This document shows positions 1-64,000 of a DNA stretch of 64,000 nt, one piece after another. The notes beneath the pieces are model-generated. The model made no database searches and was not told the DNA's origin. It saw only the letters and a list, made by a program, of their open reading frames with translations. Position numbers and translations under genes: made by a program. Location: the NCBI RefSeq assembly GCF_000337815.1, contig NZ_AOLN01000017.1, forward strand, positions 1-64,000, in the 5' to 3' direction. Origin of the DNA: Haloferax mucosum ATCC BAA-1512 (GTDB lineage Archaea > Halobacteriota > Halobacteria > Halobacteriales > Haloferacaceae). Position 1 is the first letter of the stretch, and every line of letters starts with the position of its first letter.

Positions 1-450
1 GGACGTCGTAGTGTAGTTAAGAAGACGGGCGCTGCAATTGCTGGATTGGGTCTATGCGCAACCGGCTCTGCAGCAGCCTCAAAATCAGATACCGAATCAG
101 CTTCTACTGATTTGGATGTAGGCCTGTTTGACAGCAAAAACCACTACGTTAAATTTGAGATTGAGAGTGGTGATGGGTCACCTGACTATGAAGTAAACAT
201 TCCAGATCCAGACCCAAGACTCGTTAGTATTGAAAATAAGTGGACTGACGCACCCTCTAATGACAAAGTTATTAGCCATGACACTTGGACAAAAATTAAA
301 GGCGGACTAGATGGTGCCGATAAACCATACAAGGACGAGATTGAATTCCATGCGAAGGAAGACCTTGATAAAGAAAAGAATTGGGAGATAGTTAGCGCAG
401 ACGCCGAGATTAGAGTTATCCTTGATGGAGAGGTAATTCAGCAAGGTTAA
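1..450 (+). CDS. Tat-exported hypothetical protein, 5' end outside window
   Basis: The reading frame is open from the first base, so the start codon lies upstream of the window. The first visible residues (GRRSVVKKTGAAIAGLGL) form the RR core and hydrophobic stretch of a twin-arginine signal, followed by Ala-rich SAAAS, where cleavage is likely. The rest, about 125 residues, is acidic with no cysteine-based lipobox and no domain I recognise. Base composition is clearly more AT-rich than most of the window and resembles the permease gene facing it. A TTG at 46 could be mistaken for the start, but it would remove the signal peptide. Confidence 0.8.
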   Translation, partial: GRRSVVKKTGAAIAGLGLCATGSAAASKSDTESASTDLDVGLFDSKNHYVKFEIESGDGSPDYEVNIPDPDPRLVSIENKWTDAPSNDKVISHDTWTKIKGGLDGADKPYKDEIEFHAKEDLDKEKNWEIVSADAEIRVILDGEVIQQG

Positions 451-459
451 ATTTAAAAG

Positions 460-480
460 TTCGACTTTTTTATTTTAATT
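460..480. terminator. T-rich convergent terminator region
   Basis: Between two convergent stop codons lies a short AT-only stretch (AAATTTAAAAG, then a run of six T and a TTTTAATT). Oligo-T tracts are typical archaeal termination signals, and this one could serve the plus-strand gene. The assignment rests on position and composition only. Confidence 0.5.
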
Positions 481-482
481 AT

Positions 483-2246
483 CTACAAATCAGATTTCTT
501 GAACCTTCGGTAGCCGAGGTATAGTGAGGAACCCGAAGTGAAGAGAAGAGCTGATATGCTGAATAAAAACAGTGGTACAGATAGTGTAGCAACACCGGGA
601 GTGGCATCTACTAAGATAAACAAGCCTTCTTTAATCGTCTGATATGCCAAGAACGGGTTCAGGTGGTCAATGAATTGTACTACCGAGGCTTCGTGCTGAA
701 TTTGACTAACAGTTGAACCCGAAACGCCGTCCCCGGATAAAGCGACAAGCAACGGTCGAACTCCCCAAGCCCACACTCCAAAGCTACTGCTGTAGAATAG
801 GTAAACCGCAAAACAACCCGCAATTGAACGGTACGATGTTGAAGTCACCGCCGAGATACCAATGGCAACTGTGGTCCAGAAGATCGTGAACGTGGTAATT
901 AGCCCGGCCCACATAAAGAACAGTACTGGGAACGCTCGACCAAATTGGAGGATTACAAGCGCCTCAATGAGACCGACGAGTGGAAGTAGTATAAGAAGAG
1001 CTCCAGCTATCCTTGAGAACACTTTCACGAAGACGAATTCACGGCGAATTACGGGCAAACCAAGCACGGTACGGTGTGTTTTCGATACTCGTTCACCAGC
1101 GATAGCACGGTGCCCAAGTGAGACCCCTATAATTAGACACGCTGAACTAAACATTCCCGGAAGCCATGTTAGAGTCCCAACCATTCCGAATCTGGGGTCT
1201 GGTGAAATGTTTCGTAAGAGGCTAGGAGAGATAATTGCCAAGGCTATCGCAATGCTACCGACAGTGACCCAACTCCGGAATGTCTGTTTGAGGTCTTGGT
1301 AGAACAGAACCCAGAATCGAGAGCCTGTCCAGTGTTCCAGTTGGGGCAACACAGTTGGAGCCGATGCAAATGCCGCGTAGATGTACCGTCGGAGACGAGT
1401 CTGTCCCGACATTAGTTCACCACAGAGTTCCTGACGACGGAAACGCCGATAACCCAACAACAGCGGGAGAGCCCCAAAACCGAGGAACACCACCGTTCCA
1501 AATAGGTTCAACACAAGGCTCCCGGAAGGCGTACCGGGTCCAACCGTGTGAACTGACCAGCGCATGGCTTCCCAGAACGCGACGATCGGATTGAACCGTT
1601 CAGTGATACGAAGCCAAAATGGAGCGGTAGCCAGCGTTTCATACGTGGGAGATGAGAGTGAGCCAGTGGCTAGGAGAGAAAAAACGGGCCGGACAACAAT
1701 CCCCCAAAGCCCGTGATTAGGGGAGAACAAGAAATAGGTTCCAAGCAGTAGTAAGAGGGTCCGGTAGCCGGACAGAGAGGCTGCTGAGTAACCGATTGCA
1801 ACTGCAGCCCACACAATGACATATAAAATCATCCATACGCCCATCGTCCAAAACGGAAGGAAATGCTGTTGTCCGAATTCCTGAACGAGAAGGTAGTTCT
1901 CGATAAGCAGCATCGTCCCAATGGCGATGACGATTATTGTTGTCCGTGAGACTGTTTTTCCAAGAATTAGATCACGTCGCGTGCTCGGCAGGCCGAGAAT
2001 GAATTGTATCGTTTGGGCTACTCGCTCGCCAGCGATAGCGTTGTAGCCAACCGCAGCTACGACGACTAACGATAATTTGCGAAGACTGTAAGGTACGAGA
2101 AATAGATATTCAATGAAGGGGCGCTGCTGTGTTGGCCCTGCAGTCGGCAAGTACATCAGTCCGAGCAGAATCACCGCACCCCAGACCAGTCGGTCTCGGA
2201 GCGCGTGACCGAAGTCGTGCCGTGCGAGCAAGAGAACCCGCTTCAT
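483..2246 (-). CDS. ABC-2 type permease, internally duplicated
   Basis: This is a membrane subunit of an export-type ABC system, with many hydrophobic helices over 587 residues. It is two homologous halves in tandem. AIAGERV, a GLP-x-x-RR/RRE stretch, a V-A-I-G helix and a terminal LGYRRF occur once in each half (about residues 67-290 and 380-587). Family members usually have one such half and dimerise, so this protein may form the whole channel alone. Its ATG overlaps the stop of the ATPase gene by 4 bases (ATGA), indicating coupled translation. It is visibly AT-richer than that ATPase. The substrate is unknown. Confidence 0.85.
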   Translation of the reverse strand: MKRVLLLARHDFGHALRDRLVWGAVILLGLMYLPTAGPTQQRPFIEYLFLVPYSLRKLSLVVVAAVGYNAIAGERVAQTIQFILGLPSTRRDLILGKTVSRTTIIVIAIGTMLLIENYLLVQEFGQQHFLPFWTMGVWMILYVIVWAAVAIGYSAASLSGYRTLLLLLGTYFLFSPNHGLWGIVVRPVFSLLATGSLSSPTYETLATAPFWLRITERFNPIVAFWEAMRWSVHTVGPGTPSGSLVLNLFGTVVFLGFGALPLLLGYRRFRRQELCGELMSGQTRLRRYIYAAFASAPTVLPQLEHWTGSRFWVLFYQDLKQTFRSWVTVGSIAIALAIISPSLLRNISPDPRFGMVGTLTWLPGMFSSACLIIGVSLGHRAIAGERVSKTHRTVLGLPVIRREFVFVKVFSRIAGALLILLPLVGLIEALVILQFGRAFPVLFFMWAGLITTFTIFWTTVAIGISAVTSTSYRSIAGCFAVYLFYSSSFGVWAWGVRPLLVALSGDGVSGSTVSQIQHEASVVQFIDHLNPFLAYQTIKEGLFILVDATPGVATLSVPLFLFSISALLFTSGSSLYLGYRRFKKSDL

Positions 2247-3157
2247 GCGCGCGGAACCTCGACCGCCGTCTCCATGAAGACCTGTTCTAACGACGGTTCA
2301 CCGGTCCTGACGTCGAGTATCGCCGCCTCGGTGTCGTCGAGGTGTGTGATAACGTCGGCTTTCGCGCTCGCGTCGGCGCAACCGACACGCAGGACGCCGT
2401 CACTCGTGGAGACCGCTTCGACGCCGTCGAAACACAGCAAGTCGTCCTGTATTCGGTCCGGAATCATATCGAGCGTGACCGATAGCTCGAACGGGACCTC
2501 CGGCGTCGTCCGGAGTGCTTCGACCGTATCGACCGCGACGAGGCGGCCGTCGTTCATGATACCGACGCGGTCGCAGATAGCCTCGACTTGGTCCATGATG
2601 TGACTCGAAAAGAAGACTGCCGCGCCGCGGTCACGCTCTTCTCGGATGATGTTGCGGAAGGTCTGTGCGCCGGTTGGGTCGAGACCGCCGAGGGGTTCAT
2701 CGAGAATTATGAGGTCTGGTTCGCCGACGAGCGCAATCGCCAAGCCGAGACGCTGACGCATGCCTTTCGAAAAGCCCCCGACCGCCCGGTCGGCGGCGTC
2801 GGCGATGCCGACTCGTTCGAGCAACACCTGCGGGTCGTCGTCCGCGCGCTTCATCGCGATTGCGAATTCGAGATGCTCGCGGGCGGTGTCGCGCTCGTAG
2901 AAGCCGGTCGCTTCCGAGAGCACGCCGAGGCGTTCACGGGCGGCCCGCGGGTCCTCCTGCGGGTCGATGCCGAAGATGGAGGCGCGCCCAGCTGTCGGCC
3001 GCACGAAGTCGAGAAGGATATTGATAGTCGTGGATTTTCCGGCACCGTTCGGGCCGAGAAAGCCGAACACTTCGCCTTGTTCGACGGTGAGACTGACATC
3101 CTCCACTGCACAGATATCGCCGTATCGTTTCGTGAGAGAGCGTAGTTCGATTGCCAC
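2243..3157 (-). CDS. ABC transporter ATP-binding protein
   Basis: Nucleotide-binding subunit of an ABC-2 exporter, 304 residues. Walker A is GPNGAGKST, the signature region is GGFSKGMRQRLGLA, Walker B is LIILDEPLGG, and the switch histidine lies in SSHIMD. A C-terminal regulatory extension of about 90 residues follows, as in CcmA/NatA-like proteins. I chose the GTG at 3157 (VAIELRSLTKRYG) because the family begins with this strand; 27 extra upstream codons are basic and unlike the protein. It is first in a two-gene operon with the duplicated permease. Codon use is typical GC-rich haloarchaeal, unlike the permease. Confidence 0.88.
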   Translation of the reverse strand: MAIELRSLTKRYGDICAVEDVSLTVEQGEVFGFLGPNGAGKSTTINILLDFVRPTAGRASIFGIDPQEDPRAARERLGVLSEATGFYERDTAREHLEFAIAMKRADDDPQVLLERVGIADAADRAVGGFSKGMRQRLGLAIALVGEPDLIILDEPLGGLDPTGAQTFRNIIREERDRGAAVFFSSHIMDQVEAICDRVGIMNDGRLVAVDTVEALRTTPEVPFELSVTLDMIPDRIQDDLLCFDGVEAVSTSDGVLRVGCADASAKADVITHLDDTEAAILDVRTGEPSLEQVFMETAVEVPRA

Positions 3158-3326
3158 TATAGGCACATATAGAAGTATTCGTATTAAAATGTTTATTGTT
3201 ATTTGACAGATTGTACGCCTGGACCAACCACAGTACATTTGTCAAAAGACGTGGTTCTACTCCCGAAAGAAAGAGAACCATCGACGATGGCCGAACGCTT
3301 TTGCTCTCCGGAGACCGCCCTCAACT

Positions 3327-4232
3327 ATGGCCATTGGCGATGTCGAAGCCGTTCCGAACAGTTCTGACGTTTACTACGTCGATACCGGCATGTACGAGGT
3401 CGAACACTACGGGTCCGTCTACCTCATCGACGCCGAAAAGCCAGCGCTCGTCGATACCGGCATCGCGGCCGACCGCGAACACGTGTTCGCACTGCTGGAC
3501 GAACACGGCGTCGACGACCTCGCGTACATTCTCCCGACACACGTCCACCTCGACCACGCGGGGGGTGCGGGCTATCTCGCTGAGCGCTACCCTGATGCGA
3601 CCGTGATGACCCACGAAATCGGCGCGCCGCATCTCGTGGACCCGTCGCGTCTCATCGAGGGGACGAAAGCCGCCGTCGAAGACCAGTGGCGCTTCTACGA
3701 CGAACCGCTTCCAATCGACGAATCGCGGGTGGAGTCTGTCACCGACGGCGACGAAATCGACCTCGGCGACCGGACGCTCACGGTACACCACGCACCCGGA
3801 CACGCGCCGCATCAGGTGATGTATCACGACGACGGCGACGACCTGCTTTTCACCGGCGACGCGATGGGCATCTGGGAACCGCGGTCGCGGACGCTCTTGC
3901 AGACCTCACCGCCGTCGCAGTTCAACTTGGAGAAGGCGCTAGACGACGTTCGAACCATCGAAGATATCGACCCCAAAACTATCTGCTTCGGGCACTTCGG
4001 GCCGAAGCCGTACACCGACGACCTCGCAGAGGAGTACAAACGCGTGCTCGTGGAGTGGGTCGAAGCGGTTCGGCAAAAGCGCGCGGAACTCGACGACGAG
4101 GCGGTCATCACGCACTTCGTCGAACACACCGAGATGGACGAGGTTTGGGGCGTCCGGAAGGCACAGGACGAAGAGCGACTGAACGTCCGCGGCGTGCTCG
4201 GCTACCTCGATTACATCGGCGACGACGAGTAG
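3327..4232 (+). CDS. MBL-fold metallo-hydrolase
   Basis: Metallo-beta-lactamase-fold hydrolase of 301 residues. The metal-binding motif is THVHLDH near residue 71-77, with further ligands in the HHAPGHAPH segment and the GD of FTGDAMG. It is of the glyoxalase-II/quorum-lactonase-like branch; the thioester or ester substrate cannot be read from sequence. It stands alone on the plus strand, divergent from the ABC operon. The ATG at 3327 follows CTCAACT without a strong Shine-Dalgarno, fitting leaderless translation. Confidence 0.85.
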   Translation: MAIGDVEAVPNSSDVYYVDTGMYEVEHYGSVYLIDAEKPALVDTGIAADREHVFALLDEHGVDDLAYILPTHVHLDHAGGAGYLAERYPDATVMTHEIGAPHLVDPSRLIEGTKAAVEDQWRFYDEPLPIDESRVESVTDGDEIDLGDRTLTVHHAPGHAPHQVMYHDDGDDLLFTGDAMGIWEPRSRTLLQTSPPSQFNLEKALDDVRTIEDIDPKTICFGHFGPKPYTDDLAEEYKRVLVEWVEAVRQKRAELDDEAVITHFVEHTEMDEVWGVRKAQDEERLNVRGVLGYLDYIGDDE

Positions 4233-4313
4233 ACCGCGACCGTCAACGCCGTTTGTCGTCCCCCTATCTACGGTTTCCCGCGATATGGTGGGCTTTCAAT
4301 TCTCCGAACGTAC

Positions 4314-4347
4314 ATAGTTTTAAATGTTGAATCATTACTAACAGAAC
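4314..4347 (+). promoter_or_regulatory. TATA box for acyl-CoA ligase gene
   Basis: AGTTTTAAATG centred near 4320 lies about 25-30 bases before the ATG at 4348, and the start codon has no Shine-Dalgarno. This is the usual haloarchaeal arrangement for a leaderless transcript. Confidence 0.55.
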
Positions 4348-6351
4348 ATGGACTGGCGGGACGCAGAAGCGACGTTCGACGACCCGGTTATCGGTCGGAC
4401 GACGCTTCCACGGATGTTCGAAGAGAGCGCGTCGCGGAACGCCTCACGAGTCGCACAGCAGTACAAAGGCGGCATCTACGAGCGCTCACTCGTCGACAAG
4501 GGCGTCGTACCGGCGGCCCCCGACGGCGCGTTCGGCGACGTCACCTACGAGAAGATGCGAGATATCGTTCGGAATCTCGCCGCCGGGTTCCGCGACCTCG
4601 GCGTCGAGGCGGGCGACCGAGTCGGTATTCTTTCCCACACTCGAATGGAGTGGGCACAGACCGATTTCGCCGTGCTCGGCGCTGGCGGTGCCGTCACGAC
4701 GGTCTACACGTCGTCGTCGGAACGACAGGTCAGATACCTCCTGTCCGATCCCGGCGCGAACGCCGTCGTCGTCGAAAATCAGGAACTCTTAGAGCGCGTG
4801 CTCGCCGTCGAAGACGACCTCGACTTGTCGTTCATCGTCGTTATCGACGAGTACGAAGGCGACGAAGACCGCGACGACATCCTGACGCTCGGCGAGGTTT
4901 ATCGCCGCGGAGAAGAGTGCTTCGACGAGTCCGAGTACGAATCGTGGTTGGACTCGCGCGACCCCGACGACCTCGCAAGCCTCATCTACACCTCGGGAAC
5001 GACGGGGCAACCGAAGGGCGTCCAACTCACGCACTGGAACTTCCGGTCGAACGTCAACGAGAGCTATCGACGGTTCGGCCCGCGCCCCGACAAAGGTGAC
5101 GTGCCCGCTATCAACCCCGACGCGGTGGCACTCTCGTTCCTCCCCTTGGCGCACGTCTTCGAGCGCATGGCCGGCCACTTCATGATGTTCGCCGCGGGCG
5201 CGACGGTCGCCTACGCGGAGAGTCCGGACACTCTCCGTGAGGACTTCCAACTCGTCCGGCCGACGACCGGGACGAGCGTTCCGCGCGTGTACGAGAAGCT
5301 CTACGATGCGATTCGGACGCAGGCGAGCGACTCGCCGGTAAAAAAGCGAATCTTCGAGTGGGCAGTCGGCGTCGGCCAAGCGTACCACACGACCGACTCT
5401 CCCGGCTACCTCCTGAGTGCGAAACACCGACTCGCCGACCGGCTCGTCTTCAACCAAGTCCGCGAAGCCCTCGGCGACAATCTCGAATTCTTCATCAGCG
5501 GCGGTGGAAGCCTCTCGGCGGAACTCTGCGCGCTCTATCACGCCATGGGTCTGCCGATTTTCGAGGGCTACGGACTCACCGAAACCTCGCCCGTCATCAC
5601 CGTCAACCCGCCCGAAGCACCGAAAATCGGGACCATCGGCTATCCGCTCCGAAACGTCGAAGTCAAACTCGACACGACCGTCGTCGGCGACCAGACCGGC
5701 GATGCCGGCGGCGACGTCGGCGAACTGCTCGTCCACGGGCCGAGCGTCACCGCCGGCTATTGGAACCGACCCGAAGAGACCGAGGCGGCGTTCGTCGAAG
5801 ACGATGACGGAACACGCTGGTTCCGAACCGGCGACGTGGTCGAACTCAGGCCGGACGGCTACGTCACGTTCCGCGAGCGCGCCAAGCAGATTCTCGTGCT
5901 CTCGACGGGGAAAAACGTCGCTCCCGGACCGATCGAAGACGCCTTCGCGTCGTCACCGGTGGTCGAACAGTGTATGGTGCTCGGCGACGGTCGAAAGTTC
6001 GTCTCAGCGCTCATCGTGCCGAGTTTCGATGGCCTGCACGCGTGGGCTGACGAGAAGGGAATAGACCTCCCCGATGACCCGAAGGCCATCTGCCGCGACG
6101 ACCGCGTGTACGAACGCATCGAAGCGGAAGTCGAGGCGGCAAACGAGAACTTCGAATCCTACGAGCGAATCAAGCAGTTCCGCATCGTCCCCGAGGAGTT
6201 CTCCGAGAACAACGACCTGATGACGCCGACGATGAAAAAGAAGCGGCGCAACATCCTCGACCGCTACGCCGACGAGGTCAATCTCATTTACGACGAATCG
6301 GACCACCGGACCGAAGAGCGACGCGGTGGTGGCAAAGCGGCCACGCAGTAG
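4348..6351 (+). CDS. Long-chain acyl-CoA synthetase, AMP-forming
   Basis: Member of the adenylate-forming superfamily, 667 residues. It should activate fatty acids with ATP and CoA, through acyl-AMP, in the cytoplasm. Motifs in order are the P-loop-like LIYTSGTTGQPKGV (about residue 213), YGLTETSP, the TGD of WFRTGDVVEL, and the KQILVLSTGKNVAPGP core motif. Length and the FACS-type GKNVAP motif match long-chain ligases of the AMP-binding FadD/YngI group better than acetyl-CoA synthetases. It is a single gene with its own TATA box. The thiolase 2.4 kb away could belong to the same fatty-acid pathway, but they are not in an operon. Confidence 0.9.
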   Translation: MDWRDAEATFDDPVIGRTTLPRMFEESASRNASRVAQQYKGGIYERSLVDKGVVPAAPDGAFGDVTYEKMRDIVRNLAAGFRDLGVEAGDRVGILSHTRMEWAQTDFAVLGAGGAVTTVYTSSSERQVRYLLSDPGANAVVVENQELLERVLAVEDDLDLSFIVVIDEYEGDEDRDDILTLGEVYRRGEECFDESEYESWLDSRDPDDLASLIYTSGTTGQPKGVQLTHWNFRSNVNESYRRFGPRPDKGDVPAINPDAVALSFLPLAHVFERMAGHFMMFAAGATVAYAESPDTLREDFQLVRPTTGTSVPRVYEKLYDAIRTQASDSPVKKRIFEWAVGVGQAYHTTDSPGYLLSAKHRLADRLVFNQVREALGDNLEFFISGGGSLSAELCALYHAMGLPIFEGYGLTETSPVITVNPPEAPKIGTIGYPLRNVEVKLDTTVVGDQTGDAGGDVGELLVHGPSVTAGYWNRPEETEAAFVEDDDGTRWFRTGDVVELRPDGYVTFRERAKQILVLSTGKNVAPGPIEDAFASSPVVEQCMVLGDGRKFVSALIVPSFDGLHAWADEKGIDLPDDPKAICRDDRVYERIEAEVEAANENFESYERIKQFRIVPEEFSENNDLMTPTMKKKRRNILDRYADEVNLIYDESDHRTEERRGGGKAATQ

Positions 6352-6464
6352 AATCGGAGAGAATAAACTTTTCGTGGAGAATGTAAGACAAACGTTCTCG
6401 CAAGTCGGCGGAAATACCGCCCGAGATGTATGCTTTTATCTTGCGTCGTCACATGAACCGAATC

Positions 6465-6480
6465 CATGGAGGCGATATAA
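6465..6480 (+). promoter_or_regulatory. Shine-Dalgarno deciding a GTG start
   Basis: GGAGG at 6468-6472 lies 8 bases before the GTG at 6481. An ATG at 6466 inside this motif is followed by an in-frame TAA after four codons, so the GTG is the only good start for the antiporter. Confidence 0.7.
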
Positions 6481-8388
6481 GTGGCCGCAGCAGGCGGGGG
6501 GAACCTCATCCCGCTCGTCGCCGCAATCATCGGCATCGGCGTGGTCTCGCAGGTGCTTTCGGACCGGTTTCGGGTCCCGAGCGTCGTGTTCCTCATCGCG
6601 TCGGGTATCTTACTCGGTCCGGAGGTGCTCGGCGTTATCTCTCCCGATTCGTTCGGGAACGCACTACAGGCGATCGTCGGTCTCTCAGTGGCTATTATCG
6701 TGTTCGAAGGGGCGTTTCACCTCCGAATCGACAAGCTTCGAGAGGCACCGTCCGCGACGTTCCGCCTCGTCACGCTCGGTGCGGTAATCGCGTTCGTCGG
6801 AACGGGTGTCGTCGTCCACTACGCGCTCGATGCGCCGTGGGCGGTTTCGTTCCTCGTCGGCGCGTTGCTCGTGGCGACCGGGCCAACGGTTATTGCCCCA
6901 ATTCTCGAAGTCGTCCCCGTCCGCGACCGGGTCGGGACGGCACTCGACACCGAAGGTATCGTCAACGACGTAACGGCCGCCATCGTCGCCGTCGTTATCT
7001 TCGAGGCCATCATCGAGGGCGTCAGCAGTCCCAACGCTCTCGTGACGCTGTTCGCCGAGCGGCTCGGTGTGGGCGTCATCATCGGCGGTATCGTCGCCGG
7101 AACGCTGTACTACGTGCTTCGGTACGTCGATCTCTCACCCGGGAACGCGCCGCAGAACGCCCGACTGCTAACGCTCGCAGGCGCACTCGTATCCTACGCG
7201 GCCGCAGACTTCGTCGCCACCGAAGCGGGTATCGCCGCCGTTGCGACCGCGGGTATCCTACTCGGAAACACCGACATTCCGTACGAAGAAGAGATTTCGG
7301 CGTTCAAAGGCGATATCACGCTTCTCGTCCTCTCGTTCGTCTTCATCGCCCTCGCGGCACTCCTGGAGTTCGAGAACCTCCTCACCCTCGGCACCGGCGG
7401 TCTGGTCGTCGTCGCCGCTGTCGCCCTCATCATCCGTCCGCTTCTCGTCTTCATCTCGGCGAGAGGCGACCGATTTACCAGAGAAGAAAAGCTCTTTATG
7501 AGCTTCGTCGGCCCGCGGGGTATCATTCCCGCGTCGGTTGCGACGCTGTTCGCCATCGAGTTCCGCGAGAGAGCCGCAGAAGCCGCCGCCGAAGGCGCGG
7601 TACAGCAGGCCGCGATGCTGAATCAGAGCGCTTCGGTTCTCGTCGGGACGGTCTTCCTCGTCATTCTCATGACCGTCGTCTTCGAAGCGGGCCTCGCTCG
7701 ACAGATTGCAGAATACCTCGACGTCATCCCAATGCGTGTACTCATCATCGGAGGCGGAAAAGTGGGCCGTGCGCTCGCCGAACGCCTCGCAGACCGTGGA
7801 GAGAACGTGGTCCTCATCGAACAGGACCAAGAAGTAGTCCAGACCGCCCGGAACAAGGGCTTTACCGTCCATCACGGCGATGGAACCGATACGGACGTCT
7901 TACGCTCGGCAGGGGCGGGTAACGCCAAGGTCGTGGTCGCCGCGACCGGTGACGACGACGTGAATCTGCTCGTCTCGCAACTGGCGAACTCGAAGTTCGA
8001 CCCCGAGAGCGTCCTCGCACGGGCGAACAACCCCGACAACGTCGAGGCGTTCGAAGAACTCGGTGTCCGGACGATTTCGTCCACCATGGCTACCGCACAG
8101 GCGATGGACAACTACATCGAACGTCCGTCGATGTCGAACTGGATGGGCGAAATCGGTCGCTCCGGCGACGTACAGGAGGTCGAAGTCACCGCCGAGGTAC
8201 TCATCGGCCGAACCATCCGCGAAGTCGGCCCGGAACTCCCGAACGGCTGTCTCATCACGCTCGTCTCTCGGAACGGTGATACGACCGTCCCGAACGCGGA
8301 GTTCACACTCCAAGAAGGAGACCGCATCACGATTATCGGCGAGCAGGACGCCGTCCGCAACGCCGAAACGTTCGTCCACCCGAACTAA
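6481..8388 (+). CDS. Cation:proton antiporter with TrkA-N/TrkA-C domains
   Basis: CPA1/CPA2-type Na+(K+)/H+ antiporter in the cytoplasmic membrane, 635 residues. About 12 hydrophobic segments fill residues 1-400. A Rossmann-type TrkA-N domain follows (VLIIGGGKVGRALAERLADR near residue 420), with acidic E and D residues ending its second strand, then a TrkA-C domain from about 550 (EVEVTAEVLIGRTIREVG). Such regulatory domains sense NAD(H) or nucleotides and gate K+/Na+ flux. The job fits salt and pH homeostasis in a salt-in halophile. It starts at GTG with a clear ribosome site. Confidence 0.88.
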   Translation: MAAAGGGNLIPLVAAIIGIGVVSQVLSDRFRVPSVVFLIASGILLGPEVLGVISPDSFGNALQAIVGLSVAIIVFEGAFHLRIDKLREAPSATFRLVTLGAVIAFVGTGVVVHYALDAPWAVSFLVGALLVATGPTVIAPILEVVPVRDRVGTALDTEGIVNDVTAAIVAVVIFEAIIEGVSSPNALVTLFAERLGVGVIIGGIVAGTLYYVLRYVDLSPGNAPQNARLLTLAGALVSYAAADFVATEAGIAAVATAGILLGNTDIPYEEEISAFKGDITLLVLSFVFIALAALLEFENLLTLGTGGLVVVAAVALIIRPLLVFISARGDRFTREEKLFMSFVGPRGIIPASVATLFAIEFRERAAEAAAEGAVQQAAMLNQSASVLVGTVFLVILMTVVFEAGLARQIAEYLDVIPMRVLIIGGGKVGRALAERLADRGENVVLIEQDQEVVQTARNKGFTVHHGDGTDTDVLRSAGAGNAKVVVAATGDDDVNLLVSQLANSKFDPESVLARANNPDNVEAFEELGVRTISSTMATAQAMDNYIERPSMSNWMGEIGRSGDVQEVEVTAEVLIGRTIREVGPELPNGCLITLVSRNGDTTVPNAEFTLQEGDRITIIGEQDAVRNAETFVHPN

Positions 8389-8392
8389 CGCA

Positions 8393-8584
8393 TCACCGCG
8401 TTTTCTTTTTAGACGCTCTTCGTGCCCACCGCACGAAGACGGCCCAGTAGCCGACAGTGATGGCGACGAGGACATACCAGAGGGGTGCGCCGAGGTCGAG
8501 ACTCGGGACGAGACCCGAAGACGCGACGCCGGCGGCCGCGGGCAACGCGAAAACCCCCGTCAGTACAGTCGTCGTGGGATTCAT
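8393..8584 (-). CDS. Small two-TM membrane protein
   Basis: 63 residues from MNPTTTVLTG, with two hydrophobic segments (LTGVFALPAAAGVASSG and WYVLVAITVGYWAVFV) and a basic C-terminal tail, RWARRASKKKTR. An in-frame ATG three codons upstream (8593) is an equally possible start. The much longer open frame to 8821 is basic and Arg/Ser-rich, so it is not coding. Its stop is 4 bases from the convergent antiporter stop. I do not recognise a named family. Confidence 0.65.
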   Translation of the reverse strand: MNPTTTVLTGVFALPAAAGVASSGLVPSLDLGAPLWYVLVAITVGYWAVFVRWARRASKKKTR

Positions 8585-8777
8585 CGTCAGCATAGTCTCT
8601 GGCTGTGAGGTATGAACGTGACGGAAGCACCATATACGTTCATGATGGATGACGTGACAGCGAGTACGGCAAGCGCGACGACGAAGAGAGCGGTCTCGCG
8701 GCTGACTGTGGCAGTCTCGGGGCAGTGAAACTGAAGGTTGGTCGAAATAAAACGAATCAGTAACTACGGCTCGGCGC

Positions 8778-9911
8778 TTACCGGCTGAACTCGATTGCCG
8801 CGCCCTGTCCGAATCCGACACAGAGCGACGCTAGACCGCGGTCTACGTCCCGTTTTATCATCTCGTGGATGAGCGTCACGGGGAGGCGCGCGCCGGAGGC
8901 ACCGAGCGGGTGGCCGAGGGCGATTGCGCCGCCGTTGACGTTGAGTTTGTCCTCGTCGATGCCGAGTTCGCGGCGGGAGTACTCACACTGACTGGCGAAC
9001 GCCTCGTTGATTTCGACCAGTCCGTAGTCGTCGATGTCGCGGTCGGCGCGTTCGAGGAGACCGCGAGTGGCCGGAATCGGGCCGATACCCATAACGGTGG
9101 GGTCAACGCCGGCGACGTTGTTGGTGCCGACGGAAGCGAGCACGTCGAGACCGTGTTCGTCTGCGAACTCGCGGCTGGTGACGAGGACGGCGGCCGCGCC
9201 ATCGGTGATCTGCGAGGAGTTCCCCGCGGTAACAGAGCCGTCACCCGAGAACGCCGGCGGGAGACCGCCGAGTGCTTCCAGCGACGTGTCGTGTCGGATG
9301 CCTTCGTCTTCGGTGACGACGCCGTCGTCCGTCTCGATAGGGACGATTTCGTCGTCGAAACGGCCGGTCTCGGTCGCGTCGGCGGCGCGCTCGTGGCTCC
9401 GGAACGCGAACTTGTCTTGGTCTTCGCGGGAGACTTCGTACTCCGCGGCGACTTTCTCGGCAGTCATCCCCATCTGGAGTTGGAAGACGTTGTACTGCTC
9501 GCTCAGTTCGGGGTGGAGGTGCTGGTAGGAGTCGCCGTCCATCGGGACGCGAGACATGCTCTCGACGCCGCCGGCGATGATGCACTCGCGGTTGCCCGCG
9601 GCGACGGCGTCAGATGCCGAGATGATGGCCTGCATGGACGAGGCGCACCAGCGGTTGATGCTCGTCGCGGGCGTTCCCTCGCCGAGTTCCGAGAGGAGCG
9701 CGATGACACGAGCGACGTTGTTGTCCTGTTCGGCGCGTTGCTGAGCGACACCCCACATCAGGTCTTCTACGTCGTCCGCAGAAACGTCGTGTTCGTCGAG
9801 GATGTGGTCGATGAGGGCAATCGAGAGGTCCTCGCTTCGAACGTCTTCGAAGACGCCACCGGACTTCCCGAACGGCGTTCGATACGCGGCCGCGATGACT
9901 GGTTCTGGCAT
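8778..9911 (-). CDS. Thiolase family protein (acetyl-CoA C-acyltransferase)
   Basis: 377-residue type II thiolase. It should condense or cleave acyl-CoA and acetyl-CoA in fatty-acid or acetoacetyl metabolism. The nucleophilic Cys is at about 89 (INRWCASS), the His in GGAIALGHPLG, and the second Cys in CVGFGQG near the end, so all catalytic residues are present. The ATG at 9911 begins MPEPVIAAAYRTPFG, the typical thiolase N-terminus; the upstream in-frame codons cross the TATA box. It is divergent from the AAA ATPase gene. Without an acyl-CoA dehydrogenase nearby, the direction (synthesis or breakdown) is open. Confidence 0.9.
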   Translation of the reverse strand: MPEPVIAAAYRTPFGKSGGVFEDVRSEDLSIALIDHILDEHDVSADDVEDLMWGVAQQRAEQDNNVARVIALLSELGEGTPATSINRWCASSMQAIISASDAVAAGNRECIIAGGVESMSRVPMDGDSYQHLHPELSEQYNVFQLQMGMTAEKVAAEYEVSREDQDKFAFRSHERAADATETGRFDDEIVPIETDDGVVTEDEGIRHDTSLEALGGLPPAFSGDGSVTAGNSSQITDGAAAVLVTSREFADEHGLDVLASVGTNNVAGVDPTVMGIGPIPATRGLLERADRDIDDYGLVEINEAFASQCEYSRRELGIDEDKLNVNGGAIALGHPLGASGARLPVTLIHEMIKRDVDRGLASLCVGFGQGAAIEFSR

Positions 9912-9931
9912 GCCACACAATGAGGGTTCAA

Positions 9932-9950
9932 ACACCATAAATAGTTTAGA
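9932..9950 (-). promoter_or_regulatory. TATA box for thiolase gene
   Basis: On the minus strand, CTATTTATGG lies about 28 bases before the ATG at 9911, consistent with a leaderless transcript. Confidence 0.5.
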
Positions 9951-10076
9951 ACTCGTAAGACGTCGCAACGAGTTGTTTTGCGGCGGGTATCACGGATTTC
10001 GAGGCCGGTATCGGAGCGAGCCAGCCTCGGAAGCGCTCCGACGCTCTTATGCGTCTGCCCCGGCAATTTCTGGAGG

Positions 10077-11480
10077 ATGAGTGAACGGGCGCTCGAGGTT
10101 GTCGAGTTTCTGCTGACGGCTCACCTCTACACCGACGACCGAACGCTTGACGAGAACGACCTTCCTCCGCGGTACCGGCGCGTCTTCTGGGCGGACGCCG
10201 GCGACGACGATGACGACGATTCGTCCGCGGCCGGCATCGAGCGACCGCTCGTGGTGACCGACTCTATCGCGCGGAAGGCGACAGGAGTCGAACACCCCTG
10301 GGACGCGATTTCGGACCTCATGTTCACCCAACGTGAGGATTTCTCCGGCCGCCTCTCTCTCACGCAACCCGAGATGGCGCTGGAGTGGTTCGTCAACCGT
10401 GCGGACTACGACCGGTTGGTGACGAACCCGACTATCGCAAAGGCGGTCGAAGGACGCGACGACGTGGACGTAACCCACGAGGCGGCGAGGGAGCAGACGC
10501 GGCCGATTCACGCCGACCGCGTGTGGATCGACAGCCTGCTGGACGAATACTTCGACGACGAGGACGATGCCGAAATGCTCGACCTCGTGCAGGTCCGCGC
10601 ACCCGAGGAAATCGAGATGACCCTCGACGACCTCGTGCTCACGACCGACCAAGAAGGCGAGATTCACAAGCTCATGAAGGCCATCGAGCACCGCGAATAC
10701 CTCGCGCAGATCGGTCTCCGTGAAATCGGGAAGATTCTCTTCGTCGGTCCGCCCGGGACCGGAAAGACGACCGTTTCGCGGGCGCTCGCCCACGAACTCG
10801 GACTTCCGTTCGTCGAAGTGAAGCTCTCGATGATTACGAGTCAGTATCTCGGCGAGACGGCGAAAAACGTCGAGAAGACCTTCGAGGTCGCAAAGCGACT
10901 CTCGCCGTGTATCCTCTTTATCGACGAGTTCGACTCGGTCGCAAAGACGCGCCGGTCTGACGAACACGCCGCGCTCAAGCGCGCCGTCAACACGCTCCTC
11001 AAGAGCATCGACGACATCTCGCTGATTCGAGACGAGGTGATTCTCATCGGCGCGACCAACCACCCTGACCAACTCGACTCGGCGGCGTGGCGACGCTTCG
11101 ACGAAATCGTCAACTTCCCCAAACCGGACTACGGAATGCGCGCCGACATCCTGCGCGTCATCACGAACCGGATGGACATCGACGAGTTCGACCCCGAAGG
11201 CATCGCCGACGTGACCGAGGGACTCACCGGCTCGGACCTCCGACTCGTCCTCCGCGAAGCCGTCCTCGAAGCGCTCACCGAAGAGCGAATGGAACTCACG
11301 CAGGATGACCTGCTCGAAGCCGTCGCCGACTTCGAAGAGCGGGACAACCTGAAGAACCTCGATATGATGTCGGACTCGTCGGAACTCGTCGCCGGGTCAG
11401 ACGACGGGCACGACCACAGTCACGACCACGCGGACGAACACGAAGGCGAGACGCAGAAAGACGCCGGCGCGGCGAAGTAA
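10077..11480 (+). CDS. AAA ATPase with His/Asp-rich C-terminal tail
   Basis: 467 residues. The C-terminal half is an AAA module: Walker A GPPGTGKTT near residue 223, Walker B CILFIDEFD, sensor GATNHPDQLD, and a second-region arginine-containing helical lid. The N-terminal 180 residues are acidic and not a domain I know. The last 30 residues are rich in His, Asp and Glu (GHDHSHDHADEHEGE), a likely metal-binding tail. It resembles single-domain proteasome-activator or spastin-like ATPases, but no proteasome-type HbYX end is present. The ATG at 10077 is chosen because the upstream codons encode non-haloarchaeal-like basic sequence and a TTAT box lies about 30 bases before. Confidence 0.8.
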   Translation: MSERALEVVEFLLTAHLYTDDRTLDENDLPPRYRRVFWADAGDDDDDDSSAAGIERPLVVTDSIARKATGVEHPWDAISDLMFTQREDFSGRLSLTQPEMALEWFVNRADYDRLVTNPTIAKAVEGRDDVDVTHEAAREQTRPIHADRVWIDSLLDEYFDDEDDAEMLDLVQVRAPEEIEMTLDDLVLTTDQEGEIHKLMKAIEHREYLAQIGLREIGKILFVGPPGTGKTTVSRALAHELGLPFVEVKLSMITSQYLGETAKNVEKTFEVAKRLSPCILFIDEFDSVAKTRRSDEHAALKRAVNTLLKSIDDISLIRDEVILIGATNHPDQLDSAAWRRFDEIVNFPKPDYGMRADILRVITNRMDIDEFDPEGIADVTEGLTGSDLRLVLREAVLEALTEERMELTQDDLLEAVADFEERDNLKNLDMMSDSSELVAGSDDGHDHSHDHADEHEGETQKDAGAAK

Positions 11481-11535
11481 CTGTATCGCGCAGTTCTGAC
11501 AAAGTATTTATCTGTTGTCGAAACACGTCGAGTCG

Positions 11536-12144
11536 ATGCCCTCCAGCAGAAGACGCTTCGTCCGAGCGATTGCGGCGGGCGGGTCGATGTCGGTGCTCAC
11601 CGGCTGTGCGTCAGAATCCGAGGAATCGACCGCGACGCCGCTTCCTGAACCCGAATCGAACCCTGCACCCGCTTCTGGTGACTCGATTACGGTCTCGCGC
11701 GACTACCGAGACTCGTCGAAGTACGACTACTATCCCGATACCGGGGAGATTCGCCGACGCACCGGCTACCGAAAGCACACCAACGAGTCGGGAACCACCA
11801 AAGAGCCGATATACACGCGGGAACCGGCATCGTCGTGGGTGACTCGGTCTGGCGGGACTGTCGCAGGGAAAGCGGCGATGCAGACGGTGCGGAAGCGGCT
11901 CGACGTCGAGTCGTTAGATAACCTCACGCAGGGAATCGGATACGACGACGGTGTACGACGAGTGATGATCGGCTACGTGGTGTGGCCGAATCGGAGCGGT
12001 GAAACACGAACTCCGGCAATCGAGTTCGAGACGCTCGTCGATGCCGTTCCCGCCACAGTGACGACGAAACTGCAGTTCGAGGAGACGGTGCTTTCGGCTA
12101 CGTTTCATCCCGTAGTCGAATTCCGACAACAGTATCTCGACTGA
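11536..12144 (+). CDS. Tat lipoprotein, function unknown
   Basis: 202 residues. The N-terminus has SSRRRFVRAIAAGG and then VLTGC, i.e. a twin-arginine motif, a short hydrophobic stretch and a lipobox cysteine at about residue 21, so it is probably exported folded and lipid-anchored outside. A Glu/Pro/Ser-rich linker follows, then about 150 residues of a domain I do not recognise. A TATTTAT box at about 11505 lies 25-30 bases before the ATG at 11536, favouring this start over the in-frame TTG at 11515. Confidence 0.75.
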   Translation: MPSSRRRFVRAIAAGGSMSVLTGCASESEESTATPLPEPESNPAPASGDSITVSRDYRDSSKYDYYPDTGEIRRRTGYRKHTNESGTTKEPIYTREPASSWVTRSGGTVAGKAAMQTVRKRLDVESLDNLTQGIGYDDGVRRVMIGYVVWPNRSGETRTPAIEFETLVDAVPATVTTKLQFEETVLSATFHPVVEFRQQYLD

Positions 12145-12345
12145 ATCGAAGTTGTAACGGCATTTGATATCGAGGGTGAGGATATAGAACAGCATATCGA
12201 GACGTGTTATGCGAGCGCGCTGAAAGAGTCCAGTACCCACCTCTCAAACTCCGTAGAAGCCATAAACGACGGGGATAACGAACGAGCAAACGCGGAACAC
12301 GAGAAAGCGATGGAAACACTCGATAAGTGTAGCTTCAGCTCGTAA
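12145..12345 (+). pseudogene. Coding-like remnant in frame after the lipoprotein stop
   Basis: After the TGA at 12142-12144 the same frame stays open for 66 codons to a TAA at 12343. It reads as an acidic amphipathic helical protein with two cysteines (EQHIETCYASALK..., EHEKAMETLDKC). No ATG, GTG or TTG begins it, so it cannot be an independent gene as it stands. It looks like the C-terminal end of a secreted helical protein that has lost its start. Stop-codon read-through is a less likely alternative. Confidence 0.5.
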
Positions 12346-12396
12346 GCGAGTCGTCTCGGCCACGTTTAAGCCACACCACCGCTGTTCTTTGAACTG

Positions 12397-13221
12397 ATGC
12401 GCGTGACCCTCCTCGGTACCGGTGACACGACCGGGACACCGACCGTCGGCTGTGACTGCGACACCTGCCGCGAGGCCCGCGAACGGGGCATCGAGCGGAC
12501 ACGCTTTTCGGTTCACGTCGAAAACGAGCGAACCGACGAATCACTGCTCGTCGATTTCAGCCCCGACTTCCGTCACCAGTTTCTCACCCACGAGACGCCG
12601 CTCCCGGACGAGGCGCTCGTGACCCACATACATTTCGACCACCTCGACGGTCTCGGGAACGTCTACCGCCTTCTCGACGACCTCGATGTACACGCCGCAG
12701 ACGAGGTTGACCCGGTGACAGACGAGAGCGTCGCCGACACGGTTCGCTCGAAGTTCCACTACCTCGACCGTATCTCGGTCGAAGCCCAGACGCCGTTCGA
12801 ATCGTTTCGCGCCTGCGGATTCGACGTGACGCTCGTCCCGGTCGTACACCCGCCGCTCGTCTGCTATGGTGTCGCCATCCAGGACCCAAAGACGGGTGCG
12901 AAGCTCTCGCTTTCGGGCGATACGACCTACGCGATTCCCGAGGACTCACGTGACGTCCTCCGTGACCCCGACTTACTCCTCGCGGAAGCAATCGTTCCCG
13001 CATCAGTCTGCGAATATCACCCCATCGGCGGCGACGACTACGATGAAGACGGCGTCCCGCGGACGTTCGGGACGAAACACATGACCCGCGAAGGCGCACT
13101 CGCGCTCGGCGAAGACCTCGACGCCGACGTAACCCGACTCGTCCACGTCGCACACTACTATCCGCCGGACGAAGCGTTCGAAGAACCGCTGGCCGTGGAC
13201 GGCGAAGTGTACGAATTGTAA
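12397..13221 (+). CDS. MBL-fold hydrolase, PhnP/RNase Z-like
   Basis: 274 residues of metallo-beta-lactamase fold. It begins MRVTLLGTGDTTGTPTVGC with a CDCDTCREA zinc-type knuckle, which is typical of PhnP-like cyclic phosphodiesterases. The metal motif THIHFDHLDG is near residue 75, later ligands are in VHPPLVCYG and LSGDTTY, and VHVAHYY is near the C-terminus. The family hydrolyses phosphodiesters in nucleotides or RNA; the actual substrate is not deducible. It is a single gene. Confidence 0.82.
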   Translation: MRVTLLGTGDTTGTPTVGCDCDTCREARERGIERTRFSVHVENERTDESLLVDFSPDFRHQFLTHETPLPDEALVTHIHFDHLDGLGNVYRLLDDLDVHAADEVDPVTDESVADTVRSKFHYLDRISVEAQTPFESFRACGFDVTLVPVVHPPLVCYGVAIQDPKTGAKLSLSGDTTYAIPEDSRDVLRDPDLLLAEAIVPASVCEYHPIGGDDYDEDGVPRTFGTKHMTREGALALGEDLDADVTRLVHVAHYYPPDEAFEEPLAVDGEVYEL

Positions 13222-13350
13222 TCAGGTTTTTGTCGGCGCGCGAGGAGCGTGGGGTATGGTCTCCACCGCACGAACACCCCGCGGCGTCTCGGCGTTGTCA
13301 CTCGGAGCGAGGGCGTCACTCGGAGCGAAACTGTCTCTCGGAGGACACGC

Positions 13351-13563
13351 ATGAGTCTCCGAGCGATTGTGACGGACAAGGCGTTTAGATACCTCGTACT
13401 CACGGGTGCTGGCGTGGCGGTAGCGAACCTCGTCACGACGTATCTCAAAAACGGACAGGTAGACGTCGCCGGGTCTGTCATCCAGTTTACTATCGTCGGC
13501 GTCATCGCGGTTCCGCTCGTCGGCTACTGGAACTTCATGGACAGACGTGCCGAACGCGAGTGA
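13351..13563 (+). CDS. Small two-TM membrane protein
   Basis: 70 residues starting MSLRAIVTDKAFRY, with two hydrophobic helices (LVLTGAGVAVANLVTTYL and FTIVGVIAVPLVGYW) and a charged tail. GGAGG at 13340-13344 is correctly spaced before the ATG at 13351. The in-frame extension to 13249 passes through a short tandem repeat and is not coding-like. It resembles the many DUF2061-like two-helix proteins of haloarchaea (the pattern K-A-x-R-Y, then helix, helix), but this family name is a guess. Confidence 0.7.
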   Translation: MSLRAIVTDKAFRYLVLTGAGVAVANLVTTYLKNGQVDVAGSVIQFTIVGVIAVPLVGYWNFMDRRAERE

Positions 13564-13679
13564 CCACACCAATCGAAGATTCCAGACCTGACTACTTCGT
13601 GTTCGTCTCCTCGCAAGCCGGCGTGCGACTCGCTGTGAAAGTAGTCAGTGTTATTTGCAATAGTTAAAGTTCAGTTTAT

Positions 13680-15263
13680 ATGACGGAGGATGCGGGTCGC
13701 GCGCGGAGAAGGGTAGATAGCGTTCGCCGGCGAGTATTACAGGGCGTCGTCGCCAGCATCGGCGGTGTTTCGGGGTGTCTCGGAGGCGCCCCGAGCGGAC
13801 ACTCACCTACCGAGCAATCGGCGGACGGCGAACGGACGTTCCGCGTCGGGTCACCGTGGACGCCGGATTCGCTCGACCCGGCGATTAACGGCTGGCTGTG
13901 GCGTCGAATCACCGTCATCGAGCCGCTTCTGACGGTCGATTACGACACGTCTATCACCGCGGGACTGGCAACGTCGTGGGAGCAGACCGACGACGAAACG
14001 TGGGTATTCGAACTCAGAGACGATGCGGAATTTCACGACGGAACGCCGGTAACCGCGGATGCAGTCGTCTTCTCGTTGAACCGTGCGTTCGACTCGAACG
14101 CGCTGGCGGCACTGCCTATCGAGTCGGTGTCGGCAGTGAATAAACGGACAGTCTCTCTCACGACAGACGAGCCATTTGCGCCGCTTCCGGCGCACTTGAC
14201 TCGCGGGAGAACCGGTATCATCGCGCCGAGTTCCACCGACTCGGATGGAGACGTTACCGAACCGGTCGGAACCGGACCGTTCGAGTTCGCGTCTTGGGAG
14301 CCGGGGAGGACAATCACGGCGACCGCGAATCCGGCGTACTACGGCAAGATACCCGAGATTGACCGCGTAGTCTACGAAGGAGTCACCGACTCACAGACGC
14401 GCCGTCTCAAACTCAAGAACGACGAACTCGATATGGCGCGGATTCTGCCGAACCAGTCGGTCGAACAACTACGAAATGTGGAAAATCTGAAGGCATACAC
14501 CTACGAGATTCCGCGGTCGAGGTTTTTGGTCTTCGACACGACCACAGAACCGTTTTCCGACCGACGCGTCCGCCAAGCAGTCATGCACGCCATCGACCGC
14601 GAGATGCTCGTCGAATCGCTTCTCGAAGGCGTCGGGTCGGCGGCGACCGGCCCGTTCCCGCCCGAAGTGACCTCGTGGGCGAACGACGACCTCGAACCGT
14701 ACGAGTATGCGCCTGAACGGTCGGCCGAACTCCTCACAGCGGCAGGTTGGGAGCAGGTGGACGGGACGCGCCAACGAGACGGTGTCTCACTCGACGTAGA
14801 CATCTGGACGTACGAATCTCGGCCGCTTCTCTCTCCGATTGCGCAGGTGCTCCAAACGAAGTTAGGTGAGGTCGGCTTCGACGTCTCCGTCCGGACGATG
14901 GAATCGGCGACGATTCGAGAGCGGGCACAGTCGGACGCGTTCGGGATGGTGCTGTGGTCGAACTCGGTGTTGTGGTATCCCGACCCGGACCGCCTGACGG
15001 ATTTCGCCCACTCCAGCGAGGCGACGATGTGCAGCGGATACGCAAACCCCGAAGTCGATTCTCTCCTCGAACAGGGACGGACGACGGCGAACACCGAAGA
15101 GCGCAAGCGGATATACGATGAGGTGCAAGCGATACTCCAACGCGACGTGCCAATCGGGTGGTTGACGTACTACACGAACGTCGTCGGGACGCGCGCCGAC
15201 GTGACGGGGTATCGACCGCATCCGACGGAGGCCGCATACCATCTCGAACGCGTGAATAACTAG
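13680..15263 (+). CDS. ABC transporter substrate-binding lipoprotein, family 5
   Basis: 527-residue extracytoplasmic solute-binding protein of the peptide/nickel (DppA/OppA) type. The N-terminus has basic arginines, a short hydrophobic stretch and a lipobox ending VSGC near residue 33. The family hallmark follows: WTPDSLDPAINGW, then LATSWEQTDDETWVFELRDD-like strands and FHDGTPVTADAVVFS. No permease or ATPase genes are adjacent, so its transporter is elsewhere or it is an orphan binding protein. TTATTTGC and TTTATATG sequences just before the start look like promoter elements of a nearly leaderless mRNA. Confidence 0.88.
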   Translation: MTEDAGRARRRVDSVRRRVLQGVVASIGGVSGCLGGAPSGHSPTEQSADGERTFRVGSPWTPDSLDPAINGWLWRRITVIEPLLTVDYDTSITAGLATSWEQTDDETWVFELRDDAEFHDGTPVTADAVVFSLNRAFDSNALAALPIESVSAVNKRTVSLTTDEPFAPLPAHLTRGRTGIIAPSSTDSDGDVTEPVGTGPFEFASWEPGRTITATANPAYYGKIPEIDRVVYEGVTDSQTRRLKLKNDELDMARILPNQSVEQLRNVENLKAYTYEIPRSRFLVFDTTTEPFSDRRVRQAVMHAIDREMLVESLLEGVGSAATGPFPPEVTSWANDDLEPYEYAPERSAELLTAAGWEQVDGTRQRDGVSLDVDIWTYESRPLLSPIAQVLQTKLGEVGFDVSVRTMESATIRERAQSDAFGMVLWSNSVLWYPDPDRLTDFAHSSEATMCSGYANPEVDSLLEQGRTTANTEERKRIYDEVQAILQRDVPIGWLTYYTNVVGTRADVTGYRPHPTEAAYHLERVNN

Positions 15264-15296
15264 CGTCGGAAGGACGAGAATCCAGTCATTTTATTG

Positions 15297-16280
15297 TCAC
15301 AAAAAGCGGTCGAGTCCCGACTGTCGGCGGCGGACACCGCTCGGCGCTTCGACCCACCCAGTTCGGCCCTCACGGAGTCCGGAAAAGTCGTGTTCCGGCG
15401 GGTCGCTCGCTTCGAATGCGGGACACTCGGGACCACACTCCGAACCGGGGTCAACCACGCGGCCGAAGTGGTCACAGACGGGGCGACCGTCGTCATCGAC
15501 GCCAGCGCGGACACACGCGGGGAGGTCGTAGCCACGCCAGCCTTTGCCGTAGGCTCGCTCTGCGAGTCGGAGGCGAGCGGTTCGTTTGTCGGCAGGCGAG
15601 ACGAGCGCGACATCTGTGTGAAGCGAGTGGTATTCGACCGGTTCGACGCCGGTCGCGCCGGTGGCGAGCGAGTCGGCGTCGCGGACGACCTCGCGCTCGC
15701 CGGTTTCGGGGTCGAATCGCCAGACTCCGACTTCGTCGGGGATGCGGTTCAAGTGTGCGCCCGTGACGTAACTCTCAGTTGCGAGAACGACTTCGTCGAA
15801 GAGCGCGAGATGCACGTCGAGTCGGAGTTGTCGAACGAGGTCCCCCGGTTCGCCGAGGTCCGGTTTGTTCTCGATGCCGACGAGACGAGAAAACCAGTCC
15901 TCCGGGTAGCGAGTCGCGCGCCGGACGTACTCTCGACTGCGGCGACGCTCGGACTCAAAAAAGCCGGCTTCGACGGCGCGGTCCGTGGCGCGACGAGCGC
16001 GGGTTGGATGGCAGTCGAACGCGTCGCGCCAGAAGACGGCGCGTCCGACGCCGACGTCGCTTTCGATGGCAGTCGCGGGGATGTCGCGTGCGGTGATGCG
16101 AGTGCGGTCGGCGAATTCGGGGCCCGGAACGACGGCGCACACGTCGATGATTCGGCTCCCGGGCGAAGCGACAGCGGCACCGAGTTGTCGAGCGGGAAGC
16201 CAGTTCGTCGTCTGTTCGAGGTGCGCGCACAACGCCAGTTCGAAGGCGAATTCCGAGGGTGACGAGACCGGACCGGGCAC
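15297..16280 (-). CDS. DUF5787-like protein with nuclease-like motif
   Basis: 327 residues, soluble, haloarchaeal type; I place it in DUF5787 from memory. It starts MPGPVSSPSEFAFELALCAH. The middle holds RYPEDWFSRLVGIENKPDLG followed by RQLRLDV and a strand FDEVVLATES. The E-x-K pattern in a strand, then an Arg/Gln helix, is reminiscent of PD-(D/E)XK nucleases. Near the C-terminus CDHFGRVV...CGPECPAF contains three cysteines and a histidine that could hold a zinc. The function is unproven; DNA repair or nuclease activity is only suggested. Confidence 0.72.
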   Translation of the reverse strand: MPGPVSSPSEFAFELALCAHLEQTTNWLPARQLGAAVASPGSRIIDVCAVVPGPEFADRTRITARDIPATAIESDVGVGRAVFWRDAFDCHPTRARRATDRAVEAGFFESERRRSREYVRRATRYPEDWFSRLVGIENKPDLGEPGDLVRQLRLDVHLALFDEVVLATESYVTGAHLNRIPDEVGVWRFDPETGEREVVRDADSLATGATGVEPVEYHSLHTDVALVSPADKRTARLRLAERAYGKGWRGYDLPACVRAGVDDDGRPVCDHFGRVVDPGSECGPECPAFEASDPPEHDFSGLREGRTGWVEAPSGVRRRQSGLDRFL

Positions 16281-16373
16281 AGAGAGAGGTCAGGCGGCGA
16301 CCCTCAAAAATGTCGCTCTGGTGTTGAGGCGGTCGTTAGAGACGGCAAAGAATCTCGAATTTGATTCTCGGGG

Positions 16374-16411
16374 GTGAACATATTTGAAAGAGAACGCGTC
16401 AGTACTGACCG
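16374..16411 (+). promoter_or_regulatory. TATA box for lipoprotein gene
   Basis: ACATATTTGAAAG near 16378-16390 lies about 25-30 bases before the ATG at 16412. No Shine-Dalgarno is present. Confidence 0.5.
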
Positions 16412-17221
16412 ATGAAGGGGGAAGAAGATGCAACACACAGCATTAGACGGAGAACATACCTCGGCCTCGCGGCGAGCGCAGGAGTAACCGGTCTCGCCGG
16501 ATGCACGTCCGGGAGCACCGCCAGCGCCGCGCGGGCACCGCCCGAGCTACCCGAAGAACTGCTCGAATCGGGGGGCTGGGAGTACATCGGCGGTCAGACG
16601 CTCGACCCGGCCTTCGAACAGTCGGTCGGTCCGGTGAGCGTCTCCGCGGCGTTCGAGACTGTCGTCTACGAAGACACGGAACTCGCGGCCGAAATCAAAC
16701 AAAAGACGCTCGGGCAGGCAGAAGGACAGTTCCTGCTGTTTTTCGCCACGCGCGTGACGCTCAACCCGAGCCTCTCGAACATACCCGATGCGGCCCGCGG
16801 AGCGGTCGTCGATCAGATAGAGGCACAAGCACGGACGCAGTACAAACAACAATTAGAGGAGGTCGATGTCACGAACATCGAACAGTCGGGAACCGGGTCG
16901 ATGACGGTCGAAACCGGCGAGTCGGCGCGCGTGACCAACTACACGGCTACGGTCCCGTTCGAGTCGATCACCTTCCCGTTCACCGAGGAACAGGAGTTCG
17001 TCATCGAGGGAGACACCGTCGATGTGAACGGACTGCTCGCCGTCTGGGAACACGACGGGACAGTTCTCGTCGCGGGCGGCGCGTATCCGGGTGAGAACTT
17101 CGAACTCAACGTCACCGACGAACCGACCGATGCTATCGAAGTGGCGGTCGATATCGACCTCGGACTGACGCCCGACGCCTACCGGGAGGAGCTTCACGAA
17201 CTCATCAAAGCGGTCGAATAA
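16412..17221 (+). CDS. Tat lipoprotein, DUF6517-like
   Basis: 269 residues. The [21 protein letters not shown] start combines a twin-arginine motif with a lipobox cysteine at about residue 30, so it is probably anchored on the outer face of the membrane. The rest is beta-rich with no cysteines, including a [20 protein letters not shown] region. The pattern matches the haloarchaeal DUF6517 family as I remember it. No enzymatic motif is visible. It is a single gene with a nearby TATA-like box. Confidence 0.75.
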
Positions 17222-17526
17222 CCGCGAAGCGACGACGCTGTAGTAGCGCTTGCACGCCAGTACACGCCCGACCGAACACTGTCACGGCGTTGGCTGTGTA
17301 CCCGGTTGCAACCGTGACTCTATTTGTACTGCTGTCCGCCGAAAGACGGCTGGCTGTATCACGGAGAATAGTGCGTCGGCACCGCCACACCGCAGTTGAG
17401 ACGCAGGTAAACGACTGTTCGCGGTGTGTGACCGCCCGACGTATCGATAGCCGTTGCCGTTCGGAGAACAGCACCTTTATCAGTTGTTCGGGTCCAAATT
17501 CACGCAAGATTACTCTCAGGAGGTCA
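17222..17526 (+). promoter_or_regulatory. Upstream region of the aIF2 gamma operon
   Basis: About 300 bases without a gene. Near its end are CACCTTTATCAG (TATA-like, about 17474-17482) and GGAGGT at 17519-17524, three bases before the ATG of aIF2 gamma. An open frame extending aIF2 gamma upstream to 17290 lacks coding character. I see nothing else there. Confidence 0.5.
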
Positions 17527-18762
17527 ATGGTGACGAAAAACCCACAACAACCGGAGGTGAACATCGGACTCGTCGGTCACGTAGACCACGGAAAGACGAC
17601 GCTCGTGCAAGCGTTGTCCGGCTCGTGGACGGACCAGCACTCGGAAGAGATGAAGCGCGGTATCTCCATCCGACTCGGCTACGCCGACGCGACGTTCCGT
17701 CAGATTCCCGGCGCCGACGCGCCGGAGTGTTACACAGTCGAAGAAGAGACCGAAGACGGGGCCGAGACGGACGTTCTTCGCACCGTCTCGTTCGTTGACG
17801 CGCCCGGACACGAGACGCTCATGGCGACGATGCTCTCTGGTGCCGCCATCATGGACGGTGCCATCCTGCTCGTGAGCGCGACAGAAGACGTGCCGCAGGC
17901 GCAGACGGCCGAGCACCTGATGGCGCTCGATATCATCGGTATCGAGAACATCGTCATCGCGCAGAACAAGGTCGATCTCGTTGACCGCGAGCGCGCGGTC
18001 GAGAACTACGAACAGATCAAGGAGTTCGTGGAGGGGACGGTGGCAGAAGACGCACCCATCGTGCCTATCAGCGCCCAACAGGAGGTCAACCTCGACCTGC
18101 TCATCGAGGCTATCGAGTCGGAGATTCCGACGCCCGACCGCGACGAGACCGAAGACAGCCAGATGTACGTCGCGCGCAGTTTCGACATCAACCGCCCGGG
18201 AACGACCTGGGACGGACTCATGGGCGGCGTTATCGGCGGCAGTGTCGTCGCCGGAAAACTCGAAGAAGGCGACGAACTCGAACTCCGGCCCGGCCGCGAA
18301 GTCGAAGAGGAAGGTCAGACCGAGTGGCGTTCTATCACGACCGAGATTCGTTCGCTCCAAGCGGGCGGTAACATGGTTGACGAGGTCCGCCCCGGCGGTC
18401 TCTGCGGTGTCGGGACCGGTCTCGACCCGAGCTTCACGAAAGGCGACGCCCTCGCGGGACAGGTCGCCGGCGAACCCGGTACGCTCCCGCCGACGCGCGA
18501 GCAGTTCACGATGAACGTGGAACTGCTCGACCGCGTCGTTGGCGGCGATGCCGACGACGGTATCGAGGAGATTTCCACCGGCGAGCCGCTGATGCTCACC
18601 GTCGGCACCGCGACCACGGTCGGCGCGGTGACGAGTGCGCGAAGCGGCGAGGCCGAAGTCTCGCTCAAACGTCCCGTCTGTGCCGAGGAAGGCACGAAAA
18701 TCGCGATCAACCGCCGTGTCGGCGCTCGCTGGCGTCTCATCGGTATCGGGACGCTCAAGTGA
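17527..18762 (+). CDS. eif2g: Translation initiation factor aIF2 subunit gamma
   Basis: GTPase subunit of the heterotrimeric aIF2 that brings Met-tRNAi to the small ribosomal subunit. It has 411 residues. G1 is GHVDHGKTT at about residues 17-25, the switch-I segment is [14 protein letters not shown]3 is DAPGHE, and G4 is NKVD, followed by SAQQE and the two beta-barrel domains. The ATG at 17527 is supported by GGAGGT just upstream. It heads a tight cluster: PIN protein 1 base later, then rpo7, spt4 and the dephospho-CoA kinase, an arrangement well known in Euryarchaeota. Confidence 0.97.
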
Positions 18763-18763
18763 C

Positions 18764-19153
18764 GTGACCGCCACCGTAGTCGTCATGGACACGAACGCAC
18801 TCATGATGCCGGTCGAGCTCGACGTTCGCGTGTTCGACGAACTCGACCGGCTTCTTTCGGCCGACGTGGACCTCGTTGTCCCCACGGCCGTCCTCGACGA
18901 GCTGGAGAAGCTCTCGGCGGGCGGCGGGACAGAGGGCGTCGCGGCGAGCGTGGGTGCGGACCTGGCGACCCGGTGCCGGGCGGTCGAGACGGACGAATCG
19001 TACGCCGACGACGCGATTGTCGAACTCGCCGAATCGGGCGACGCCGACTACGTCGTCACGAACGACAAGCCCCTCCGTGACCGGGTGCTCGACTGCGGGA
19101 TTCCCGTCGTCGGCATCCGGGGGCACGCCACGCTGGCAATCACGGAATCTTAA
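18764..19153 (+). CDS. PIN-domain protein, Fcf1/VapC9-like
   Basis: 129-residue PIN-domain ribonuclease-like protein. Acidic catalytic positions are seen in VVVMDTNALMMP (first Asp), PTAVLDELEKL (Glu/Asp), and DDAIVELA...DYVVTNDKPLRDR (third and fourth). The position directly after aIF2 gamma and before rpo7 is conserved in archaea, where the protein is annotated as an Fcf1/Utp24-like rRNA-processing nuclease. It starts at GTG (18764), one base after the aIF2 gamma stop, so translation is coupled. This is a housekeeping PIN protein, probably not a toxin. Confidence 0.85.
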   Translation: MTATVVVMDTNALMMPVELDVRVFDELDRLLSADVDLVVPTAVLDELEKLSAGGGTEGVAASVGADLATRCRAVETDESYADDAIVELAESGDADYVVTNDKPLRDRVLDCGIPVVGIRGHATLAITES

Positions 19154-19160
19154 CGAAACT

Positions 19161-19733
19161 ATGTACAAACGGGTACGACTCAAAGATACAGTCGAAGTCC
19201 CACCCCGACACTTGGGCGACGTGACGCCCGAGCGGGTCAAGCGACTGTTGCAGGATAAATTGGAAGGACGGATGGACGAAGACGTTGGAAGCGTCGTGAG
19301 TGTCGTGAACGTCAACGACATCGGCGAGGGCACCGTGTTGCCCAACCGCCCCGGCGTCTACTACGAGGCCGACTTCGACGCCATCACCTACGACCCCGAC
19401 ATGCAGGAAGTCGTTGACGGCATCGTCGTCGAAGTGGTCGAATTCGGTGCCTTCGTCGGTATCGGTCCGGTGGACGGACTGCTACACGTCTCGCAGATTT
19501 CCGACGAATACCTCGCCTACGACGGCGAGAACCAGCAACTCGCGTCCACCGAGTCCAACCAGACGCTCGCCGTGGACGACGAGGTTCGCGCTCGCATCGT
19601 CACGAAGAGCATCGACGAGCGCAACCCGCGCGACTCGAAGATTGGACTCACCGCCAAACAGCCGGGCCTCGGAAAGCACGGCTGGCTCGAAAAGAAGCGC
19701 CAACAGAGCGAGGCCTCGGCGGAGGGTAACTGA
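19161..19733 (+). CDS. rpoE1: DNA-directed RNA polymerase subunit Rpo7 (E')
   Basis: Stalk subunit of archaeal RNA polymerase, 190 residues. It begins MYKRVRLKDTVEVPPRHLG, the RNP-like N-terminal domain. An S1/OB RNA-binding domain follows from about residue 82 (VVDGIVVEVVEFGAFVGIG, DGLLHVSQIS, and SKIGLTAKQPGLG). It pairs with Rpo4 and contacts the emerging transcript. Its ATG is 8 bases after the PIN gene stop, and its stop overlaps the spt4 start by one base, in the aIF2 gamma operon. Confidence 0.96.
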   Translation: MYKRVRLKDTVEVPPRHLGDVTPERVKRLLQDKLEGRMDEDVGSVVSVVNVNDIGEGTVLPNRPGVYYEADFDAITYDPDMQEVVDGIVVEVVEFGAFVGIGPVDGLLHVSQISDEYLAYDGENQQLASTESNQTLAVDDEVRARIVTKSIDERNPRDSKIGLTAKQPGLGKHGWLEKKRQQSEASAEGN

Positions 19734-19930
19734 TGGCGAAACAGCGTCTCGCCTGCCGCGAGTGTCACTACGTCAACGAGCCCAACAAACAGACGTGTGA
19801 CAACTGCGGGTCAACCAGCCTCACCGAAGACTGGGCGGGCTACGTCGTCATCACCCACCCCGAAGAAAGCGAAATCGCCGACGAGATGAACGTCAGCGAA
19901 CCAGGCGGCTACGCGCTCAAGGTCCGCTGA
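19733..19930 (+). CDS. spt4: Transcription elongation factor Spt4 (RNA polymerase E'')
   Basis: 65-residue zinc-ribbon protein that forms the Spt4/5 elongation factor with Spt5. Two CxxC pairs (CRECHYVN and CDNCGSTSLTEDW) hold the zinc. A short strand region, YVVITHPEESEIA, binds the Spt5 NGN domain. The start overlaps the rpo7 stop (TGATG). Confidence 0.95.
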   Translation: MAKQRLACRECHYVNEPNKQTCDNCGSTSLTEDWAGYVVITHPEESEIADEMNVSEPGGYALKVR

Positions 19931-19955
19931 CGAGACAGAGACGACACGAACAGAG

Positions 19956-20495
19956 ATGCTTACGTTGCCGACGGACCTCCGGACGGCGTTCAAAGAGCCG
20001 TTCGGTCCCGTCTACACCGAGACCGACGCGCTCCTTGCAGATGCATCTAGCGAGGAGACCGACGCGCCGCTCGTCGCCGTCGGCGACGTCGTCACCTTCC
20101 ACCTTCGCCGCGCCGGTCGCCCACCGGACGTGGCCGTCATCGACGGCAAGACGAAACGCGAAGCCGTCGGCGAGGAGATTCGGCAGGCGGTCGAGACCGG
20201 GCGTCTCGTCGAAGTCACCAACGAGCCGGGAACCCTCTCTTTCGATCTCGTTTCCGCGCTCGTGGACGCGCTCGACGCCGACGAGCCGACGACGCTTCTC
20301 GTCACGGGCGAAGAAGACCTTGCGACGCTTCCGGCGGTCGTCGCCGCGCCGCTCGGCTCGACAGTCGTCTACGGCCAACCCGACGAAGGAATGGTCCGTG
20401 TAGCCGTCACAGCCGCCGCTCAGGCCGAAATGCGCGACCTTCTTTCGCAGTTCGGCGGCGACCTCGACGCAGTTCTGTCGCCGCTCGACGCCTGA
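19956..20495 (+). CDS. GTP-dependent dephospho-CoA kinase (DUF359)
   Basis: 179 residues matching the DUF359 family. This family was shown in archaea to phosphorylate dephospho-CoA with GTP, the last step of coenzyme A synthesis. Family features seen are the start LRTAFKEPFGPVY, the segment VVTFHLRRAGRPPDVAVIDG followed by KTKRE, then TNEPGTLS and LVTGEEDLATLPAV. No P-loop is present, which is normal for this family. It lies 25 bases after spt4, last in the operon. Confidence 0.9.
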   Translation: MLTLPTDLRTAFKEPFGPVYTETDALLADASSEETDAPLVAVGDVVTFHLRRAGRPPDVAVIDGKTKREAVGEEIRQAVETGRLVEVTNEPGTLSFDLVSALVDALDADEPTTLLVTGEEDLATLPAVVAAPLGSTVVYGQPDEGMVRVAVTAAAQAEMRDLLSQFGGDLDAVLSPLDA

Positions 20496-20521
20496 ATCGG
20501 GCCGCTCCTCGTCCCTTCGAA

Positions 20522-20563
20522 ATCCTTTTACTTGCTTCGCGGGGAATTACTGGTAACTGAACC
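20522..20563 (+). promoter_or_regulatory. Promoter of the S24e gene
   Basis: CTTTTACTTGC at about 20524-20534 lies 30 or more bases before the ATG at 20564, giving rps24e its own start besides possible read-through from upstream. Confidence 0.45.
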
Positions 20564-20875
20564 ATGGATATCGAAATCATCTCCGAGGAGGAGAACCCCA
20601 TGTTGCACCGGACGGACGTCCGATTCGAGATCGTCCACGAGGAAGCGACGCCCTCCCGTCTGTCGGTCCGCGACTCGCTCGCGGCCAAGCTGAACAAGGA
20701 TTCCGACGAAGTCGTCATCCACGAACTCGACACGAAGTTCGGCATGCGCAAGACCGCGGGCTACGCGAAGATCTACGAGAGCCCCGAGTTCGCGCGCGAC
20801 GTCGAACAGGACCACATGCTCGACCGAAACAAGATTACCGCCGACGACGCCGAACCTGAGGCCGAAGAGGCCTAA
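20564..20875 (+). CDS. rps24e: 30S ribosomal protein S24e
   Basis: 103-residue small-subunit protein. It starts MDIEIISEEENPMLHRTDV and carries the S24e signature region EVVIHELDTKFGMRKTAGYAKIYES near residues 50-77. The acidic tail is typical of halophiles. It is followed after 33 bases by Kae1-Bud32. The S27ae gene often found between these two in other archaea is absent here: there is no room for it. Confidence 0.96.
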   Translation: MDIEIISEEENPMLHRTDVRFEIVHEEATPSRLSVRDSLAAKLNKDSDEVVIHELDTKFGMRKTAGYAKIYESPEFARDVEQDHMLDRNKITADDAEPEAEEA

Positions 20876-20908
20876 TTTCGGCTTCGAATCGCCGTTTCTT
20901 CACACTCG

Positions 20909-22642
20909 ATGCGCATTCTTGGAATCGAAGGTACAGCGTGGGCCGCGAGCGCCGCGGTTTTCGAAACTGACGACCCCGACGCCCTCACCTCGGAAACCGA
21001 CCGGACGCCCGACCCCTCTTCTGACCACGTCGTCATCGAATCGAACCCCTACCAACCCGAAAGCGGCGGCATCCACCCGCGCGAGGCGGCCGAGCACATG
21101 GCCACTGCGATTCCCGATGTGGTCGAGACGGTGCTCGCGCACGCCGCCGAGAGACACGACGGACCCGGTCCAGTCGTCGATGGCGTCGCCTTCTCACGCG
21201 GCCCGGGTCTCGGACCGTGTCTCCGTATCGTCGGCACCGCGGCCCGCGCTGTCGCACAGACACTCGACGTCCCGCTTCTCGGCGTCAACCACATGGTCGC
21301 CCACCTCGAAATCGGGCGCTACCAATCCGGCTTCGACTCGCCGGTGTGTCTGAACGCATCGGGCGCGAACGCGCACTTGCTCGGCTATCACAATGGTCGC
21401 TACCGCGTCCTCGGCGAGACGATGGACACCGGCGTCGGGAACGCAATCGACAAGTTCACCCGTCACGTCGGTTGGTCTCACCCCGGCGGCCCGAAGGTCG
21501 AACGGGCCGCCGCAGACGGTGAGTACGTCGATTTACCGTACGTCGTCAAAGGGATGGACTTCTCGTTTTCGGGAATCATGAGCGCCGCAAAGGACGAAGC
21601 CGACGCGGGCACGCCCGTCGAAGATATCTGCGTCGGCTTACAGGAGACCATCTTTGCGATGCTCACGGAAGTCGCAGAGCGCGCGCTGTCGCTGACTGGG
21701 ACCGACGAACTCGTCCTCGGCGGCGGTGTCGGCCAGAACGCCAGACTCCGCGAGATGCTCGCCGAGATGTGCGAACAACGCGGTGCGAAATTCCACGCAC
21801 CGGAGCCGCGATTTCTCCGCGACAACGCGGGGATGATTGCCGTCCTCGGCGCGCGGATGCTCACCGCGGGCGACACGCTCTCGGTCGAGGAGTCGTCGGT
21901 GGACCCGAACTTCCGCCCGGACCAAGTCGCCGTGACGTGGCGCGGAACCGACGAATCGGTCGCACGAGCGTACACCGACGACGGCGCGATTCGCGGGGCA
22001 GAGGCGACAGTCGATATCGGGACCGACGAGGTCGTCAAGCGCCGCGTCCCGAAGACGTACCGACACGCCGACCTCGACGAGCGACTTCGGCGCGAGCGGA
22101 CGAAAGCCGAAGCGCGACTGACGAGCGATGCACGGCGCGCCGGCGTCAGAACGCCCATCGTCCGCGATGTAGACCCCGTAGAGGGCGTCATCACCTTCCA
22201 GAAGGTCGGCGACGCAGACCTAGCAGAACACCTCACTGCCGACGCGGCGTACACAGTCGGAGCGTATCTCGCAACGCTCCACGAGGCTGGCATCGTTCAC
22301 GGCGACCCGACGACACGAAACGTCCGCGTCGAACACAGCGTCGGCGGCAATGGCGTCGGTGACGGCCGTGACAGCGACGGCGACTGCGGCAACAACGACA
22401 ACGACAGCGACGGCGCCGGCGACGAGTCGCGCGTCTTCCTCATCGACTTCGGTCTTGGATTCCACACGGGCCACGTCGAAGACCACGCGATGGATCTCCA
22501 CGTTTTCGCACAGAGCGTCGAAGGGACCGCAGACGACGCCAAACCGCTCTTGGACGCTCTCGAAGCGGGCTACAAATCCGTCGGCTCCGACGCGGTTATC
22601 GACCGACTTCGGGCGGTCGAATCCCGCGGCCGCTACCGGTAA
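20909..22642 (+). CDS. Kae1-Bud32 fusion, tRNA t6A threonylcarbamoyltransferase
   Basis: 577-residue fusion of the two KEOPS core enzymes, which make t6A37 in ANN-decoding tRNAs. Kae1 spans about 1-335: metal ligands in NHMVAHLEIG (H128 and H132), the nucleotide loops FSRGPGLGP and ASGANAHLL, and GGGVGQNARL. The Bud32 kinase/ATPase spans about 360-577: catalytic loop HGDPTTRN, then DFGLGF, and a final RxRGRYR tail. Between these last two motifs lies a low-complexity insert of about 28 Gly/Asp/Asn residues, unusual for the compact Bud32 fold. Fusion of the two is common in Euryarchaeota. It lies 33 bases after rps24e. Confidence 0.95.
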   Translation: MRILGIEGTAWAASAAVFETDDPDALTSETDRTPDPSSDHVVIESNPYQPESGGIHPREAAEHMATAIPDVVETVLAHAAERHDGPGPVVDGVAFSRGPGLGPCLRIVGTAARAVAQTLDVPLLGVNHMVAHLEIGRYQSGFDSPVCLNASGANAHLLGYHNGRYRVLGETMDTGVGNAIDKFTRHVGWSHPGGPKVERAAADGEYVDLPYVVKGMDFSFSGIMSAAKDEADAGTPVEDICVGLQETIFAMLTEVAERALSLTGTDELVLGGGVGQNARLREMLAEMCEQRGAKFHAPEPRFLRDNAGMIAVLGARMLTAGDTLSVEESSVDPNFRPDQVAVTWRGTDESVARAYTDDGAIRGAEATVDIGTDEVVKRRVPKTYRHADLDERLRRERTKAEARLTSDARRAGVRTPIVRDVDPVEGVITFQKVGDADLAEHLTADAAYTVGAYLATLHEAGIVHGDPTTRNVRVEHSVGGNGVGDGRDSDGDCGNNDNDSDGAGDESRVFLIDFGLGFHTGHVEDHAMDLHVFAQSVEGTADDAKPLLDALEAGYKSVGSDAVIDRLRAVESRGRYR

Positions 22643-22674
22643 GCGACTGAGTGACGAACCCGTCGGAAGGCCAA

Positions 22675-22708
22675 AACGATTTATCGCACGCCAGCGTATT
22701 CGTCTCAC
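22675..22708 (+). promoter_or_regulatory. TATA box for DUF5808-like gene
   Basis: ACGATTTATCGC near 22677-22688 lies about 25-30 bases before the ATG at 22709, fitting a leaderless transcript. Confidence 0.5.
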
Positions 22709-22984
22709 ATGGTAGACAAACCGCAGAGCGGAACCCTCTTCGGCATCCCGTACAACTTCGAGCGCCCGAGCGCGGGCCGACTGCTGTCGTCGTATTGGCA
22801 ACCCGGAAAGGGGATGCTCGTCGAGAAGCCGTTCGGCATCGGCTACACGCTGAACCTCGCAAGCTGGCGCTCGTGGGTCGTCCTTCTCGTCGCCGGCGGT
22901 CTGCTCTGGAACGAGCGGCAAAAATCCGAGGAAACAGACGAAGCGGAGGCCGACGAAGGCCCCGTCGAAGTCATCGTCGATTAA
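22709..22984 (+). CDS. Membrane-associated DUF5808-like protein
   Basis: 91 residues. The N-terminal half carries FGIPYNFERPS and KPFGIGYTLNLAS, a pattern I associate with DUF5808. One transmembrane helix (WVVLLVAGGLLW) follows at about 54-67, then a highly acidic tail. No enzymatic residues can be seen. It is a single gene before the XTP pyrophosphatase gene. Confidence 0.7.
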   Translation: MVDKPQSGTLFGIPYNFERPSAGRLLSSYWQPGKGMLVEKPFGIGYTLNLASWRSWVVLLVAGGLLWNERQKSEETDEAEADEGPVEVIVD

Positions 22985-23060
22985 CGCCGCGACAGTCGCC
23001 GACAGGCGGACAGCAACCCACACCGACGACTTTTCGACGCCCGCCCTCGGAGGGGCGGAC

Positions 23061-23699
23061 ATGCTCAGATACGTGACGACGAACGAGGGGAAGGTCCGCG
23101 AGGCCCTCGACTACCTCGACGACGACGTGACACAGCTCGATTTCGACTACACCGAAATTCAGGCGTCTGAACTCGGACCGATTGCGGCCCACGGCGCGCG
23201 CGAAGCCTACCACCACGCAGGCGAGCCGGTTGTCGTTGACGACGCCGGTCTCTTCATCGACGGCTTCGACGGGTTCCCCGGGCCGTACTCGTCGTACGCC
23301 GAGGACACCCTCGGCATCGAAGCGGTCTACCGACTCGCCGCGTCGGAACTCGACGAACCCCGCAGAGCGGCGTTCCGCTGTGTGCTGGCGTACTGTGACG
23401 GAGGGCAGTTCGAGGCGAGTCCCGACCCGATCGACCGCGACGACCGAACCGTCGCCGCCGCCCGCGGCGCAGAACAAGACGAAGAAGAGACGGACGTACT
23501 CCCCGTAAAACTATTCGAGGGCTTCGTCAACGGCCGAATCGTCCCGCCGCGTGGCGAGGGTGGGTTCGGGTACGACCCGATTTTCGAACACGACGGAACG
23601 ACGTTCGCGGAGATGAGCGCCCACGAAAAAAACGGAATCTCCCACCGCGGACGAGCGTTAGCGAAGTTTGCGGCGTGGTACGGCGAACGAACCGAGTGA
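23061..23699 (+). CDS. XTP/dITP diphosphatase (Ham1/RdgB family)
   Basis: 212 residues. It hydrolyses non-canonical purine triphosphates (XTP, ITP, dITP) to monophosphates, cleaning the nucleotide pool. Family motifs are TTNEGKVREA at the N-terminus, VVDDAGLFIDGFDGFPGPYSS-type sequence in the middle, and GGFGYDPIFEHDGTTFAEM with KNGISHRGRAL at the end. An acidic insert of about 15 residues (RGAEQDEEETD) interrupts the C-terminal half and makes it slightly longer than most homologues. Confidence 0.93.
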   Translation: MLRYVTTNEGKVREALDYLDDDVTQLDFDYTEIQASELGPIAAHGAREAYHHAGEPVVVDDAGLFIDGFDGFPGPYSSYAEDTLGIEAVYRLAASELDEPRRAAFRCVLAYCDGGQFEASPDPIDRDDRTVAAARGAEQDEEETDVLPVKLFEGFVNGRIVPPRGEGGFGYDPIFEHDGTTFAEMSAHEKNGISHRGRALAKFAAWYGERTE

Positions 23700-23826
23700 G
23701 CGGCAAAAATCCCGGCCAACTGACGCGCAGAGTGTGAATAGATAGCACGGGTTGGGCCGTTTCACCCCAGGAAAACGCACGATACACCCGGAGATTTGAT
23801 ATGCTCGGCCGCATCATGTCTCTACA

Positions 23827-23988
23827 ATGTTCCCCGAACGTGACCCTCCAGTCACATCCGCCACCGAGACAACCGGTGGTCTCGGCCGTTCGTCCTCCCC
23901 GCAGTCACTCGGTGGCTCGTCCCCCGAGAGACTGCTCGCAGACGGCGGTGTATCGGCTCACGATCACATCCTGCGGAGCGACCGATGA
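23827..23988 (+). CDS. Small hypothetical protein, 53 aa
   Basis: ATG at 23827 opens a 53-codon frame (MFPERDPPVTSATETTGGLG... to HDHILRSDR). It is Ser/Gly/Pro-rich at first and ends in a short helical-looking segment. Its TGA overlaps the ATG of the next small membrane-protein gene as ATGA, the usual sign of coupled genes, and codon use is GC3-rich. No family is recognised. Confidence 0.5.
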   Translation: MFPERDPPVTSATETTGGLGRSSSPQSLGGSSPERLLADGGVSAHDHILRSDR

Positions 23989-24170
23989 ACCGAGCGACTG
24001 CCGTCGCCGCCGGAGCGGCAAGTGGCTATGGTGTCGCCGCCTTCGCGGCTATCGCGGTGTTACTGCAGAATATCTCGGGAAGCGCCGATATCGGTGTCGG
24101 CGTCGGTGCCGTCTTCGGGGCCGTGACGCTGTTCGGGACGTTCGCGGCGACGAACGTCACAAAAACGTAA
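23985..24170 (+). CDS. Small two-TM membrane protein
   Basis: 61 residues, nearly all hydrophobic or Gly/Ala, with two helices: VAAFAAIAVLLQNIS and VGAVFGAVTLFGTFAA. The start overlaps the stop of the 53-codon gene upstream by 4 bases, supporting translation of both. No family is recognised. Confidence 0.65.
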   Translation: MNRATAVAAGAASGYGVAAFAAIAVLLQNISGSADIGVGVGAVFGAVTLFGTFAATNVTKT

Positions 24171-24185
24171 GTCGCGCCGACGCGG

Positions 24186-24662
24186 CTATGCCCGCGGGTC
24201 GCGGTCAGGACCCGGATACGAATCGTCCGCAACGGCGGCGTAGAGACTTTCGGGCGTAAAGAGCGTCGCAAACGCCTTCGGATGACGAATGCTGACCGGG
24301 AAGCGGCCGCTGAGCGCCGCGCCCGCTTCGGCTGTACGAAGCCGCTCGTCGAACGTGAGTAGATGCATCGCGCCGCCGCGGTAGGCGGCCGCAAGCGCCG
24401 GTTGGTCGCCGTCGGGATGCTCGACGGATTCGACTAGCTGTTCGATTTTCGCCCGCCAGTCTGCGGCGAGTGTCGCGTCCGCGAGCGTCGCAATGACCGC
24501 TTCAGCCTCGTCGAGCAGTGTCTCGCTGGCGACGAGCGTCGTCCACGAGTGACTCCTGAGGTGGTCGAGCGCGGCTCTCGACGGCCCGTCGATGAGAAGG
24601 TCGGCCGCGAGGACGTCGGCATCGGCGACGACCCGCGTCGGCGACGGGTCGGTCTCAGGCAT
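24186..24662 (-). CDS. PIN-like domain protein (DUF7384-like)
   Basis: 158 residues with a PIN-like layout: VVADADVLAADLL at the N-terminus (first acidic site), LLDEAEAVIATL (second), and AYRGGAMHLLTFDERL (third and fourth). The start MPETDPSP at 24662 is preferred because it sits 8 bases inside the end of a 32-codon ORF on the same strand. The pair looks like a translationally coupled PIN cassette. I recall this family as DUF7384; RNase activity is plausible but unproven. Confidence 0.75.
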   Translation of the reverse strand: MPETDPSPTRVVADADVLAADLLIDGPSRAALDHLRSHSWTTLVASETLLDEAEAVIATLADATLAADWRAKIEQLVESVEHPDGDQPALAAAYRGGAMHLLTFDERLRTAEAGAALSGRFPVSIRHPKAFATLFTPESLYAAVADDSYPGPDRDPRA

Positions 24663-24753
24663 CGTCGCCTCGCCGAGCACGGAGCGCTTCAGTAATCTCC
24701 GATTCCGACGTCTCATAGTCGTCTGCGCGAGCGAAAAGCGACTCCCAAGTCAT
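24655..24753 (-). CDS. 32-residue upstream partner of PIN-like protein
   Basis: ATG at 24753 begins MTWESLFARADDYETSESE, with the total of 32 codons ending RRGDDA. It is a single acidic amphipathic helix-like peptide. Its TGA lies within the PIN gene start (8-base overlap), so the two are translationally coupled. An open frame continues upstream to 24885 but turns basic and crosses the divergent promoter. It could be a tiny antitoxin or a regulatory leader peptide; this is inference. Confidence 0.5.
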   Translation of the reverse strand: MTWESLFARADDYETSESEITEALRARRGDDA

Positions 24754-24888
24754 GTCCGTCACGAGGTGTTCGGTGAGTATGAATCCGGCGCACCAGCTAC
24801 CGGGGATTCGAGAGTGCCGTCGGAGTCGGTGGCGTTCGGCCGCGCCGTCCCCGAGAACTTTTAGTCCGGTCGTCCCCCACCACATGGC

Positions 24889-25581
24889 GTGTTCGGTCTC
24901 GGCGACCTGAGTCTCACCTACCTCGCCAGCACCACCCTCGTCTCGCTCTACGTGAGTACCGTAGCTGTCGTTCTCAGCGCCGCCGTCGGCCTGCCGATTT
25001 CGCTCGCCGTCGGCTTCAACGACTTTTACGGGAAGTCCGCCGTCACCTCGGTCATCTCGACGGGGATGGGGTTTCCGAGCGTCGTCGTCGGTCTCGTCGT
25101 CCTGCTCGCACTCTCGCAGTCGGGGCCGCTCGGCTCGTTCGACCTCCTGTTTACGCCCGAGGCCATGATTATCTCGCAGACGATTCTCGCGCTTCCCGTC
25201 CTCGTCAGCATCTCGCTATCGGCGGTCCAGTCGGTCCCGCAAGACCGCAGAGACGCCGCGTTCGCCGCAGGCGGGACTTCGACCGACGTCGCGTTGCTCG
25301 TCGTCCGTGAGGCTCGCTACGGAATCGTCACGGCGCTGTTGGCCGCCTACGGCCGTGCGATAAGCGAAGTCGGCTCCGTGCTCATCGTCGGCGGCAACAT
25401 CGTCTTTTCGGACAGCACGTCGTTCACGCGGACGCTCACGACCGCTATCACGGTCGAAGCGCGGCGAGGAAACGTCGAGACCGGTATCGCGCTCGGAGCG
25501 ATTCTACTAACCCTCGTGTTGGCGGTCAACGCGCTCGGTGCGCGATTCCGCGACCGAACTCCGGGAGGACGGGCGCGATGA
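24889..25581 (+). CDS. ABC permease, tungstate (TupB)-type
   Basis: 230-residue integral membrane protein with about 5 helices. The binding-protein-dependent EAA loop is recognisable as [23 protein letters not shown], and a TupB/WtpB-like [20 protein letters not shown] follows. It probably imports tungstate or molybdate for cofactor synthesis. It starts at GTG 24889; an ATG at 24884 is out of frame. It overlaps the ATPase gene by 4 bases. No binding-protein gene is next to it, which is odd because tupA normally precedes. Confidence 0.82.
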
Positions 25582-26417
25582 CAGCGCGCGGGGGGACGTG
25601 GGATGACAGCGGGTCAGAACGCCCAGTCCCAGGCGGGAACCAAACAGGCATCCGGTTGGCCGCTCGCAACCTCAGCCACGGCTTCGAAGACGGGGCCGTC
25701 CTCGAAGACATCTCACTTGCTGTCGAACCCGGTGAGGTTCTCGCCGTCGTCGGGCCGTCCGGCACGGGAAAGACGACGCTCTTTCGACTGCTCGCACTGT
25801 TCGAACCGCCGACAGACGGAACCGTCGAAGTCGATGGTGACGACGTTTGGGAACTCTCCGAAGCGCGACGGCTGGCCGTCAGGCGACGGGTCGGCATGGC
25901 GTTTCAGAGTCGGAGTCTATTTTCGGCGACGGTCGAAGCGAACGTCTCGTACGGACTGCGAGTGCGGCGCTCGTGGGGGACGAGAGTCCGCGACGCAGTC
26001 GGGAGGGCCCTCGGTCAGAACGGCCCGTCAGAGACCGTCATCGAGGCGTTGCAGACGGTCGGTCTGGGGGATAAGATAGACCGCGACGCCGCGTCGCTGT
26101 CCGCCGGTGAGGCACAACGCGTCGCCATCGCGCGGGCGCTCGCACCCGACCCCGACGTGTTGCTCCTCGACGAACCGACGTCGAACCTCGACCCACGAAA
26201 TACCGCCGCCATCGAGTCGGCCATGCGAGCGGCGCGAGCGCGCGGTATCGCCGTCGCGCTGGCGACCCACGACATGCAACAGGCGCGGCGCGTGTCCGAC
26301 CGAACAGCTGTTTTATTGGACGGAGCGTGCATCGAATCAGGCCCGACAGACCGGGTGTTCGATTCGCCGACGGACGACCGAGTCCGACGATTCGTTGACG
26401 GCAAACTCGTTTATTGA
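25578..26417 (+). CDS. ABC ATP-binding protein, tungstate (TupC)-type
   Basis: 279-residue ATPase subunit of the adjacent importer. Walker A is GPSGTGKTT, the Q-loop is [12 protein letters not shown], the signature is [16 protein letters not shown], Walker B is [12 protein letters not shown], and the H-loop is ATHDMQQA. The signature has LSAGE instead of LSGGQ, as in several tungstate/molybdate ATPases. About 30 polar N-terminal residues precede the domain, and an internal start cannot be excluded. It is coupled to the permease by ATGA. Confidence 0.85.
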
Positions 26418-26683
26418 GGCAGAAAGACCCACATCTTACCGGGAGGTAAAACACCGGATACGGCACATAACCCGTGTGCGCCTGCCGTCTGACACAGATT
26501 TAAGGTTCGAGATGCCTACCCCAGTGTAGGGCGCGCAGTTTCGGCCTCAGTTCCCATCCTCCCACCCGCGCGCCCGGCACACACCACCACCATCGTCGTT
26601 CTGGTTCCCCCGGTACGACGGCGGCGTCGCCACCAAGGCGCCGTTTTTAAAGACGGACCACATCGTGAGCGTTTCGCTTCTCG
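26418..26683. other. Intergenic region, no supported gene
   Basis: About 270 bases between convergent genes. On the minus strand a 38-codon frame (MWSVFKNGALVATPPSYRG...) ends at about 26547 and includes a CTTTAAAAA TATA-like string. Neither a strong gene nor a structured RNA can be supported. Confidence 0.35.
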
Positions 26684-27337
26684 TCAGCCGAGGAGTTTCG
26701 AGCGAACCTGTTCGAGCGCGTTTCGTTCCGCGATGAGCGCCAACTGGTCGCCGGGTTCGACAACCGTTCCCGGGAGCGGAATCGTCATCGGTTCGTGTTG
26801 TCGTCCGTGGGCGTACACTCGACCGTCTTTGCCGAGGTCGATGTTGGCGACGTGCTCGCCGATGACGGGTGCGCCGTCGGGAATCGTAACAGTTGTGAGG
26901 CTGAGTTGGTCCGTCAAGTCGCCGATGGCGTTGAAGTCGCCGCCAAGAAGAGCCGTCTTCGCTCCGGCCGCGCCGAGGCGTTCGGGGTAGACGATTTCGT
27001 CCACGCCGTCGGCGTAGCGCTCGTAAATCTCCTGTCGGTAGTCTTCGCTGATTCGCATAACCGTCCGACAGCCGAACTCCGTGCCGAGCATACACGCCGC
27101 GAAGTTGATGTTCGGGTCACCGGTGAGTCCGCCGATGGCGTCGGCGGCTTCGACGCCCGCTTCTTTCAGGACGCTTTCGGTCCCACCGTCGCCGAGAACC
27201 GCGTCGAAACCCTCGTCGAGAGCGCGGTCAACCTTCTTTTCGTCGTTATCGACGATGGTTACGTCGTGTCCCTCCTCTCGAAGCACGCGTCCAGTCCGCG
27301 AGCCGACACGGCCGTATCCCACGATAAGGAATTTCAT
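26684..27337 (-). CDS. TrkA-family K+ transport regulator
   Basis: 217 residues, all cytoplasmic. The N-terminal Rossmann domain MKFLIVGYGRVGSRTGRVLR is of TrkA-N (RCK) type, with the Asp of VDNDEKKVDRA closing the NAD site. A TrkA-C domain follows from about 135 (TDQLSLTTVTIPDGAPVIGE). It would gate a K+ channel or a Trk-type uptake system encoded elsewhere. The ATG at 27337 fits the family N-terminus; five upstream codons in frame (MHSNT) are less likely. Confidence 0.85.
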   Translation of the reverse strand: MKFLIVGYGRVGSRTGRVLREEGHDVTIVDNDEKKVDRALDEGFDAVLGDGGTESVLKEAGVEAADAIGGLTGDPNINFAACMLGTEFGCRTVMRISEDYRQEIYERYADGVDEIVYPERLGAAGAKTALLGGDFNAIGDLTDQLSLTTVTIPDGAPVIGEHVANIDLGKDGRVYAHGRQHEPMTIPLPGTVVEPGDQLALIAERNALEQVRSKLLG

Positions 27338-27379
27338 GGTATTACTATGCACACCAGGTGGCTAAAAGATAGTCCCCGG

Positions 27380-27997
27380 TCAGGTTCGCGTCTGTTCGAG
27401 ACGGTCGGTTAGCGACTCGATCGTCCCCGTCAGTGCCGGGGTTCCAAACAGTGCGACGAGGACCGCGCCGACGCTGTCGAAGACGAGGTCGATAATCGTA
27501 TCCTCGGGGCCGTACTGGACGAGGACGGTCTCCATGCCGACCGCGTCGGCCGCGAGTCGTGCGCCGAACTCCAGTACTTCCCAGAAGACGCCGGCCGCGA
27601 GCGTAAACAGAAGGATGTAGACGAACATGAATCGGTCGGAGAAATGAACGGCCTCGGAGTACTCGTCGATCGCCCGCGCCGTCGTGTAGCCGACGGCGGC
27701 GACGACGGTCGCCGAAAGCGTGTGGGTGACGTGGTCCCACCAGTCGATGTAGGTGTACGGGCCAAGCATACCGATAGCGTGAAGCAGGACCGCCACCGCC
27801 AGCCAGAGACCGAGAAACGGATCGAGCCGAATCTGCCAGTCACGGCGGAGTATCGCAGGGAGAAAGGTGGCACCGAGCGCGCCGACGCTGTTGACGACGA
27901 CACTCAGGTTACGGGTGTACACACCCACGAAGAAGATGAGACAGATAACGAGTTGTATCGCCCGACCCGCGACTCGCTCGACACGCCGTGACCACAT
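27380..27997 (-). CDS. DUF2238-like integral membrane protein
   Basis: 205 residues with about five or six hydrophobic helices. Two motifs, DWWDHVTHTLSATVVA and GVFWEVLEFGAR, are the hallmark of the DUF2238/YjdF-type family. The conserved His/Asp/Glu residues in membrane segments suggest an enzyme or ion-binding role that is unknown. I chose ATG 27997 (MWSRRVERVAGR) over a GTG three codons upstream. It lies in the same direction as the TrkA gene, 42 bases away. Confidence 0.8.
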   Translation of the reverse strand: MWSRRVERVAGRAIQLVICLIFFVGVYTRNLSVVVNSVGALGATFLPAILRRDWQIRLDPFLGLWLAVAVLLHAIGMLGPYTYIDWWDHVTHTLSATVVAAVGYTTARAIDEYSEAVHFSDRFMFVYILLFTLAAGVFWEVLEFGARLAADAVGMETVLVQYGPEDTIIDLVFDSVGAVLVALFGTPALTGTIESLTDRLEQTRT

Positions 27998-28098
27998 AGA
28001 TATCACGAGCTACGCCGTCAACGGCGTAAATACTGGTGTGTCAGTAGATAGCACGACCACCGACACCGTTTTTCCTCCTGGTTGCATACGCCCCACCG

Positions 28099-28710
28099 AT
28101 GATGGCCACCACTCACGCCCTCGCGGGTGTCGTTCTCGGCACCGCCGTGTGGGCGTTGGTCCCCGAGGCCGGGATGCTCCCGGTTCTCGCGGCCGCACTG
28201 GGCGGCCTGTTCCCCGACTTCGACCTGTACGCAGGGCACCGGAAAACGCTCCACTTCCCCGTGTATTTCAGTGCACTTGCCGTTCCCGCGAGCGTCATCG
28301 CCGCGGTGAATCCGACGACGACGAGCCTTGCGGTCGCGCTCTTTCTCGCCGGGGCCGCCTTACACTCCGCCTCGGACGTGCTCGGTGGCGGCCTCGAACT
28401 CAAGCCGTGGCTTGGCACCTCCGAGCGTGCCGTCTACGACCACTGGAACGGCCGTTGGCTCGCTCCGAAGCGACTGATTCGCTACGACGGCGCACCCGAA
28501 GACCTCGCGCTGGCGCTTGCGTTCGCCGTCCCGCCCGTCGTCGCCTTCGACGGTCTCGCCGAACTGCTCGTCATCGGCGCAGTCACCGTCTCGGGCGTCT
28601 ACGCACTGCTTCGAAAGCCGATGGTCACGTTCGCCGAGAAAGCCGTCGGAGCGATGCCCGACCACGTTATCGACTACGTGCCAGAGCGCTTCATTCAGGA
28701 CTTCCGGTAA
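28099..28710 (+). CDS. Membrane-bound metal-dependent hydrolase (DUF457/YdjM-like)
   Basis: 203 residues with four or five hydrophobic helices. The metal-site pattern is split as in YdjM: MATTHALAGVVLG near the start, LFPDFDLYAGHRKTLHFPVY, and ALHSASDVLGGG. The conserved His and Asp should form a membrane-embedded metal centre. The substrate is unknown. Two adjacent ATG codons (28099 and 28102) are both possible starts. Confidence 0.8.
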   Translation: MMATTHALAGVVLGTAVWALVPEAGMLPVLAAALGGLFPDFDLYAGHRKTLHFPVYFSALAVPASVIAAVNPTTTSLAVALFLAGAALHSASDVLGGGLELKPWLGTSERAVYDHWNGRWLAPKRLIRYDGAPEDLALALAFAVPPVVAFDGLAELLVIGAVTVSGVYALLRKPMVTFAEKAVGAMPDHVIDYVPERFIQDFR

Positions 28711-28830
28711 GTCGCTCTGCCGCCGCCATCTCGGTTCCCCGATTGTGAGACCAGCCGTCCTCTCGCCGAGCGACGCCTCCAGAAGAAGACATATACCGGT
28801 CGGCGTGGGCGAACCAGATGGTTGTGACAG

Positions 28831-29454
28831 ATGAGTGAGCAACGACGAGCCGTCAGAGACGGCTACGACGGTCTCGCCGACGACTACCTCGCCAACCGAA
28901 GCGGTGAACCAGCGTCGGTACTGACTGCGTTGACGGCGCACCTCGATTCGGGGATGCGCGTCCTCGACGCGGGGTGCGGACAAGGAACTCCGGTTACGGA
29001 CACTCTCAGCTCCGATTTCGACGTGGTGGGCGTCGATTTCTCGCGCGAGCAGTTGCGACTCGCCCGCGACCACGTCACCGACGCGGCGTTGGTACAGGGA
29101 GATATGACGCACCTGCCAGTCGAATCCTCCGCGTTCGACGCAGTGTGCGCCTTCTATTCGATTATTCACGTCCCCGTCGAGGAACACGAACGAGTGTTCG
29201 AAGAGTTCGCCCGGGTCCTTCGACCCGGCGGCTACCTGCTTTCGACCGTGGGCGACGAGGCGTGGGAGGGTTCGAACCCGGATTGGCTCGACAGCGGCAT
29301 CGAGATGCAGTGGAGTTTCCCGAGCATCGAAGAGACGAACGAACTGCTGACTCAGAGCGGATTCACCGTCCTCGACACGTTCGTCGTTGACGACAGGTTG
29401 GGGAGTCAGTACCCGTTCGTGTTGGCGCGGTACGATGGTGATAGGGTTCGTTGA
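28831..29454 (+). CDS. Class I SAM-dependent methyltransferase
   Basis: 207-residue soluble methyltransferase. Motif I is VLDAGCGQGTPVT (residues about 45-57), the acidic end of strand 2 is VVGVDFSREQL, motif II is VQGDMTHLPVESSAFDAV, and motif III is FARVLRPGGYLLST. The small-molecule acceptor cannot be identified. It is a single gene. Confidence 0.85.
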   Translation: MSEQRRAVRDGYDGLADDYLANRSGEPASVLTALTAHLDSGMRVLDAGCGQGTPVTDTLSSDFDVVGVDFSREQLRLARDHVTDAALVQGDMTHLPVESSAFDAVCAFYSIIHVPVEEHERVFEEFARVLRPGGYLLSTVGDEAWEGSNPDWLDSGIEMQWSFPSIEETNELLTQSGFTVLDTFVVDDRLGSQYPFVLARYDGDRVR

Positions 29455-29484
29455 CTATCCCATCGTATCCACAGTTCGAACCAC

Positions 29485-30366
29485 TCAGGCGGTCGAATTA
29501 CTCGCCGCGTTATCGTACCACGCCGGCGGTTCGACGGTGGTCGAGTCGACGTCAGTGTACGTGACGTGTTCGGTCGCGTTGACTTCGTGACCGTTCAGCG
29601 TTCCGCGAAGCGTGAGCCGGTACTCCCGAACCTGTCCGTCCGAGCCAACCGTCGCGGTGAAGCTGACGGCAGTGACGTTAGACACCTGATTTCCGTCGAT
29701 ATCCACGGACTCACCACTGAGCGATGTCGCCGTAACGCGGGCGAAAAAGTCGTCCTGCTGGGTGACAGACGCGTTCGAGAGCGCTCCGAAGAGGACCGCG
29801 ATTCGCTCGTCGTTGAGCGGCGTACCGTGCTCGACCGCTGTCGGCGATACCGGTTCCTTACCGGGACCCGTAACGATGCCGTACGACGCGTTTTCGTCGA
29901 TTTCCGTCTTCCGGAACACGGCGGACCCGTTGGAGTAGTGGACGAGCGTGCCGTTGGTTCCGTCGAGGAACTGCGGTGCAGTTCCGTTCACCGTCGAACG
30001 ATACAGATACCGACCCGGAGTCGATGAGACGCGAGTGGCCGACGAGTCGCGGGTGTAGAGCGTTCCGTTCGCATACCGAATTTCCCGGACCTCATGCACC
30101 GTGTACGATTTCTCTCGGAGCGCACTCGCGTGGGCGTCCAACGCCGTAAACGGCTCTTCGACTCCGTCGGCGGCCAGTCCCGGAGGAAACTGTTGCCGTC
30201 CTTCGGTCGGTGTCGCCGACGTTGTGGCTGGCGTCGCGGTCGGCGTAGACGTGTTTGCCGGTGTCGGCGTGTCAACCGACGGCGAACCGGGACCGAGACC
30301 AACGCCAGAACAACCGGCGAGGAGAACGATACTAAGCGCCACAAGGATCGACCAGCGATAGCCCAT
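29485..30366 (-). CDS. Lipoprotein, DUF7537-like
   Basis: 293 residues. MGYRWSILVALSIVLLAGC ends in a lipobox cysteine at residue 19 and lacks a twin-arginine, so it is probably a Sec lipoprotein. A Thr/Pro/Ala/Ser-rich stalk of about 35 residues follows (a likely O-glycosylated linker), then a beta-rich domain of about 220 residues. The match to DUF7537 is from memory. No catalytic motif is visible. It is the last chromosomal gene before the integrated element. Confidence 0.72.
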   Translation of the reverse strand: MGYRWSILVALSIVLLAGCSGVGLGPGSPSVDTPTPANTSTPTATPATTSATPTEGRQQFPPGLAADGVEEPFTALDAHASALREKSYTVHEVREIRYANGTLYTRDSSATRVSSTPGRYLYRSTVNGTAPQFLDGTNGTLVHYSNGSAVFRKTEIDENASYGIVTGPGKEPVSPTAVEHGTPLNDERIAVLFGALSNASVTQQDDFFARVTATSLSGESVDIDGNQVSNVTAVSFTATVGSDGQVREYRLTLRGTLNGHEVNATEHVTYTDVDSTTVEPPAWYDNAASNSTA

Positions 30367-30630
30367 AAAGTAAAATTTCTAACAGATGGGCAAATGATTT
30401 GCGGCACCAGCATCAGGGGTGGAACCGATGGTGGCGCTCACTCCACCTAGTCCCAGCGGACTCAACACGTACCTGCGGGGTTGAGTGTGTACTCTCACCG
30501 CGAATGACGAACGTGCTCACGAGAAGAATCACCGCTGTCGGGTGCATAATGGTGAACTGCCAAAATCCAAGCAGGAACAGCCCGAGACGCGATGTTTGAT
30601 ATCTACAAATTACACTTTGTTCCGTAAGAA
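30367..30630. other. Intergenic region left of the element
   Basis: Promoter side of the lipoprotein gene (TAAAATTTCTA at about 30370-30380 on the plus strand is TATA-like for it). On the minus strand a short membrane-protein-like frame (LFLLGFWQF, then MHPTAVILLVSTFVI) runs from the att border to about 30430. It might be a gene end cut off by the insertion, but it is too short to support. Confidence 0.35.
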
Positions 30631-30687
30631 AAGCCTAGGCCGGGATTTGAACCCGGGGTCTCGTCCTTACCAAGGACGCGCTTTACC
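30631..30687 (-). other. att site: displaced 3' fragment of tRNA-Thr
   Basis: 57 bases match the 3' part of the intact tRNA-Thr gene at 42092-42163, with two differences (30643 and 30653). The fragment holds the anticodon arm, T arm and 3' acceptor strand but lacks the 5' acceptor and D-arm 5' half, so it is not a functional tRNA. The two differences swap a T-stem pair from A-T to G-C and so preserve pairing. It marks the left end of the element and is probably the original chromosomal tRNA end, displaced on insertion. Confidence 0.9.
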
Positions 30688-30708
30688 CCGCCGCTTTCAG
30701 CGGCGGAA
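30686..30708. repeat. Hairpin just inside the left att site
   Basis: CCGCCGCT-TTC-AGCGGCGG is a perfect 8-bp stem with a 3-base loop directly after the tRNA fragment. It resembles the foldback ends of IS200/IS605-type elements in haloarchaea, or a terminator. No transposase is nearby, so the origin is uncertain. Confidence 0.5.
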
Positions 30709-31091
30709 AGAGGCTACCTTTGCCGGCTTTCGCCCACTTCTGACTCTCTATGTCAGAAAACACTACACCTACTTTTATATAGTTAACGGGTACTCCCCGG
30801 CGTGTCGTACCAATATCACCCGGAAACGCTACACGGCTTCCGCCTCGAATCCCCATCACGTCCCTCACTTTCCCGTTCGTACTCCGCGCTCGTTTATAAG
30901 TGTACTTCGGGCTAATGAGCGAAACCCGACTCTTGCCTAAGGATGCGTGATAATGGTGGTCGTCTTGAGCGGCCCACCGCATCGAGGGGTTCGTCAATTT
31001 CTTGTGATGTAGCGGGGTAATCGCCAGTATACTTGAGGGTCTGGTCGATTGGGCTTTCCTCAATATCCGGAAAGCAGTCGGAATCGTCTTA
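30709..31091. other. Element left end, no supported gene
   Basis: A 15-bp element-wide repeat sits at 30977-30991. The 126-codon minus-strand frame at 30683-31063 is basic and runs into the att hairpin, so I do not call it. In the frame of the next gene, coding-like sequence (LEGLVDWAFLNIRKAVGIV) runs before its GTG, starting after a TGA near 31008. The 5' end of that gene may therefore have been lost or miscalled. Confidence 0.4.
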
Positions 31092-31472
31092 GTGTCATTT
31101 TTAGTTGCTATCGTCGTTTCCCAATACTACGATACCGGAGAGACATACGCCCGTATCGGAGAACTCTTTCGGGGGAAATCAGCTGTGGCGGTCGCGTTAA
31201 TCGTCATCGCTCTCGGGGGTTCGTTTCTCTCCTCTATCCTTCTGCCCCACCTCGTTCGAGCATTTACCGACCTACGGGTTCTCAGCTCGGCTCTTGGTTT
31301 CATCTGCTTTGCCGGGTTGTATCTTGCTAACGGAGAAGTGGACGAGTGGGATATGAACGACAGAAGCCGATTTATGATTGGATTGGTCGTCGTCGGTTCG
31401 GTTCTGTTCGTCGGGCCGTGGGTCTATGAACCACTCCTCCGCTGGATTACCGCGCAAATCCCGTTCATCTAA
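31092..31472 (+). CDS. Three-TM membrane protein of the element
   Basis: 126 residues from GTG 31092. Hydrophobic segments are SFLVAIVVSQYY, AVAVALIVIALGGSFLSSIL, SSALGFICFAGLYLA and FMIGLVVVGSVLFVGPWVY, separated by acidic loops. The frame stays open about 80 bases further upstream with coding-like sequence but no ATG, GTG or TTG, so it may be 5'-truncated. No family is recognised. Confidence 0.6.
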   Translation: MSFLVAIVVSQYYDTGETYARIGELFRGKSAVAVALIVIALGGSFLSSILLPHLVRAFTDLRVLSSALGFICFAGLYLANGEVDEWDMNDRSRFMIGLVVVGSVLFVGPWVYEPLLRWITAQIPFI

Positions 31473-32133
31473 TCGTTGTTCGGACGAGTGTCCGACTTCA
31501 TCGAGGGACGCTTTACTTCTCTAAGTTAACGCCGATGAACGACCGCCCATACGCCCCGTTTTCCGGGATTCTGAACCTCCCGAAATCGACGGCGTCGGCA
31601 ACCCTATTTACCTGACCTCAGACGGGAAAATTCTCGGCGCGACTTACTAACACTCGCGCGCGGTGTCCGGATGAATGTTCTAACCGGGGGTTTTACTTCG
31701 ACAATTGTCGTTGATTCTGTGGTGGTTGTGTCAATCTTACGCCGATTATTCGTGCGGCTTCTCTCGCGCTTTCTCGGGGCGTTTGTCCTTCGAGATGATG
31801 ATTCCCCTTCGGTCGAAAAAAGAATCCCGTAGCGAGCTTGCTGTGGCGTCTGGTGGGAAATGGGTGGGGTATCGGTGGTCGGGGTTCGGCGGGTGGTTGT
31901 CTGCCGGCGGGGAACGGGGGCCTCCTACTATGTATATACAGTAGGTGTCCCACCACTTCCCGTCTAACTACTTGTGACTAACCGCATCGAGGGGTTGTAA
32001 TAGACCAGTACACTACAACAGTAGAACACTCAGTAGTTCACCCACAGTATGTCTCCTATAGTAGGTGGCATAGGAGATACACAGTAGGAGACTCACCTTC
32101 GAGAACACCGCAGTTGGTACGTCGATTGTCGAA
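31473..32133. other. Regulatory/intergenic region of the element
   Basis: About 660 bases. 31525-31650 holds a 41-codon start-less frame that reads like a protein C-terminus (GNPIYLTSDGKILGATY). 31921-32090 holds clustered CAGTAG repeats and one copy of the 15-bp repeat (31982-31996). Frames at 31693-31956 on either strand are basic or Ser/Gly-rich and not convincing. Confidence 0.45.
31921..32090. repeat. Cluster of CAGTAG-type short repeats
   Basis: CAGTA(G/C/T) or TAGTAG occurs at 31939, 32006, 32019, 32031, 32045, 32059 and 32082, with an inverted CTACTA at 31925. CTCCTAT at 32054 and ATAGGAG at 32070 also form an inverted pair. The spacing of 12-23 bases between the last six copies resembles an iteron or operator array. 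Confidence 0.6.
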
Positions 32134-32346
32134 CTATTCGGGTTTCTCGGAACAGACGGCGTCCTGTAATTCGTCGTACAGCTCCGGGTGATGCTCCCGT
32201 AGTATCCCCGCGTCGGTCGTCAATTCGTCCTCTATCTTCCGACGAACTCGGGAGACTGCCTGATACCGGAGGTCGTCGTCGGCGTCGTCGTCTCCCTTGA
32301 TGAGTTCGCGCTCTCGTTTCGTCATCAGGGCGCGGCGAAAGACCAT
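32134..32346 (-). CDS. Small acidic provirus/plasmid-type protein
   Basis: 70 residues; the core is MTKRERELIKGDDDADDDLR followed by a helical VSRVRRKIEDELTTDAGIL and HHPELYDEL. Similar proteins are common in haloarchaeal proviruses and plasmids, as far as I recall, with unknown function. GGAG lies 8 bases before the ATG at 32346, favouring this start over an internal ATG at 32325. It is divergent from the SWIM gene across a perfect palindrome. Confidence 0.75.
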   Translation of the reverse strand: MVFRRALMTKRERELIKGDDDADDDLRYQAVSRVRRKIEDELTTDAGILREHHPELYDELQDAVCSEKPE

Positions 32347-32388
32347 ATAGTGTCTCCTGCGTGCGAGGGGTTAGTAGTTCCTATCCTT

Positions 32389-32400
32389 TACAACGTTGTA
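32389..32400. promoter_or_regulatory. Palindromic operator candidate
   Basis: TACAACGTTGTA is a perfect 12-bp palindrome in the divergent region between the small provirus-type gene and the SWIM gene. It lies next to the TATA-like CCTTTAAAAG at 32412-32421, where a repressor could cover both promoters. Confidence 0.45.
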
Positions 32401-32442
32401 GTATTTGGGAACCTTTAAAAGAGTGGCCGATAGACTACTGAG

Positions 32443-32517
32443 TACGAAGCGCGGTATCGCCGTCGCAGAAATGGCCGGTGCTGGAACACCGACCGCGCTT
32501 CGTGGAGCCACGAAGCA
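32443..32517 (+). promoter_or_regulatory. Structured leader of the SWIM gene
   Basis: CGAAGCGCGGT (32445-32455) and ACCGCGCTTCG (32492-32502) form a perfect 11-bp inverted repeat. A second, shorter one, GCTTCGTGG-agc-CACGAAGC, follows at about 32497-32516 and ends just before the ATG. The two pairings share bases, so they are mutually exclusive, as in switching leaders. Confidence 0.5.
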
Positions 32518-33048
32518 ATGTCAGCTAACGACTCAACGGCAAAAAAGAGCATCGTCACCGAACTGAATTTCGGCGCGAAGACGTCGAAGCGCGTCTCGTG
32601 GGAATCGTGGGAGTTCGCGGTCGAAGCCCCGCATCTGGTTCGCGTCACCAACGCCTCCTACGGCTTCGAGAAGGCCGACCACTCGTATCTCGTCGGCGTC
32701 GAAGACCGCGACGGCGTCCTCGTTCCGGCGGAGTGTGAGTGTCCGGCAGACAAGTACAACGAGGAGTACGACTGTAAGCACAAAGTCGCGCTCGCCACGG
32801 TCGGCGGCCCGGTCGTCCTCGAAGCCGCCGTGAACTTCCCAACGCCGAGCGGGAATCCCGAGCGGTCAAACGCATCGACGGTTGCGGACAAGCTCCGCGC
32901 AGACGGCGGGGCAACGACCAAGCGAATCGGCGGGGAGTCCAAACCCCTCGATGCGGAGGAACACGACGAGTGTGACTGTGCGGAACTCTCCGACGACTTC
33001 CCCTGCTGGCCCTGCGTAAGAGACGGGAATCGGGAACTCCCCGAGTAA
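32518..33048 (+). CDS. SWIM zinc-finger domain protein
   Basis: 176 residues. The SWIM motif CxCx(n)CxH is visible as CECPADKYNEEYDCKH at about residues 75-90, after two strands that include VEAPHLVRVTNASYGFE. The C-terminus has a second cysteine group, CDCAELSDDFPCWPC. SWIM domains bind DNA or proteins; short haloarchaeal versions are common on plasmids and proviruses. A copy of the element-wide 15-bp repeat (inverted) lies within its codons at 32943-32957. Confidence 0.85.
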   Translation: MSANDSTAKKSIVTELNFGAKTSKRVSWESWEFAVEAPHLVRVTNASYGFEKADHSYLVGVEDRDGVLVPAECECPADKYNEEYDCKHKVALATVGGPVVLEAAVNFPTPSGNPERSNASTVADKLRADGGATTKRIGGESKPLDAEEHDECDCAELSDDFPCWPCVRDGNRELPE

Positions 33049-33093
33049 TTCGCCAGTACCGTCTCTCAATCCCTCTTCTCTGTTCAGTTGCGG

Positions 33094-33453
33094 TTAGAGC
33101 CAGTCCACCTTGCTCTTGAGCATCCCACCGACGCCGAGGAGGAACAGGAGTTCGAAAATCTGGCTGGCTTGTACGAAGGCAGAGGGAACGAGGTACTGAC
33201 CGACGCCCGGAAGTCCAGCCCAAAAGACGAAGCCCACCACGACAAAACCGAGCGCGTACCGCGAGTTCCAATATTTGGCGGATGCGTAGACTCCGAGAAG
33301 CGGGAGTGCAGAAAGCGCCAAATACGCGAATCCGGCTTCTTGGGGGCCGTGGGTACTCTTGAGGACAACGACAATACTGAGGAGGACGACTGACGGGATG
33401 GCAAACTCCTCGAAGGTGCGACGTATGCCGTCGGTTAGGGAGGGCGCGGCCAT
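33094..33453 (-). CDS. Element membrane protein, 3-4 TM
   Basis: 119 residues starting MAAPSLTDGIRRTFEEFA. Hydrophobic helices are SVVLLSIVVVL, FAYLALSALPLLGVYAS, LGFVVVGFVFWAGLPGVG and IFELLFLLGVGGML. No family is recognised. It is convergent with the SWIM gene and lies just downstream of the restriction-modification gene on the same strand. Confidence 0.7.
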   Translation of the reverse strand: MAAPSLTDGIRRTFEEFAIPSVVLLSIVVVLKSTHGPQEAGFAYLALSALPLLGVYASAKYWNSRYALGFVVVGFVFWAGLPGVGQYLVPSAFVQASQIFELLFLLGVGGMLKSKVDWL

Positions 33454-33514
33454 AGTCGCATATATGTTTGATTGACACTAAAAACCGTGGGACGGGAACA
33501 CCCCAACCCTCGGA

Positions 33515-36500
33515 TTATGCGAGGTCGTCGTACTTCTCTAACACCGTCTCGAAGTAGTCCTCGTCCATCAAGCGGGGATTCTGGACGCGGTGGAAGTCGT
33601 CAAGTACGAACGCCGTTTGCTCGCGGTCAAGACCGTAGGCGTGGAACGCGGCGGCGTCAAGTTCGGCCTGTATCTCGCGGCGTTCCTCCATCGTCGTCGC
33701 CGGCTCGATGCCACCCAGTCGGTCACGCATCTCCTCGAACTCCTCCCCGTAGCAGTTGAGCCGAGCAGCTCGCTTCCAGAGGTAGTCGAACCACTCGTCC
33801 CCCTCAGTAAGTCGAGGTGTCTGTGATTCCTCAAACTTGTATTTCGGGATGTGAGTATTGACCTTAGTGCGGATAAGGAAGTCGAATGGGATACTGTTCA
33901 ACAATCCGACGAAGACAAACAGTTCCTCGTTGGTGAACTCACGTTTGTAGGCCGAGTGCAGAGGGCTATCTTCCAGAACCTCGCCATTGACACCTATCTC
34001 GTATGGTTTGACTGTCCGGACACTATCCAAACAGACAATCTCGGGAGGGATAACGCTCGCAATCATCGTCCGTTCATCCGATGAACGGGCAATATCACGG
34101 AATACAATCCGGTATTCCTCACAATCTAATTTTACGTCAGAAGCCGATAACGGTTCCCCTCGCTTCTCTTCCAGTAGGTTGTTTACAAACGCCTTCTGCG
34201 ACTTTCTGGTTTCCTCTCCACCAAACTGCTCGTAGATGGCCCGCTTCAACGTACCACTATTGAACGCTTTTTCTCGAACTCGATATTGTGCGCTCTGCTC
34301 CGGATTATCTTCACCAACACTCCAGAACTTGGGACTGTCAATATCGTCAAAAACAGCGTTATTATGACAGAATTGGTAGAATTGTGCACCTCCGTATACC
34401 GGATAGTCGCCCGCTGGCTCTTCCGATTCGATTAAATACTCGTCATCATATGCAAGAATCAGTTCACGGTGAGCCTCTGCTTTCCAGACAGAATCTCTAT
34501 CCTGTGAAACCGGAGGATGCTTAAGAATCTCATTAAGCACATCTGCCTCTTGTTGACTGGTGACTGCGGGGAAGATACGTGCTTCCGGCGAATAAGATTC
34601 CAGTACTCGACGGGGAATCTGTACTGTTTTCTCTATGGAATTATCTAATACAGACACATCCCGTTGTCGGAATATCCCCCGGAGAGATTCTGTACGGCCT
34701 GAGTTCTTGAACGTCAATATACCAAACCGATAGCGGTTGTCGATTCCGTCAAATATACCCTTATTTTCAAACTCGATTAGGCTCTGAATCTCGGTTTTAT
34801 CCAGCAGATGTGTTCGGAGGTCTTTGGTAGCAGACCCATTGAAGATGTTTCCGGGTAGGACTTGGGCTACGTATCCATCTGGACGAGTTATACTGAAAAC
34901 TCTCTCCAAAAACAAGGCAGAAAGGTCGTTCTCGTTGGTGTTTGTCTGCCCCGCAATAGTCGGAGATTGCATCTCGAAGGTAGTTCCGTCTGTGAAGTAA
35001 TCCTGCTGTCTCTCCATCTGAGTCTGGTATTCTTTCCACGCTTCCTCTATCGCATCATCTTTGAGTAATTCCGAGATTCGCTCGTCTTTCTGGTTTGGCG
35101 TCAGGGTGCGAAACCGTTCATCGTACCGTGAGAAGAAGTCGTCTCGACTAACGGTGAGTACGTCCCACGGCGGGTTTCCGATGAGGACATCGAAACCACC
35201 GTCAGAATACACTTCAGCAAATTCGAGAACCCAATTGAAGGGACTCATCTCGGCGACTTCTTCAGGGGTGATATCCTCTATTCCCGCCTCTACGAAGTCC
35301 GCGTGAATGTCGTCTATCAGCTCCTCACGAGCGTCCCGCAGTTTCTCGAAAGCGCGACGTCGGTGTTTCTCCGCCATCTTGCTGTCGATGGCCTTCTCGT
35401 GTTTCTCGATTTCCTCGATAATGTCCTGATAGCGGTCGCGGACGCTGTCCCCGCTGAAACTCCCGAGCCGGTACTGCTCGTCTCCGTTCGTCTCAGGGAA
35501 GCCCGTGTACCCGATGAGACTGTTCCCCTCCCGTAGGTTGAACGCAATATTGGGCAGGGCGAGCGCGTCGTCCTGCGCGAGGTCATCAACGTTCTCCGTT
35601 TCGAGTTCCGAAATGACCGACAACCAGCATCGAAGCTTGGCTATCTCCACCGCCGGCCCCATCAGGTCAACCCCGTAGATGTTGTTGAGGACGGTCGTCT
35701 TCTTTAGCCGGTACTCGTCGGGGTACGCCTCATTCTGCGCGTAGAGGGCCTTCCGGATATTGACTATCTCTTCGAGGACGCTGGTAAGGAAGTGCCCACT
35801 TCCACACGCGGGGTCAACCACCCGAAACTCGTTCACTTCGTCCAAGAGCGGCCCGATAGTACCCATATGACCGGGAAGCCCCTCGATGAGTTCGTACACC
35901 GAGTCGAACCGCTCGGCTTCGTGTTCCGGCCAGTCGCACTCTTCGACAAGCACCGTCTGGAAGCGGTCGAGCAGAGCGGGGCGGACAGTCTCTTCGGCGG
36001 AGAACCGGGTAATCTCGCTCGGCGTGTAGTACGCTCCGAGTTCCTTGTTGGTGTCCGCGTTGTCGCTGGTAATGTAGTTGATTGTCTTCTCGAAGACGTT
36101 GCCGAGAACGCTCGGGTCGAGGTCGGTTGGTGCGCCTTCTGCTGAGAAGCTGTATCGCTCCAAGAGGTCGATGATGGAGAATAGCACCGAGTTCCGGACG
36201 TCGAAATCCCCCTCCTCGAAGTCGTCCCCGCTAATCGTGGGTCGGAAGAGGCCGCCGTTGAGGTACGGAATGTTCTCGAAGAGGTCGATGTTCTGTACCT
36301 CATCGGGACGGTCGTCCGGCTTGTTGTTCATCACGTCGTAGAACAGGGGTTGACAGAACGACTCGTAGAACGAGCCGGCGTACATCCCGTTCTCGTAGGT
36401 GTCCTTGAGTGTACTGAGGAGGTCGGGTTCGACGAGGGCCTTGTCTTCGAGGAACTTGATGAAGACGAGCCGATTCATCAGTTCGACCGCGAAGAGGCGG

Positions 36501-37369
36501 GCGTTGTCCTCGGTCGCCTCCTCTGGAACGACGACGCCGTCACCGACGAGTGAACGGGCAGTCTCTTCGTCGTCGCTGACGATGCCGAAGACGTACCGTA
36601 TGTAGTCGTCGTAGAACTCGTCGGTGATTTCCTCCTTCTTCTCCTTGATGACGCGGCGGGCGTCACCCGCAATGGAGACGAAGTTCTCGTACTCGAAGGT
36701 ACGGACGAGTCGGACGACGCGGTCGCGGTCGGCATCGAAGAGCGCATCCGTGGGGTCGTCGCGTTTGCCGACCTGATTCTCGAAGAGGGCGAGAAAGACG
36801 GGCTGGAGGTCGACCTCCTCGATGACGTTGAGCGTGTAGGAGTCCGGGTCGTATCGGACGAACACCCACCGGAGGCCGTCAGTAGCAAATCCGAAGTCCG
36901 ACTCGAACTCGCGTTGACTCAGCCAGTCCCGCACTTGCCCGACGCCGTGCTTGCGGCTATCGAGGTCTTTGTTGATGGGTTCGGCTTCGATAAGGAGTCG
37001 GGTGGAGTCAATTTCGGGGTGGTTGCGGAGAGAGACGGTGTAGTCCGCGACCTGCGTTTGTCCGCCCGAGAGTCCGCCGGCCTCGGTCGAATACTCGTGC
37101 CCCAACGCATCGAGCAGGGGATTGATGACGGCTTCCTGCGTGAAGGATTCGGGTTGGAGGCCGTCTTTGGTCATTCCGCTCTTGAGCTGGTAGGAGCCGG
37201 CGTCGGCCCGGAGGATGCTTTCGAGGGTGTCGTCGTCTATCTGGTCGCGGAGGTTCGAGACGGCGTCATCAATCGTCTGGATGAAGCGGTCGGTTTCGTC
37301 GTCGGTGACGGTCGTCTCGAAGGCGTCGGCGACGAACTCGGTGGGAACAGATGATGAGTCGGAGGACAT
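33515..37369 (-). CDS. Eco57I-like restriction-modification protein (type IIG)
   Basis: 1284 residues, the size of a single-chain type IIG enzyme. The N-terminal 150 residues resemble an HsdR-type nuclease: TQEAVINPLLDALG, VADYTVSL with D109, then LIEAEPINKDLD with E128 and E130. The usual Lys of (D/E)xK is Glu here. The N6-adenine methylase core follows: NKELGAYYTPSEI, motif I VDPACGSGHFL (about residue 520), and motif IV IGNPPW (about 730). The C-terminal 400 residues should be the target-recognition domain (PVYGGAQFYQ, IPKYKFEES). It is last in the defence cassette. A PglX-like role is less likely because no other BREX genes are present. Confidence 0.85.
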   Translation of the reverse strand: MSSDSSSVPTEFVADAFETTVTDDETDRFIQTIDDAVSNLRDQIDDDTLESILRADAGSYQLKSGMTKDGLQPESFTQEAVINPLLDALGHEYSTEAGGLSGGQTQVADYTVSLRNHPEIDSTRLLIEAEPINKDLDSRKHGVGQVRDWLSQREFESDFGFATDGLRWVFVRYDPDSYTLNVIEEVDLQPVFLALFENQVGKRDDPTDALFDADRDRVVRLVRTFEYENFVSIAGDARRVIKEKKEEITDEFYDDYIRYVFGIVSDDEETARSLVGDGVVVPEEATEDNARLFAVELMNRLVFIKFLEDKALVEPDLLSTLKDTYENGMYAGSFYESFCQPLFYDVMNNKPDDRPDEVQNIDLFENIPYLNGGLFRPTISGDDFEEGDFDVRNSVLFSIIDLLERYSFSAEGAPTDLDPSVLGNVFEKTINYITSDNADTNKELGAYYTPSEITRFSAEETVRPALLDRFQTVLVEECDWPEHEAERFDSVYELIEGLPGHMGTIGPLLDEVNEFRVVDPACGSGHFLTSVLEEIVNIRKALYAQNEAYPDEYRLKKTTVLNNIYGVDLMGPAVEIAKLRCWLSVISELETENVDDLAQDDALALPNIAFNLREGNSLIGYTGFPETNGDEQYRLGSFSGDSVRDRYQDIIEEIEKHEKAIDSKMAEKHRRRAFEKLRDAREELIDDIHADFVEAGIEDITPEEVAEMSPFNWVLEFAEVYSDGGFDVLIGNPPWDVLTVSRDDFFSRYDERFRTLTPNQKDERISELLKDDAIEEAWKEYQTQMERQQDYFTDGTTFEMQSPTIAGQTNTNENDLSALFLERVFSITRPDGYVAQVLPGNIFNGSATKDLRTHLLDKTEIQSLIEFENKGIFDGIDNRYRFGILTFKNSGRTESLRGIFRQRDVSVLDNSIEKTVQIPRRVLESYSPEARIFPAVTSQQEADVLNEILKHPPVSQDRDSVWKAEAHRELILAYDDEYLIESEEPAGDYPVYGGAQFYQFCHNNAVFDDIDSPKFWSVGEDNPEQSAQYRVREKAFNSGTLKRAIYEQFGGEETRKSQKAFVNNLLEEKRGEPLSASDVKLDCEEYRIVFRDIARSSDERTMIASVIPPEIVCLDSVRTVKPYEIGVNGEVLEDSPLHSAYKREFTNEELFVFVGLLNSIPFDFLIRTKVNTHIPKYKFEESQTPRLTEGDEWFDYLWKRAARLNCYGEEFEEMRDRLGGIEPATTMEERREIQAELDAAAFHAYGLDREQTAFVLDDFHRVQNPRLMDEDYFETVLEKYDDLA

Positions 37370-37454
37370 TGATGAATCCGGAGTAGGTTACTCGATTCTG
37401 GTTCGGAAATGGTGATAAACGTAGGGGTACTCAAATCCGTCCGCCCGTTGAGAG

Positions 37455-38225
37455 CTAATAGTCTGCCAGTAGTTTCCGGAGGAAAGGTTCCGCCTTCTCT
37501 CGGAGTTCGGAAACCTCCGCTTCAACGTTATTCTCGGGTATTTGGAAGACAAGCCGACCCGAGTCGGTAATCCCCAATCGCTCGTCGTCGGAGTTGTAGT
37601 AGGTGAGTTGGCGAATGGTGGACAGTTCAACGAATCTATCGACCAAATCTGAGCGTTTGAGGTTGCGCGATTGTGTGTATCCCCGGCTTAATTGTAGGTA
37701 GCCCACCTCGTCGCCCAACTCGCTGATTAAACCTGATAAGTCGTGGTCGTCTGCACTAATATTCCCGAGTTGGCCGAATTTGATACGGCTCACTTCATTG
37801 GCATTCCTGTATTCCTGTCGAATATGCTCTTGCTGGAAGTCTTGGAAGATGTGATAGTCGTCTTCCGCGTCTTCAGGCGACTTACTCAGTAGGAAGGCCG
37901 GGATTCGTTCGTCGGGAATATCCTCCCGTGACTCGAATATAAAACCGCCATCATCGAAATAGAGTACTCGTGCGGAATATGCTTCTTCGTGGGTGTGGTC
38001 TTCTATTCCGTTGTCTCCGAGAGTCTGATATTCACTCTCAACTTCGGTAGAGAACTCAAGGAAATAGCCGTCAGTCAGGTCGGTAAACACCCGCTCAGGA
38101 CGAGAGTTCGGGGTGGAGAGTTGTGTCTGTTGTTTCACTAATCGGCTTTCAAGGTCGTTCGTCGTTGGAGGGCCATCGTCTTGGGGGTCAAGGACACCGA
38201 ACCTGAGTCGTACTTCTTCAGCCAT
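37455..38225 (-). CDS. Unrecognised protein between CBASS and RM genes
   Basis: 256 residues, acidic, without transmembrane segments. It begins MAEEVRLRFGVLDPQDDG and has a strand-rich N-terminal half (GYFLEFSTEVESEYQTLG, ARVLYFDDGGFIFESRED). A helical C-terminal half follows, including VDRFVELSTIRQLTYYN and REKAEPFLRKLL. I see no catalytic motif. It lies 84 bases after the Cap15-like gene and 85 bases before the RM gene on the same strand, so it could belong to either system or link them. Confidence 0.7.
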   Translation of the reverse strand: MAEEVRLRFGVLDPQDDGPPTTNDLESRLVKQQTQLSTPNSRPERVFTDLTDGYFLEFSTEVESEYQTLGDNGIEDHTHEEAYSARVLYFDDGGFIFESREDIPDERIPAFLLSKSPEDAEDDYHIFQDFQQEHIRQEYRNANEVSRIKFGQLGNISADDHDLSGLISELGDEVGYLQLSRGYTQSRNLKRSDLVDRFVELSTIRQLTYYNSDDERLGITDSGRLVFQIPENNVEAEVSELREKAEPFLRKLLADY

Positions 38226-38309
38226 AATATGTGTTTGAAGAGGAATGACAGTAAAACTGACCTTACCGGAGTGAAAGTAAAACCGGACTCAGAATCGGAG
38301 AGGAATCGC

Positions 38310-38966
38310 TCAGAAATCCAGTATTCTTCTCTTGCTTTTGCGCTCAAAGCGCATATACCCGTGATTATTCCTCTGCTCGTCTGTATAGTAGTCTCCTTCG
38401 AGAACTGCGTTCCCCTCCTCGCCTGTAACAAGCCGAAGCCGGTTCGTGCCTTCGTGTATTCGTTGAGTCTCCGGTAACTCGTCACCCGTTTTTCGATTCC
38501 GGTATGTGAATAGAATCTCGGGGTCGCTCTTGTCAGTACGAATAGTCGCACTGGTGCTTTCAGAACGTGAAGACCCCGGATTAACAAATATGACTTCAAT
38601 CATCGACCATCGTTGCTGAACTTCCAGCCGTGGCCCACATTCATCCTCTCCGTTAGATTGACTATCGTCACTGTCCTCCACGAAGGAGGAATTGAACTTT
38701 CCTTTCCAAGTCCCATTCAAATCGGGGGTTGCCAATACGCGTTGAATCCCCGGTAATCGCCAGCCAATATAGTCGAAACCGAGGTAAAATCCAGTGAATA
38801 CCGCAAATGCCGAAATACCCACTACATCGAAATTTAGTGCTATAAGGAATTGGTTGATAGTAGAAGTAATTCCGAGGGCTATAGCCATCAATACGCCGAT
38901 GATTTTCCATCGACGAGTAGGAGTTGAATAGGGATGCACAAGTTCACCACTCCTCCCATAACTCAT
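38310..38966 (-). CDS. CBASS effector, Cap15-like (2TM plus beta-barrel)
   Basis: 218 residues. Two transmembrane helices occupy about residues 20-44 (IIGVLMAIALGITSTI) and 47-68 (VVGISAFAVFTGFYLGF). They are followed by LNGTWKGKF at about 83-91 and a strand-rich domain of 130 residues. This is the layout of Cap15, in which the beta-barrel binds a cyclic dinucleotide and the TM part oligomerises to disrupt the membrane. It follows the CD-NTase gene on the same strand, overlapping by 23 bases if ATG 38966 is used. A GTG at 38939 with GGAGG upstream would remove the overlap and give 209 residues. Confidence 0.82.
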   Translation of the reverse strand: MSYGRSGELVHPYSTPTRRWKIIGVLMAIALGITSTINQFLIALNFDVVGISAFAVFTGFYLGFDYIGWRLPGIQRVLATPDLNGTWKGKFNSSFVEDSDDSQSNGEDECGPRLEVQQRWSMIEVIFVNPGSSRSESTSATIRTDKSDPEILFTYRNRKTGDELPETQRIHEGTNRLRLVTGEEGNAVLEGDYYTDEQRNNHGYMRFERKSKRRILDF

Positions 38967-39855
38967 TCAGGCCTGCGACCGTGTCCTCTGCTGACTGCGT
39001 ATCCCATTTGTCCGGGTCAGTAGAATCAAATAGCGGCCGCATCTCGCTCTGTTCGGTAAATGTGGAGAAGTCCGCGATTTCCAGCCAGCCAAGAATACTC
39101 TCATAGCGGTCTCGAAGCGACTCTGTAAATAGGCCATCATCGACATTATACAGCAAACATTCGAGGAAGTACGAAGAGGCGACATCCGCCTCTAAGTGTC
39201 CACGGTCAACGGCAAAGTCGCGGGCTTTCTTGAACATCCGGACGGTCTCCTTGTAGTTCCCATCGGTCGCCTCCATTTTATCGACACCCTGCTCGTAGTG
39301 TTCCAGCGAATAGTTGATGATGACTCTATCTTCTGTTGGAGGCTTGAACCACATTCCTTCGGTAAACTGTGCGTCGTCCGGATTGGGGAAGGAATGGTAA
39401 ACCCGGTACTGAAGACAGGGAACTACGTCGGCCTTTCTCGGGAGAGGTGTCCCTTCTGAATCGACTTTTATTGCCTTGTTGTCATTCGTCACGTTACCTC
39501 GGTTGAAGTAGCGTTTCAGAGAGGTGAGTACATCATCACGAAAGTCACGAGAGTTATAATCAGAGGAGGTCACCCAATTCTCGTATCGTTCTTGCTCGGC
39601 TGGACTAAGGTCATCCAGATTCCGTGTCCAAGGGCCAGTACACTTCACAACAATATCCACGTCCGCCTCTGAGTTGATGGTGTTCGTCGTATTCTTGTAG
39701 GAACCTTGAAGATGAACCTTGTAGCTGTGTTCGAACTGGCTTAGTGCCGAGCGGTCGCTATCAAGTGCTCGTTTGATTACACCGAGTGTATCACTCGATG
39801 TCTGAACGGGGCCTTCTTGCTTCCAACTTTCGAGTACGGAGGTAGGGATTCCCAT
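38944..39855 (-). CDS. CBASS CD-NTase (cGAS/DncV-like nucleotidyltransferase)
   Basis: 303 residues. The catalytic set is complete: the GSY loop at residues 51-53 (LQGSYKNTT), D65 and D67 in ADVDIVV, and the third acidic residue D143 in KADVVPCL. The layout GS, then DxD about 12 residues later, and a distant D in a strand, plus a helical C-terminal half, is that of cGAS/DncV-like enzymes (SMODS). These make cyclic oligonucleotides on phage infection. It is the first gene of the cassette; the next gene encodes the effector. It lacks OAS-specific insertions, and its nucleotide product cannot be read from sequence. Confidence 0.87.
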   Translation of the reverse strand: MGIPTSVLESWKQEGPVQTSSDTLGVIKRALDSDRSALSQFEHSYKVHLQGSYKNTTNTINSEADVDIVVKCTGPWTRNLDDLSPAEQERYENWVTSSDYNSRDFRDDVLTSLKRYFNRGNVTNDNKAIKVDSEGTPLPRKADVVPCLQYRVYHSFPNPDDAQFTEGMWFKPPTEDRVIINYSLEHYEQGVDKMEATDGNYKETVRMFKKARDFAVDRGHLEADVASSYFLECLLYNVDDGLFTESLRDRYESILGWLEIADFSTFTEQSEMRPLFDSTDPDKWDTQSAEDTVAGLNELWEEW

Positions 39856-40011
39856 AAGTGGCCTCGCCTCAATTGACTAATTCTCCAATCTAAGTGAACT
39901 AAAAGGCCGCCAAAGGGGAGTGAAAGTGGACGTCGAATAGATTAACCACGGTTTCCGATATGCAGAGCTTGTTAGAAGTTGATGCCGATGACGTTCTTCC
40001 AGAACGCAAAA

Positions 40012-40055
40012 AAGCCCCGCTGGTGTCACGGGGAACACCAACGGGGTGGGGCTTA
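40012..40055. repeat. Long imperfect hairpin
   Basis: AAGCCCC...TGGTGT, an 8-base loop region (CACGGGGA), then ACACCA...GGGGCTT. The inner TGGTGT/ACACCA and outer AAGCCCC/GGGGCTT pair with a small asymmetric bulge. It could be a terminator, a structured RNA or a DNA cruciform. Confidence 0.5.
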
Positions 40056-40384
40056 CGGGAATCGACGCATCGAGGGGGAGATACTTCCGGCGTCGTCGTC
40101 AGTCGGGGAATGATGAAGTAGCAGGCTCCCCCGTCTTTCGGTGATGGGTGAGCCGGCGGCGACCGGCGCGCGGTGGCTCCCTCTGTGGCTGTACCTCTCT
40201 GTGTTTTACTCTGAGTGTTTGACCGCATCGAGGGGTTCGGGAACCTACGGCTACTCTCTGAGTGTATCGCTTACTTGTGACCAAGCCTCGATGCGTTGAA
40301 CCTCGGTGAAATCTACAGAGTGTATGTATAAGAGAGTAGATAATTAGTGTGTTTCCTCCGTAGTCGCCGTTCGCCGCTCCTCAC

Positions 40385-40398
40385 TACCATTAATGGTA
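40385..40398. promoter_or_regulatory. 14-bp palindrome, operator candidate
   Basis: TACCATTAATGGTA is a perfect palindrome about 30 bases before TTTATATACTA. It lies in the gene-free region and its regulated target is unclear. Confidence 0.4.
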
Positions 40399-40707
40399 AA
40401 GGGTTAATGTAGGATGTGGGGTGTTTATATACTAACTACCAGATATTGAATATGTCTTCCGGGCGTAGTATCCCAATTTAGCAGTAATAACGGCGTTTTA
40501 CCTCGTATTCAACAGAATATCGGGGAATCACTAACAATTCCGTATCGTACTTCGTCCTGACAGTTCTCGGGCGCGCTACCGGAGACTGGCCGCCCAGTAT
40601 GAGTGTATTCTGATAGTTTCGGCGGGTCAGTTCCACCCCTCGATGCGGGGTACCGCGTAGGTCGGGTTCGACGGCGTCACGGAGTTAACCGCGACGGCGA
40701 CGACCCA

Positions 40708-41913
40708 CTACCAGATTTGTTCGACGGCGTCGTTCCGTGTCTCCGCGTCCGAGTGGAGGTACTTCATCGTCGTATTGATGCTCTTGTGCCGGAGCTGTTC
40801 CTTCGCGTGATGCGGCCCGACGTGATTCGCCCAATAAGTGGCGACCCCGTGCCGTATCGCGTACCACGAGATATTCTGGTGAGCCGGTATCGGGACGTTC
40901 CCCCGCTCGATGAGTGTGTCCAGCAGGTAGTTACACGAGTCCTTTCCATACTGCGTCCCGCGCTTTGTCAACCAGAGTTCGTCGCGGTCGGCGTACTTGT
41001 CGTAGGACGCGCGTTCGTCTAACCAGCGTTCCAGCACCGTCGCGGTTCGCTTCTTCAACGAACAGTTCCAATGCCCCTCGTTCTTCGTGGAGTCCTCCTT
41101 CGGGACGTTGAGTTCGTTGTCTTCGAGATTCACCCACGACACCTTTGCTCGCCCCACCTCGATGGGTCGAAGCCCGGTGTCGAGTGTCACCGCAATCATC
41201 GAGGGAACCTTCCACGAGTTCGCCTTCTTGAAGTCTTCCGGCCCAACCTTCTCTTTCGGAACGCCGAACCGTTGCGACAGATACAGCTTCAACCGCTCGC
41301 GTTCCTCCGAGGACATATCGGTGTGGTAGCTTTTCATCGAGCCGTAATCGAGCGCCGCTTCATACAGGGGCTGGAACGCGGCCCGGCGAAGGTACGCCCG
41401 TTCGTCACCGTTCGACTGACTCAGTTGCGGCTTCGGTTCCCACTCGTAGTCCGTCCCGTAGACGTGGTTGGTGAACTTGAAGAACCGCTTAATGTCCTTC
41501 GCGTGGTGGAGGACGGTGGAGTCTATCATCGAGTCCGTCTGATTCAGGAGGTCGATGAAGCGGTCTGCGTGTTCGGGCGTGAACTCCGTGGTGTACTTGT
41601 CCTCGTACTTCCAGAGCCAGCGGAACACCGTTTCCAGCTTGTAGTGCGTACTCTTGAGGGTCGTCTCCGACAGCCCTTCACCCTTCTCTGGATGCTTGCC
41701 GTAGGTAGCTAACCACGTCAGCACTTCCTCTTTGAAGTCGCGGTAGTCGTCCACCATATTCAGCCCGAAGCCTTCGAGGTCTGCTTCGGAGCGTTCGCTA
41801 ACGAGCGGGAAGTCGAACTCCACGGGTTCGGGTGCGGGTGGAATCCCGAAGTCGTCCCCGTCGTCGGGGAGGTCGTTGGGGATGTTGTCGAGCGGGTCGG
41901 GGCGGTTAGTCAC
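40708..41913 (-). CDS. Tyrosine recombinase (integrase)
   Basis: 401 residues. A SAM-like N-terminal DNA-binding region is at about 60-150. The catalytic domain holds R249 (TGLRPIEVG), K272 in the beta-hairpin (VPKEDSTKN), R354 (SWYAIRHGVA), H376 (LRHKS) and the nucleophile Y385 (TTMKYLH). The usual His of HxxR is replaced by an aromatic residue, as in many archaeal integrases. It starts at GTG 41913. It lies beside the intact tRNA-Thr, the normal place for the gene that inserts and excises such elements. Confidence 0.92.
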   Translation of the reverse strand: MTNRPDPLDNIPNDLPDDGDDFGIPPAPEPVEFDFPLVSERSEADLEGFGLNMVDDYRDFKEEVLTWLATYGKHPEKGEGLSETTLKSTHYKLETVFRWLWKYEDKYTTEFTPEHADRFIDLLNQTDSMIDSTVLHHAKDIKRFFKFTNHVYGTDYEWEPKPQLSQSNGDERAYLRRAAFQPLYEAALDYGSMKSYHTDMSSEERERLKLYLSQRFGVPKEKVGPEDFKKANSWKVPSMIAVTLDTGLRPIEVGRAKVSWVNLEDNELNVPKEDSTKNEGHWNCSLKKRTATVLERWLDERASYDKYADRDELWLTKRGTQYGKDSCNYLLDTLIERGNVPIPAHQNISWYAIRHGVATYWANHVGPHHAKEQLRHKSINTTMKYLHSDAETRNDAVEQIW

Positions 41914-42090
41914 GCGGGTTCACCCCCGAATCGGGTGACTGCGCGGGGGCGTTCGTTATAGTGTCCTGACAACTAACGAAATCGCAAGACGGCGTCGGGG
42001 TTGCCGTGTAGCGTTTTCGGGCTTTCTTGCGCATATTTTATTCTCTCCATAGAGAATCGTAAAATGGCGCGAGAAGCCGTGAAACGCAGG
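41914..42090. other. Integrase upstream and right attachment arm
   Basis: Between the integrase start and the att repeat. It contains CACTATAACG on the minus strand (TATA-like, about 41955-41965) and an inverted repeat ATTCTC-tccata-GAGAAT at 42040-42057. The latter may be a recombinase binding site or the tRNA terminator. Confidence 0.4.
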
Positions 42091-42147
42091 AAGCCTAGGC
42101 CGAGATTTGAACTCGGGGTCTCGTCCTTACCAAGGACGCGCTTTACC
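42091..42147 (-). other. att site (element-borne copy) within tRNA-Thr
   Basis: Matches the left att 30631-30687 except at 42103 and 42113. By the usual tRNA-insertion logic the 3' part of the intact tRNA here came with the element. Confidence 0.85.
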
Positions 42148-42163
42148 GCTAAGCTACCCAGGC
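42092..42163 (-). tRNA. tRNA-Thr (GGT)
   Basis: 72 bases on the minus strand. Acceptor strands GCCTGGG and CCTAGGC pair with one G-U and have discriminator T. The D arm is GCTT/AAGC. The anticodon arm CGTCC-TTGGTAA-GGACG gives anticodon GGT. The T arm is CCGAG-TTCAAAT-CTCGG. No intron. It is the integration site of the element, and its 3' half is probably element-supplied. Confidence 0.95.
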
Positions 42164-42241
42164 ACGCATTCCTTCGTTGTCCGGGTTACTCTTTAGGGGT
42201 TTCGATTCGAAACGACCCGGAACCGTGGTAGCGTATGTCGA

Positions 42242-42919
42242 TTATCGGTCGGCCGTCGAGGTGACCGGGTCGTCGGTCGCGCCGCCGCGGTAGAGTGCCG
42301 CGATGCGCTCGACGGTCGATTCGGAAATCGCCTCCGCCGCCGGGGAGAAGTCCCCGTCGTACGTCTCCGCCAAGCCGGCCGCGTACTCGACGAGTGCGGT
42401 CGGCGGTGGCGAACCGACGGCAGTCGTACCGGCGACGACGGCGAGCGTGCAGATGTTCACCGCTAAGTTACCGTCGAGCGCCGCTCGCTCGGATTCCGGC
42501 GCGGTCCGGAGGCGCGTCTGGTCGCGGCCAAAGGCGCGGACTGTCTCGACGGCGTGGTCGGCCGCCTCGGTGCGAGCGAGGAGGTAGAACCCGCGCGAGA
42601 CCAACACGTCCGCGGCGAGGATTTCTAAGTCGGCGTCGGTGTCATCCTCGGGCGAGTCGAGGTGTGCCCACGGCTCGTCCTGTGCGAGCAAGCGGGTGAG
42701 CCGAAGCCCCTCGTAGATGAGTTGTACTCCGGCGGCTCGGGATGCCATGCCGTTCAGGTCGGCTTTCGGTTCGACAGCCCGCGCGCTCACGAAAGTAAGC
42801 ACCGCCGGCGTCAGGGAGGCGGCGTCGAGGCGTTCGTCCAGCGCCACGCGAAGGGCCTCGGGTTCGATATCGGAGAGGGCCTCGCGCGCGGCCTCACGGG
42901 CTCGCACGGCGTCGTCCAT
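42242..42919 (-). CDS. Hypothetical haloarchaeal protein, DUF7114-like
   Basis: 225 residues, all-helical and acidic, starting MDDAVRAREAAREALSDIE. Segments such as YEGLRLTRLLAQDEPW and ILAADVLVSRGFYLLARTEA recall the helical fold of prenyl synthetases, but no DDxxD motif is present. The family name is from memory and weak. Its start is 61 bases from the divergent enoyl-CoA hydratase start. Seventeen in-frame upstream codons to 42970 run into that promoter and are rejected. Confidence 0.65.
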   Translation of the reverse strand: MDDAVRAREAAREALSDIEPEALRVALDERLDAASLTPAVLTFVSARAVEPKADLNGMASRAAGVQLIYEGLRLTRLLAQDEPWAHLDSPEDDTDADLEILAADVLVSRGFYLLARTEAADHAVETVRAFGRDQTRLRTAPESERAALDGNLAVNICTLAVVAGTTAVGSPPPTALVEYAAGLAETYDGDFSPAAEAISESTVERIAALYRGGATDDPVTSTADR

Positions 42920-42979
42920 CGGCCGAGACTTACGGTTGGGAGGGCAAAGACCTTTGGAAAACCGCGGCACAACGGGCGT

Positions 42980-43693
42980 ATGATACGGACAACGGACGAC
43001 GGCGACCTACGGGTCGTCACCATCGACCGACCGGAGCAACGAAACGCGCTCAGACCGACCGACCTCGAAGCCCTCGACGAGACAATCGACGAAACAGACA
43101 CACCGGTCGTCCTGCTGCGCGGACACGGGCCGGCGTTTTGCGCCGGTGCCGACCTCGATAGCGTCACAGACCTCGACGACGACTCCAGGCTTCCAGACCC
43201 CGAGGGATTCGCCCGGTTAGGCCAGCGTGTCGCCGACACCATCGAATCGTCCGAGTCGGTCGTCGTCGCCGGTATCGACGGCGCGGCTCGCGGCGGCGGC
43301 GTCGAACTGGCGTTGGCGTGTGACGTGCGGGTTGCAACCCCGCGTTCGACACTTGGCGAGCCGGGCGTCCGACTCGGCCTATTCGGCGCGTGGGGCGGGA
43401 CGGTTCGCCTGCCGCGCATCGTCGGCGAGGGTCACGCCCTCGAATTTTCGCTCTCCGGCCGGGTCGTAGACGCCGACGAGGCGCTTCGGATGGGTCTCGT
43501 CTCTCGAATCGTAGACGACCCGCGGAGAGTCGCCGACTCGATAGCTGGCAACGACCACCGATCGCTCCGAATCATCAAACAGCGACTCCGAGACCGCAGT
43601 CCCGACAACGAACGGTTCGAAGCCGAGGCGGCGGGATTCGCTGAACTGCACCGCTCGAATGTCGATGCCATCGCCTCGTCGAGAAGAGACTAG
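42980..43693 (+). CDS. Enoyl-CoA hydratase/isomerase family protein
   Basis: 237-residue crotonase-fold protein. It has RPEQRNALR near the start, the oxyanion-hole segment FCAGADLDSVTD, and the second one, GAARGGGVELALACDVRVA. The usual catalytic Glu region is GEPGVRLGLFGAWGGT. It should act on CoA thioesters, possibly in beta-oxidation or branched amino-acid breakdown. It starts at ATG 42980. The long upstream open frame is not coding. Confidence 0.85.
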   Translation: MIRTTDDGDLRVVTIDRPEQRNALRPTDLEALDETIDETDTPVVLLRGHGPAFCAGADLDSVTDLDDDSRLPDPEGFARLGQRVADTIESSESVVVAGIDGAARGGGVELALACDVRVATPRSTLGEPGVRLGLFGAWGGTVRLPRIVGEGHALEFSLSGRVVDADEALRMGLVSRIVDDPRRVADSIAGNDHRSLRIIKQRLRDRSPDNERFEAEAAGFAELHRSNVDAIASSRRD

Positions 43694-43718
43694 GCTGGTC
43701 GGGGGACCCGGTCGGTGA

Positions 43719-44549
43719 TTAGCGGTCGAGCGACGGCGGCGCGGGCGGCATCGAGCGCTTGTGGGCACTCTGTTCGTACAACTCCACGACGCGTTCGATT
43801 TGCGCTTCGGTGATGTCGAAATTGCGTACTGTCGCGGACGCCGAGAGCGGTCCGTCGATGTGGAGCGCGAGAACCGCATCGATGACGTCGTAGGTCAAGC
43901 CGAGTTCCTTCTCGTCGGTCTGGCCGGACCACATCTCCGCGGATGGCGTCTGCATCACGAGGCCTTCGGGAACGCCGACGTGAGCCGCCAGTTGGCGAAC
44001 CTGCTGTTTGTAGAGGTTGCCGACGGGGTTGCAATCGACCGCTTGGTCGCCGTACTTCGTAAAGTAGCCCGTCATGGCTTCCGCGCGGTTGCCCGTTCCG
44101 AGGACGATGCAGTTCTCGTGGTTGGCGACGAAGTAGTTGAGGACGCCGCGAGCGCGGACGTAGACGTTCCCCGCGGCCATGCGGTCGTTCGCCGCTTCGG
44201 GGAAAGTGTTGAAGAACGTCTCCGCGATGGGCTGGATTTCGACCACGTCGTATGTGATGCCGAGCATCTCGGCGACGGCCTCGGCGTCGCTCATCATATC
44301 TTCGGCGTTGGCCACACTCGGCATGATGAGTCCGTGGAGTCCGTCTTCGCCGAGTGCTTCGACCGCGAGGAAGGCGGTGAGCGTCGAGTCGATGCCGCCG
44401 GAGAGACCGAGGACCGCACCGTCGGCACCCGCGGCCGCGACAGTGTCTCTGATGAACGTCGTGATGTGTTCGCGGTGTGCTTCGAGTTCGGCGTCGGAAA
44501 GGCGCAGGTCGAGGGGCGCGTCTTCCGAGAGAACGTCAACATCCGTCAT
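43719..44549 (-). CDS. nadE: NAD+ synthetase
   Basis: 276 residues. It adenylates nicotinic-acid adenine dinucleotide and amidates it with ammonia. The PP-loop is LGLSGGIDSTL (about residues 48-58). GTGNRAEAMTGYFTKYGD and TPSAEMWSGQTDEKELG are the ATP and NaAD binding segments. No glutaminase domain is fused, so it is the ammonia-dependent short type. It is a single gene. Confidence 0.95.
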   Translation of the reverse strand: MTDVDVLSEDAPLDLRLSDAELEAHREHITTFIRDTVAAAGADGAVLGLSGGIDSTLTAFLAVEALGEDGLHGLIMPSVANAEDMMSDAEAVAEMLGITYDVVEIQPIAETFFNTFPEAANDRMAAGNVYVRARGVLNYFVANHENCIVLGTGNRAEAMTGYFTKYGDQAVDCNPVGNLYKQQVRQLAAHVGVPEGLVMQTPSAEMWSGQTDEKELGLTYDVIDAVLALHIDGPLSASATVRNFDITEAQIERVVELYEQSAHKRSMPPAPPSLDR

Positions 44550-44770
44550 GGAATCCGGTTAGGACTGCGAGGCCAAATAGTCACTCGTCGCGCAGACAGG
44601 CTGGACAGGCGTCCACTTTCAAGGTCGCATATCGGGTGAAGCGCTATGTTCAAGTGTCCACGCCGTCTACGGCTTTTTGCTTCACTGCGTGTCGATGTGT
44701 TGTCGAGCGAACGTGAGACAGCGCACGTGTCAGAGCGCAAAACAGTGTGATACACGAAGCAACCGAGTGA

Positions 44771-44841
44771 GCGCCGATGGTCCAGTGGTAGGACACGAGC
44801 TTCCCAAGCTCGTAGCCCGGGTTCAATTCCCGGTCGGCGCA
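44771..44841 (+). tRNA. tRNA-Gly (CCC)
   Basis: 71 bases. The acceptor is GCGCCGA/TCGGCGC with discriminator A, and the D arm is GTCC/GGAC. The anticodon arm CGAGC-TTCCCAA-GCTCG gives anticodon CCC, and the T arm is CCGGG-TTCAATT-CCCGG. All stems pair fully. No intron and no encoded CCA. Confidence 0.95.
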
Positions 44842-44940
44842 TCTTTTGAACGGAACTAGACGAAGAGCCGGAGGCTCTGAGTCCTATGAACACACTCACA
44901 GCGTTCGCATCCCGAACACCGAACGTCCCGCGCCGAGAGG

Positions 44941-45120
44941 TCAGAAAAACAGGTTTTGTACGTCGTCGAACTCGGGCGATTCGGAGCGGAACACCGGCTC
45001 ACGGGCGGTCTGGCGAATCGCGGCGTGGCGTTCGAGGGCCGAGTCGAATTCGAGAATCGCCCGTTCGATGTCGCGGGCGAGGGCGTCGATTTCACCGTGG
45101 AGTTCCTGGTCGTCGGCCAT
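44941..45120 (-). CDS. Small acidic helical protein, 59 aa
   Basis: ATG at 45120 opens a 59-codon frame beginning MADDQELHGEIDALARDIE and ending DDVQNLFF. It is a strongly acidic coiled-coil-like helix with haloarchaeal codon use (Asp, Glu, Ala, Arg), while the other frames here are Ser/Pro/Arg-rich. No family is recognised. Confidence 0.7.
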   Translation of the reverse strand: MADDQELHGEIDALARDIERAILEFDSALERHAAIRQTAREPVFRSESPEFDDVQNLFF

Positions 45121-45170
45121 AACACGCGTAGTTTATCGAGGGGTCGTAAAACGGACTCGGCCGAGACCTG

Positions 45171-45467
45171 TCAGTGCAGGCGTCGGGTGCAGTTCCAACA
45201 GAGACTGAACGTCGTGTCGGGCTCGTTTTCCGCACCGCAGTTCGGACAGATACGCTCGCCGGTCGGCGTGGTCTGCACGCCAGTCTGAGAGCGGTCCTCG
45301 AACGAGGCGGCGATTTCGGGGTGGACGTACCGCTCCGAGCGGTCGGAATCGCGGCCGGAACTGTCTCCGAGTGTCGGCTCCCCGCCGTTGAGCAGGTACC
45401 GGTAAACCAGTAGCTGGAGCAAGGTCAATCCGAGGGCGTAGACGACAATCCAACCCCAGGCGTCCAT
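45171..45467 (-). CDS. Membrane protein with C-terminal zinc ribbon
   Basis: 98 residues. One N-terminal transmembrane helix (WIVVYALGLTLLQLLVY), an acidic/polar linker, then a C-terminal zinc-ribbon CPNCGAENEPDTTFSLCWNC. ATG 45467 (MDAWGWIVV) is preferred because the upstream codons do not look coding. The role is unknown; it lies 50 bases from the small acidic gene on the same strand. Confidence 0.72.
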   Translation of the reverse strand: MDAWGWIVVYALGLTLLQLLVYRYLLNGGEPTLGDSSGRDSDRSERYVHPEIAASFEDRSQTGVQTTPTGERICPNCGAENEPDTTFSLCWNCTRRLH

Positions 45468-45649
45468 CACACATTGACCTACGTTAGCATGATATATCGG
45501 TCCTTCGGTCGTTCCCACGGGGTGCGGCCCTGAAAACGACTCCTGCGGCCGGGTGGTTCGGTCGTGGGTCGCTCACTCGTGTGTGGAGATCGGAAGCGCC
45601 TCGCGGCGTCGAACGCCAGAACAATCAGAATCGGACTGAGGAGGTTGGA

Positions 45650-46567
45650 CTACTCGGTTCGGTGCGGTTGAATTGGTCCGCCGAGGTCGCGGTCGAACTC
45701 ATCGAAAACGTCGATATCGTCCGGGAGCGTGTAGGGAAGTTCGCGCTCGTCGGCGCGGCGTTCGTCGGCGGCGTCGAGCGGTTCGGCCACGTCTTCGAAG
45801 CCGGGCTTTATTTTCACGCTCTTTGCGGGAGAGCCGACCGCGATGTGGTGTGCGGGAACGTCGCCCTGCACGACCGACCGAGCGCCGACGATGGCGTTTT
45901 TACCGACCGAGACACCGGCGTTGACCATCGCGTCGTACGTGATGCGCGCGTCGTCGCCGATGGTGGTGTGATAGTTTCGGACTTCGGTCTGGTCTACGGT
46001 GTCGTGGGCGTGACTGTAGATGTGGACGCTATCCGAAATCGAGACGCGGTCGCCGAGTGTGAGTTTTCCGCGGTCGTCGAGGTGGACGTCGTCGTGGATG
46101 ACCGTGTTGTCGCCGACCGAGATGTTGTGGCCGTACGAGAAGGTGACGCCCTTGAAGATGCGGAGATTGTCGCCCGCCTCCTCGAAGAGGTGGGTTGCGA
46201 GCATCTGTCGGAATCGAAGGGCGAATTCGACGTTGTCTGCCATCGGGGTCGCATCGAACTGCCGCCAGAGCCACTGGAGATGTTTCGACCGCTCGAACGT
46301 CGCGTCGTCTTTGTCGGCGTAGTACTCGGCTTCGAGCGTCGCGTTACACGGGTCGTAGCCCTGCAATCGGACCCGAGTCGCCGGTGAGACTGGCTTGCCG
46401 CTTTGCCACCGCTCCCACGCTTCGCGGTCGCCGAACAAGTCGATGAGCGTGTCCCGAACGACCGTGCAAGTGTCTTCGTCCGACGCGAGACGGTCGTCGA
46501 CCTCGTCGATGAACGCCTGCACTCCGTCTTCGGCGTCCTCCGGGAGCGAAACGTGGACTTTCGTCAT
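45650..46567 (-). CDS. Hexapeptide-repeat acyltransferase
   Basis: 305 residues. The middle (about 135-245) is a left-handed beta-helix of hexapeptide repeats, for example ISVGDNTVIHDDVHLDDRG and VSVGKNAIVGARSVVQGDVP. The end AHHIAVGSPAKSVKI is typical of maltose/galactoside O-acetyltransferases. The N-terminal 130 residues (DTCTVVRDTLIDLFG and beyond) are haloarchaea-specific. The acceptor is probably a sugar or polysaccharide, but not identified. Confidence 0.85.
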   Translation of the reverse strand: MTKVHVSLPEDAEDGVQAFIDEVDDRLASDEDTCTVVRDTLIDLFGDREAWERWQSGKPVSPATRVRLQGYDPCNATLEAEYYADKDDATFERSKHLQWLWRQFDATPMADNVEFALRFRQMLATHLFEEAGDNLRIFKGVTFSYGHNISVGDNTVIHDDVHLDDRGKLTLGDRVSISDSVHIYSHAHDTVDQTEVRNYHTTIGDDARITYDAMVNAGVSVGKNAIVGARSVVQGDVPAHHIAVGSPAKSVKIKPGFEDVAEPLDAADERRADERELPYTLPDDIDVFDEFDRDLGGPIQPHRTE

Positions 46568-46776
46568 TGCGCCACGGTTGGGTTCCGACGTTCAAATGGA
46601 TTCGGTTGTGCAGAGTGGCTACAGACGCTGTACAAGCAATATTCACTGGTTTTAGGAGTCGAAGCAGTGCGGAAAAACAGGAGAACGCACGCGGTCGAGA
46701 GGCGGTGGGTCAAATTGTTCCCAGCCTACGGGAACGAAACACACGGAATAAGTCACCCCGTTCCCTAGGCCCGCGT

Positions 46777-47850
46777 ATGCACTACCGCGAACTCGGCACC
46801 TCCGGTATCGAAGTCAGCGAGGTCGGCTTCGGTGCGTGGGTCGTCGGGACCGACTGGTGGGGCGACCGCTCCGACGAAGACTCTATCGAGATGCTCCATC
46901 ACGCCATCGACCGGGGCATCAACTTCTTCGATACGGGCGACGTGTACGGTCACGGCCACTCCGAGGAGGTCGTCGGCGAGGCGCTCGCCGACTACCGCGA
47001 CGAGGTCACCGTCGCCACCAAAATCGGCTACGACTTCTACAACAACCCGCAGGCTGGCCACGGCGAACTCCCCAAGGAGATTACCGGCGAGTGGGTCCGC
47101 GAGGCGACAGAAAAGAGCCTCGAACGGCTCGACATGGAGTACGTAGACCTCCTCCAACTCCACAACGCGAACGTGGACGAGGTCACGCCCGACGTACTCG
47201 AAGCTCTCGACGAGCTGAAAGAAGAGGGTCTCATCAAGGCCACCGGCTGGGCGCTCGGTCCCTCTATCGGGTGGCTCGCCGAAGGCGACATGGCCATCGA
47301 AGAGGAGTTCGACGCTCTCCAAATCGTCTGGAACGCCTTCGAACAGGACGTTGGCAACCACTTCCTCGACACTATCGAGGAGACCGGTTCCTCCACAAGC
47401 CTCATCGCGCGCGTCCCGCACTCCTCGGGTCTCCTGAACGAACAGGTCCGACCCGAAACCGAACTCGGCACCGGCGACCACCGCGGATTCCGCCCCGACG
47501 AGTGGTACGAAACGGGATGGGAGAAACTCGAAGAACTCCGCTTCCTCGAACGCGACGGCGAGCGAACGATGGCCCAAGCGACCATCGCGTTCCTGCTCGG
47601 CTTCGACGCGACCGCGGCCGTCACGCCGACGTTCCGCACGAAAGACGACATCGACGAGTGGGCCAAAGCATCCGACGTTCCGAAACTCACGGACGACGAG
47701 ATGACCCGCGTTGCCGACCTCTACGAGGATAACTTCGGTATCGACCGCTTCGACGGGATGGACGCTCTCCGTTCCTCCGTCGATGGTGACGACATCCGCG
47801 CCGCCGGACTCGACAAGCGCGTCGCGGAAGGCGCACGCAACGAAGCCTGA
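46777..47850 (+). CDS. Aldo/keto reductase
   Basis: 357-residue NAD(P)H-dependent oxidoreductase. It starts MHYRELGTSGIEVSEVGFG. The catalytic tetrad is visible as the D of NFFDTGDVYG with its Tyr, K of VTVATKIGY, and H of LLQLHN. The TIM barrel closes with QATIAFLLGFDATAAVTPTF in place of the usual cofactor loop. The substrate is unknown. The upstream open frame to 46567 is not coding. It overlaps the following 56-codon gene by one base (TGATG). Confidence 0.9.
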   Translation: MHYRELGTSGIEVSEVGFGAWVVGTDWWGDRSDEDSIEMLHHAIDRGINFFDTGDVYGHGHSEEVVGEALADYRDEVTVATKIGYDFYNNPQAGHGELPKEITGEWVREATEKSLERLDMEYVDLLQLHNANVDEVTPDVLEALDELKEEGLIKATGWALGPSIGWLAEGDMAIEEEFDALQIVWNAFEQDVGNHFLDTIEETGSSTSLIARVPHSSGLLNEQVRPETELGTGDHRGFRPDEWYETGWEKLEELRFLERDGERTMAQATIAFLLGFDATAAVTPTFRTKDDIDEWAKASDVPKLTDDEMTRVADLYEDNFGIDRFDGMDALRSSVDGDDIRAAGLDKRVAEGARNEA

Positions 47851-48020
47851 TGGTTCGTCTGCGAACGGTCCTCGGACTTACCGCCATCGCGCACGTCACG
47901 CTCGCATGGCTGGTTCACCTCGACGCCAAAAAGCGAGGTGACGACGCCGGGAAGTGGGTTATCGCAACACTGTTCACCGGCGTCTTCGGCGTTGCAAAGT
48001 ACGTCGTAGACGGTCGCTGA
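47850..48020 (+). CDS. Small membrane protein, 56 aa
   Basis: MVRLRTVLGLTAIAHVTLAW begins a 56-codon frame with two hydrophobic stretches (VLGLTAIAHVTLAWLV and WVIATLFTGVFGVAKYVV) joined by a charged loop. Its ATG shares a base with the stop of the aldo/keto reductase, so it is translated as an operon partner. No family is recognised. Confidence 0.7.
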   Translation: MVRLRTVLGLTAIAHVTLAWLVHLDAKKRGDDAGKWVIATLFTGVFGVAKYVVDGR

Positions 48021-48315
48021 GTCCCTTCGCCCGCGACTGCGGCTGTGTCGCCCGGCTCGCGGCAGGTTCGTCAGGGGCGAAACGAGAAGCGAACGTCTGT
48101 TTTTCGACTCGAATCAATTCGACGCTGAGAGGCTGAACCGGGAGACCGTCCGAATTAAACGAACGCCGCCGAGACTGTTGGGCACCAATAGGCACCTGTT
48201 GACCGCTCTAAAGTGGTATATACCCTACATATAAATCTACTACAGCCTCCGCTGGAAAGACCGTCGGTACGGTCGCTCGAACGCACCACCGCGCGTCGGC
48301 GACGAACTACACACC
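48021..48315. other. Intergenic, promoter only
   Basis: About 295 bases. GTATATACCCTACATATAAATC at 48218-48239 holds TATA-like sequences, about 75 bases before the next ATG. I see no RNA gene or coding sequence here. Confidence 0.4.
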
Positions 48316-48777
48316 ATGTCGAAACCAGAACGACCAACAGTCGGTGAGGAGTCGGAGATGCTGTACAAGGAGTACGCCCTCGGCGTGCGAATTGTCGAGT
48401 ACACCGCGTCCGAGACGGGAGGTCAGCGGTATCGATTCACCGCGCCGGAACACGAGGGAGTCGAATTCGACGACCCGGAACTGGCGACGCTGTACGCAGA
48501 TATCTACTTCGACGTAAACGGCTTTATCGAGGTGGGTACGGGAGAACGTGGCGTCCCACCGGAGGTCATTCAAGCCGGACGCGACACGCTGGCGGCGTAC
48601 TTCCTGACCCAACCGTACGCGGATATCCATTGGGTCGCGTCGTTCTACGGAAAAAAGCGGGCACGCATCGAGCGGTACATCGCGACCGTTCGTCGTCGTG
48701 CACAGGAGATTCGAGATGGTGTCGAGGAACTCGACGACGAACAGCTCGAAGAGACTTTGGTGACAGAATCGGCATAG
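48316..48777 (+). CDS. Hypothetical haloarchaeal protein
   Basis: 153 residues. The N-terminal half is alpha/beta (YALGVRIVEYTASETGGQRY, YADIYFDVNGFIEV). The C-terminal half is one long charged helix (KKRARIERYIATVRRRAQEI). No domain is recognised. A promoter is likely far upstream (TATA-like near 48230). Confidence 0.65.
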   Translation: MSKPERPTVGEESEMLYKEYALGVRIVEYTASETGGQRYRFTAPEHEGVEFDDPELATLYADIYFDVNGFIEVGTGERGVPPEVIQAGRDTLAAYFLTQPYADIHWVASFYGKKRARIERYIATVRRRAQEIRDGVEELDDEQLEETLVTESA

Positions 48778-48918
48778 AGCCGCACCGACCAACAGATACC
48801 TGATTGACAACTCATCCAATGAACAGTATATATCTCACAGAGCGCTCTAGTCCGGTAAATATTACACATTCGAAATAATATAAAATTAAAGGACAGATGG
48901 TTCCGAGAGCACATTTGT

Positions 48919-50964
48919 ATGGTCGAGTTCACTCGACGGAATCTCATGGCAACGTCGGCGGCCGCCGCGCTGGGGGCGAGCGTAGTCGGCGCTGGAAGAA
49001 CGACGGCTGAAGATGTAGACACGTCACGAGCGCCGCTGGTTCGGGGAGATCTCAAGCGCTTTTCGACGACGGCGTTCGGTGCAGAGGTGACCGGTCCGTT
49101 CGTGTTCGGCGACGGAACGCTCTTGTACAGTCTCCAACATCCAGACCGCGAAAATCCGGCACCCTACGACAAGGCGGCCGTCGGTTACTTCTCTGACTTT
49201 CAGTTCTCGTTCGACGGCGACAGCGACTTCGAGGAGTTAGCGACGCCCGAGACGAACGAAGAACGACGGACGGTCCGGTCCGCCGCTGGCGACTACGAGA
49301 TACTGGCCCGCGAGCGCGACCGTATCAACGGCGGAACGGAACTCCTCGGCGTTCCGCAGACTCCCGACGGGACGAACATCACGAGCGAAAACTTCAGCGG
49401 GTCGCAGTACGCCGACGCGGGCTACACTCCCGACTGCAACCAGTTCGTCGCCACGAACGACGAGGGCACCGAGGGCTACCTGTTTACCAACTGGGAGGCG
49501 AGTCCGGGCAACGTCTCGCGGATTCCGCTCAGCCAGACCGAAGACGGCGAGTGGGAAGCCGACCTCGAAAACGCACGCAACCTCGCAAACACTGCGGCGC
49601 TCCGCGAACTCGGCGGCACTCGAATCAACTGTTACGGCGACCTGAGTCCGTGGGAGACGATGCTCTCCGCAGAGGAGAACTACGGTCACCCACGCGTCGC
49701 CCTGACCGCTTCGGTTGGTGATATCGTCGAACAGGGGACCGGCAAGGGTCTCCGCGGTGCACACGAATTTTGGAACCGGCCCAACCCGAGCCAGATTCAA
49801 AGCGCAGTCGAATCGTACTACGACGACGCGTGGAACGTCCAAGGGTACTGGGCTATCACCGGCGTCGAACATCTGGCGTACTACCTCGGCGCGGACCCCG
49901 TAGACCAGTCCGCCGGCGGCAAAAACGACCTGACGCCCATCGGTGACGAGTACCCGAACCCGTACCGCTACGGCTACATCGTCGATTTCCGCGACCCCGC
50001 CGCCGAGACACCCGAACCGGTCAAATACTACGTCATGGGCCGGGCCGCGTGGGAGTGTCCCGACGTGCAGTCCGACGAGCGAACGGTCTATCTCGCCTCA
50101 GACGGCGACAGCAAGGGAATCTACAAGTTCGTCGCCGACCGGCCGATTCCGAGTTACGACGACCCGATGGACGTCGCCGGCACGCTCTACGCACCGTACG
50201 TGACGAACAGAGACGCCGCGGTCGAACGCCCGGCGGCCGACGTGGACCTCGAAATCGAATGGGTCGAACTCGGCTACGCGAGCAACGCCGAAGTCGAGTC
50301 GTGGATTGCGGAGTACGACGACATCACACAGGTCGAGTATCTCGAAACCCACACCGACTGGATGGACGGCGACGAGGTGACCCCCGAGATTCTCGAAGCG
50401 GCCGACAAGGCCGTCATCGAAGGCGGCAACCGCGATTACGTCACCGACGAGGAAATCGTCGAGTGGGCCGACCAGTACGAAACCCGCGGTCCCGACGGCG
50501 TGGACGAAGCGCTCCGTCGCGTCCCGTTCATCGAAACCCGCGCGGCCGCGAAGGAAATCGGCGCGACCATCGAGTTCAACAAGGCCGAAGGAATCGACAG
50601 CGTCGAAGCGGCCGCTCCCGGCGACTACGTCTACTTCGGCATCTCGGAACTCAACGACGACATGTCGAACGAGATGGGGACGCTCCAAGTCGAGCGCGTC
50701 GATGGCGGCGTCGTCTACCGCGCCGAACTCGAATCCGACTACAACGTCTCGACGCTCGAACCCGTCATCGTCGGTCCCGACGCCAGCGACCCGGCCGCTA
50801 TCGCCGACGACGCACTCATCAACGTTGACAATCTCTCCGTGCTGGACGACGGCCGCGTGCTCTGTTGTGAAGACGCCGACCAGTTCGGCCGGTCGTACAA
50901 AAACGACTGTCTGTACGTCTATACTCCGGAAGACGGTCTTGGAGACGGCGACGGTCCGCGCTGA
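48919..50964 (+). CDS. PhoX-family alkaline phosphatase, Tat-exported
   Basis: 681 residues, DUF839/PhoX type. The signal FTRRNLMATSAAAALGA is twin-arginine, so it is exported folded, probably with its Ca2+/Fe3+ cofactor. Beta-propeller segments include VTGPFVFGDGTLLYSLQHPD, NCYGDLSPWETMLSAEENYG with the Trp-Glu-Thr motif, VYLASDGDSKGIYKFVADRP and VLCCEDADQF. PhoX releases phosphate from organic esters outside the cell. No Pho-box can be seen. Confidence 0.87.
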   Translation: MVEFTRRNLMATSAAAALGASVVGAGRTTAEDVDTSRAPLVRGDLKRFSTTAFGAEVTGPFVFGDGTLLYSLQHPDRENPAPYDKAAVGYFSDFQFSFDGDSDFEELATPETNEERRTVRSAAGDYEILARERDRINGGTELLGVPQTPDGTNITSENFSGSQYADAGYTPDCNQFVATNDEGTEGYLFTNWEASPGNVSRIPLSQTEDGEWEADLENARNLANTAALRELGGTRINCYGDLSPWETMLSAEENYGHPRVALTASVGDIVEQGTGKGLRGAHEFWNRPNPSQIQSAVESYYDDAWNVQGYWAITGVEHLAYYLGADPVDQSAGGKNDLTPIGDEYPNPYRYGYIVDFRDPAAETPEPVKYYVMGRAAWECPDVQSDERTVYLASDGDSKGIYKFVADRPIPSYDDPMDVAGTLYAPYVTNRDAAVERPAADVDLEIEWVELGYASNAEVESWIAEYDDITQVEYLETHTDWMDGDEVTPEILEAADKAVIEGGNRDYVTDEEIVEWADQYETRGPDGVDEALRRVPFIETRAAAKEIGATIEFNKAEGIDSVEAAAPGDYVYFGISELNDDMSNEMGTLQVERVDGGVVYRAELESDYNVSTLEPVIVGPDASDPAAIADDALINVDNLSVLDDGRVLCCEDADQFGRSYKNDCLYVYTPEDGLGDGDGPR

Positions 50965-51049
50965 CGACGCGACGAGTCCGAAAGCAAACCGAGGTCACAG
51001 AACCGCTCCAACGACGTGTTTTTGTATCTTAATATACATTTTTTGACCG

Positions 51050-51265
51050 ATGGTTCTCGAACGAATCGGAGCGCCGCTCTCGGAGGGGGTGGCTACGACT
51101 ACCCGAAGTCCGCCGGTTTTTGGATTCGACACCAGTTTCCGGTTCGGGTTGGCGAGGGAGATTGCATCCACAGATACGCGAACCGCGGTTGCGAGTGTGA
51201 CGCAGTTGGACACGTCCGCCGAGGACGTCCGACCAGCCCAGTCGTACGAGGGTGCGACCGAATAA
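51050..51265 (+). CDS. Small hypothetical protein coupled to SHOCT gene
   Basis: 71 residues, polar, starting MVLERIGAPLSEGVATTTRS. No domain is recognised. Support is mainly its TAA, which overlaps the next ATG by one base (TAATG), and a TTAATATAC box about 20 bases upstream. Codon use is moderate, so it could be a spurious frame. Confidence 0.45.
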   Translation: MVLERIGAPLSEGVATTTRSPPVFGFDTSFRFGLAREIASTDTRTAVASVTQLDTSAEDVRPAQSYEGATE

Positions 51266-51681
51266 TGTCGCCGCTCGACGTTCTCCGTGACTACGGTCTA
51301 CGGTCGTTCGTCTACGCGTACCCGTTACAGTTCGGCGTCAGCCTCGGCATCCTCTCCGCAGTGGTCGCACTGGCGGGCGACGGGTCCATCGCCTCGACGT
51401 TCATTTTGTTTTCGGTCATCGGCAGTGTCCTCGGCGTCGTCTACTCCTACGGAGTCGATATCGTTGTAGAGCGCCAGAAATCCGACCGGCAAGAGTCCCA
51501 CGAGGTCGCCAAACCCAACGACGCAACTCGCTCGCTCCACGTACTCTGCGAGCGGTACGCCAACGGCGAGTTGACCGAAGCCCAGTTCGAAGCGAAGTTG
51601 TCGAAACTGCTGGAGACGGAGACAGTCGAATCCGCGCAGGAATACACCTCACGGCGAGAACGAGAATTCCAATCCGAGTAG
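51265..51681 (+). CDS. SHOCT-domain membrane protein
   Basis: 138 residues. Two transmembrane helices (FGVSLGILSAVVALAG and STFILFSVIGSVLGVVYSYG), then a C-terminal SHOCT motif, LHVLCERYANGELTEAQFEAKLSKLL. SHOCT domains mediate oligomerisation or membrane association. I took ATG 51265 since upstream residues in frame do not look like this protein. Confidence 0.78.
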   Translation: MSPLDVLRDYGLRSFVYAYPLQFGVSLGILSAVVALAGDGSIASTFILFSVIGSVLGVVYSYGVDIVVERQKSDRQESHEVAKPNDATRSLHVLCERYANGELTEAQFEAKLSKLLETETVESAQEYTSRREREFQSE

Positions 51682-51723
51682 CGACCAAAAGAACCACAAA
51701 GGCCGACTGATTCTCGGAGGGTA

Positions 51724-51978
51724 ATGCGACCTTCAGTTATCGAACTCCTTCCGGACCTTCTCGAACTGTTCGTCTTCGGAGTCGGGAGCGCAGTCCTCTC
51801 ACTCGCTGGCGCGTACATCGAACGATTCGCACTCCTCACGGTCGAACACGGAAACACCGAACTCGGCGCGTGGGCGGTCGTGATGGGACTGGCAGTGCTC
51901 TACTTCGCGTATCTCCTCGGGACCGACAAGTTCCACCCGAAACTACGGGACGTTCGCTCGACACTCGCACAGCACTGA
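51724..51978 (+). CDS. Small two-TM membrane protein
   Basis: 84 residues. Two helices (LFVFGVGSAVLSLAGAYIE and AWAVVMGLAVLYFAYLLG) separated by a polar loop, then a short basic end. It is in line with the SHOCT gene, 42 bases apart, perhaps in one transcript. No family is recognised. Confidence 0.68.
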   Translation: MRPSVIELLPDLLELFVFGVGSAVLSLAGAYIERFALLTVEHGNTELGAWAVVMGLAVLYFAYLLGTDKFHPKLRDVRSTLAQH

Positions 51979-52016
51979 AAAAGCCGGAGTCGGGGTTTCG
52001 AGGGGAAGCGACCGCG

Positions 52017-53555
52017 TTACGCCAAGAACACGTGACGCGGACGGTCCGCCAGCACGTCACGGCCCCACTGGACCGTGTCGCGGAACTCGTCGGAACGGAA
52101 AAAGCCCATCGCGTCCTCCTGCGAGCGCCACTGGCTGGCGATGAACATGTCGTTTTCGTCTTCGAGGTTGACCATCAGGTCCGTGTCGAAGTGTCCGTCC
52201 ATGTCGTCGAGGAGACCGCCGACGACGCCGAATTTCTCGACGAAATCGCTTCGGTGGTCCGGCTTGACGGTGTAGAACATCCCCATCGTGCCGAAGCCGG
52301 ACTCTTCGCCGGCGCGTTCGACGATGCCGGGAAGTTCCGAGAGGAACCCGGCGGCCGTCTCGGCCGCCGAAGCCGTCTCCCAGATCGAGACGACGGCGTT
52401 GCGGTCGCGGTCGTTTGCCTCGTAGACGGCCGTCTTGACGTGGGTCGGATAATGGTCGAAGTTTCCGCGGAGTCCTTCGACCTCCTCGAACACCTCGTCG
52501 GCGTCGGCTTCGGAGTAGAGGACCGTCGCGTAGACGTCCTCGCCGTGGGGCTTGCCCGCGTAGATGTTCAGGTCGTCGAGTTGGCCGCGAATATCCTCTG
52601 CCCCGGTCTCGTCGCTATCGTCTGCGTCGCCGTGCGGGTGGTCGTCACCGTGGTGGCCGCCGTCGCCGCCGCTGGGGTGCCCGCTCTCGCCATGATGGGG
52701 GCCGCTTTCACCGTGATGATGGCCGCCCTCGTCGTGCGCGTGTGCGTGGTGGTGCGATTCGTCGCCGAACTCGCTCGTCGGGACGGCGTCGCCGTCGAGG
52801 AACGCCCCGAGGTCCGACGGCGGGAAGCGACGGCCGACGTAGAACTCGCCGAACTCGCCGTACTTCGCCGACACCTCGTCGAAGCGCATCTCGTAGACGA
52901 TATCTTTGATGTCGGTCGGGTCGTCGCCGAAGAGTGTGACGCCCCACTCGAACTCCTCGAAACCGACCGAGGAGGCGATGACCTGTTTTATTTTCCCGGC
53001 GTACTTTCGGCCCGTGTCGCCGTGGACAGACATGAGTTCGCGGCGCTCGTCGAACGACAGGTCGTACCAGTTGTGTTCTTCGCCGCGGCGCTTCGACATC
53101 GGATAGAACGAGACGTAGGTGTCGTCCGGAATGTCGGGTTGGAGTTTGCCTTCGATGTAGCGCAAGAGACCGGTGTCGATGTCCTCTTTGTTCCCCTCGA
53201 AGTAGTCGTCCGAGACGTATCCCGACACCTCGGTGACAGAGACGTACGAGGTCGGTTGCTCGGTGAACTCCGCGAGCGCAGTCTGTTCGAACTGGCGCTC
53301 GGCGCGGGAGATGTCGTCCAGCGTCGGCCGGAAGTGGACGACCATGAAGTCGGCTTTGTGGCCGAGCACGGAGAAGACGGCTGACGTTCCCGCGTCGGCG
53401 TCTTCGACCGCTTCGTGAGAGTCGAGATAGGAGATACCCTCCTCGATGGCACGGCGGCGCTCGCGTTCGGGCGCATCACGCCACGCGTCCCAATCGACTG
53501 TTCGGAAATCGTGCAGCGCGAACCAGCCCTCGTCAGTCTGTGGGGCCTCTACCAT
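52017..53555 (-). CDS. pitA: PitA-type fusion: Cld-like heme protein plus ABM domain
   Basis: 512 residues, the haloarchaeal PitA architecture. Residues about 1-245 form a chlorite dismutase/HemQ-like domain (GTSAVFSVLGHKADFMVVHF, YVSFYPMSKRRGE, VGFEEFEWGVTLFGDDPTDIK). A His/Gly/Asp linker follows at about 262-310 (HHHAHAHDEGGHHHG), then an antibiotic-monooxygenase (ABM)-like domain (GTMGMFYTVKPDHRSDFVEK) to the end. HemQ relatives decarboxylate coproheme in heme synthesis; the His in the region YDLSFDERRELMSVHGDTG fits the heme ligand. ATG 53555 gives MVEAPQTDEGW, the family start. Confidence 0.9.
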   Translation of the reverse strand: MVEAPQTDEGWFALHDFRTVDWDAWRDAPERERRRAIEEGISYLDSHEAVEDADAGTSAVFSVLGHKADFMVVHFRPTLDDISRAERQFEQTALAEFTEQPTSYVSVTEVSGYVSDDYFEGNKEDIDTGLLRYIEGKLQPDIPDDTYVSFYPMSKRRGEEHNWYDLSFDERRELMSVHGDTGRKYAGKIKQVIASSVGFEEFEWGVTLFGDDPTDIKDIVYEMRFDEVSAKYGEFGEFYVGRRFPPSDLGAFLDGDAVPTSEFGDESHHHAHAHDEGGHHHGESGPHHGESGHPSGGDGGHHGDDHPHGDADDSDETGAEDIRGQLDDLNIYAGKPHGEDVYATVLYSEADADEVFEEVEGLRGNFDHYPTHVKTAVYEANDRDRNAVVSIWETASAAETAAGFLSELPGIVERAGEESGFGTMGMFYTVKPDHRSDFVEKFGVVGGLLDDMDGHFDTDLMVNLEDENDMFIASQWRSQEDAMGFFRSDEFRDTVQWGRDVLADRPRHVFLA

Positions 53556-53812
53556 ATCCGATGGTACGGAGGCATCCGGTATTGAAGTTGCGAGTCGTTT
53601 TCGCATTTCGGGAAACGTGATACAGCCCCTAAATCGGGATGCACCCGCCGTTTCAGACGTGAGAGGGGCGTAAAGACGAAAGAAATGCAGACTCGTCGAT
53701 AGGCGGGCAGACAGACGAACTGGTAATGGACAAACGAGCGGACAATAGACGGGAGGACGAACGGTCAGTAGAAGGACGGACCAGTGGACGGTTGACGGAC
53801 GGTTGGGTGCGA

Positions 53813-55606
53813 CTATCCGCCGAGGACCGTCGGCCCGAATATCATGAGGAGCAGGGATGCGAGCATCGTGAGTCCGATAGAGGTCGTGATGGTTCGAACC
53901 ATCGTGTGCCTGTCGTCAACCGGAAGCCGCGAGACGACGGCTTCGGCCGCGGTTCTGAGGATGCGCCCCCCGTCGAGTGGGTAGCCGGGGATGCAGTTGA
54001 AAAGCCCCAGTTGGAGGTTAATCCACGCCGTCCAAAACAGCAGGTTGGCGAGGAGGAAGACGCCGCCGCCGAGGAAGCCGAACGGACCGCCGACCTGATA
54101 GAAGTTGATGATGTCGCCGGTAAAGCCCGGGAAGTTCGGAATGCCGATGACGACGGAGGCAAGCGGCAAGAGAAGCGAGACGTAGACGAGTTGGAGCGGC
54201 GAGCCGGACAGCGCGCTGGCGACCCCACCGGACTCGTCGCCGCCGTCACCGCCGAGAAGCGAGAGGTACGTTCCCGCGGGGTACTCCTGTGTCCCAAAGT
54301 CGGTGAGGAGAAGCCCGCTCGTTCCTTGGAAGATGTTGACCCCAAGGAAGCCGTTTCCGTCCTGCGGGTTCTCGGCGAGCGTCACGTCGTACGTCTGCAC
54401 GGAGCCGTCTTGGTACACTTCGACGGGGACGGTCTGTCCCGGTTCGGTTCGGTCGAGTGCTTCCTGTAAATCGGTCGAGGAGGCAATGCGCTCGCCACCG
54501 AGGGACGTGATGATGAGCGGCTCAGTCGTGTTCGTCGCGTTGAAAAGCGGCTGGTCCACCGCGATGTTCGTGATGTACGCACCGACCGGAATCGTCCGCT
54601 CACCGGCCGACGTGTCGAGTCGAGCGAAACGGGAGTCGCCGACTGCGGCTTGGAACTCCGCGAGCGTGGAGACGGCCGTTCCGTTGACGGCCGTCACGCG
54701 AATGGGGTCGTCGTCCGACTCGACGGTGAGGTTCGCCGGGTTACCCGCGACCGACCCGGCGACGACGAGTTCCCGCGCGACCGACACGGTTTGCTCGCCG
54801 TCAACCTCGACGGAGATGGTCTGGTCTTCGGCGTCGAGAAGCGCCGCGTCGAGTTCCTGCGTGGTGTTGACCGGCGTTCCTTCGATCGCCGTCACGCGGT
54901 CGCCGCTTGCGATACCGGCGACATCAGCAGGCGACCCGGCGTACGCGCCGGAGACGGCGACGCCCGGCGCGACCGAAATCGAGCCGATAACAGGACCGAA
55001 GAGCAACGCGAACGCGACGAGCGTCACTGCGAAGTTGTTCGTCACGCCGGCGGCGAACATCCGGGATTTACCGCCGCGGTCGGCGCGGCGTTGGCTCTCT
55101 TCCGACGGTTCGACGAACGCACCGACCGGAAGGATCGTCAAGAGAACGATTCCCATCGACTCCACGTCGATACCTTCGACGCGGCTGAGCACGCCGTGAC
55201 CGCCCTCGTGGACGACCAAGCCGACGAGGAGACCGAAGAGAATCTCCGGGGCGACAGAAAGCGGGAGGAAGTCGTTGACCCCGGGGATGACGAGGAAGTT
55301 CTGCGGTTGGTTCACCTGCGTCGGGGCCGGCGGGTTGTTGAGGATGAAGACCGCCTGATAGACGAGGAGGACGAACGTCCCGACCATGATGACGAGGGCG
55401 ATACCGAGACCGATGTTACTCCACGCGCGCCAGAATCGCTTCGGAGTAGCGAGTCTGTCGAGGAGTTCACGGCCGCGACGGGTGTGAACCGTCATGAGGG
55501 GACCCTGCACGCGAACGTACTCGGGGAGAATCCCGCGAGTACGCAACAGCGTCGCAAGGAGGGAATAAGCGATGAATCCGGCGAGGATCCACAGCAGCGT
55601 GTTCAT
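53813..55606 (-). CDS. Site-2 protease family (S2P) metalloprotease with PDZ domains
   Basis: 597 residues, intramembrane zinc protease. The HExxH-like motif is VVHEGGHGVLS near residue 140. The second site is NCIPGYPLDGGRILRT near residue 545 (the NxxPxxPxDGG motif). Between them are two or three PDZ-like repeats (AYAGSPADVAGIASGDRVTAIEGTPV, TSLGGERIASSTDLQEAL). About six membrane helices. It would clip membrane-bound regulators. ATG 55606 starts MNTLLWILAGFIAYSL; nine codons upstream are not needed. Confidence 0.9.
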   Translation of the reverse strand: MNTLLWILAGFIAYSLLATLLRTRGILPEYVRVQGPLMTVHTRRGRELLDRLATPKRFWRAWSNIGLGIALVIMVGTFVLLVYQAVFILNNPPAPTQVNQPQNFLVIPGVNDFLPLSVAPEILFGLLVGLVVHEGGHGVLSRVEGIDVESMGIVLLTILPVGAFVEPSEESQRRADRGGKSRMFAAGVTNNFAVTLVAFALLFGPVIGSISVAPGVAVSGAYAGSPADVAGIASGDRVTAIEGTPVNTTQELDAALLDAEDQTISVEVDGEQTVSVARELVVAGSVAGNPANLTVESDDDPIRVTAVNGTAVSTLAEFQAAVGDSRFARLDTSAGERTIPVGAYITNIAVDQPLFNATNTTEPLIITSLGGERIASSTDLQEALDRTEPGQTVPVEVYQDGSVQTYDVTLAENPQDGNGFLGVNIFQGTSGLLLTDFGTQEYPAGTYLSLLGGDGGDESGGVASALSGSPLQLVYVSLLLPLASVVIGIPNFPGFTGDIINFYQVGGPFGFLGGGVFLLANLLFWTAWINLQLGLFNCIPGYPLDGGRILRTAAEAVVSRLPVDDRHTMVRTITTSIGLTMLASLLLMIFGPTVLGG

Positions 55607-55693
55607 CGCCCGGAAGGAAGCGACGCGCGCCAAAAGGCGTTCGGGTTGTCGAACCGGCGTGCTACTCGAAACGAACGCGGTGCGGTCGGAGTA

Positions 55694-56191
55694 TTACGAG
55701 TCTGCATCGTCGTCGTCACCGGACGACTCGACTTCGACTTCGATGCCGTTGTCGTCTGCGTCCGAATCCGCGTCAACCGCGTCTTCAGATTCGTCGCCTG
55801 CGGATTCGTGTCCATCCCTCGTCGCATCACTGTCGTCGGCCGCCGAGTCGTCTTCGTCACCGTCGGCGTCGTCCGACTCGGCGTCGGTTTCGTCGGTCGC
55901 TTCGTCGTCCGGGTCGTGTTCGACGGTAACCGTCGCGTCCTCGTCGGTCTCGACCGAGCGTTCTTCCAGTGCGATGTCGGTGAAAGTGCCCGAGGAGGAC
56001 GACCGGAGTCGGTAGACGGCGTAGGCGACGCCGGCGAGGAGGAGAACAGCGAGGAACAGGCGACCGTAGGACCGGCCACCAGCGTCGTCAGCGACGTCCG
56101 CCTGCTCGGATTCTGGGTCGAACTCCTCTAGTTCGACGTCGAATTCGTCTTGCGCTTCCTCGACGGATCGGATGAAGTCGATGAGAGACAT
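55694..56191 (-). CDS. Acidic single-TM membrane protein
   Basis: 165 residues. A short cytosolic N-terminal part (MSLIDFIRSVEEAQDEF), one transmembrane helix (LFLAVLLLAGVAYAVYRL), then about 100 residues made almost only of Asp, Glu, Ser, Ala and Thr. This is a long acidic low-complexity tail. Same strand and 87 bases ahead of the S2P protease gene, so it may be a partner or substrate. No family is recognised. Confidence 0.7.
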   Translation of the reverse strand: MSLIDFIRSVEEAQDEFDVELEEFDPESEQADVADDAGGRSYGRLFLAVLLLAGVAYAVYRLRSSSSGTFTDIALEERSVETDEDATVTVEHDPDDEATDETDAESDDADGDEDDSAADDSDATRDGHESAGDESEDAVDADSDADDNGIEVEVESSGDDDDADS

Positions 56192-56283
56192 GTGAAATCA
56201 CTGCGGCGAGGCCGCGGCGGGTCGCTCGGAGGAACGAACCTGCGTCGCAGTACGTAGGACACGGACATAAGTCGTGTCCCAGA

Positions 56284-56317
56284 AGGGTTTTATCCGATGG
56301 GGGAAGCATCGAGAGCT
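56284..56317 (+). promoter_or_regulatory. TATA box deciding the LURP-like start
   Basis: GGTTTTATCC at 56285-56294 is about 25 bases before ATG 56318. The other in-frame ATG, at 56297, would be inside or before the transcription start, so 56318 is preferred. Confidence 0.5.
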
Positions 56318-56857
56318 ATGTTCGACAGCTCCCGGTACGAGGTCCGACAGAAGGTCTCTATCAGCACGAAGTACGTCGTCTACGAGGACGGCACGCCTAT
56401 CCTCTCCGCGAAGAAAAAGAAGTTCAAACTCAAAGAGGACTTCCGCCTGAAAGACTACGACAGCGGCGACGAACGCTTCCGGGTGAAAGCTGACAGCGTG
56501 CTCGACGTGTCCGCGGCCTACGACATCGTTGACAGTCAAACGGGCGAGCGCGTCGGTGCGGTCAAACGCGGCGCGTTCTCGTTCGCAAAACACACCTACC
56601 AACTGCTCGGCCCGGACGGGTCGGTCGTCGGCAGAATCGTCGAAGACAACGTGCCGATGGCTATTGCCCGACGCGTCCTCTCGACGCTCATCCCCTTTTC
56701 GTACCGCATCGAAAACGCGGCCGGCGAGCCAGTCGGCTCTATCGGCGAGCAGTTCTCGTTCCGGGACAAGTACACCATCGACATCGACACAGAACAGATG
56801 GACCCGCGACTCCTCGTCGTCGGTGCCGTCGTTATCGACGCCATCGAAGAGAACTAA
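56318..56857 (+). CDS. LURP-one-related (Tubby/scramblase-like) protein
   Basis: 179 residues, beta-rich, starting MFDSSRYEVRQKV. Strands such as KYVVYEDGTPILSAKKKKFK, YDIVDSQTGERVGAVKRG and YQLLGPDGSVVGRIVEDN, with FSFRDKYTIDID at the end, match the LOR beta-barrel of the LURP-one-related/scramblase fold. Its function in archaea is unknown; membrane-lipid or nucleic-acid association has been proposed for relatives. Confidence 0.8.
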   Translation: MFDSSRYEVRQKVSISTKYVVYEDGTPILSAKKKKFKLKEDFRLKDYDSGDERFRVKADSVLDVSAAYDIVDSQTGERVGAVKRGAFSFAKHTYQLLGPDGSVVGRIVEDNVPMAIARRVLSTLIPFSYRIENAAGEPVGSIGEQFSFRDKYTIDIDTEQMDPRLLVVGAVVIDAIEEN

Positions 56858-56908
56858 TCGAAAGGCGCGACATTTCGCGGACGGCGAGGCTAAAATCAAA
56901 ATAGTAAT

Positions 56909-56928
56909 CCGACAACTATTTTGTCGGT
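56909..56928. repeat. Inverted repeat before the surface-protein gene
   Basis: CCGACAA-CTATT-TTGTCGG is a 7-bp stem with a 5-base loop, about 7 bases before ATG 56935. It could be an operator or the terminator of the preceding gene. Confidence 0.45.
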
Positions 56929-56934
56929 TAGAAT

Positions 56935-57582
56935 ATGATTTTATTTGATATGTTTGAGCGAGTCAGAGACGCAGTTCGCCTGCTGTTCGTCGCTACTGTG
57001 CTCATCGGTGCAGTGGTCGGCGGCACTGGAGTTGCTACTGCAGAGAGTTCGAATTCGTCGGTGTCGTTTGTAACCGAAGACGGAAAGGTGACGGTGCAAC
57101 CAGCAGAGAATCAGACGATTCGCGCGACGAGCGACCTCGAATCGGGAGCCAACGTCAACCTGCGCGTGGAGGCAGCCGGCGACACGGAACCGTTCCTCAG
57201 GACGAGAGCGACCACCGTCGGTGAGGACGGAAATTTCTCGGCCACATTCAATTTCTCCGAGGTTCCGGACGGAGGTACGTTCACTATTACTGCCGAGATT
57301 TATACGGGACCGAACGGAGACGAGTTCGACGTTGAAAGCAAGGGTGTCGTCGTTGGAAATACTGAGAACATGACCACCGAAACCGCGACGGCAACCGAGA
57401 CAACAGCGGATGAGACGACTGCAACCGAATCCGACGCCTCGACGAACGAGACGGCCGCCGGGACTGAGACGGCCCAGCAGGGTGAAAGCGGAATTATGGC
57501 ACCCGGATTCGGCATCGGAACCGCTGTGTTTGCATTCACCGCAGTCGGTGCAGTTGCGTTCCTCGCTGGACGACGAGCGTAG
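56935..57582 (+). CDS. Surface protein with PGF-CTERM-type C-terminus
   Basis: 215 residues. A Sec-type signal (LLFVATVLIGAVVGGTGVATAE) is followed by a beta-domain of about 100 residues (SVSFVTEDGKVTVQPAEN to SKGVVVGNTEN). A Thr/Glu/Ala-rich stalk follows, then APGFGIG, a hydrophobic helix and AGRRA at the end. That end is the tripartite PGF-CTERM signal processed by archaeosortase ArtA to a lipid anchor. The stalk should be glycosylated. The domain may be of BGTF type; that is a guess. The start could also be the internal ATG at 56950. Confidence 0.8.
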   Translation: MILFDMFERVRDAVRLLFVATVLIGAVVGGTGVATAESSNSSVSFVTEDGKVTVQPAENQTIRATSDLESGANVNLRVEAAGDTEPFLRTRATTVGEDGNFSATFNFSEVPDGGTFTITAEIYTGPNGDEFDVESKGVVVGNTENMTTETATATETTADETTATESDASTNETAAGTETAQQGESGIMAPGFGIGTAVFAFTAVGAVAFLAGRRA

Positions 57583-57657
57583 TCCGAAGGCCGAGAGAAT
57601 CGAACGACCGAGCGTCGGTATCTGAGACCGGTCTCAGCGTCCCGACGTGTGCGGTCT

Positions 57658-59313
57658 TCAGTCTTCGCGTCGCAGTCGCTTGACGACGAAGTCCTGTTCT
57701 AATTCGCCGAGGAACTCGCCGAGACGCGGCCCCTGGGTGTCGTCGAAAAAGAGGCGATACCCGGCGGCGAAGAAGTCGCCCATCTCGATATCGTGTTCGC
57801 GGGCGGTCTCGTAAATTTCGCCTTGAATCTCCTCGCCGTCGTGGCCTTCGGCGACGAAGTCGGCGAGGTCGTCGAGTGCCGACTCGACCGCAGGCTCGAA
57901 GTCGAAGTCGGGGAGTTCGACCTGCAGACGGTAGTTGTACTGGTTGTCCATCTTCTCGGCCCAGCGGCGGGCGCGTTCGACCCGACCGAGCGCCTCTTGG
58001 ATGACCGCTTCCGGCGTGTCGTCGTCGAAAAAGCCCTCGTTGCGCGCCATCTTGATGCGGAGGTCCTCGTCGTCGGTCATACCGAGGACGGCCGCGAAGG
58101 TGTAGGGAAGTCGGATGCGGTCTTCCCGAACGTCGTCAACGACGAAGGGGTACGCGCGCTTGGCAAAGCGGGTGAGGCTGTCGTCGTCCACCTCGCCGAA
58201 GTAAGCGCGCTCGAATCGGTCGAAGTCATCGACCAGTTGGTCGAGACGAGTCAAATCGAGGTCGCGGGCCTTCCGCGGGTTGAGCGCGAAGAAGTACCGA
58301 AGCACCTCGGGTTCGAGTAGTTCGAGCATCTCCGGGACGGTGACGATGTTTCCGGCCGACGACGAGAGCGCCTTGCCGTTGAGTGTGAACCACTCGTAGA
58401 CCATCGGCACCGGCGGTTCGATTTCGAGGACGTTCTCGGCGATGTCCTTGCCGGAGGGCCACGAGCCTTCGGCGTGGTCCTTGCCGAACGGTTCGTGATC
58501 GACGCCGAGGACCTGCCACTGGCCGGGCCACTCGAAGCGCCACGGAAGCTTGCCGTCGCGGAACGTCGCGGTGCCCTCGTGTCCACAGCCGTCGATGGTG
58601 TTGTCGCCGACGGTCATGTCAGTACAGGTGTATTCGACGGTTCCGGTGTCGAGGTCGATATCCGTGACCGTCTCCGTAATCTTCCCGCACGCTTCGCAGA
58701 CGGGATTGAACGGAACGTAGTCGGCATCGACTTTCGATTGGTACTCGCTGAGGACCTCGCGGGCGGTGTCGATGTGTTCGAGGACGTGTTCGACGACGGG
58801 GTCGAAATCGCCGTTTTCGTACAGTTCGGTGTTCGAAATCATCTCCACCGGCACGCCGAGACGGTCGGCGTCGGCCTTCAGCAGGGCCGCGAAGTGTGCC
58901 GCGTAAGATTCGGTTTCGCCGAACGGGTCCGGAATCGACGTGTACGGCTTGCCGAGGTTGCGGCCGAGTGCGCCGGCATCGACTTCGCCGAGTCCGACGA
59001 TGTTGCCGTCGGCGTCAGCAAGCTTTCGCGGCAGTTTTCGGAGCGGGTCCTTGTCGTCGCTCGTGAAGACCTGCCGGACTTCGTGGCCGCGCTCGCGGAG
59101 TACTTCGGCGACGAAGTAACCGCGCATGATTTCGTTGAAGTTTCCGAGGTGGGCGACACCAGACGGAGAGACGCCGCCTTTGATGACGACGGGTTCGTCC
59201 GGGTCGCGGCTCTCGATTTCGTCTGCAACGTCGTCGGCCCAGAAATCGTGGTGGTCGTCGCCAGATTCGGGCACACCGTCGGAATCGACGGGGGAGGCTT
59301 CGTCTGTCGTCAT
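57658..59313 (-). CDS. lysS: Lysyl-tRNA synthetase, class I
   Basis: 551 residues, the archaeal class I LysRS. The HIGH motif is SGVAHLGN (in GGVSPSGVAHLGNF), and the KMSKS-like motif is ALSSSAGN. A zinc knuckle VCEACGKI...CTDMTVG...CGHE sits in the middle. The C-terminal alpha-helix cage binds the anticodon. ATG 59313 begins MTTDEASPVDSDG; the longer open frame to 59478 lies inside the pyrH gene and is excluded. One base separates it from the pyrH stop on the same strand. Confidence 0.95.
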   Translation of the reverse strand: MTTDEASPVDSDGVPESGDDHHDFWADDVADEIESRDPDEPVVIKGGVSPSGVAHLGNFNEIMRGYFVAEVLRERGHEVRQVFTSDDKDPLRKLPRKLADADGNIVGLGEVDAGALGRNLGKPYTSIPDPFGETESYAAHFAALLKADADRLGVPVEMISNTELYENGDFDPVVEHVLEHIDTAREVLSEYQSKVDADYVPFNPVCEACGKITETVTDIDLDTGTVEYTCTDMTVGDNTIDGCGHEGTATFRDGKLPWRFEWPGQWQVLGVDHEPFGKDHAEGSWPSGKDIAENVLEIEPPVPMVYEWFTLNGKALSSSAGNIVTVPEMLELLEPEVLRYFFALNPRKARDLDLTRLDQLVDDFDRFERAYFGEVDDDSLTRFAKRAYPFVVDDVREDRIRLPYTFAAVLGMTDDEDLRIKMARNEGFFDDDTPEAVIQEALGRVERARRWAEKMDNQYNYRLQVELPDFDFEPAVESALDDLADFVAEGHDGEEIQGEIYETAREHDIEMGDFFAAGYRLFFDDTQGPRLGEFLGELEQDFVVKRLRRED

Positions 59314-59314
59314 C

Positions 59315-60028
59315 TCACTGTGCCCAGTAGGTCGGTTCGTCGCCGCCCTCGGGGATGATGTCGGTACCCGTGTGTTCGCCGCGGAGGACGGCGGGTTCGA
59401 TTCGGTCGGGGTTCGTGCCGTCGAGGACGATAGTGCGCATTTTCGCGCGCTCGATGAGTTTCGCGGCGAGCAAATCAACCGGTGCCGACGACCCGGCGTT
59501 CATCTCGATGTCACCGATAACGTCCACGAGTTCGCCCGCGGTCATCTCCTCGAATTTCGTCGCGTCGGGGTCGGTGTTCGGGTCGGCGCTAAAGACGCCG
59601 TCAACGCTGGTCGCGTAGATGAGCAGGTCGGCATCGACGTACTCTGCGAGTGCGGCCGCGACGGCGTCCGTCGTCTGGCCGGGCATGACGCCGCCCATCA
59701 CGGAGATATCACCGCGTCGGATGGCGTCTCCCGCTTCCTCGTAGTCGTGGGCGACCTTCGGGTCAACCTGCGCGCCGAGTGCCGCGATGAGCAAGCGCGC
59801 GTTGATTCGAGTCACGTCGATACCGAACTGGTCAAGTTGTACTTCGTTCGCGCCGAGGTCACGGGCCGCACTGATGTAATCGCGGGCGACACCGCCGCCG
59901 CCGACGACTGCACCGATTTCACACCCGTTTCTGGCGAGGGTCTCGACGACGGCCGCGTGTTCTTCTACGCGACGAGCGTCGAGGTCCGGCGCGAGCACAC
60001 TTCCGCCGATGGAGATGACGACTCTCAT
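59315..60028 (-). CDS. pyrH: UMP kinase, archaeal type
   Basis: 237 residues of amino-acid-kinase fold. It phosphorylates UMP to UDP in pyrimidine synthesis. It begins MRVVISIGGSVLAPDLD, has GAVVGGGGVARDYISAA, and ends with the segment NAGSSAPVDLLAAKLIERA and ALRGEHTGTDIIP-like sequence. Archaeal UMP kinases lack GTP regulation. It is the upstream gene of lysS in a two-gene operon. Confidence 0.95.
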   Translation of the reverse strand: MRVVISIGGSVLAPDLDARRVEEHAAVVETLARNGCEIGAVVGGGGVARDYISAARDLGANEVQLDQFGIDVTRINARLLIAALGAQVDPKVAHDYEEAGDAIRRGDISVMGGVMPGQTTDAVAAALAEYVDADLLIYATSVDGVFSADPNTDPDATKFEEMTAGELVDVIGDIEMNAGSSAPVDLLAAKLIERAKMRTIVLDGTNPDRIEPAVLRGEHTGTDIIPEGGDEPTYWAQ

Positions 60029-60121
60029 TGCACACGGGTATCCGTGAGCGCATCTTAAGGGTTATCAAGTGCGAGACACCCGTGTCGAGGAGTTTAAACC
60101 ACGTTCGCGGCGAGTATTGGT
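60028..60121. promoter_or_regulatory. Divergent promoter pair with shared inverted repeat
   Basis: For pyrH, CCTTAAGATG on the minus strand at about 60050-60060 is a TATA-like box 25 bases before the ATG. For the plus-strand gene, GAGTTTAAACC at 60088-60098 lies 25-28 bases before ATG 60122. ACACGGGT (60032-60039) and ACCCGTGT (60078-60085) form an inverted pair spanning both starts. Confidence 0.5.
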
Positions 60122-60445
60122 ATGCGACTCGTCACCGTGGAAACGGTTACGCTCCTCGTCGTCGGTTGGATGCTCGCTCTCGGCGCGATTTTCATCCGCC
60201 ACCGACGCGGCGAGTTCGACCGACGGACTGGACTCAACTGGGTGTTGGTGGCGTGTTTCTCGGTTGGCTGGGCGCTGTGGCAGTACGACACGCTACCGGC
60301 GACTGCGGACACGACACTCGGGGCGGTGGCACCGTGGGTTGCGACCCTACTGGGCTTCGTCGGTGTCGCGGTCGCGCTCTACCTCTATCGGACGCGTCCG
60401 CGGGCCACCGACGACACCTCGTCTTCTCCTTCGGAGCAGTCTTAA
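60122..60445 (+). CDS. Three-TM membrane protein
   Basis: 107 residues. Helices are VTLLVVGWMLALGAIFI, LNWVLVACFSVGWALW and VAPWVATLLGFVGVAVALYLY; the end is a polar tail. No family is recognised. It may share a regulator with pyrH (see the divergent promoter). Confidence 0.7.
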   Translation: MRLVTVETVTLLVVGWMLALGAIFIRHRRGEFDRRTGLNWVLVACFSVGWALWQYDTLPATADTTLGAVAPWVATLLGFVGVAVALYLYRTRPRATDDTSSSPSEQS

Positions 60446-60470
60446 ACCGGCAGAGACCGTCACTTCGGCT

Positions 60471-61274
60471 ATGCAGGTATTCGGCATCGTCGGTGCGGGA
60501 GCGACGACGCTTTGTGAGCGACTCGCCTCGGAACTCGACGGCCGCGTCGCCACTGTCGAATCGCTTCCGGACGGTGCAACCGAACGGGAGGCGACCGGAG
60601 TCGGCTCCGAAACAAAAGCGGTTGCCGCGGCCTACGGGCTCGGTGCAGACGGAAACTGGGTCGGGACCGGCGACAGCCGCAACTTCGACGACCTCCTCGA
60701 TAGTCTCGCATCTCGATACGACTACGCGCTTCTCGCCGGATTCGCCGACGCGAACGTTCCCACGCTCGCTCTTGGCGGGGCCGGCGCCACGACCGTCGTG
60801 ATGGAAGCGGAAGCCGCGAGCGCGGTCGATATCGGTGGCCTCGCGGCCGAAGTTGAGTCGGTGGAACCACACGTGACTCTCGAATCGTTGGTCGAGCAGG
60901 TCAAAGACGACCCGCTCGCAGACTACGCCGGGGCGATTGCCACGTTCACCGGCCGCGTCCGCGCGAAGGAAAACGAGAGCGACGACCGAACGGTCAGCCT
61001 CGAATTCGAGAAGTACGATGGGGTGGCAGAGCGCAAGATGAGAGCGATCACCGACGAACTCGAAGCGCGTGACGGCGTCCAGCGCGTTCTCATGCACCAT
61101 CGAGTCGGCGTTATCGAAGGCGGCGCAGACATCGTGTTCGTCGTCGTCCTCGCCGGACACCGAAAAGAAGCGTTCAGAACGGTCGAAGACGGCATCAACC
61201 GGCTGAAATCAGCGGTGCCGATATTCAAGAAAGAGACGACCACCGAAGAGGAGTTTTGGGTGCACGACCGCTGA
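60471..61274 (+). CDS. moaE: MoaE fused to MobB-like N-terminal domain
   Basis: 267 residues. The C-terminal part (about 125-267) is the molybdopterin synthase catalytic subunit: YAGAIATFTGRVRAKENES, LEFEKYDGVAERKM, VLMHHRVGVIEGGADIVFVVVLAGHRKEAF and VPIFKKE with the catalytic Lys. The N-terminal part resembles MobB, a P-loop protein (MQVFGIVGAGATTLCERLA), but the Walker A lysine is replaced by Ala. It inserts dithiolene sulphur into precursor Z for the Mo/W cofactor. A CTTAAAC box lies about 28 bases before ATG 60471. Confidence 0.9.
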   Translation: MQVFGIVGAGATTLCERLASELDGRVATVESLPDGATEREATGVGSETKAVAAAYGLGADGNWVGTGDSRNFDDLLDSLASRYDYALLAGFADANVPTLALGGAGATTVVMEAEAASAVDIGGLAAEVESVEPHVTLESLVEQVKDDPLADYAGAIATFTGRVRAKENESDDRTVSLEFEKYDGVAERKMRAITDELEARDGVQRVLMHHRVGVIEGGADIVFVVVLAGHRKEAFRTVEDGINRLKSAVPIFKKETTTEEEFWVHDR

Positions 61275-61579
61275 GTCGTCCGAAGACGAGTCAGTACCGG
61301 AGACACTCTGATAAACCAGAAAACCCGCTTATTTTTAGGAAATTTTTGCTGGTGAGTAGGGTCAAAAACGACGTTTTCAGGCGTATTACCCCGCATATAT
61401 TCGACATCTGATTTTGAGAATAAATCAAGCAAATTCGTTTTTAAAATGTCTAGCGCTCTCAAAAACATTCGTAAAATGTATCGTTTGTGTCGATTCAAGC
61501 TGAAAGCGGCCGAACTAATTCCAACGGTCCTTCCTTTATAACAGGTATTGGTGTCATAGGGTGAAGTGAGGTGTACCAG
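61275..61579 (+). promoter_or_regulatory. AT-rich upstream region of DUF7123-like gene
   Basis: About 300 bases with no coding frame. CTTTATAAC at 61534-61542 is a strong TATA-like box, and GAGGTG at 61568-61573 is a Shine-Dalgarno 6 bases before ATG 61580, so this gene has a leader. Runs of T after the MoaE stop (about 61330-61350) may be its terminator. Confidence 0.55.
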
Positions 61580-61825
61580 ATGAGCGCAACAGCAACCCCC
61601 TCCACCGACGCCAGCTCCAAGGAAGACCGCCTCCAGCAGTACTTGCTCGACCGTGCGAAAGACGGCGAGATGTACTTTAAGAGCAAATTCATCGCCGACG
61701 ATGTCGGCCTGTCTCCCAAGGAGATTGGTGCCCTGATGGTCAAGCTTCGTGACTCCGCGACCGAACTGACCATCGAGAAGTGGTCGTACACGAGTGCGAC
61801 GACGTGGCGCGTCGAAACCGCGTAA
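61580..61825 (+). CDS. DUF7123-like small winged-helix protein
   Basis: 81 residues. After a 20-residue polar start (MSATATPSTDASSKEDRLQQ) it has the helix-turn-helix-like FIADDVGLSPKEIGALMVKL and the strand ending TTWRVETA, typical of winged-helix DNA-binding folds. It is highly conserved in haloarchaea, and the DUF7123 label is from memory. The clear TATA box plus Shine-Dalgarno suggests strong expression. Confidence 0.75.
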   Translation: MSATATPSTDASSKEDRLQQYLLDRAKDGEMYFKSKFIADDVGLSPKEIGALMVKLRDSATELTIEKWSYTSATTWRVETA

Positions 61826-62163
61826 GTAGAAGACTCTCCGACCGTATGCCGCCGCACGGCGCACCACCCACACGGTCCCCGTAGAGCCACTCACGAAAAC
61901 GCCCCCTGACAGTCCCCTCTGACACGGCTTCGTTCAGCTCGCCGAGTGCGAACTGAATCACCCCTCCGAACGCTACTCCCTATAGTCCCCCTGTATGGCC
62001 CTTCAGTACAGCCATTTACAGCCCTTCAAAGCCCTCATATCTCGGGGAGCGAACCACCGGACACGTACTGAACGGCTACTCTCCCGCGTAACGGCGTGGT
62101 CACGGAATTCGACGCTCAGATTCGTCACGGGATTTATGCACGTGCCATACTTACCACGAGTCA
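61826..62163. other. Intergenic, no gene seen
   Basis: About 340 bases. It contains a repeated CAGCC-C/A-TT motif with runs of C near 62000-62040 (CCTTCAGTACAGCC, TTTACAGCCCTTCAAAGCCC) but no frame with haloarchaeal codon use. GGATTTATGCACG at 62129-62141 is TATA-like for the next gene. Confidence 0.35.
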
Positions 62164-63303
62164 ATGGAACAGTCCGAATCGGCGGGCGGCCCGCCGGTTG
62201 AGGCACTTCGTGCAGTCTTCGACGTACACGAGGTACGCTCAAACGGTGAGCAACGCGTCTACTACGGGAAATCGCTGGTCCCCGAGCAGATGCTCGTTCG
62301 GGAGATCTGGCCGACGTTTCGGGAAGCCGGCTACGACGTGCAAGCACAGGTCTCCAGGGTCGGCCAGACAGACGTCGTCGTCGCCGAACCGGTTTCGATC
62401 GGCATCGACGGGGTGCCGTGGAAGAATCTCGCACTCTTCTGTTTGACCGTTCTCTCGACGCTCCTCGTCGGCGCGAGAAGTTGGTACTACATCCCCTTCG
62501 AAGATATCGCGGCGAATCCGCTCTTGATTCTACAGGCGTGGCCGTTTACCGCCGCCATCTTGGGCGTGCTCTCGGTTCACGAACTTGGCCACTACGTCAT
62601 GGGACGGTATCACGGAGTCAACGTCTCGCTCCCGTATCTGATTCCCTTTATCTTCCCGTTCGGGACACTAGGGGCGATTATTCGAATGCGCGGGCAGATG
62701 CCCGACCGAAAGACGCTGTTCGATATCGGCGTCGCCGGGCCGCTGGCGGGACTCGCGGCGACAATCGTCGTCACGGCTGTCGGTCTCTCGCTCGACCCGA
62801 TGACCGTTCCGGCGTGGGCGCTCAACGGGTCGGGCGACGTCATTATGTTCAATAACCCGCCGCTGTTGGACGCGATTGCCGCCGTGCTCGGTCAACCGAC
62901 AGAATATCCCGACCCGCAGACGACCGTCCATCCCGTCGTCATCGGCGGGTGGGTCGGCATGTTCTTTACCGTCCTGAATCTGCTTCCCGTCGGTCAACTC
63001 GACGGTGGGCACATGGTTCGGGCGATGCTCGGAGAGCGACAGGAGTCACTGGCCGCGGTCGTCCCGTTCGGTCTCTTCGGTCTCTCCGGCTACCTTCACT
63101 ACGTCCGCGGTCTCGGAATCAACCAGTCGGTCGGTCTCTGGTTCTTCTGGGGACTGCTCGCAACGTTTATCGCCTACAACGGACCCGCGAATCCCGTCGA
63201 TGAGACGCCGCTCGGACGGGGCCGAATGGCCGTCGGGGTGTTCACGTTCGCGCTCGGAGCGGCGTGTTTCCTCCTCGTCCCGATTCAAGTAATCCCGGCG
63301 TGA
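62164..63303 (+). CDS. Site-2 protease family zinc metalloprotease
   Basis: 379 residues, six to eight membrane helices. The HExxH motif is SVHELGHYVMGRYHG near residue 140, and the second motif LNLLPVGQLDGGHMVRAML near 270. A short N-terminal soluble domain (1-90) is present; no PDZ domain. The architecture is like plant EGY and archaeal rhomboid-associated S2P enzymes. It is a second S2P protein in this window, unrelated in architecture to the one at 53.8 kb. Confidence 0.9.
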   Translation: MEQSESAGGPPVEALRAVFDVHEVRSNGEQRVYYGKSLVPEQMLVREIWPTFREAGYDVQAQVSRVGQTDVVVAEPVSIGIDGVPWKNLALFCLTVLSTLLVGARSWYYIPFEDIAANPLLILQAWPFTAAILGVLSVHELGHYVMGRYHGVNVSLPYLIPFIFPFGTLGAIIRMRGQMPDRKTLFDIGVAGPLAGLAATIVVTAVGLSLDPMTVPAWALNGSGDVIMFNNPPLLDAIAAVLGQPTEYPDPQTTVHPVVIGGWVGMFFTVLNLLPVGQLDGGHMVRAMLGERQESLAAVVPFGLFGLSGYLHYVRGLGINQSVGLWFFWGLLATFIAYNGPANPVDETPLGRGRMAVGVFTFALGAACFLLVPIQVIPA

Positions 63304-63363
63304 GTGAGATGCAGACAGTGTCGCGGGAAGATACAGAGTCACAGTCCGAGCGCGGACGCAGAT

Positions 63364-64000
63364 TCAGTCGTCGCCGTGGGTGTAGCCGCGGTCCGGAAGC
63401 GGGTCGCCATCGGCGAGGATATCCGTCGTTTCGGTGGCGCGCCCGACAGCCGTGAGGGGAACGCCAAGCGCGTCACGGGCGGCGTCGAAGTCGGCTTCCG
63501 GAACGGTACACACGAGTTCGAAGTCCTCTCCGAAGTAGGTCGAAAGAGAACGTGCCTCCGCGTCGTCGTCCGCGACGTCCGAAACCGCTTCGTGGACGGG
63601 GAGCGCGTCCCAGTCGAGTTCGAACCCGCAGTCGCTCGCCTCCGCGAGTTGGTGAACAGAGCGGGCGAGTCCGTCGCTGGAATCCATCATCGCCGTCGCA
63701 ACGCCGCGGAGCGAAATCCCGGCTTCGACCCGCGGCGTGAACCGAAAGAGTCGGTTCGCGCGCTCCGTCTCGCCGCTCTCGAAGAGGAGGACCGCGGCTG
63801 CGGACCGACCTAATTCACCGGTGACACACAGCAGGTCGTCCGGTTTCGCACCCGAGCGGAAAACCGGGTCGTCGGTGCGGCCGATGGCCGTACTCGCCGT
63901 CGTGAACTCGCTATGTGTGTCGAGGTCGCCGCCGACGTACTCCGCCGAAACCGTTTCGCAGACGTCACGAGCGCCCTGCACGAAATCGCCGAGTTCCGAG
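63364..64000 (-). CDS. thiL: Thiamine-monophosphate kinase, 5' end outside window
   Basis: The frame is open to the right edge, so the N-terminus is missing; about 211 residues are seen. SELGDFVQGARDVCETVS is in frame at the edge; then AEYVGGDLDTHSEFTTAS (metal-binding Asp) and VTGELGRSAAAVLLF, MMDSSDGLARSVHQLAEAS and YFGEDFELVCTV match the ThiL fold. It converts thiamine-P to thiamine-PP. A GTG at 63981 is internal, not the true start. Confidence 0.9.
   Translation of the reverse strand, partial: SELGDFVQGARDVCETVSAEYVGGDLDTHSEFTTASTAIGRTDDPVFRSGAKPDDLLCVTGELGRSAAAVLLFESGETERANRLFRFTPRVEAGISLRGVATAMMDSSDGLARSVHQLAEASDCGFELDWDALPVHEAVSDVADDDAEARSLSTYFGEDFELVCTVPEADFDAARDALGVPLTAVGRATETTDILADGDPLPDRGYTHGDD

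Follow-up and report, generated by a model that had tools for sequence, protein, structure and literature searches.

A haloarchaeal protein family with a predicted RdgC/RexA-type fold, carried by integrating elements among changing defence genes

A 256-residue gene lying in a haloarchaeal defence cassette belongs to a new family of haloarchaeal proteins, sporadic in distribution, whose members are predicted to share the fold of bacterial RdgC and phage lambda RexA. The relatives of this gene are cargo of integrating elements and sit among changing defence genes. We propose, with a probability of roughly 0.5, that the family represents an independent island gene with a DNA-binding product that probably acts in virus exclusion.

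The gene in its defence cassette

The window, that is, the whole stretch of 64,000 nucleotides that was analysed, comes from a haloarchaeal genome of 3.37 Mb in 20 contigs (G000). The initial annotation had described a 256-residue gene between a CBASS pair and a restriction-modification (RM) gene, on the same strand and with gaps of about 85 bases. Indeed, the open reading frame was found in this setting (Table 1), directly upstream of the type IIG RM gene at a distance of 85 bases and separated by 84 bases from the Cap15 gene; these three genes and the CD-NTase gene are co-directional. Because relatives of like length exist in other haloarchaeal genera, the reading frame is more than a product of chance. 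The encoded protein is acidic (55 D+E vs 26 K+R), as is usual for haloarchaea. Conserved basic residues are R6, R8, R45, K149 and R224. The neighbouring CD-NTase scored 243 bits against the NCBIfam model NF053871 ('DS2_2_antiphage'), which is below the membership cut-off of 350.

Table 1. Positions of the gene, its neighbours, the ends of the putative element and the four-TM genes found beside three relatives. Positions are those of the window unless a locus is named.
Feature	Position	Strand	Evidence or remark
Second, exact 34-bp copy of tRNA-Thr positions 42114-42147; likely the opposite attachment end	30654..30687	.	
119-aa hydrophobic protein, ~3 TM segments, downstream of RM gene	33094..33453	-	no Pfam match
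Type IIG restriction-modification enzyme (Eco57I/N6-MTase)	33515..37369	-	PF07669 E 1e-24; PADLOC REase_MTase_IIG
256-aa protein of predicted RdgC/RexA fold, window member of the haloarchaeal family	37455..38225	-	ORF, homologues, AF2 model, Foldseek/VIA matches
Cap15-type CBASS effector, N-terminal TM helices and cyclic-nucleotide receptor domain	38310..38966	-	PF18153 E 7e-18; PADLOC 2TM effector
CD-NTase (CBASS cyclase)	38944..39855	-	PADLOC oligonucleotide-cyclase E 3e-102
Tyrosine integrase of the element carrying the cassette	40708..41913	-	PF00589 E 2e-14
tRNA-Thr(GGT) gene, bounding the putative element on one side	42092..42163	-	
Conserved four-TM protein family	L026 10348-10881; L033 73-582; L077 10397-10948		head-to-head with RexA-like gene

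The cassette appears to be part of an element of about 11.5 kb (30654-42163) with a lower G+C content than its flanks. The cargo of this putative element comprises the CBASS genes, the 256-residue gene, the type IIG RM gene, a gene for a SWIM-domain protein and the integrase gene. In six congeners the tRNA-Thr gene is present without the element beside it, and the left flank of the window does not adjoin the tRNA gene there.

A sporadic family of haloarchaeal proteins

A single-sequence search found matches to the protein in 19 of 391 genomes of the class, the window's own included, with identities of about 18-34%, most of them 22-34% over long alignments, and a best E-value among relatives of 2.1e-18. 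A family profile of 17 rows extended the set to 21 genomes, mostly at E < 1e-50, with full-length relatives at about 1e-77 to 1e-104. The same sporadic spread was seen again in further family searches (11/146, 7/170 and 3/125 genomes). All relatives found were haloarchaeal, and in a phylum-wide sample the matches were confined to the window's own family of haloarchaea. None of the same-genus genomes searched carried the gene. One copy resides on a plasmid, that of Haloarcula sp. JP-L23, and some copies, including those at L036 and L077, appear to be broken or truncated.

Among genome contigs, a search with the single protein returned no relative and one with a subfamily alignment returned one named genome, Natrialba aegyptia. 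No relative was found in IMG/VR scanned with three subfamily alignments, nor in a phage collection searched with one family member. Six loci (L030, L073-L076 and L079), all within one genus, hold a subfamily whose middle region has diverged. They occupy one conserved chromosomal site, with S15/S3Ae-like ribosomal genes on one side and a PadR-like/Gat-like pair on the other, and this subfamily looks like a domesticated copy.

Models predict the RdgC/RexA fold

The initial annotation had recognised no known motif in the protein, and we likewise obtained nothing credible from Pfam, NCBIfam, PADLOC, PHROGs or PDB sequences with single-sequence and profile searches. It had also suggested a structure search, and this returned a near-full-chain match of the predicted model to RdgC, together with a match to RexA. 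For the AlphaFold2 model of the window protein (mean pLDDT 83.4, pTM 0.79), the top Foldseek matches in the PDB were lambda RexA (8TWQ; E 1e-4, probability 1.00) and E. coli RdgC (2OWL/2OWY; E 2.8e-4, probability 1.00). VIA-align superposed the model on RdgC with Z 10.3 over 218 residues at an rmsd of 4.7 A; other matches were Iml3 (Z 9.0), CENP-L (Z about 8) and RexA (Z 7.7), and the N-terminal part matched TBP (Z 5.6). The second member modelled was the divergent protein of L026, which is 26% identical to the window protein. Its model (pLDDT 91.4, pTM 0.84) again matched RdgC (E 1.5e-6, Z 12.9, 229 residues, rmsd 4.5), along with Iml3 (Z 9.6), RexA (Z 8.2, large rmsd) and TBP (Z 7.5). In both models RdgC outranked the other matches and covered nearly the whole chain. 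The fold was further matched by RdgC proteins of phages and by unnamed phage proteins.

Both domains of RexA are matched by the predicted models, with a large rmsd that comes from domain swing. In the published RexA structure, which is in a closed conformation, each domain has its counterpart in RdgC (PMC11077077); the large rmsd is consistent with that conformation. All of the matched structures (RdgC, Iml3/CENP-L, RexA and TBP) are DNA-binding proteins. Together, these models provide good support for the prediction that the haloarchaeal family has the two-domain RdgC/RexA fold, consisting of a TBP-like part and a dimerisation part.

At the level of sequence, hhalign gave a probability below 1 for the family against lambda RexA or a four-sequence RexA alignment, and of 0.2 against E. 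coli RdgC, and none of 17 family members had an RdgC match in Pfam. Since neither protein is detectable in sequence, the fold assignment draws on predicted models and does not imply membership of either sequence family. In the phage collection, the gene table of J02459.1 (35825-37940) gives the label 'rexb' to rexB, to rexA and to the gene that follows, and the 'Campylobacter phage' MW057783 has a RexA 100% identical to that of lambda and is possibly mislabelled.

The family differs from each of the proteins that it resembles. RdgC, whose fold is found in bacteria and in phages, is of similar length (303 aa vs 256 aa for the window protein), but it is the product of a bacterial housekeeping gene, whereas the family is archaeal, sporadic and island-borne and has no detectable sequence similarity to it. 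Lambda RexA (279 aa vs 256-266 aa in the family) is likewise mobile-element cargo; it belongs to the CI/Cro immunity region, while the family genes lie outside any such region. The inner kinetochore proteins Iml3/CENP-L and Chl4/CENP-N share the predicted fold class (Z about 6-9.6) and bind DNA, but they are eukaryotic centromere proteins that act as a heterodimer. Kiwa KwaB (PF16162) is a cytosolic defence protein with a four-TM partner, and a Kiwa pair adjoins the relative at L023; KwaB is a separate gene there. At the level of sequence profiles, family members did not match KwaB in Pfam, nor did the window protein in PADLOC.

Integrases and changing defence genes surround the relatives

A tyrosine integrase gene (PF00589) lies within 6 kb of 12 of the 18 relatives, the window copy included. 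The integrase density in those genomes is 2.4 per Mb, at which about 3% of random points would fall within 6 kb; the corresponding nominal tail of 1e-14 should be read as a rough guide, because integrases cluster and the relatives are in part dependent on one another. The integrase is the most constant neighbour of the relatives, ahead of any defence system, although its distance and orientation vary.

The defence genes nearby change from locus to locus. Shedu lies 73 bp from the relative at L021, and KwaA-KwaB of Kiwa are divergent from the one at L023. Type I RM genes occur near the relatives at L026 and L034, a type IIG RM gene near L031, a weakly matching AbiJ-like protein near L028, an Mrr-PQQ (Mrr-like) protein near L036, and DNA methylases near L021 and L077. 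Outside one clade, no fixed defence partner of the family gene was found.

A four-TM neighbour in one clade and a distant sister family

The exception is a clade formed by the RexA-like proteins of L026, L033 and L077 (support 86/79), in which the family gene stands head-to-head with a homologous four-TM gene across gaps of 46, 41 and 54 bp, respectively. The four-TM proteins are 169-183 aa long, with four predicted TM segments and no Pfam match. Lambda RexB, at 144 aa, likewise has four TM segments, and the neighbour clearly recalls the RexA-RexB pairing; the resemblance is one of analogy, and the conserved gene is head-to-head rather than downstream. The window copy branches alone and has no adjacent four-TM partner, and the only membrane proteins in its cassette are Cap15, by virtue of its own TM helices, and the 119-residue hydrophobic protein beyond the RM gene. 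Among the small TM neighbours of the relatives, only those of the three-locus four-TM family are homologous to one another, and we do not claim that such neighbours are enriched in general.

A distant sister family, A7, aligned with the haloarchaeal family at an hhalign probability of 92 (E 5.6e-7, 230 columns). At L078 (G334:C1:966500-986400), positions 5962-10469 hold a tight operon of an A7 gene, a 762-aa prokaryotic Argonaute gene and a gene for an Mre11-like phosphoesterase; the operon has a 4-bp gene overlap, and a divergent 733-aa PLD-domain-like protein is encoded nearby. Argonaute also adjoins the A7 gene at L113, L114 and L115. On two haloarchaeal plasmids, L124 (NZ_CP010531.1, 6953-11331) and L125 (NZ_MN918441.1, 6914-11270), a recurrent unit of a winged-HTH gene, an A7 gene and an 846-bp hypothetical gene directly precedes a CBASS cyclase gene, with a SLATT gene next in L124.

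Alternative functions

The position of the gene raises the question of whether it serves one of its immediate neighbours, as the initial annotation had considered in suggesting a CBASS accessory or a specificity or control protein for the RM enzyme. To the CBASS reading speak the common strand, the location 84 bases after Cap15 and the two plasmids on which a few kb at most separate the distant sister family from a CBASS cyclase. Comparison of 17 neighbourhoods of relatives (12-20 kb each) found a CD-NTase or Cap15 relative in none of them. Conversely, a related CD-NTase is present in 28 of 391 genomes, and of 30 CD-NTase loci only the window's own had the gene (0/29 others), in 1.5-kb flanks that are enough to include its position as in the window and that contained Cap15 at nearly all loci. 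The RM reading, in which the protein would provide specificity, control or protection for the type IIG enzyme, draws on the adjacent co-directional placement and on the RM genes of several types found near some relatives. Yet relatives of this particular enzyme were near only two family members, the one at L023 and the JP-L23 plasmid copy, and were several kb off; other members lie near type I RM, Shedu or Kiwa, or have no RM gene nearby. Type IIG enzymes also have their own specificity region. Thus the co-occurrence with CD-NTase or with this RM gene that the annotation had proposed to check is not recurrent, and because the relatives sit without CD-NTase or Cap15 and beside assorted RM types or none, the kind of setting that the annotation had named as refuting, the gene is disfavoured as an accessory of either system; we regard both readings as very improbable.

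A stronger contender is an RdgC-like protein that serves recombination or maintenance of the element itself, shielding or steering its integration, excision or replication, and has no antiviral role. Here RdgC is the best structural match, phage-encoded RdgC proteins have the fold, and an integrase rather than a defence system is the most regular companion. Against this, the spacing and orientation relative to integrases are not conserved, several relatives directly adjoin known defence genes, and no integrase was noticed beside the diverged subfamily, which is kept at one fixed place in the chromosome, so that we consider this function unlikely, though it is the main rival. The protein might instead regulate the island at the level of transcription or of the nucleoid, binding promoters through its TBP-like N-terminal domain. 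Such a role would fit the alignment of that domain with TBP in both models (rmsd 2.2-3.1 over 78-82 residues) and the divergent transcription of several relatives from a neighbour. The RdgC match, however, spans nearly the entire chain with Z far above that of TBP, and only one TBP-like half is matched, which leaves such a regulator improbable.

Discussion

Of the possibilities raised by the initial annotation, a third defence system fits best, and to it can be added the carriage on integrating elements and in defence islands and the predicted RdgC/RexA-type fold; the defence role itself we hold at about even odds. We infer DNA binding and an exclusion role for the haloarchaeal protein from its fold and genomic context. 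Both RexA and RdgC bind dsDNA non-specifically and do so as dimers, and RexA is RdgC-like and can occur without RexB (PMC11077077). By the same token, and judging from the models, the family protein would form a dimer that clamps or cradles dsDNA largely irrespective of its sequence. It may serve its element as an independent antiviral factor of the Rex type that senses an incoming virus or plasmid through its abnormal DNA or its recombination intermediates. The proposed role of RexA is to detect phage replication or complexes of protein and DNA and to open the RexB channel, whereas in phage Butters the effector is the RexA-like protein itself (PMC11077077, PMC12894663). In the clade of L026, L033 and L077, the signal might similarly be passed to the divergently encoded four-TM protein as a RexB-like effector, while the window copy would act on DNA itself or with an unlinked partner.

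Several points weigh against this proposal. The family does not resemble RexA or RdgC in sequence, the window copy lacks an adjoining four-TM gene, and no constant defence partner accompanies the gene outside one clade. A common fold does not show a common function, and RdgC is a recombination protein. The acidic composition of the window protein gives no direct support to DNA binding, and the DNA binding of lambda RexA did not track with T4rII exclusion (PMC11077077).

More broadly, the family may constitute an undescribed haloarchaeal class of Rex-like antiviral systems, in which an RdgC/RexA-fold DNA sensor acts either by itself or together with a four-TM effector encoded divergently, a tentative suggestion to which we give somewhat less than an even chance. 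Our literature search found no archaeal report of the RdgC/RexA/CENP-L fold; if the suggestion is true, this class and its Argonaute-linked sister family would be an archaeal branch of it. For RexAB, one of the earliest abortive-infection systems found, the trigger has to our knowledge yet to be identified. With its shared predicted fold, its freedom from the CI/Cro circuit of lambda and its occasional link to a four-TM gene, a divergent archaeal set would allow sensing and membrane effect to be studied apart. The fold also connects bacterial RdgC to the eukaryotic kinetochore proteins CENP-L/N, and an archaeal family bears on its distribution across the domains of life. Finally, the proposal would put a testable function on a haloarchaeal family that is currently unannotated.

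Follow-up and report, generated by a model that had tools for sequence, protein, structure and literature searches.

Bacterial phage satellites, among them the PICIs, the P4-like elements and the cfPICIs, are small integrated elements that lack a full virion gene set and carry defence cargo. In archaea the fusellovirus satellites pSSVx and pSSVi have a spindle-shaped helper and a plasmid-type Rep. Full-text literature searches, with most subscription journals outside their scope, listed no satellite of a haloarchaeal tailed virus and no paper combining 'Haloferacalesvirus' with 'satellite'; in the accessible part of PMC11389934 the satellites of archaeal viruses are cited via a fusellovirus reference. 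The intergenic repeats of Haloferacalesvirus (the HF1/HF2 group) have been cloned and act as promoters, as shown for HF2. One class II repeat starts a 35-kb late transcript across the morphogenesis genes, and a viral class II repeat drives the terS-terL late operon (PMC8707807).

The window, the whole stretch of 64,000 nucleotides analysed here, contains an 11.5-kb integrated element (the island) whose features are collected in Table 1. It resembles the PICIs, P4-like elements and cfPICIs in being small and integrated, with a helper-type genome-end site and promoter and with defence cargo, and differs from them in that its host and helper are archaeal; neither homologous regulators nor redirecting genes were found in it. 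It is a candidate satellite that appears to work like those of phages and would depend on a helper. With pSSVx and pSSVi it shares the principle of an archaeal satellite, but its helper would be a tailed virus and its defence cargo is integrated. Compared with the Haloferacalesvirus proviruses at tRNA-Thr (such as Hdep-prov1), as described in the accessible part of PMC7230728, it has the same integrase, attP arms, target tRNA and genome-end site, whereas its length is 11.5 kb against ~77 kb for the provirus, and no HF2-type terminase, portal, capsid, tail or polymerase genes were detected in it. The interval between the end of the integrase gene and the start of the CD-NTase gene (the gap) is, with a probability of about 0.68, the promoter, leader and terminator region of the defence operon of a Haloferacalesvirus satellite.

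The island, its cargo and its viral borders

The island is bounded by a 57-bp direct repeat (30631-30687 and 42091-42147, 96% identity), with the tRNA-Thr gene at 42092-42163; it is integrated and has a recombinase and attachment sites. The integrase with its flank (40707-42148) is 75% identical to HF2 39439-40873. Each of 13 integrase orthologues (69-73% identical) has a tRNA-Thr(GGT) gene in the adjoining stretch. A conserved non-coding stretch beside the integrase was looked for and discarded, as these closest relatives have none and three more distant ones differ there. At another locus (L048) copies of the tRNA-Thr end ~2.3 kb apart enclose an integrase of the same family and ~1 kb, forming a minimal element.

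Table 1. Positions of the features in the window
Feature	Position	Strand	Remarks
Integrated element, candidate Haloferacalesvirus satellite	30631-42147	.	Direct repeats of tRNA-Thr(GGT) end
Left attachment site and viral-type attP arm	30631-30726	+	84% to HF2 40816-40911, other side of HF2 attP
Repeat copy	30978-30989	+	
Copy of Haloferacalesvirus genome-end site	31600-31691	+	Direct terminal repeat border, putative nick site
Repeat copy	31983-31994	+	
SWIM zinc-finger protein	32518-33048	+	Common to four sisters (L240, L241, L242, L263)
Repeat copy	32944-32955	-	Within SWIM gene
Type IIG restriction-modification enzyme	33515-37369	-	PADLOC E=3e-39; Pfam Eco57I
Cap15-type CBASS effector	38310-38966	-	Pfam PF18153 E=7e-18; PADLOC 2TM effector
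CBASS nucleotidyltransferase (CD-NTase)	38944-39855	-	First cargo gene; PADLOC Cyclase E=3.2e-102
Terminator-like hairpin, then T6	40008-40046	-	In six elements
Repeat copy	40062-40077	+	Adjoins hairpin
Repeat copy	40219-40236	+	153 bp from start of promoter match
Repeat copy (UUCAACGCAUCGAGG)	40286-40300	-	5' arm of possible leader stem
Class II intergenic-repeat promoter	40377-40434	-	Common to Haloferacalesvirus; 86% to HF2 76597-76655
14-bp palindrome TACCATTAATGGTA	40385-40398	.	Incidental, within promoter copy
Promoter core CCCTTTACCATTAAT	40389-40403	-	
TATA-like box TTTATATACTA, facing right	40424-40434	+	Aligns with TTCATATACTA in HF2
Repeat copy	40636-40647	-	Downstream of integrase
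Tyrosine integrase	40708-41913	-	70.6% identical to HF2 integrase

The cargo can be assigned to CBASS from its CD-NTase and effector matches, and the CD-NTase gene starts ~150 nt past the hairpin of the gap, in the same direction. Small ORFs are also present. The SWIM protein had no match among phage records; its relatives occur in 47 plasmid records, and in the 15 rows listed these are 33-39% identical and all haloarchaeal. No SWIM or replication-like protein was confirmed in viral contigs. Several sister elements encode a replication-like protein of ~600 aa (L241:10157-12010, L243:4157-6007, L265:11106-12956 and L266:7462-9255) that is absent from the window island. When three of these were scanned against PHROGs only that of L265 matched, weakly, to a replication-initiation family; a distant protein of L242 has a primase match in the same collection. 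At L244:14092-15120 a 342-aa protein matches PHROG 35116 (unknown function) at 2.4e-135 and found no phage-collection record by tblastn. Outside the island, ARAGORN calls a tRNA-Cys at 43301-43389, overlapping a long ORF that is enoyl-CoA-hydratase-like by eye; since Rfam makes no such call and the ORF overlaps it, the call is probably spurious.

The copy of the viral genome-end site in the left part of the island is a candidate packaging or replication signal. Against phage records at E up to 1 it matched 41, of which 40 are haloviruses, matched at the ends of their genomes, and the other is a Curtobacterium phage (E 0.5); a longer query at E 0.01 matched 32 phage records, all haloviruses, and all eight of the matching haloviruses whose taxonomy was checked are Haloferacalesvirus. 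A profile made from eight viruses only gave 1.7e-15 for the window, 4e-14 for L241, 7e-13 for L240, 1e-10 for L244, 6.1e-10 for L242 and 6e-4 for L243, and detected no viral genome end in L263, L265 or L266. In 16 control loci the genome-end profile found two weak matches (L051, E=0.003; L046, E=0.08) and none in the other 14 at E up to 10. The genome-end pattern occurs in six viral contigs, which at 74-78 kb are as long as virus genomes. No relatives of the island were confirmed in viral contigs beyond those of isolate-genome length, and packaging finds no support among the virome contigs.

A tblastn search with HF2 ORFs (304, each at least 90 codons long) found the integrase in the island and no HF2 structural, terminase or polymerase gene, and a comparison of the island proteins with HF2 agreed. 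The HF2 ORFs likewise found none of these gene classes in the sisters; the matches there were to integrase and methylase, with weak hypothetical-protein matches in L240 (two) and L263 (one). As a positive control, the HF2-ORF search recovered terS, terL, portal, protease and capsid genes beside the promoter in the L294 provirus. This locus lies in G445, a genome of the same family; it is a Haloferacalesvirus provirus whose tail genes, as well as terS, terL, portal and capsid, fall within the 20 kb that were read. A search of the remainder of the host genome, made without a positive control, found no HF2-type capsid gene. The virion-gene searches covered HF2 proteins, other virus families being searched less than exhaustively, and by this measure the island has no complete virion gene set; having none of the HF2-type terminase, portal, capsid and tail genes, it is not classed as a Haloferacalesvirus provirus.

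Promoter, leader and hairpin in the gap

The original prediction described part of the gap (40012-40437) as a possible control region without a gene, marked by a hairpin, a 14-bp palindrome, a TATA box and three copies of a repeat. All of these are present (the box is TATA-like) and there is no convincing gene. The control region itself is upheld, and the palindrome drops out as incidental. The hairpin and repeat are far beyond chance and the palindrome is not. The window contains eight perfect 14-bp palindromes, TACCATTAATGGTA among them; it was considered as an operator and rejected, such palindromes being common in the window and the sequence not being palindromic in HF2, L264, L265 or L266. 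Its pattern matched at least 120 viral contigs and is uninformative. A coding reading of the gap was also set aside: a 109-aa ORF (39899-40228, minus strand) extends across the hairpin, and neither Pfam nor PADLOC gave a match to it at E 0.01. The repeat core CGCATCGAGG has three copies in the predicted control region (40066+, 40224+ and 40286-) and seven in the 11.5-kb island, where 0.09 are expected from an order-3 Markov model, with none in the 52.5 kb flanking the island. The 12-mer CGCATCGAGGGG occurs nine times in the 3.37-Mb genome, six of them inside the island; the reversed control occurs nowhere.

The promoter copy has the near-identical 29-bp AT/C pattern of a class II repeat with its CCCTTTAC core, and matches over 59 bp an HF2 feature that is the class II intergenic repeat IR12c. 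The alignment with HF2 would place a TATA-like box at ~40411-40404 and the start site at ~40385, with transcription running leftward; the TATA-like box of the island copy has two changes relative to the class II repeat. The gap matched 41 annotated phage records, all haloviruses by name, and among the 20 listed the match lies at 40377-40445 or part of that interval. In five of six related viruses the gene adjoining the class II repeat is annotated 'putative terminase small subunit', and in VOLN27B 'hypothetical'. The 15-mer core CCCTTTACCATTAAT was found in five of 156 family genomes (reversed control, 0), those of the window, the sisters L264 and L266, the L294 provirus and a further element, L293. 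At L293:9704-9942 (G108) the core and a weak match to the viral genome end (E 2.5e-4) are 140 bp apart, and this locus is possibly a further element type.

Relative to IR12c and the terS leader of HF2, the island copy has the same promoter sequence, orientation and CTCGATGCG word in the leader; it differs in standing before a hairpin and defence genes, where the virus has terS, and in its extra repeat copies. In all eight viruses examined CTCGATGCG lies in the leader shortly before the terS start, and ACTCGATGCG, which is the island 10-mer minus one base, is present in seven of the eight terS leaders. Eighteen viral contigs carry ACCGCATCGAGGGGTT, one of which (L080) was taken as Serpecor1. 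In Serpecor1 the 12-mer repeat and the promoter match are 153 bp apart, as they are in the island, and their order and orientation agree with it too. This equal spacing may be due to chance, because the spacing varies among viruses (the word is 182-208 nt from a common reference point, and 185 in Serpecor1) and the intervening sequence does not align.

The hairpin is formed by the arms CCCCGTTGGTGT and ACACCAGCGGGG (40015-40046 on the minus strand), followed by C and by T6 at 40013-40008. It folds with -24.3 kcal/mol (z -4.7, with 0 of 200 shuffles as good), and the corresponding z in four sisters is -4.8 to -5.3. A stable G+C-rich stem followed by a U run is the form of an intrinsic terminator, and the hairpin is putatively one. 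A tail of U4-U6 is present in five of the six hairpins; that of L263 is degraded, in a sequence that was cut short for folding. The minus strand of the whole predicted control region folds better than its shuffles (z -3.1, 0 of 100 as good), and the plus strand gives a weak signal (z -1.9, 3 of 100).

Sister elements and signatures in the DNA

Conservation in sister elements was looked for and found, with the hairpin in five sisters and the promoter core in three of those five. A search of 392 Halobacteriales genomes with the gap (E <= 0.001) matched 16. Six of these hold the hairpin, namely that of the window and those of the sisters L244, L263, L264, L265 and L266; one (G314, L240) has the repeat region only, and the other nine matched only the G+C-rich part of the query, 144-197. 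Another search of 392 genomes matched 39, 33 of them weakly; the other six are the genome of the window and five whose loci were used here. A search of 170 family genomes gave five matches, all among these 16, and one of 98 genomes gave, besides the window, short matches near the integrase end in L002 and L003. The hairpin pattern is absent from viral contigs, and in genome contigs occurs at three loci: L268 and L269, both sisters, and a Citrobacter contig that was dismissed as chance.

The tRNA genes near the hairpin elements are Thr in the window, Glu for L244, Gly for L263 and L264, Lys for L265 and Ser for L266; among the sisters, L244 and L263 have duplicated tRNA ends. In five of the six elements the hairpin is preceded by a repeat copy whose start is 32-35 nt away (87 in L264), and a copy on the opposite strand lies 136-300 nt before the hairpin. 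In the window, L264, L265 and L266 the viral promoter core precedes the hairpin and in all four points at it. Defence genes follow the hairpin, in the same direction, in five of the six elements, the L264 contig ending first; the gene calls in the sisters were based on ORF length and acidity. In L265 these are type I restriction-modification genes (PADLOC). L244 and L266 have type I systems after one or two other genes, with HsdM and HsdR 82-89% identical to those of L265. In L263 a methyltransferase and a UvrD-type helicase follow an opposite-strand ORF, and the best PADLOC model for the helicase is DRT helicase, then GajB. Downstream of the hairpin in L264 is a gene with weak MarR/ArsR matches below the Pfam cut-offs, and the rest of that contig shows no defence gene. 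The features are combined differently in the elements: promoter and hairpin in L264 (a 6.5-kb contig end), L265 and L266; terminus and hairpin in L244; terminus alone in L240, L241, L242 and weakly L243; hairpin alone in L263. Only the window island has promoter, hairpin and genome end together, and no sister has every feature.

The word CATCGAGG is enriched ~5- to 6-fold in Haloferacalesvirus genes, as a DNA signal that spans the genome. It occurs 74 times in HF2 (L213/L214), 75 in Serpecor1 (L281/L282) and 75 in HCTV-7 (L283/L284), against synonymous-shuffle means of 13.6, 13.1 and 12.4 (maxima 21, 19 and 21). There is no enrichment in phiCh1 (6 vs 12.6), BJ1 (12 vs 12.0) or the window flanks (7 vs 6.8). 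These counts rest on our own ORF calls, and those for the elements on curated genes with 100 shuffles. The curated counts exceed all 100 shuffles in L240, L244, L265 and L266. In the window island there are 5 against 1.2, reached by one shuffle of 100; L263 is reached by two and L241 by five, and the counts are not unusual in L242 (27 of 100) or L264 (28 of 100). Those of L241, L244, L265 and L266 are not independent, because their restriction-modification genes are homologous.

Seven HF1-group isolates lack GATC and CTAG, according to the accessible part of PMC7230728, and both were again 0 in three viruses that were recounted. The island has no GATC (46.7 expected) and no CATG (20.4 expected), and its CTAG sites are confined to the two tRNA copies. 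The flanks have fewer of these sites than expected without being free of them, with GATC at 27 of 147.9 and 12 of 98.1 expected, CTAG at 10 of 30.2 and 7 of 21.7, and CATG at 55 of 70.5 and 30 of 47.0. Among the sisters GATC is 0 in L263 and 3 of 33.4 in L240, and ranges from 35 of 66.2 to 37 of 32.0 in the other six, the element limits of L240, L242, L265 and L266 being estimates in these site counts. L266 is without AGCT.

Origin and function of the control region

Several findings point to a satellite: the promoter and repeat are homologous to those of the virus, six elements have the hairpin, the island has an integrase, attP arms and a genome-end site of viral type, and no HF2-type structural gene was found in it. 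Its promoter, leader and hairpin are identified by homology and recurring architecture, from which we infer transcription, regulation, packaging and helper dependence as follows. The viral late promoter would start a leftward transcript at ~40385, the leader of which carries copies of a virus-specific word able to pair into stems. It would end at the U-tailed hairpin at ~40008, ahead of the CBASS and type IIG operon. The hairpin would be a terminator or attenuator, and infection by the helper could raise expression of the leader or read-through, and hence the cargo. The captured terS leader with its paired repeats suggests attenuation, or an RNA targeting or mimicking the helper terS leader. 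Helper control is not a given, because in the published reporter work the viral promoters needed no virus factors for their activity (PMC8707807). Helper enzymes might replicate, cut or package the excised island via the 31.6-kb site. Weighing against this reading are the scatter of the features over the sisters, the lack in the island of the replication-like protein that several sisters have, the failure to find its relatives in virome contigs other than those of isolate-genome length, and the capsid search of the host genome that found nothing.

The same viral parts could have been left by deletion of a Haloferacalesvirus provirus, its genes replaced by defence genes and its control region a fossil. 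The integrase and attP arms are viral, as are the late promoter, the repeat and the terminus, and the structural genes are gone; the accessible part of PMC7230728 places proviruses of this group at tRNA-Thr. The cis parts, however, recur in part near other tRNA genes (Val, Ala, Glu, Gly, Lys and Ser), some with clearly different integrases; the SWIM protein is without a phage-record match; and among the phage matches listed for the gap the promoter is covered, but not the hairpin. The integrase and cargo frames are moreover open, and the sites avoided by the virus are absent, so that a remnant seems improbable. The island could also be an autonomous integrative element that took up a viral promoter without depending on the virus. 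Such an element would fit the replication-like proteins that several sisters encode for themselves and the plasmid relatives of the SWIM protein; it fails to explain together the genome-end site, the attP arms and the virus-like avoidance of sites, and we regard it as decidedly improbable.

The function of the gap itself has also been read in other ways. Clustered repeats, a hairpin and an AT-rich stretch might be expected of an origin from which the excised circle replicates or is transferred, which the original prediction had offered as one possibility. The gap instead aligns with a mapped promoter and terS leader, no replication gene was recognised nearby with Pfam or PADLOC, and the better candidate is the homolog of the putative nick site and viral genome end at 31.6 kb; an origin in the gap thus finds no support and is highly improbable. 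The small RNA that had been proposed could be a regulatory product of ~380 nt that pairs with or mimics the terS leader of the helper and so interferes with its packaging. The 5' arm includes TTCAACGCATCGAG, which is perfectly complementary over 14 nt to the HF2 terS leader, and the other seven viruses differ from HF2 at one position of this stretch. Some arms change together (GAGC/GCTC in L266, and CATAGA/TCTATG in L263 and in the upstream pair of L265), the L265 hairpin has A-U for G-C in one stem pair, and a promoter-to-hairpin block of ~330 nt is 80% identical between L265:10156-10485 and L266:9485-9818. This block resembles a structured RNA and has no Rfam match. A known RNA family was not borne out: in the window and five sisters, Rfam 15 at the gathering score matched tRNAs and nothing else. 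Across the window, L264, L263 and L244 the leader is for the most part unalignable; the L263 arm beside the hairpin mismatches the 5' arm at the corresponding position; and the compensatory changes are few and were judged by eye, without a statistical covariation test. Since viral genes too are enriched in the word, it can act as DNA. A regulatory RNA is accordingly doubtful, and the transcript may be no more than a leader to the defence operon.

Returning to the satellite, a wider proposal is that there is a family of haloarchaeal tailed-virus satellites that captured the late promoter and terS leader and inserted a terminator, such that CBASS and type I or IIG restriction-modification systems are released late in infection, with the shared word CATCGAGG marking DNA for helper replication or packaging. 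We put this forward tentatively, as possible rather than probable, and have lowered its odds slightly because the curated recount was weaker for the word in the elements. If the satellite reading is correct, satellites that parasitise tailed viruses and carry immune systems would occur in archaea as they do in bacteria. The helper could be named from sequence, as a group with cultured members (HF1, HF2 and Serpecor1). Direct tests could then show whether the helper controls CBASS, whether a known genome end serves in packaging and what the shared word does.
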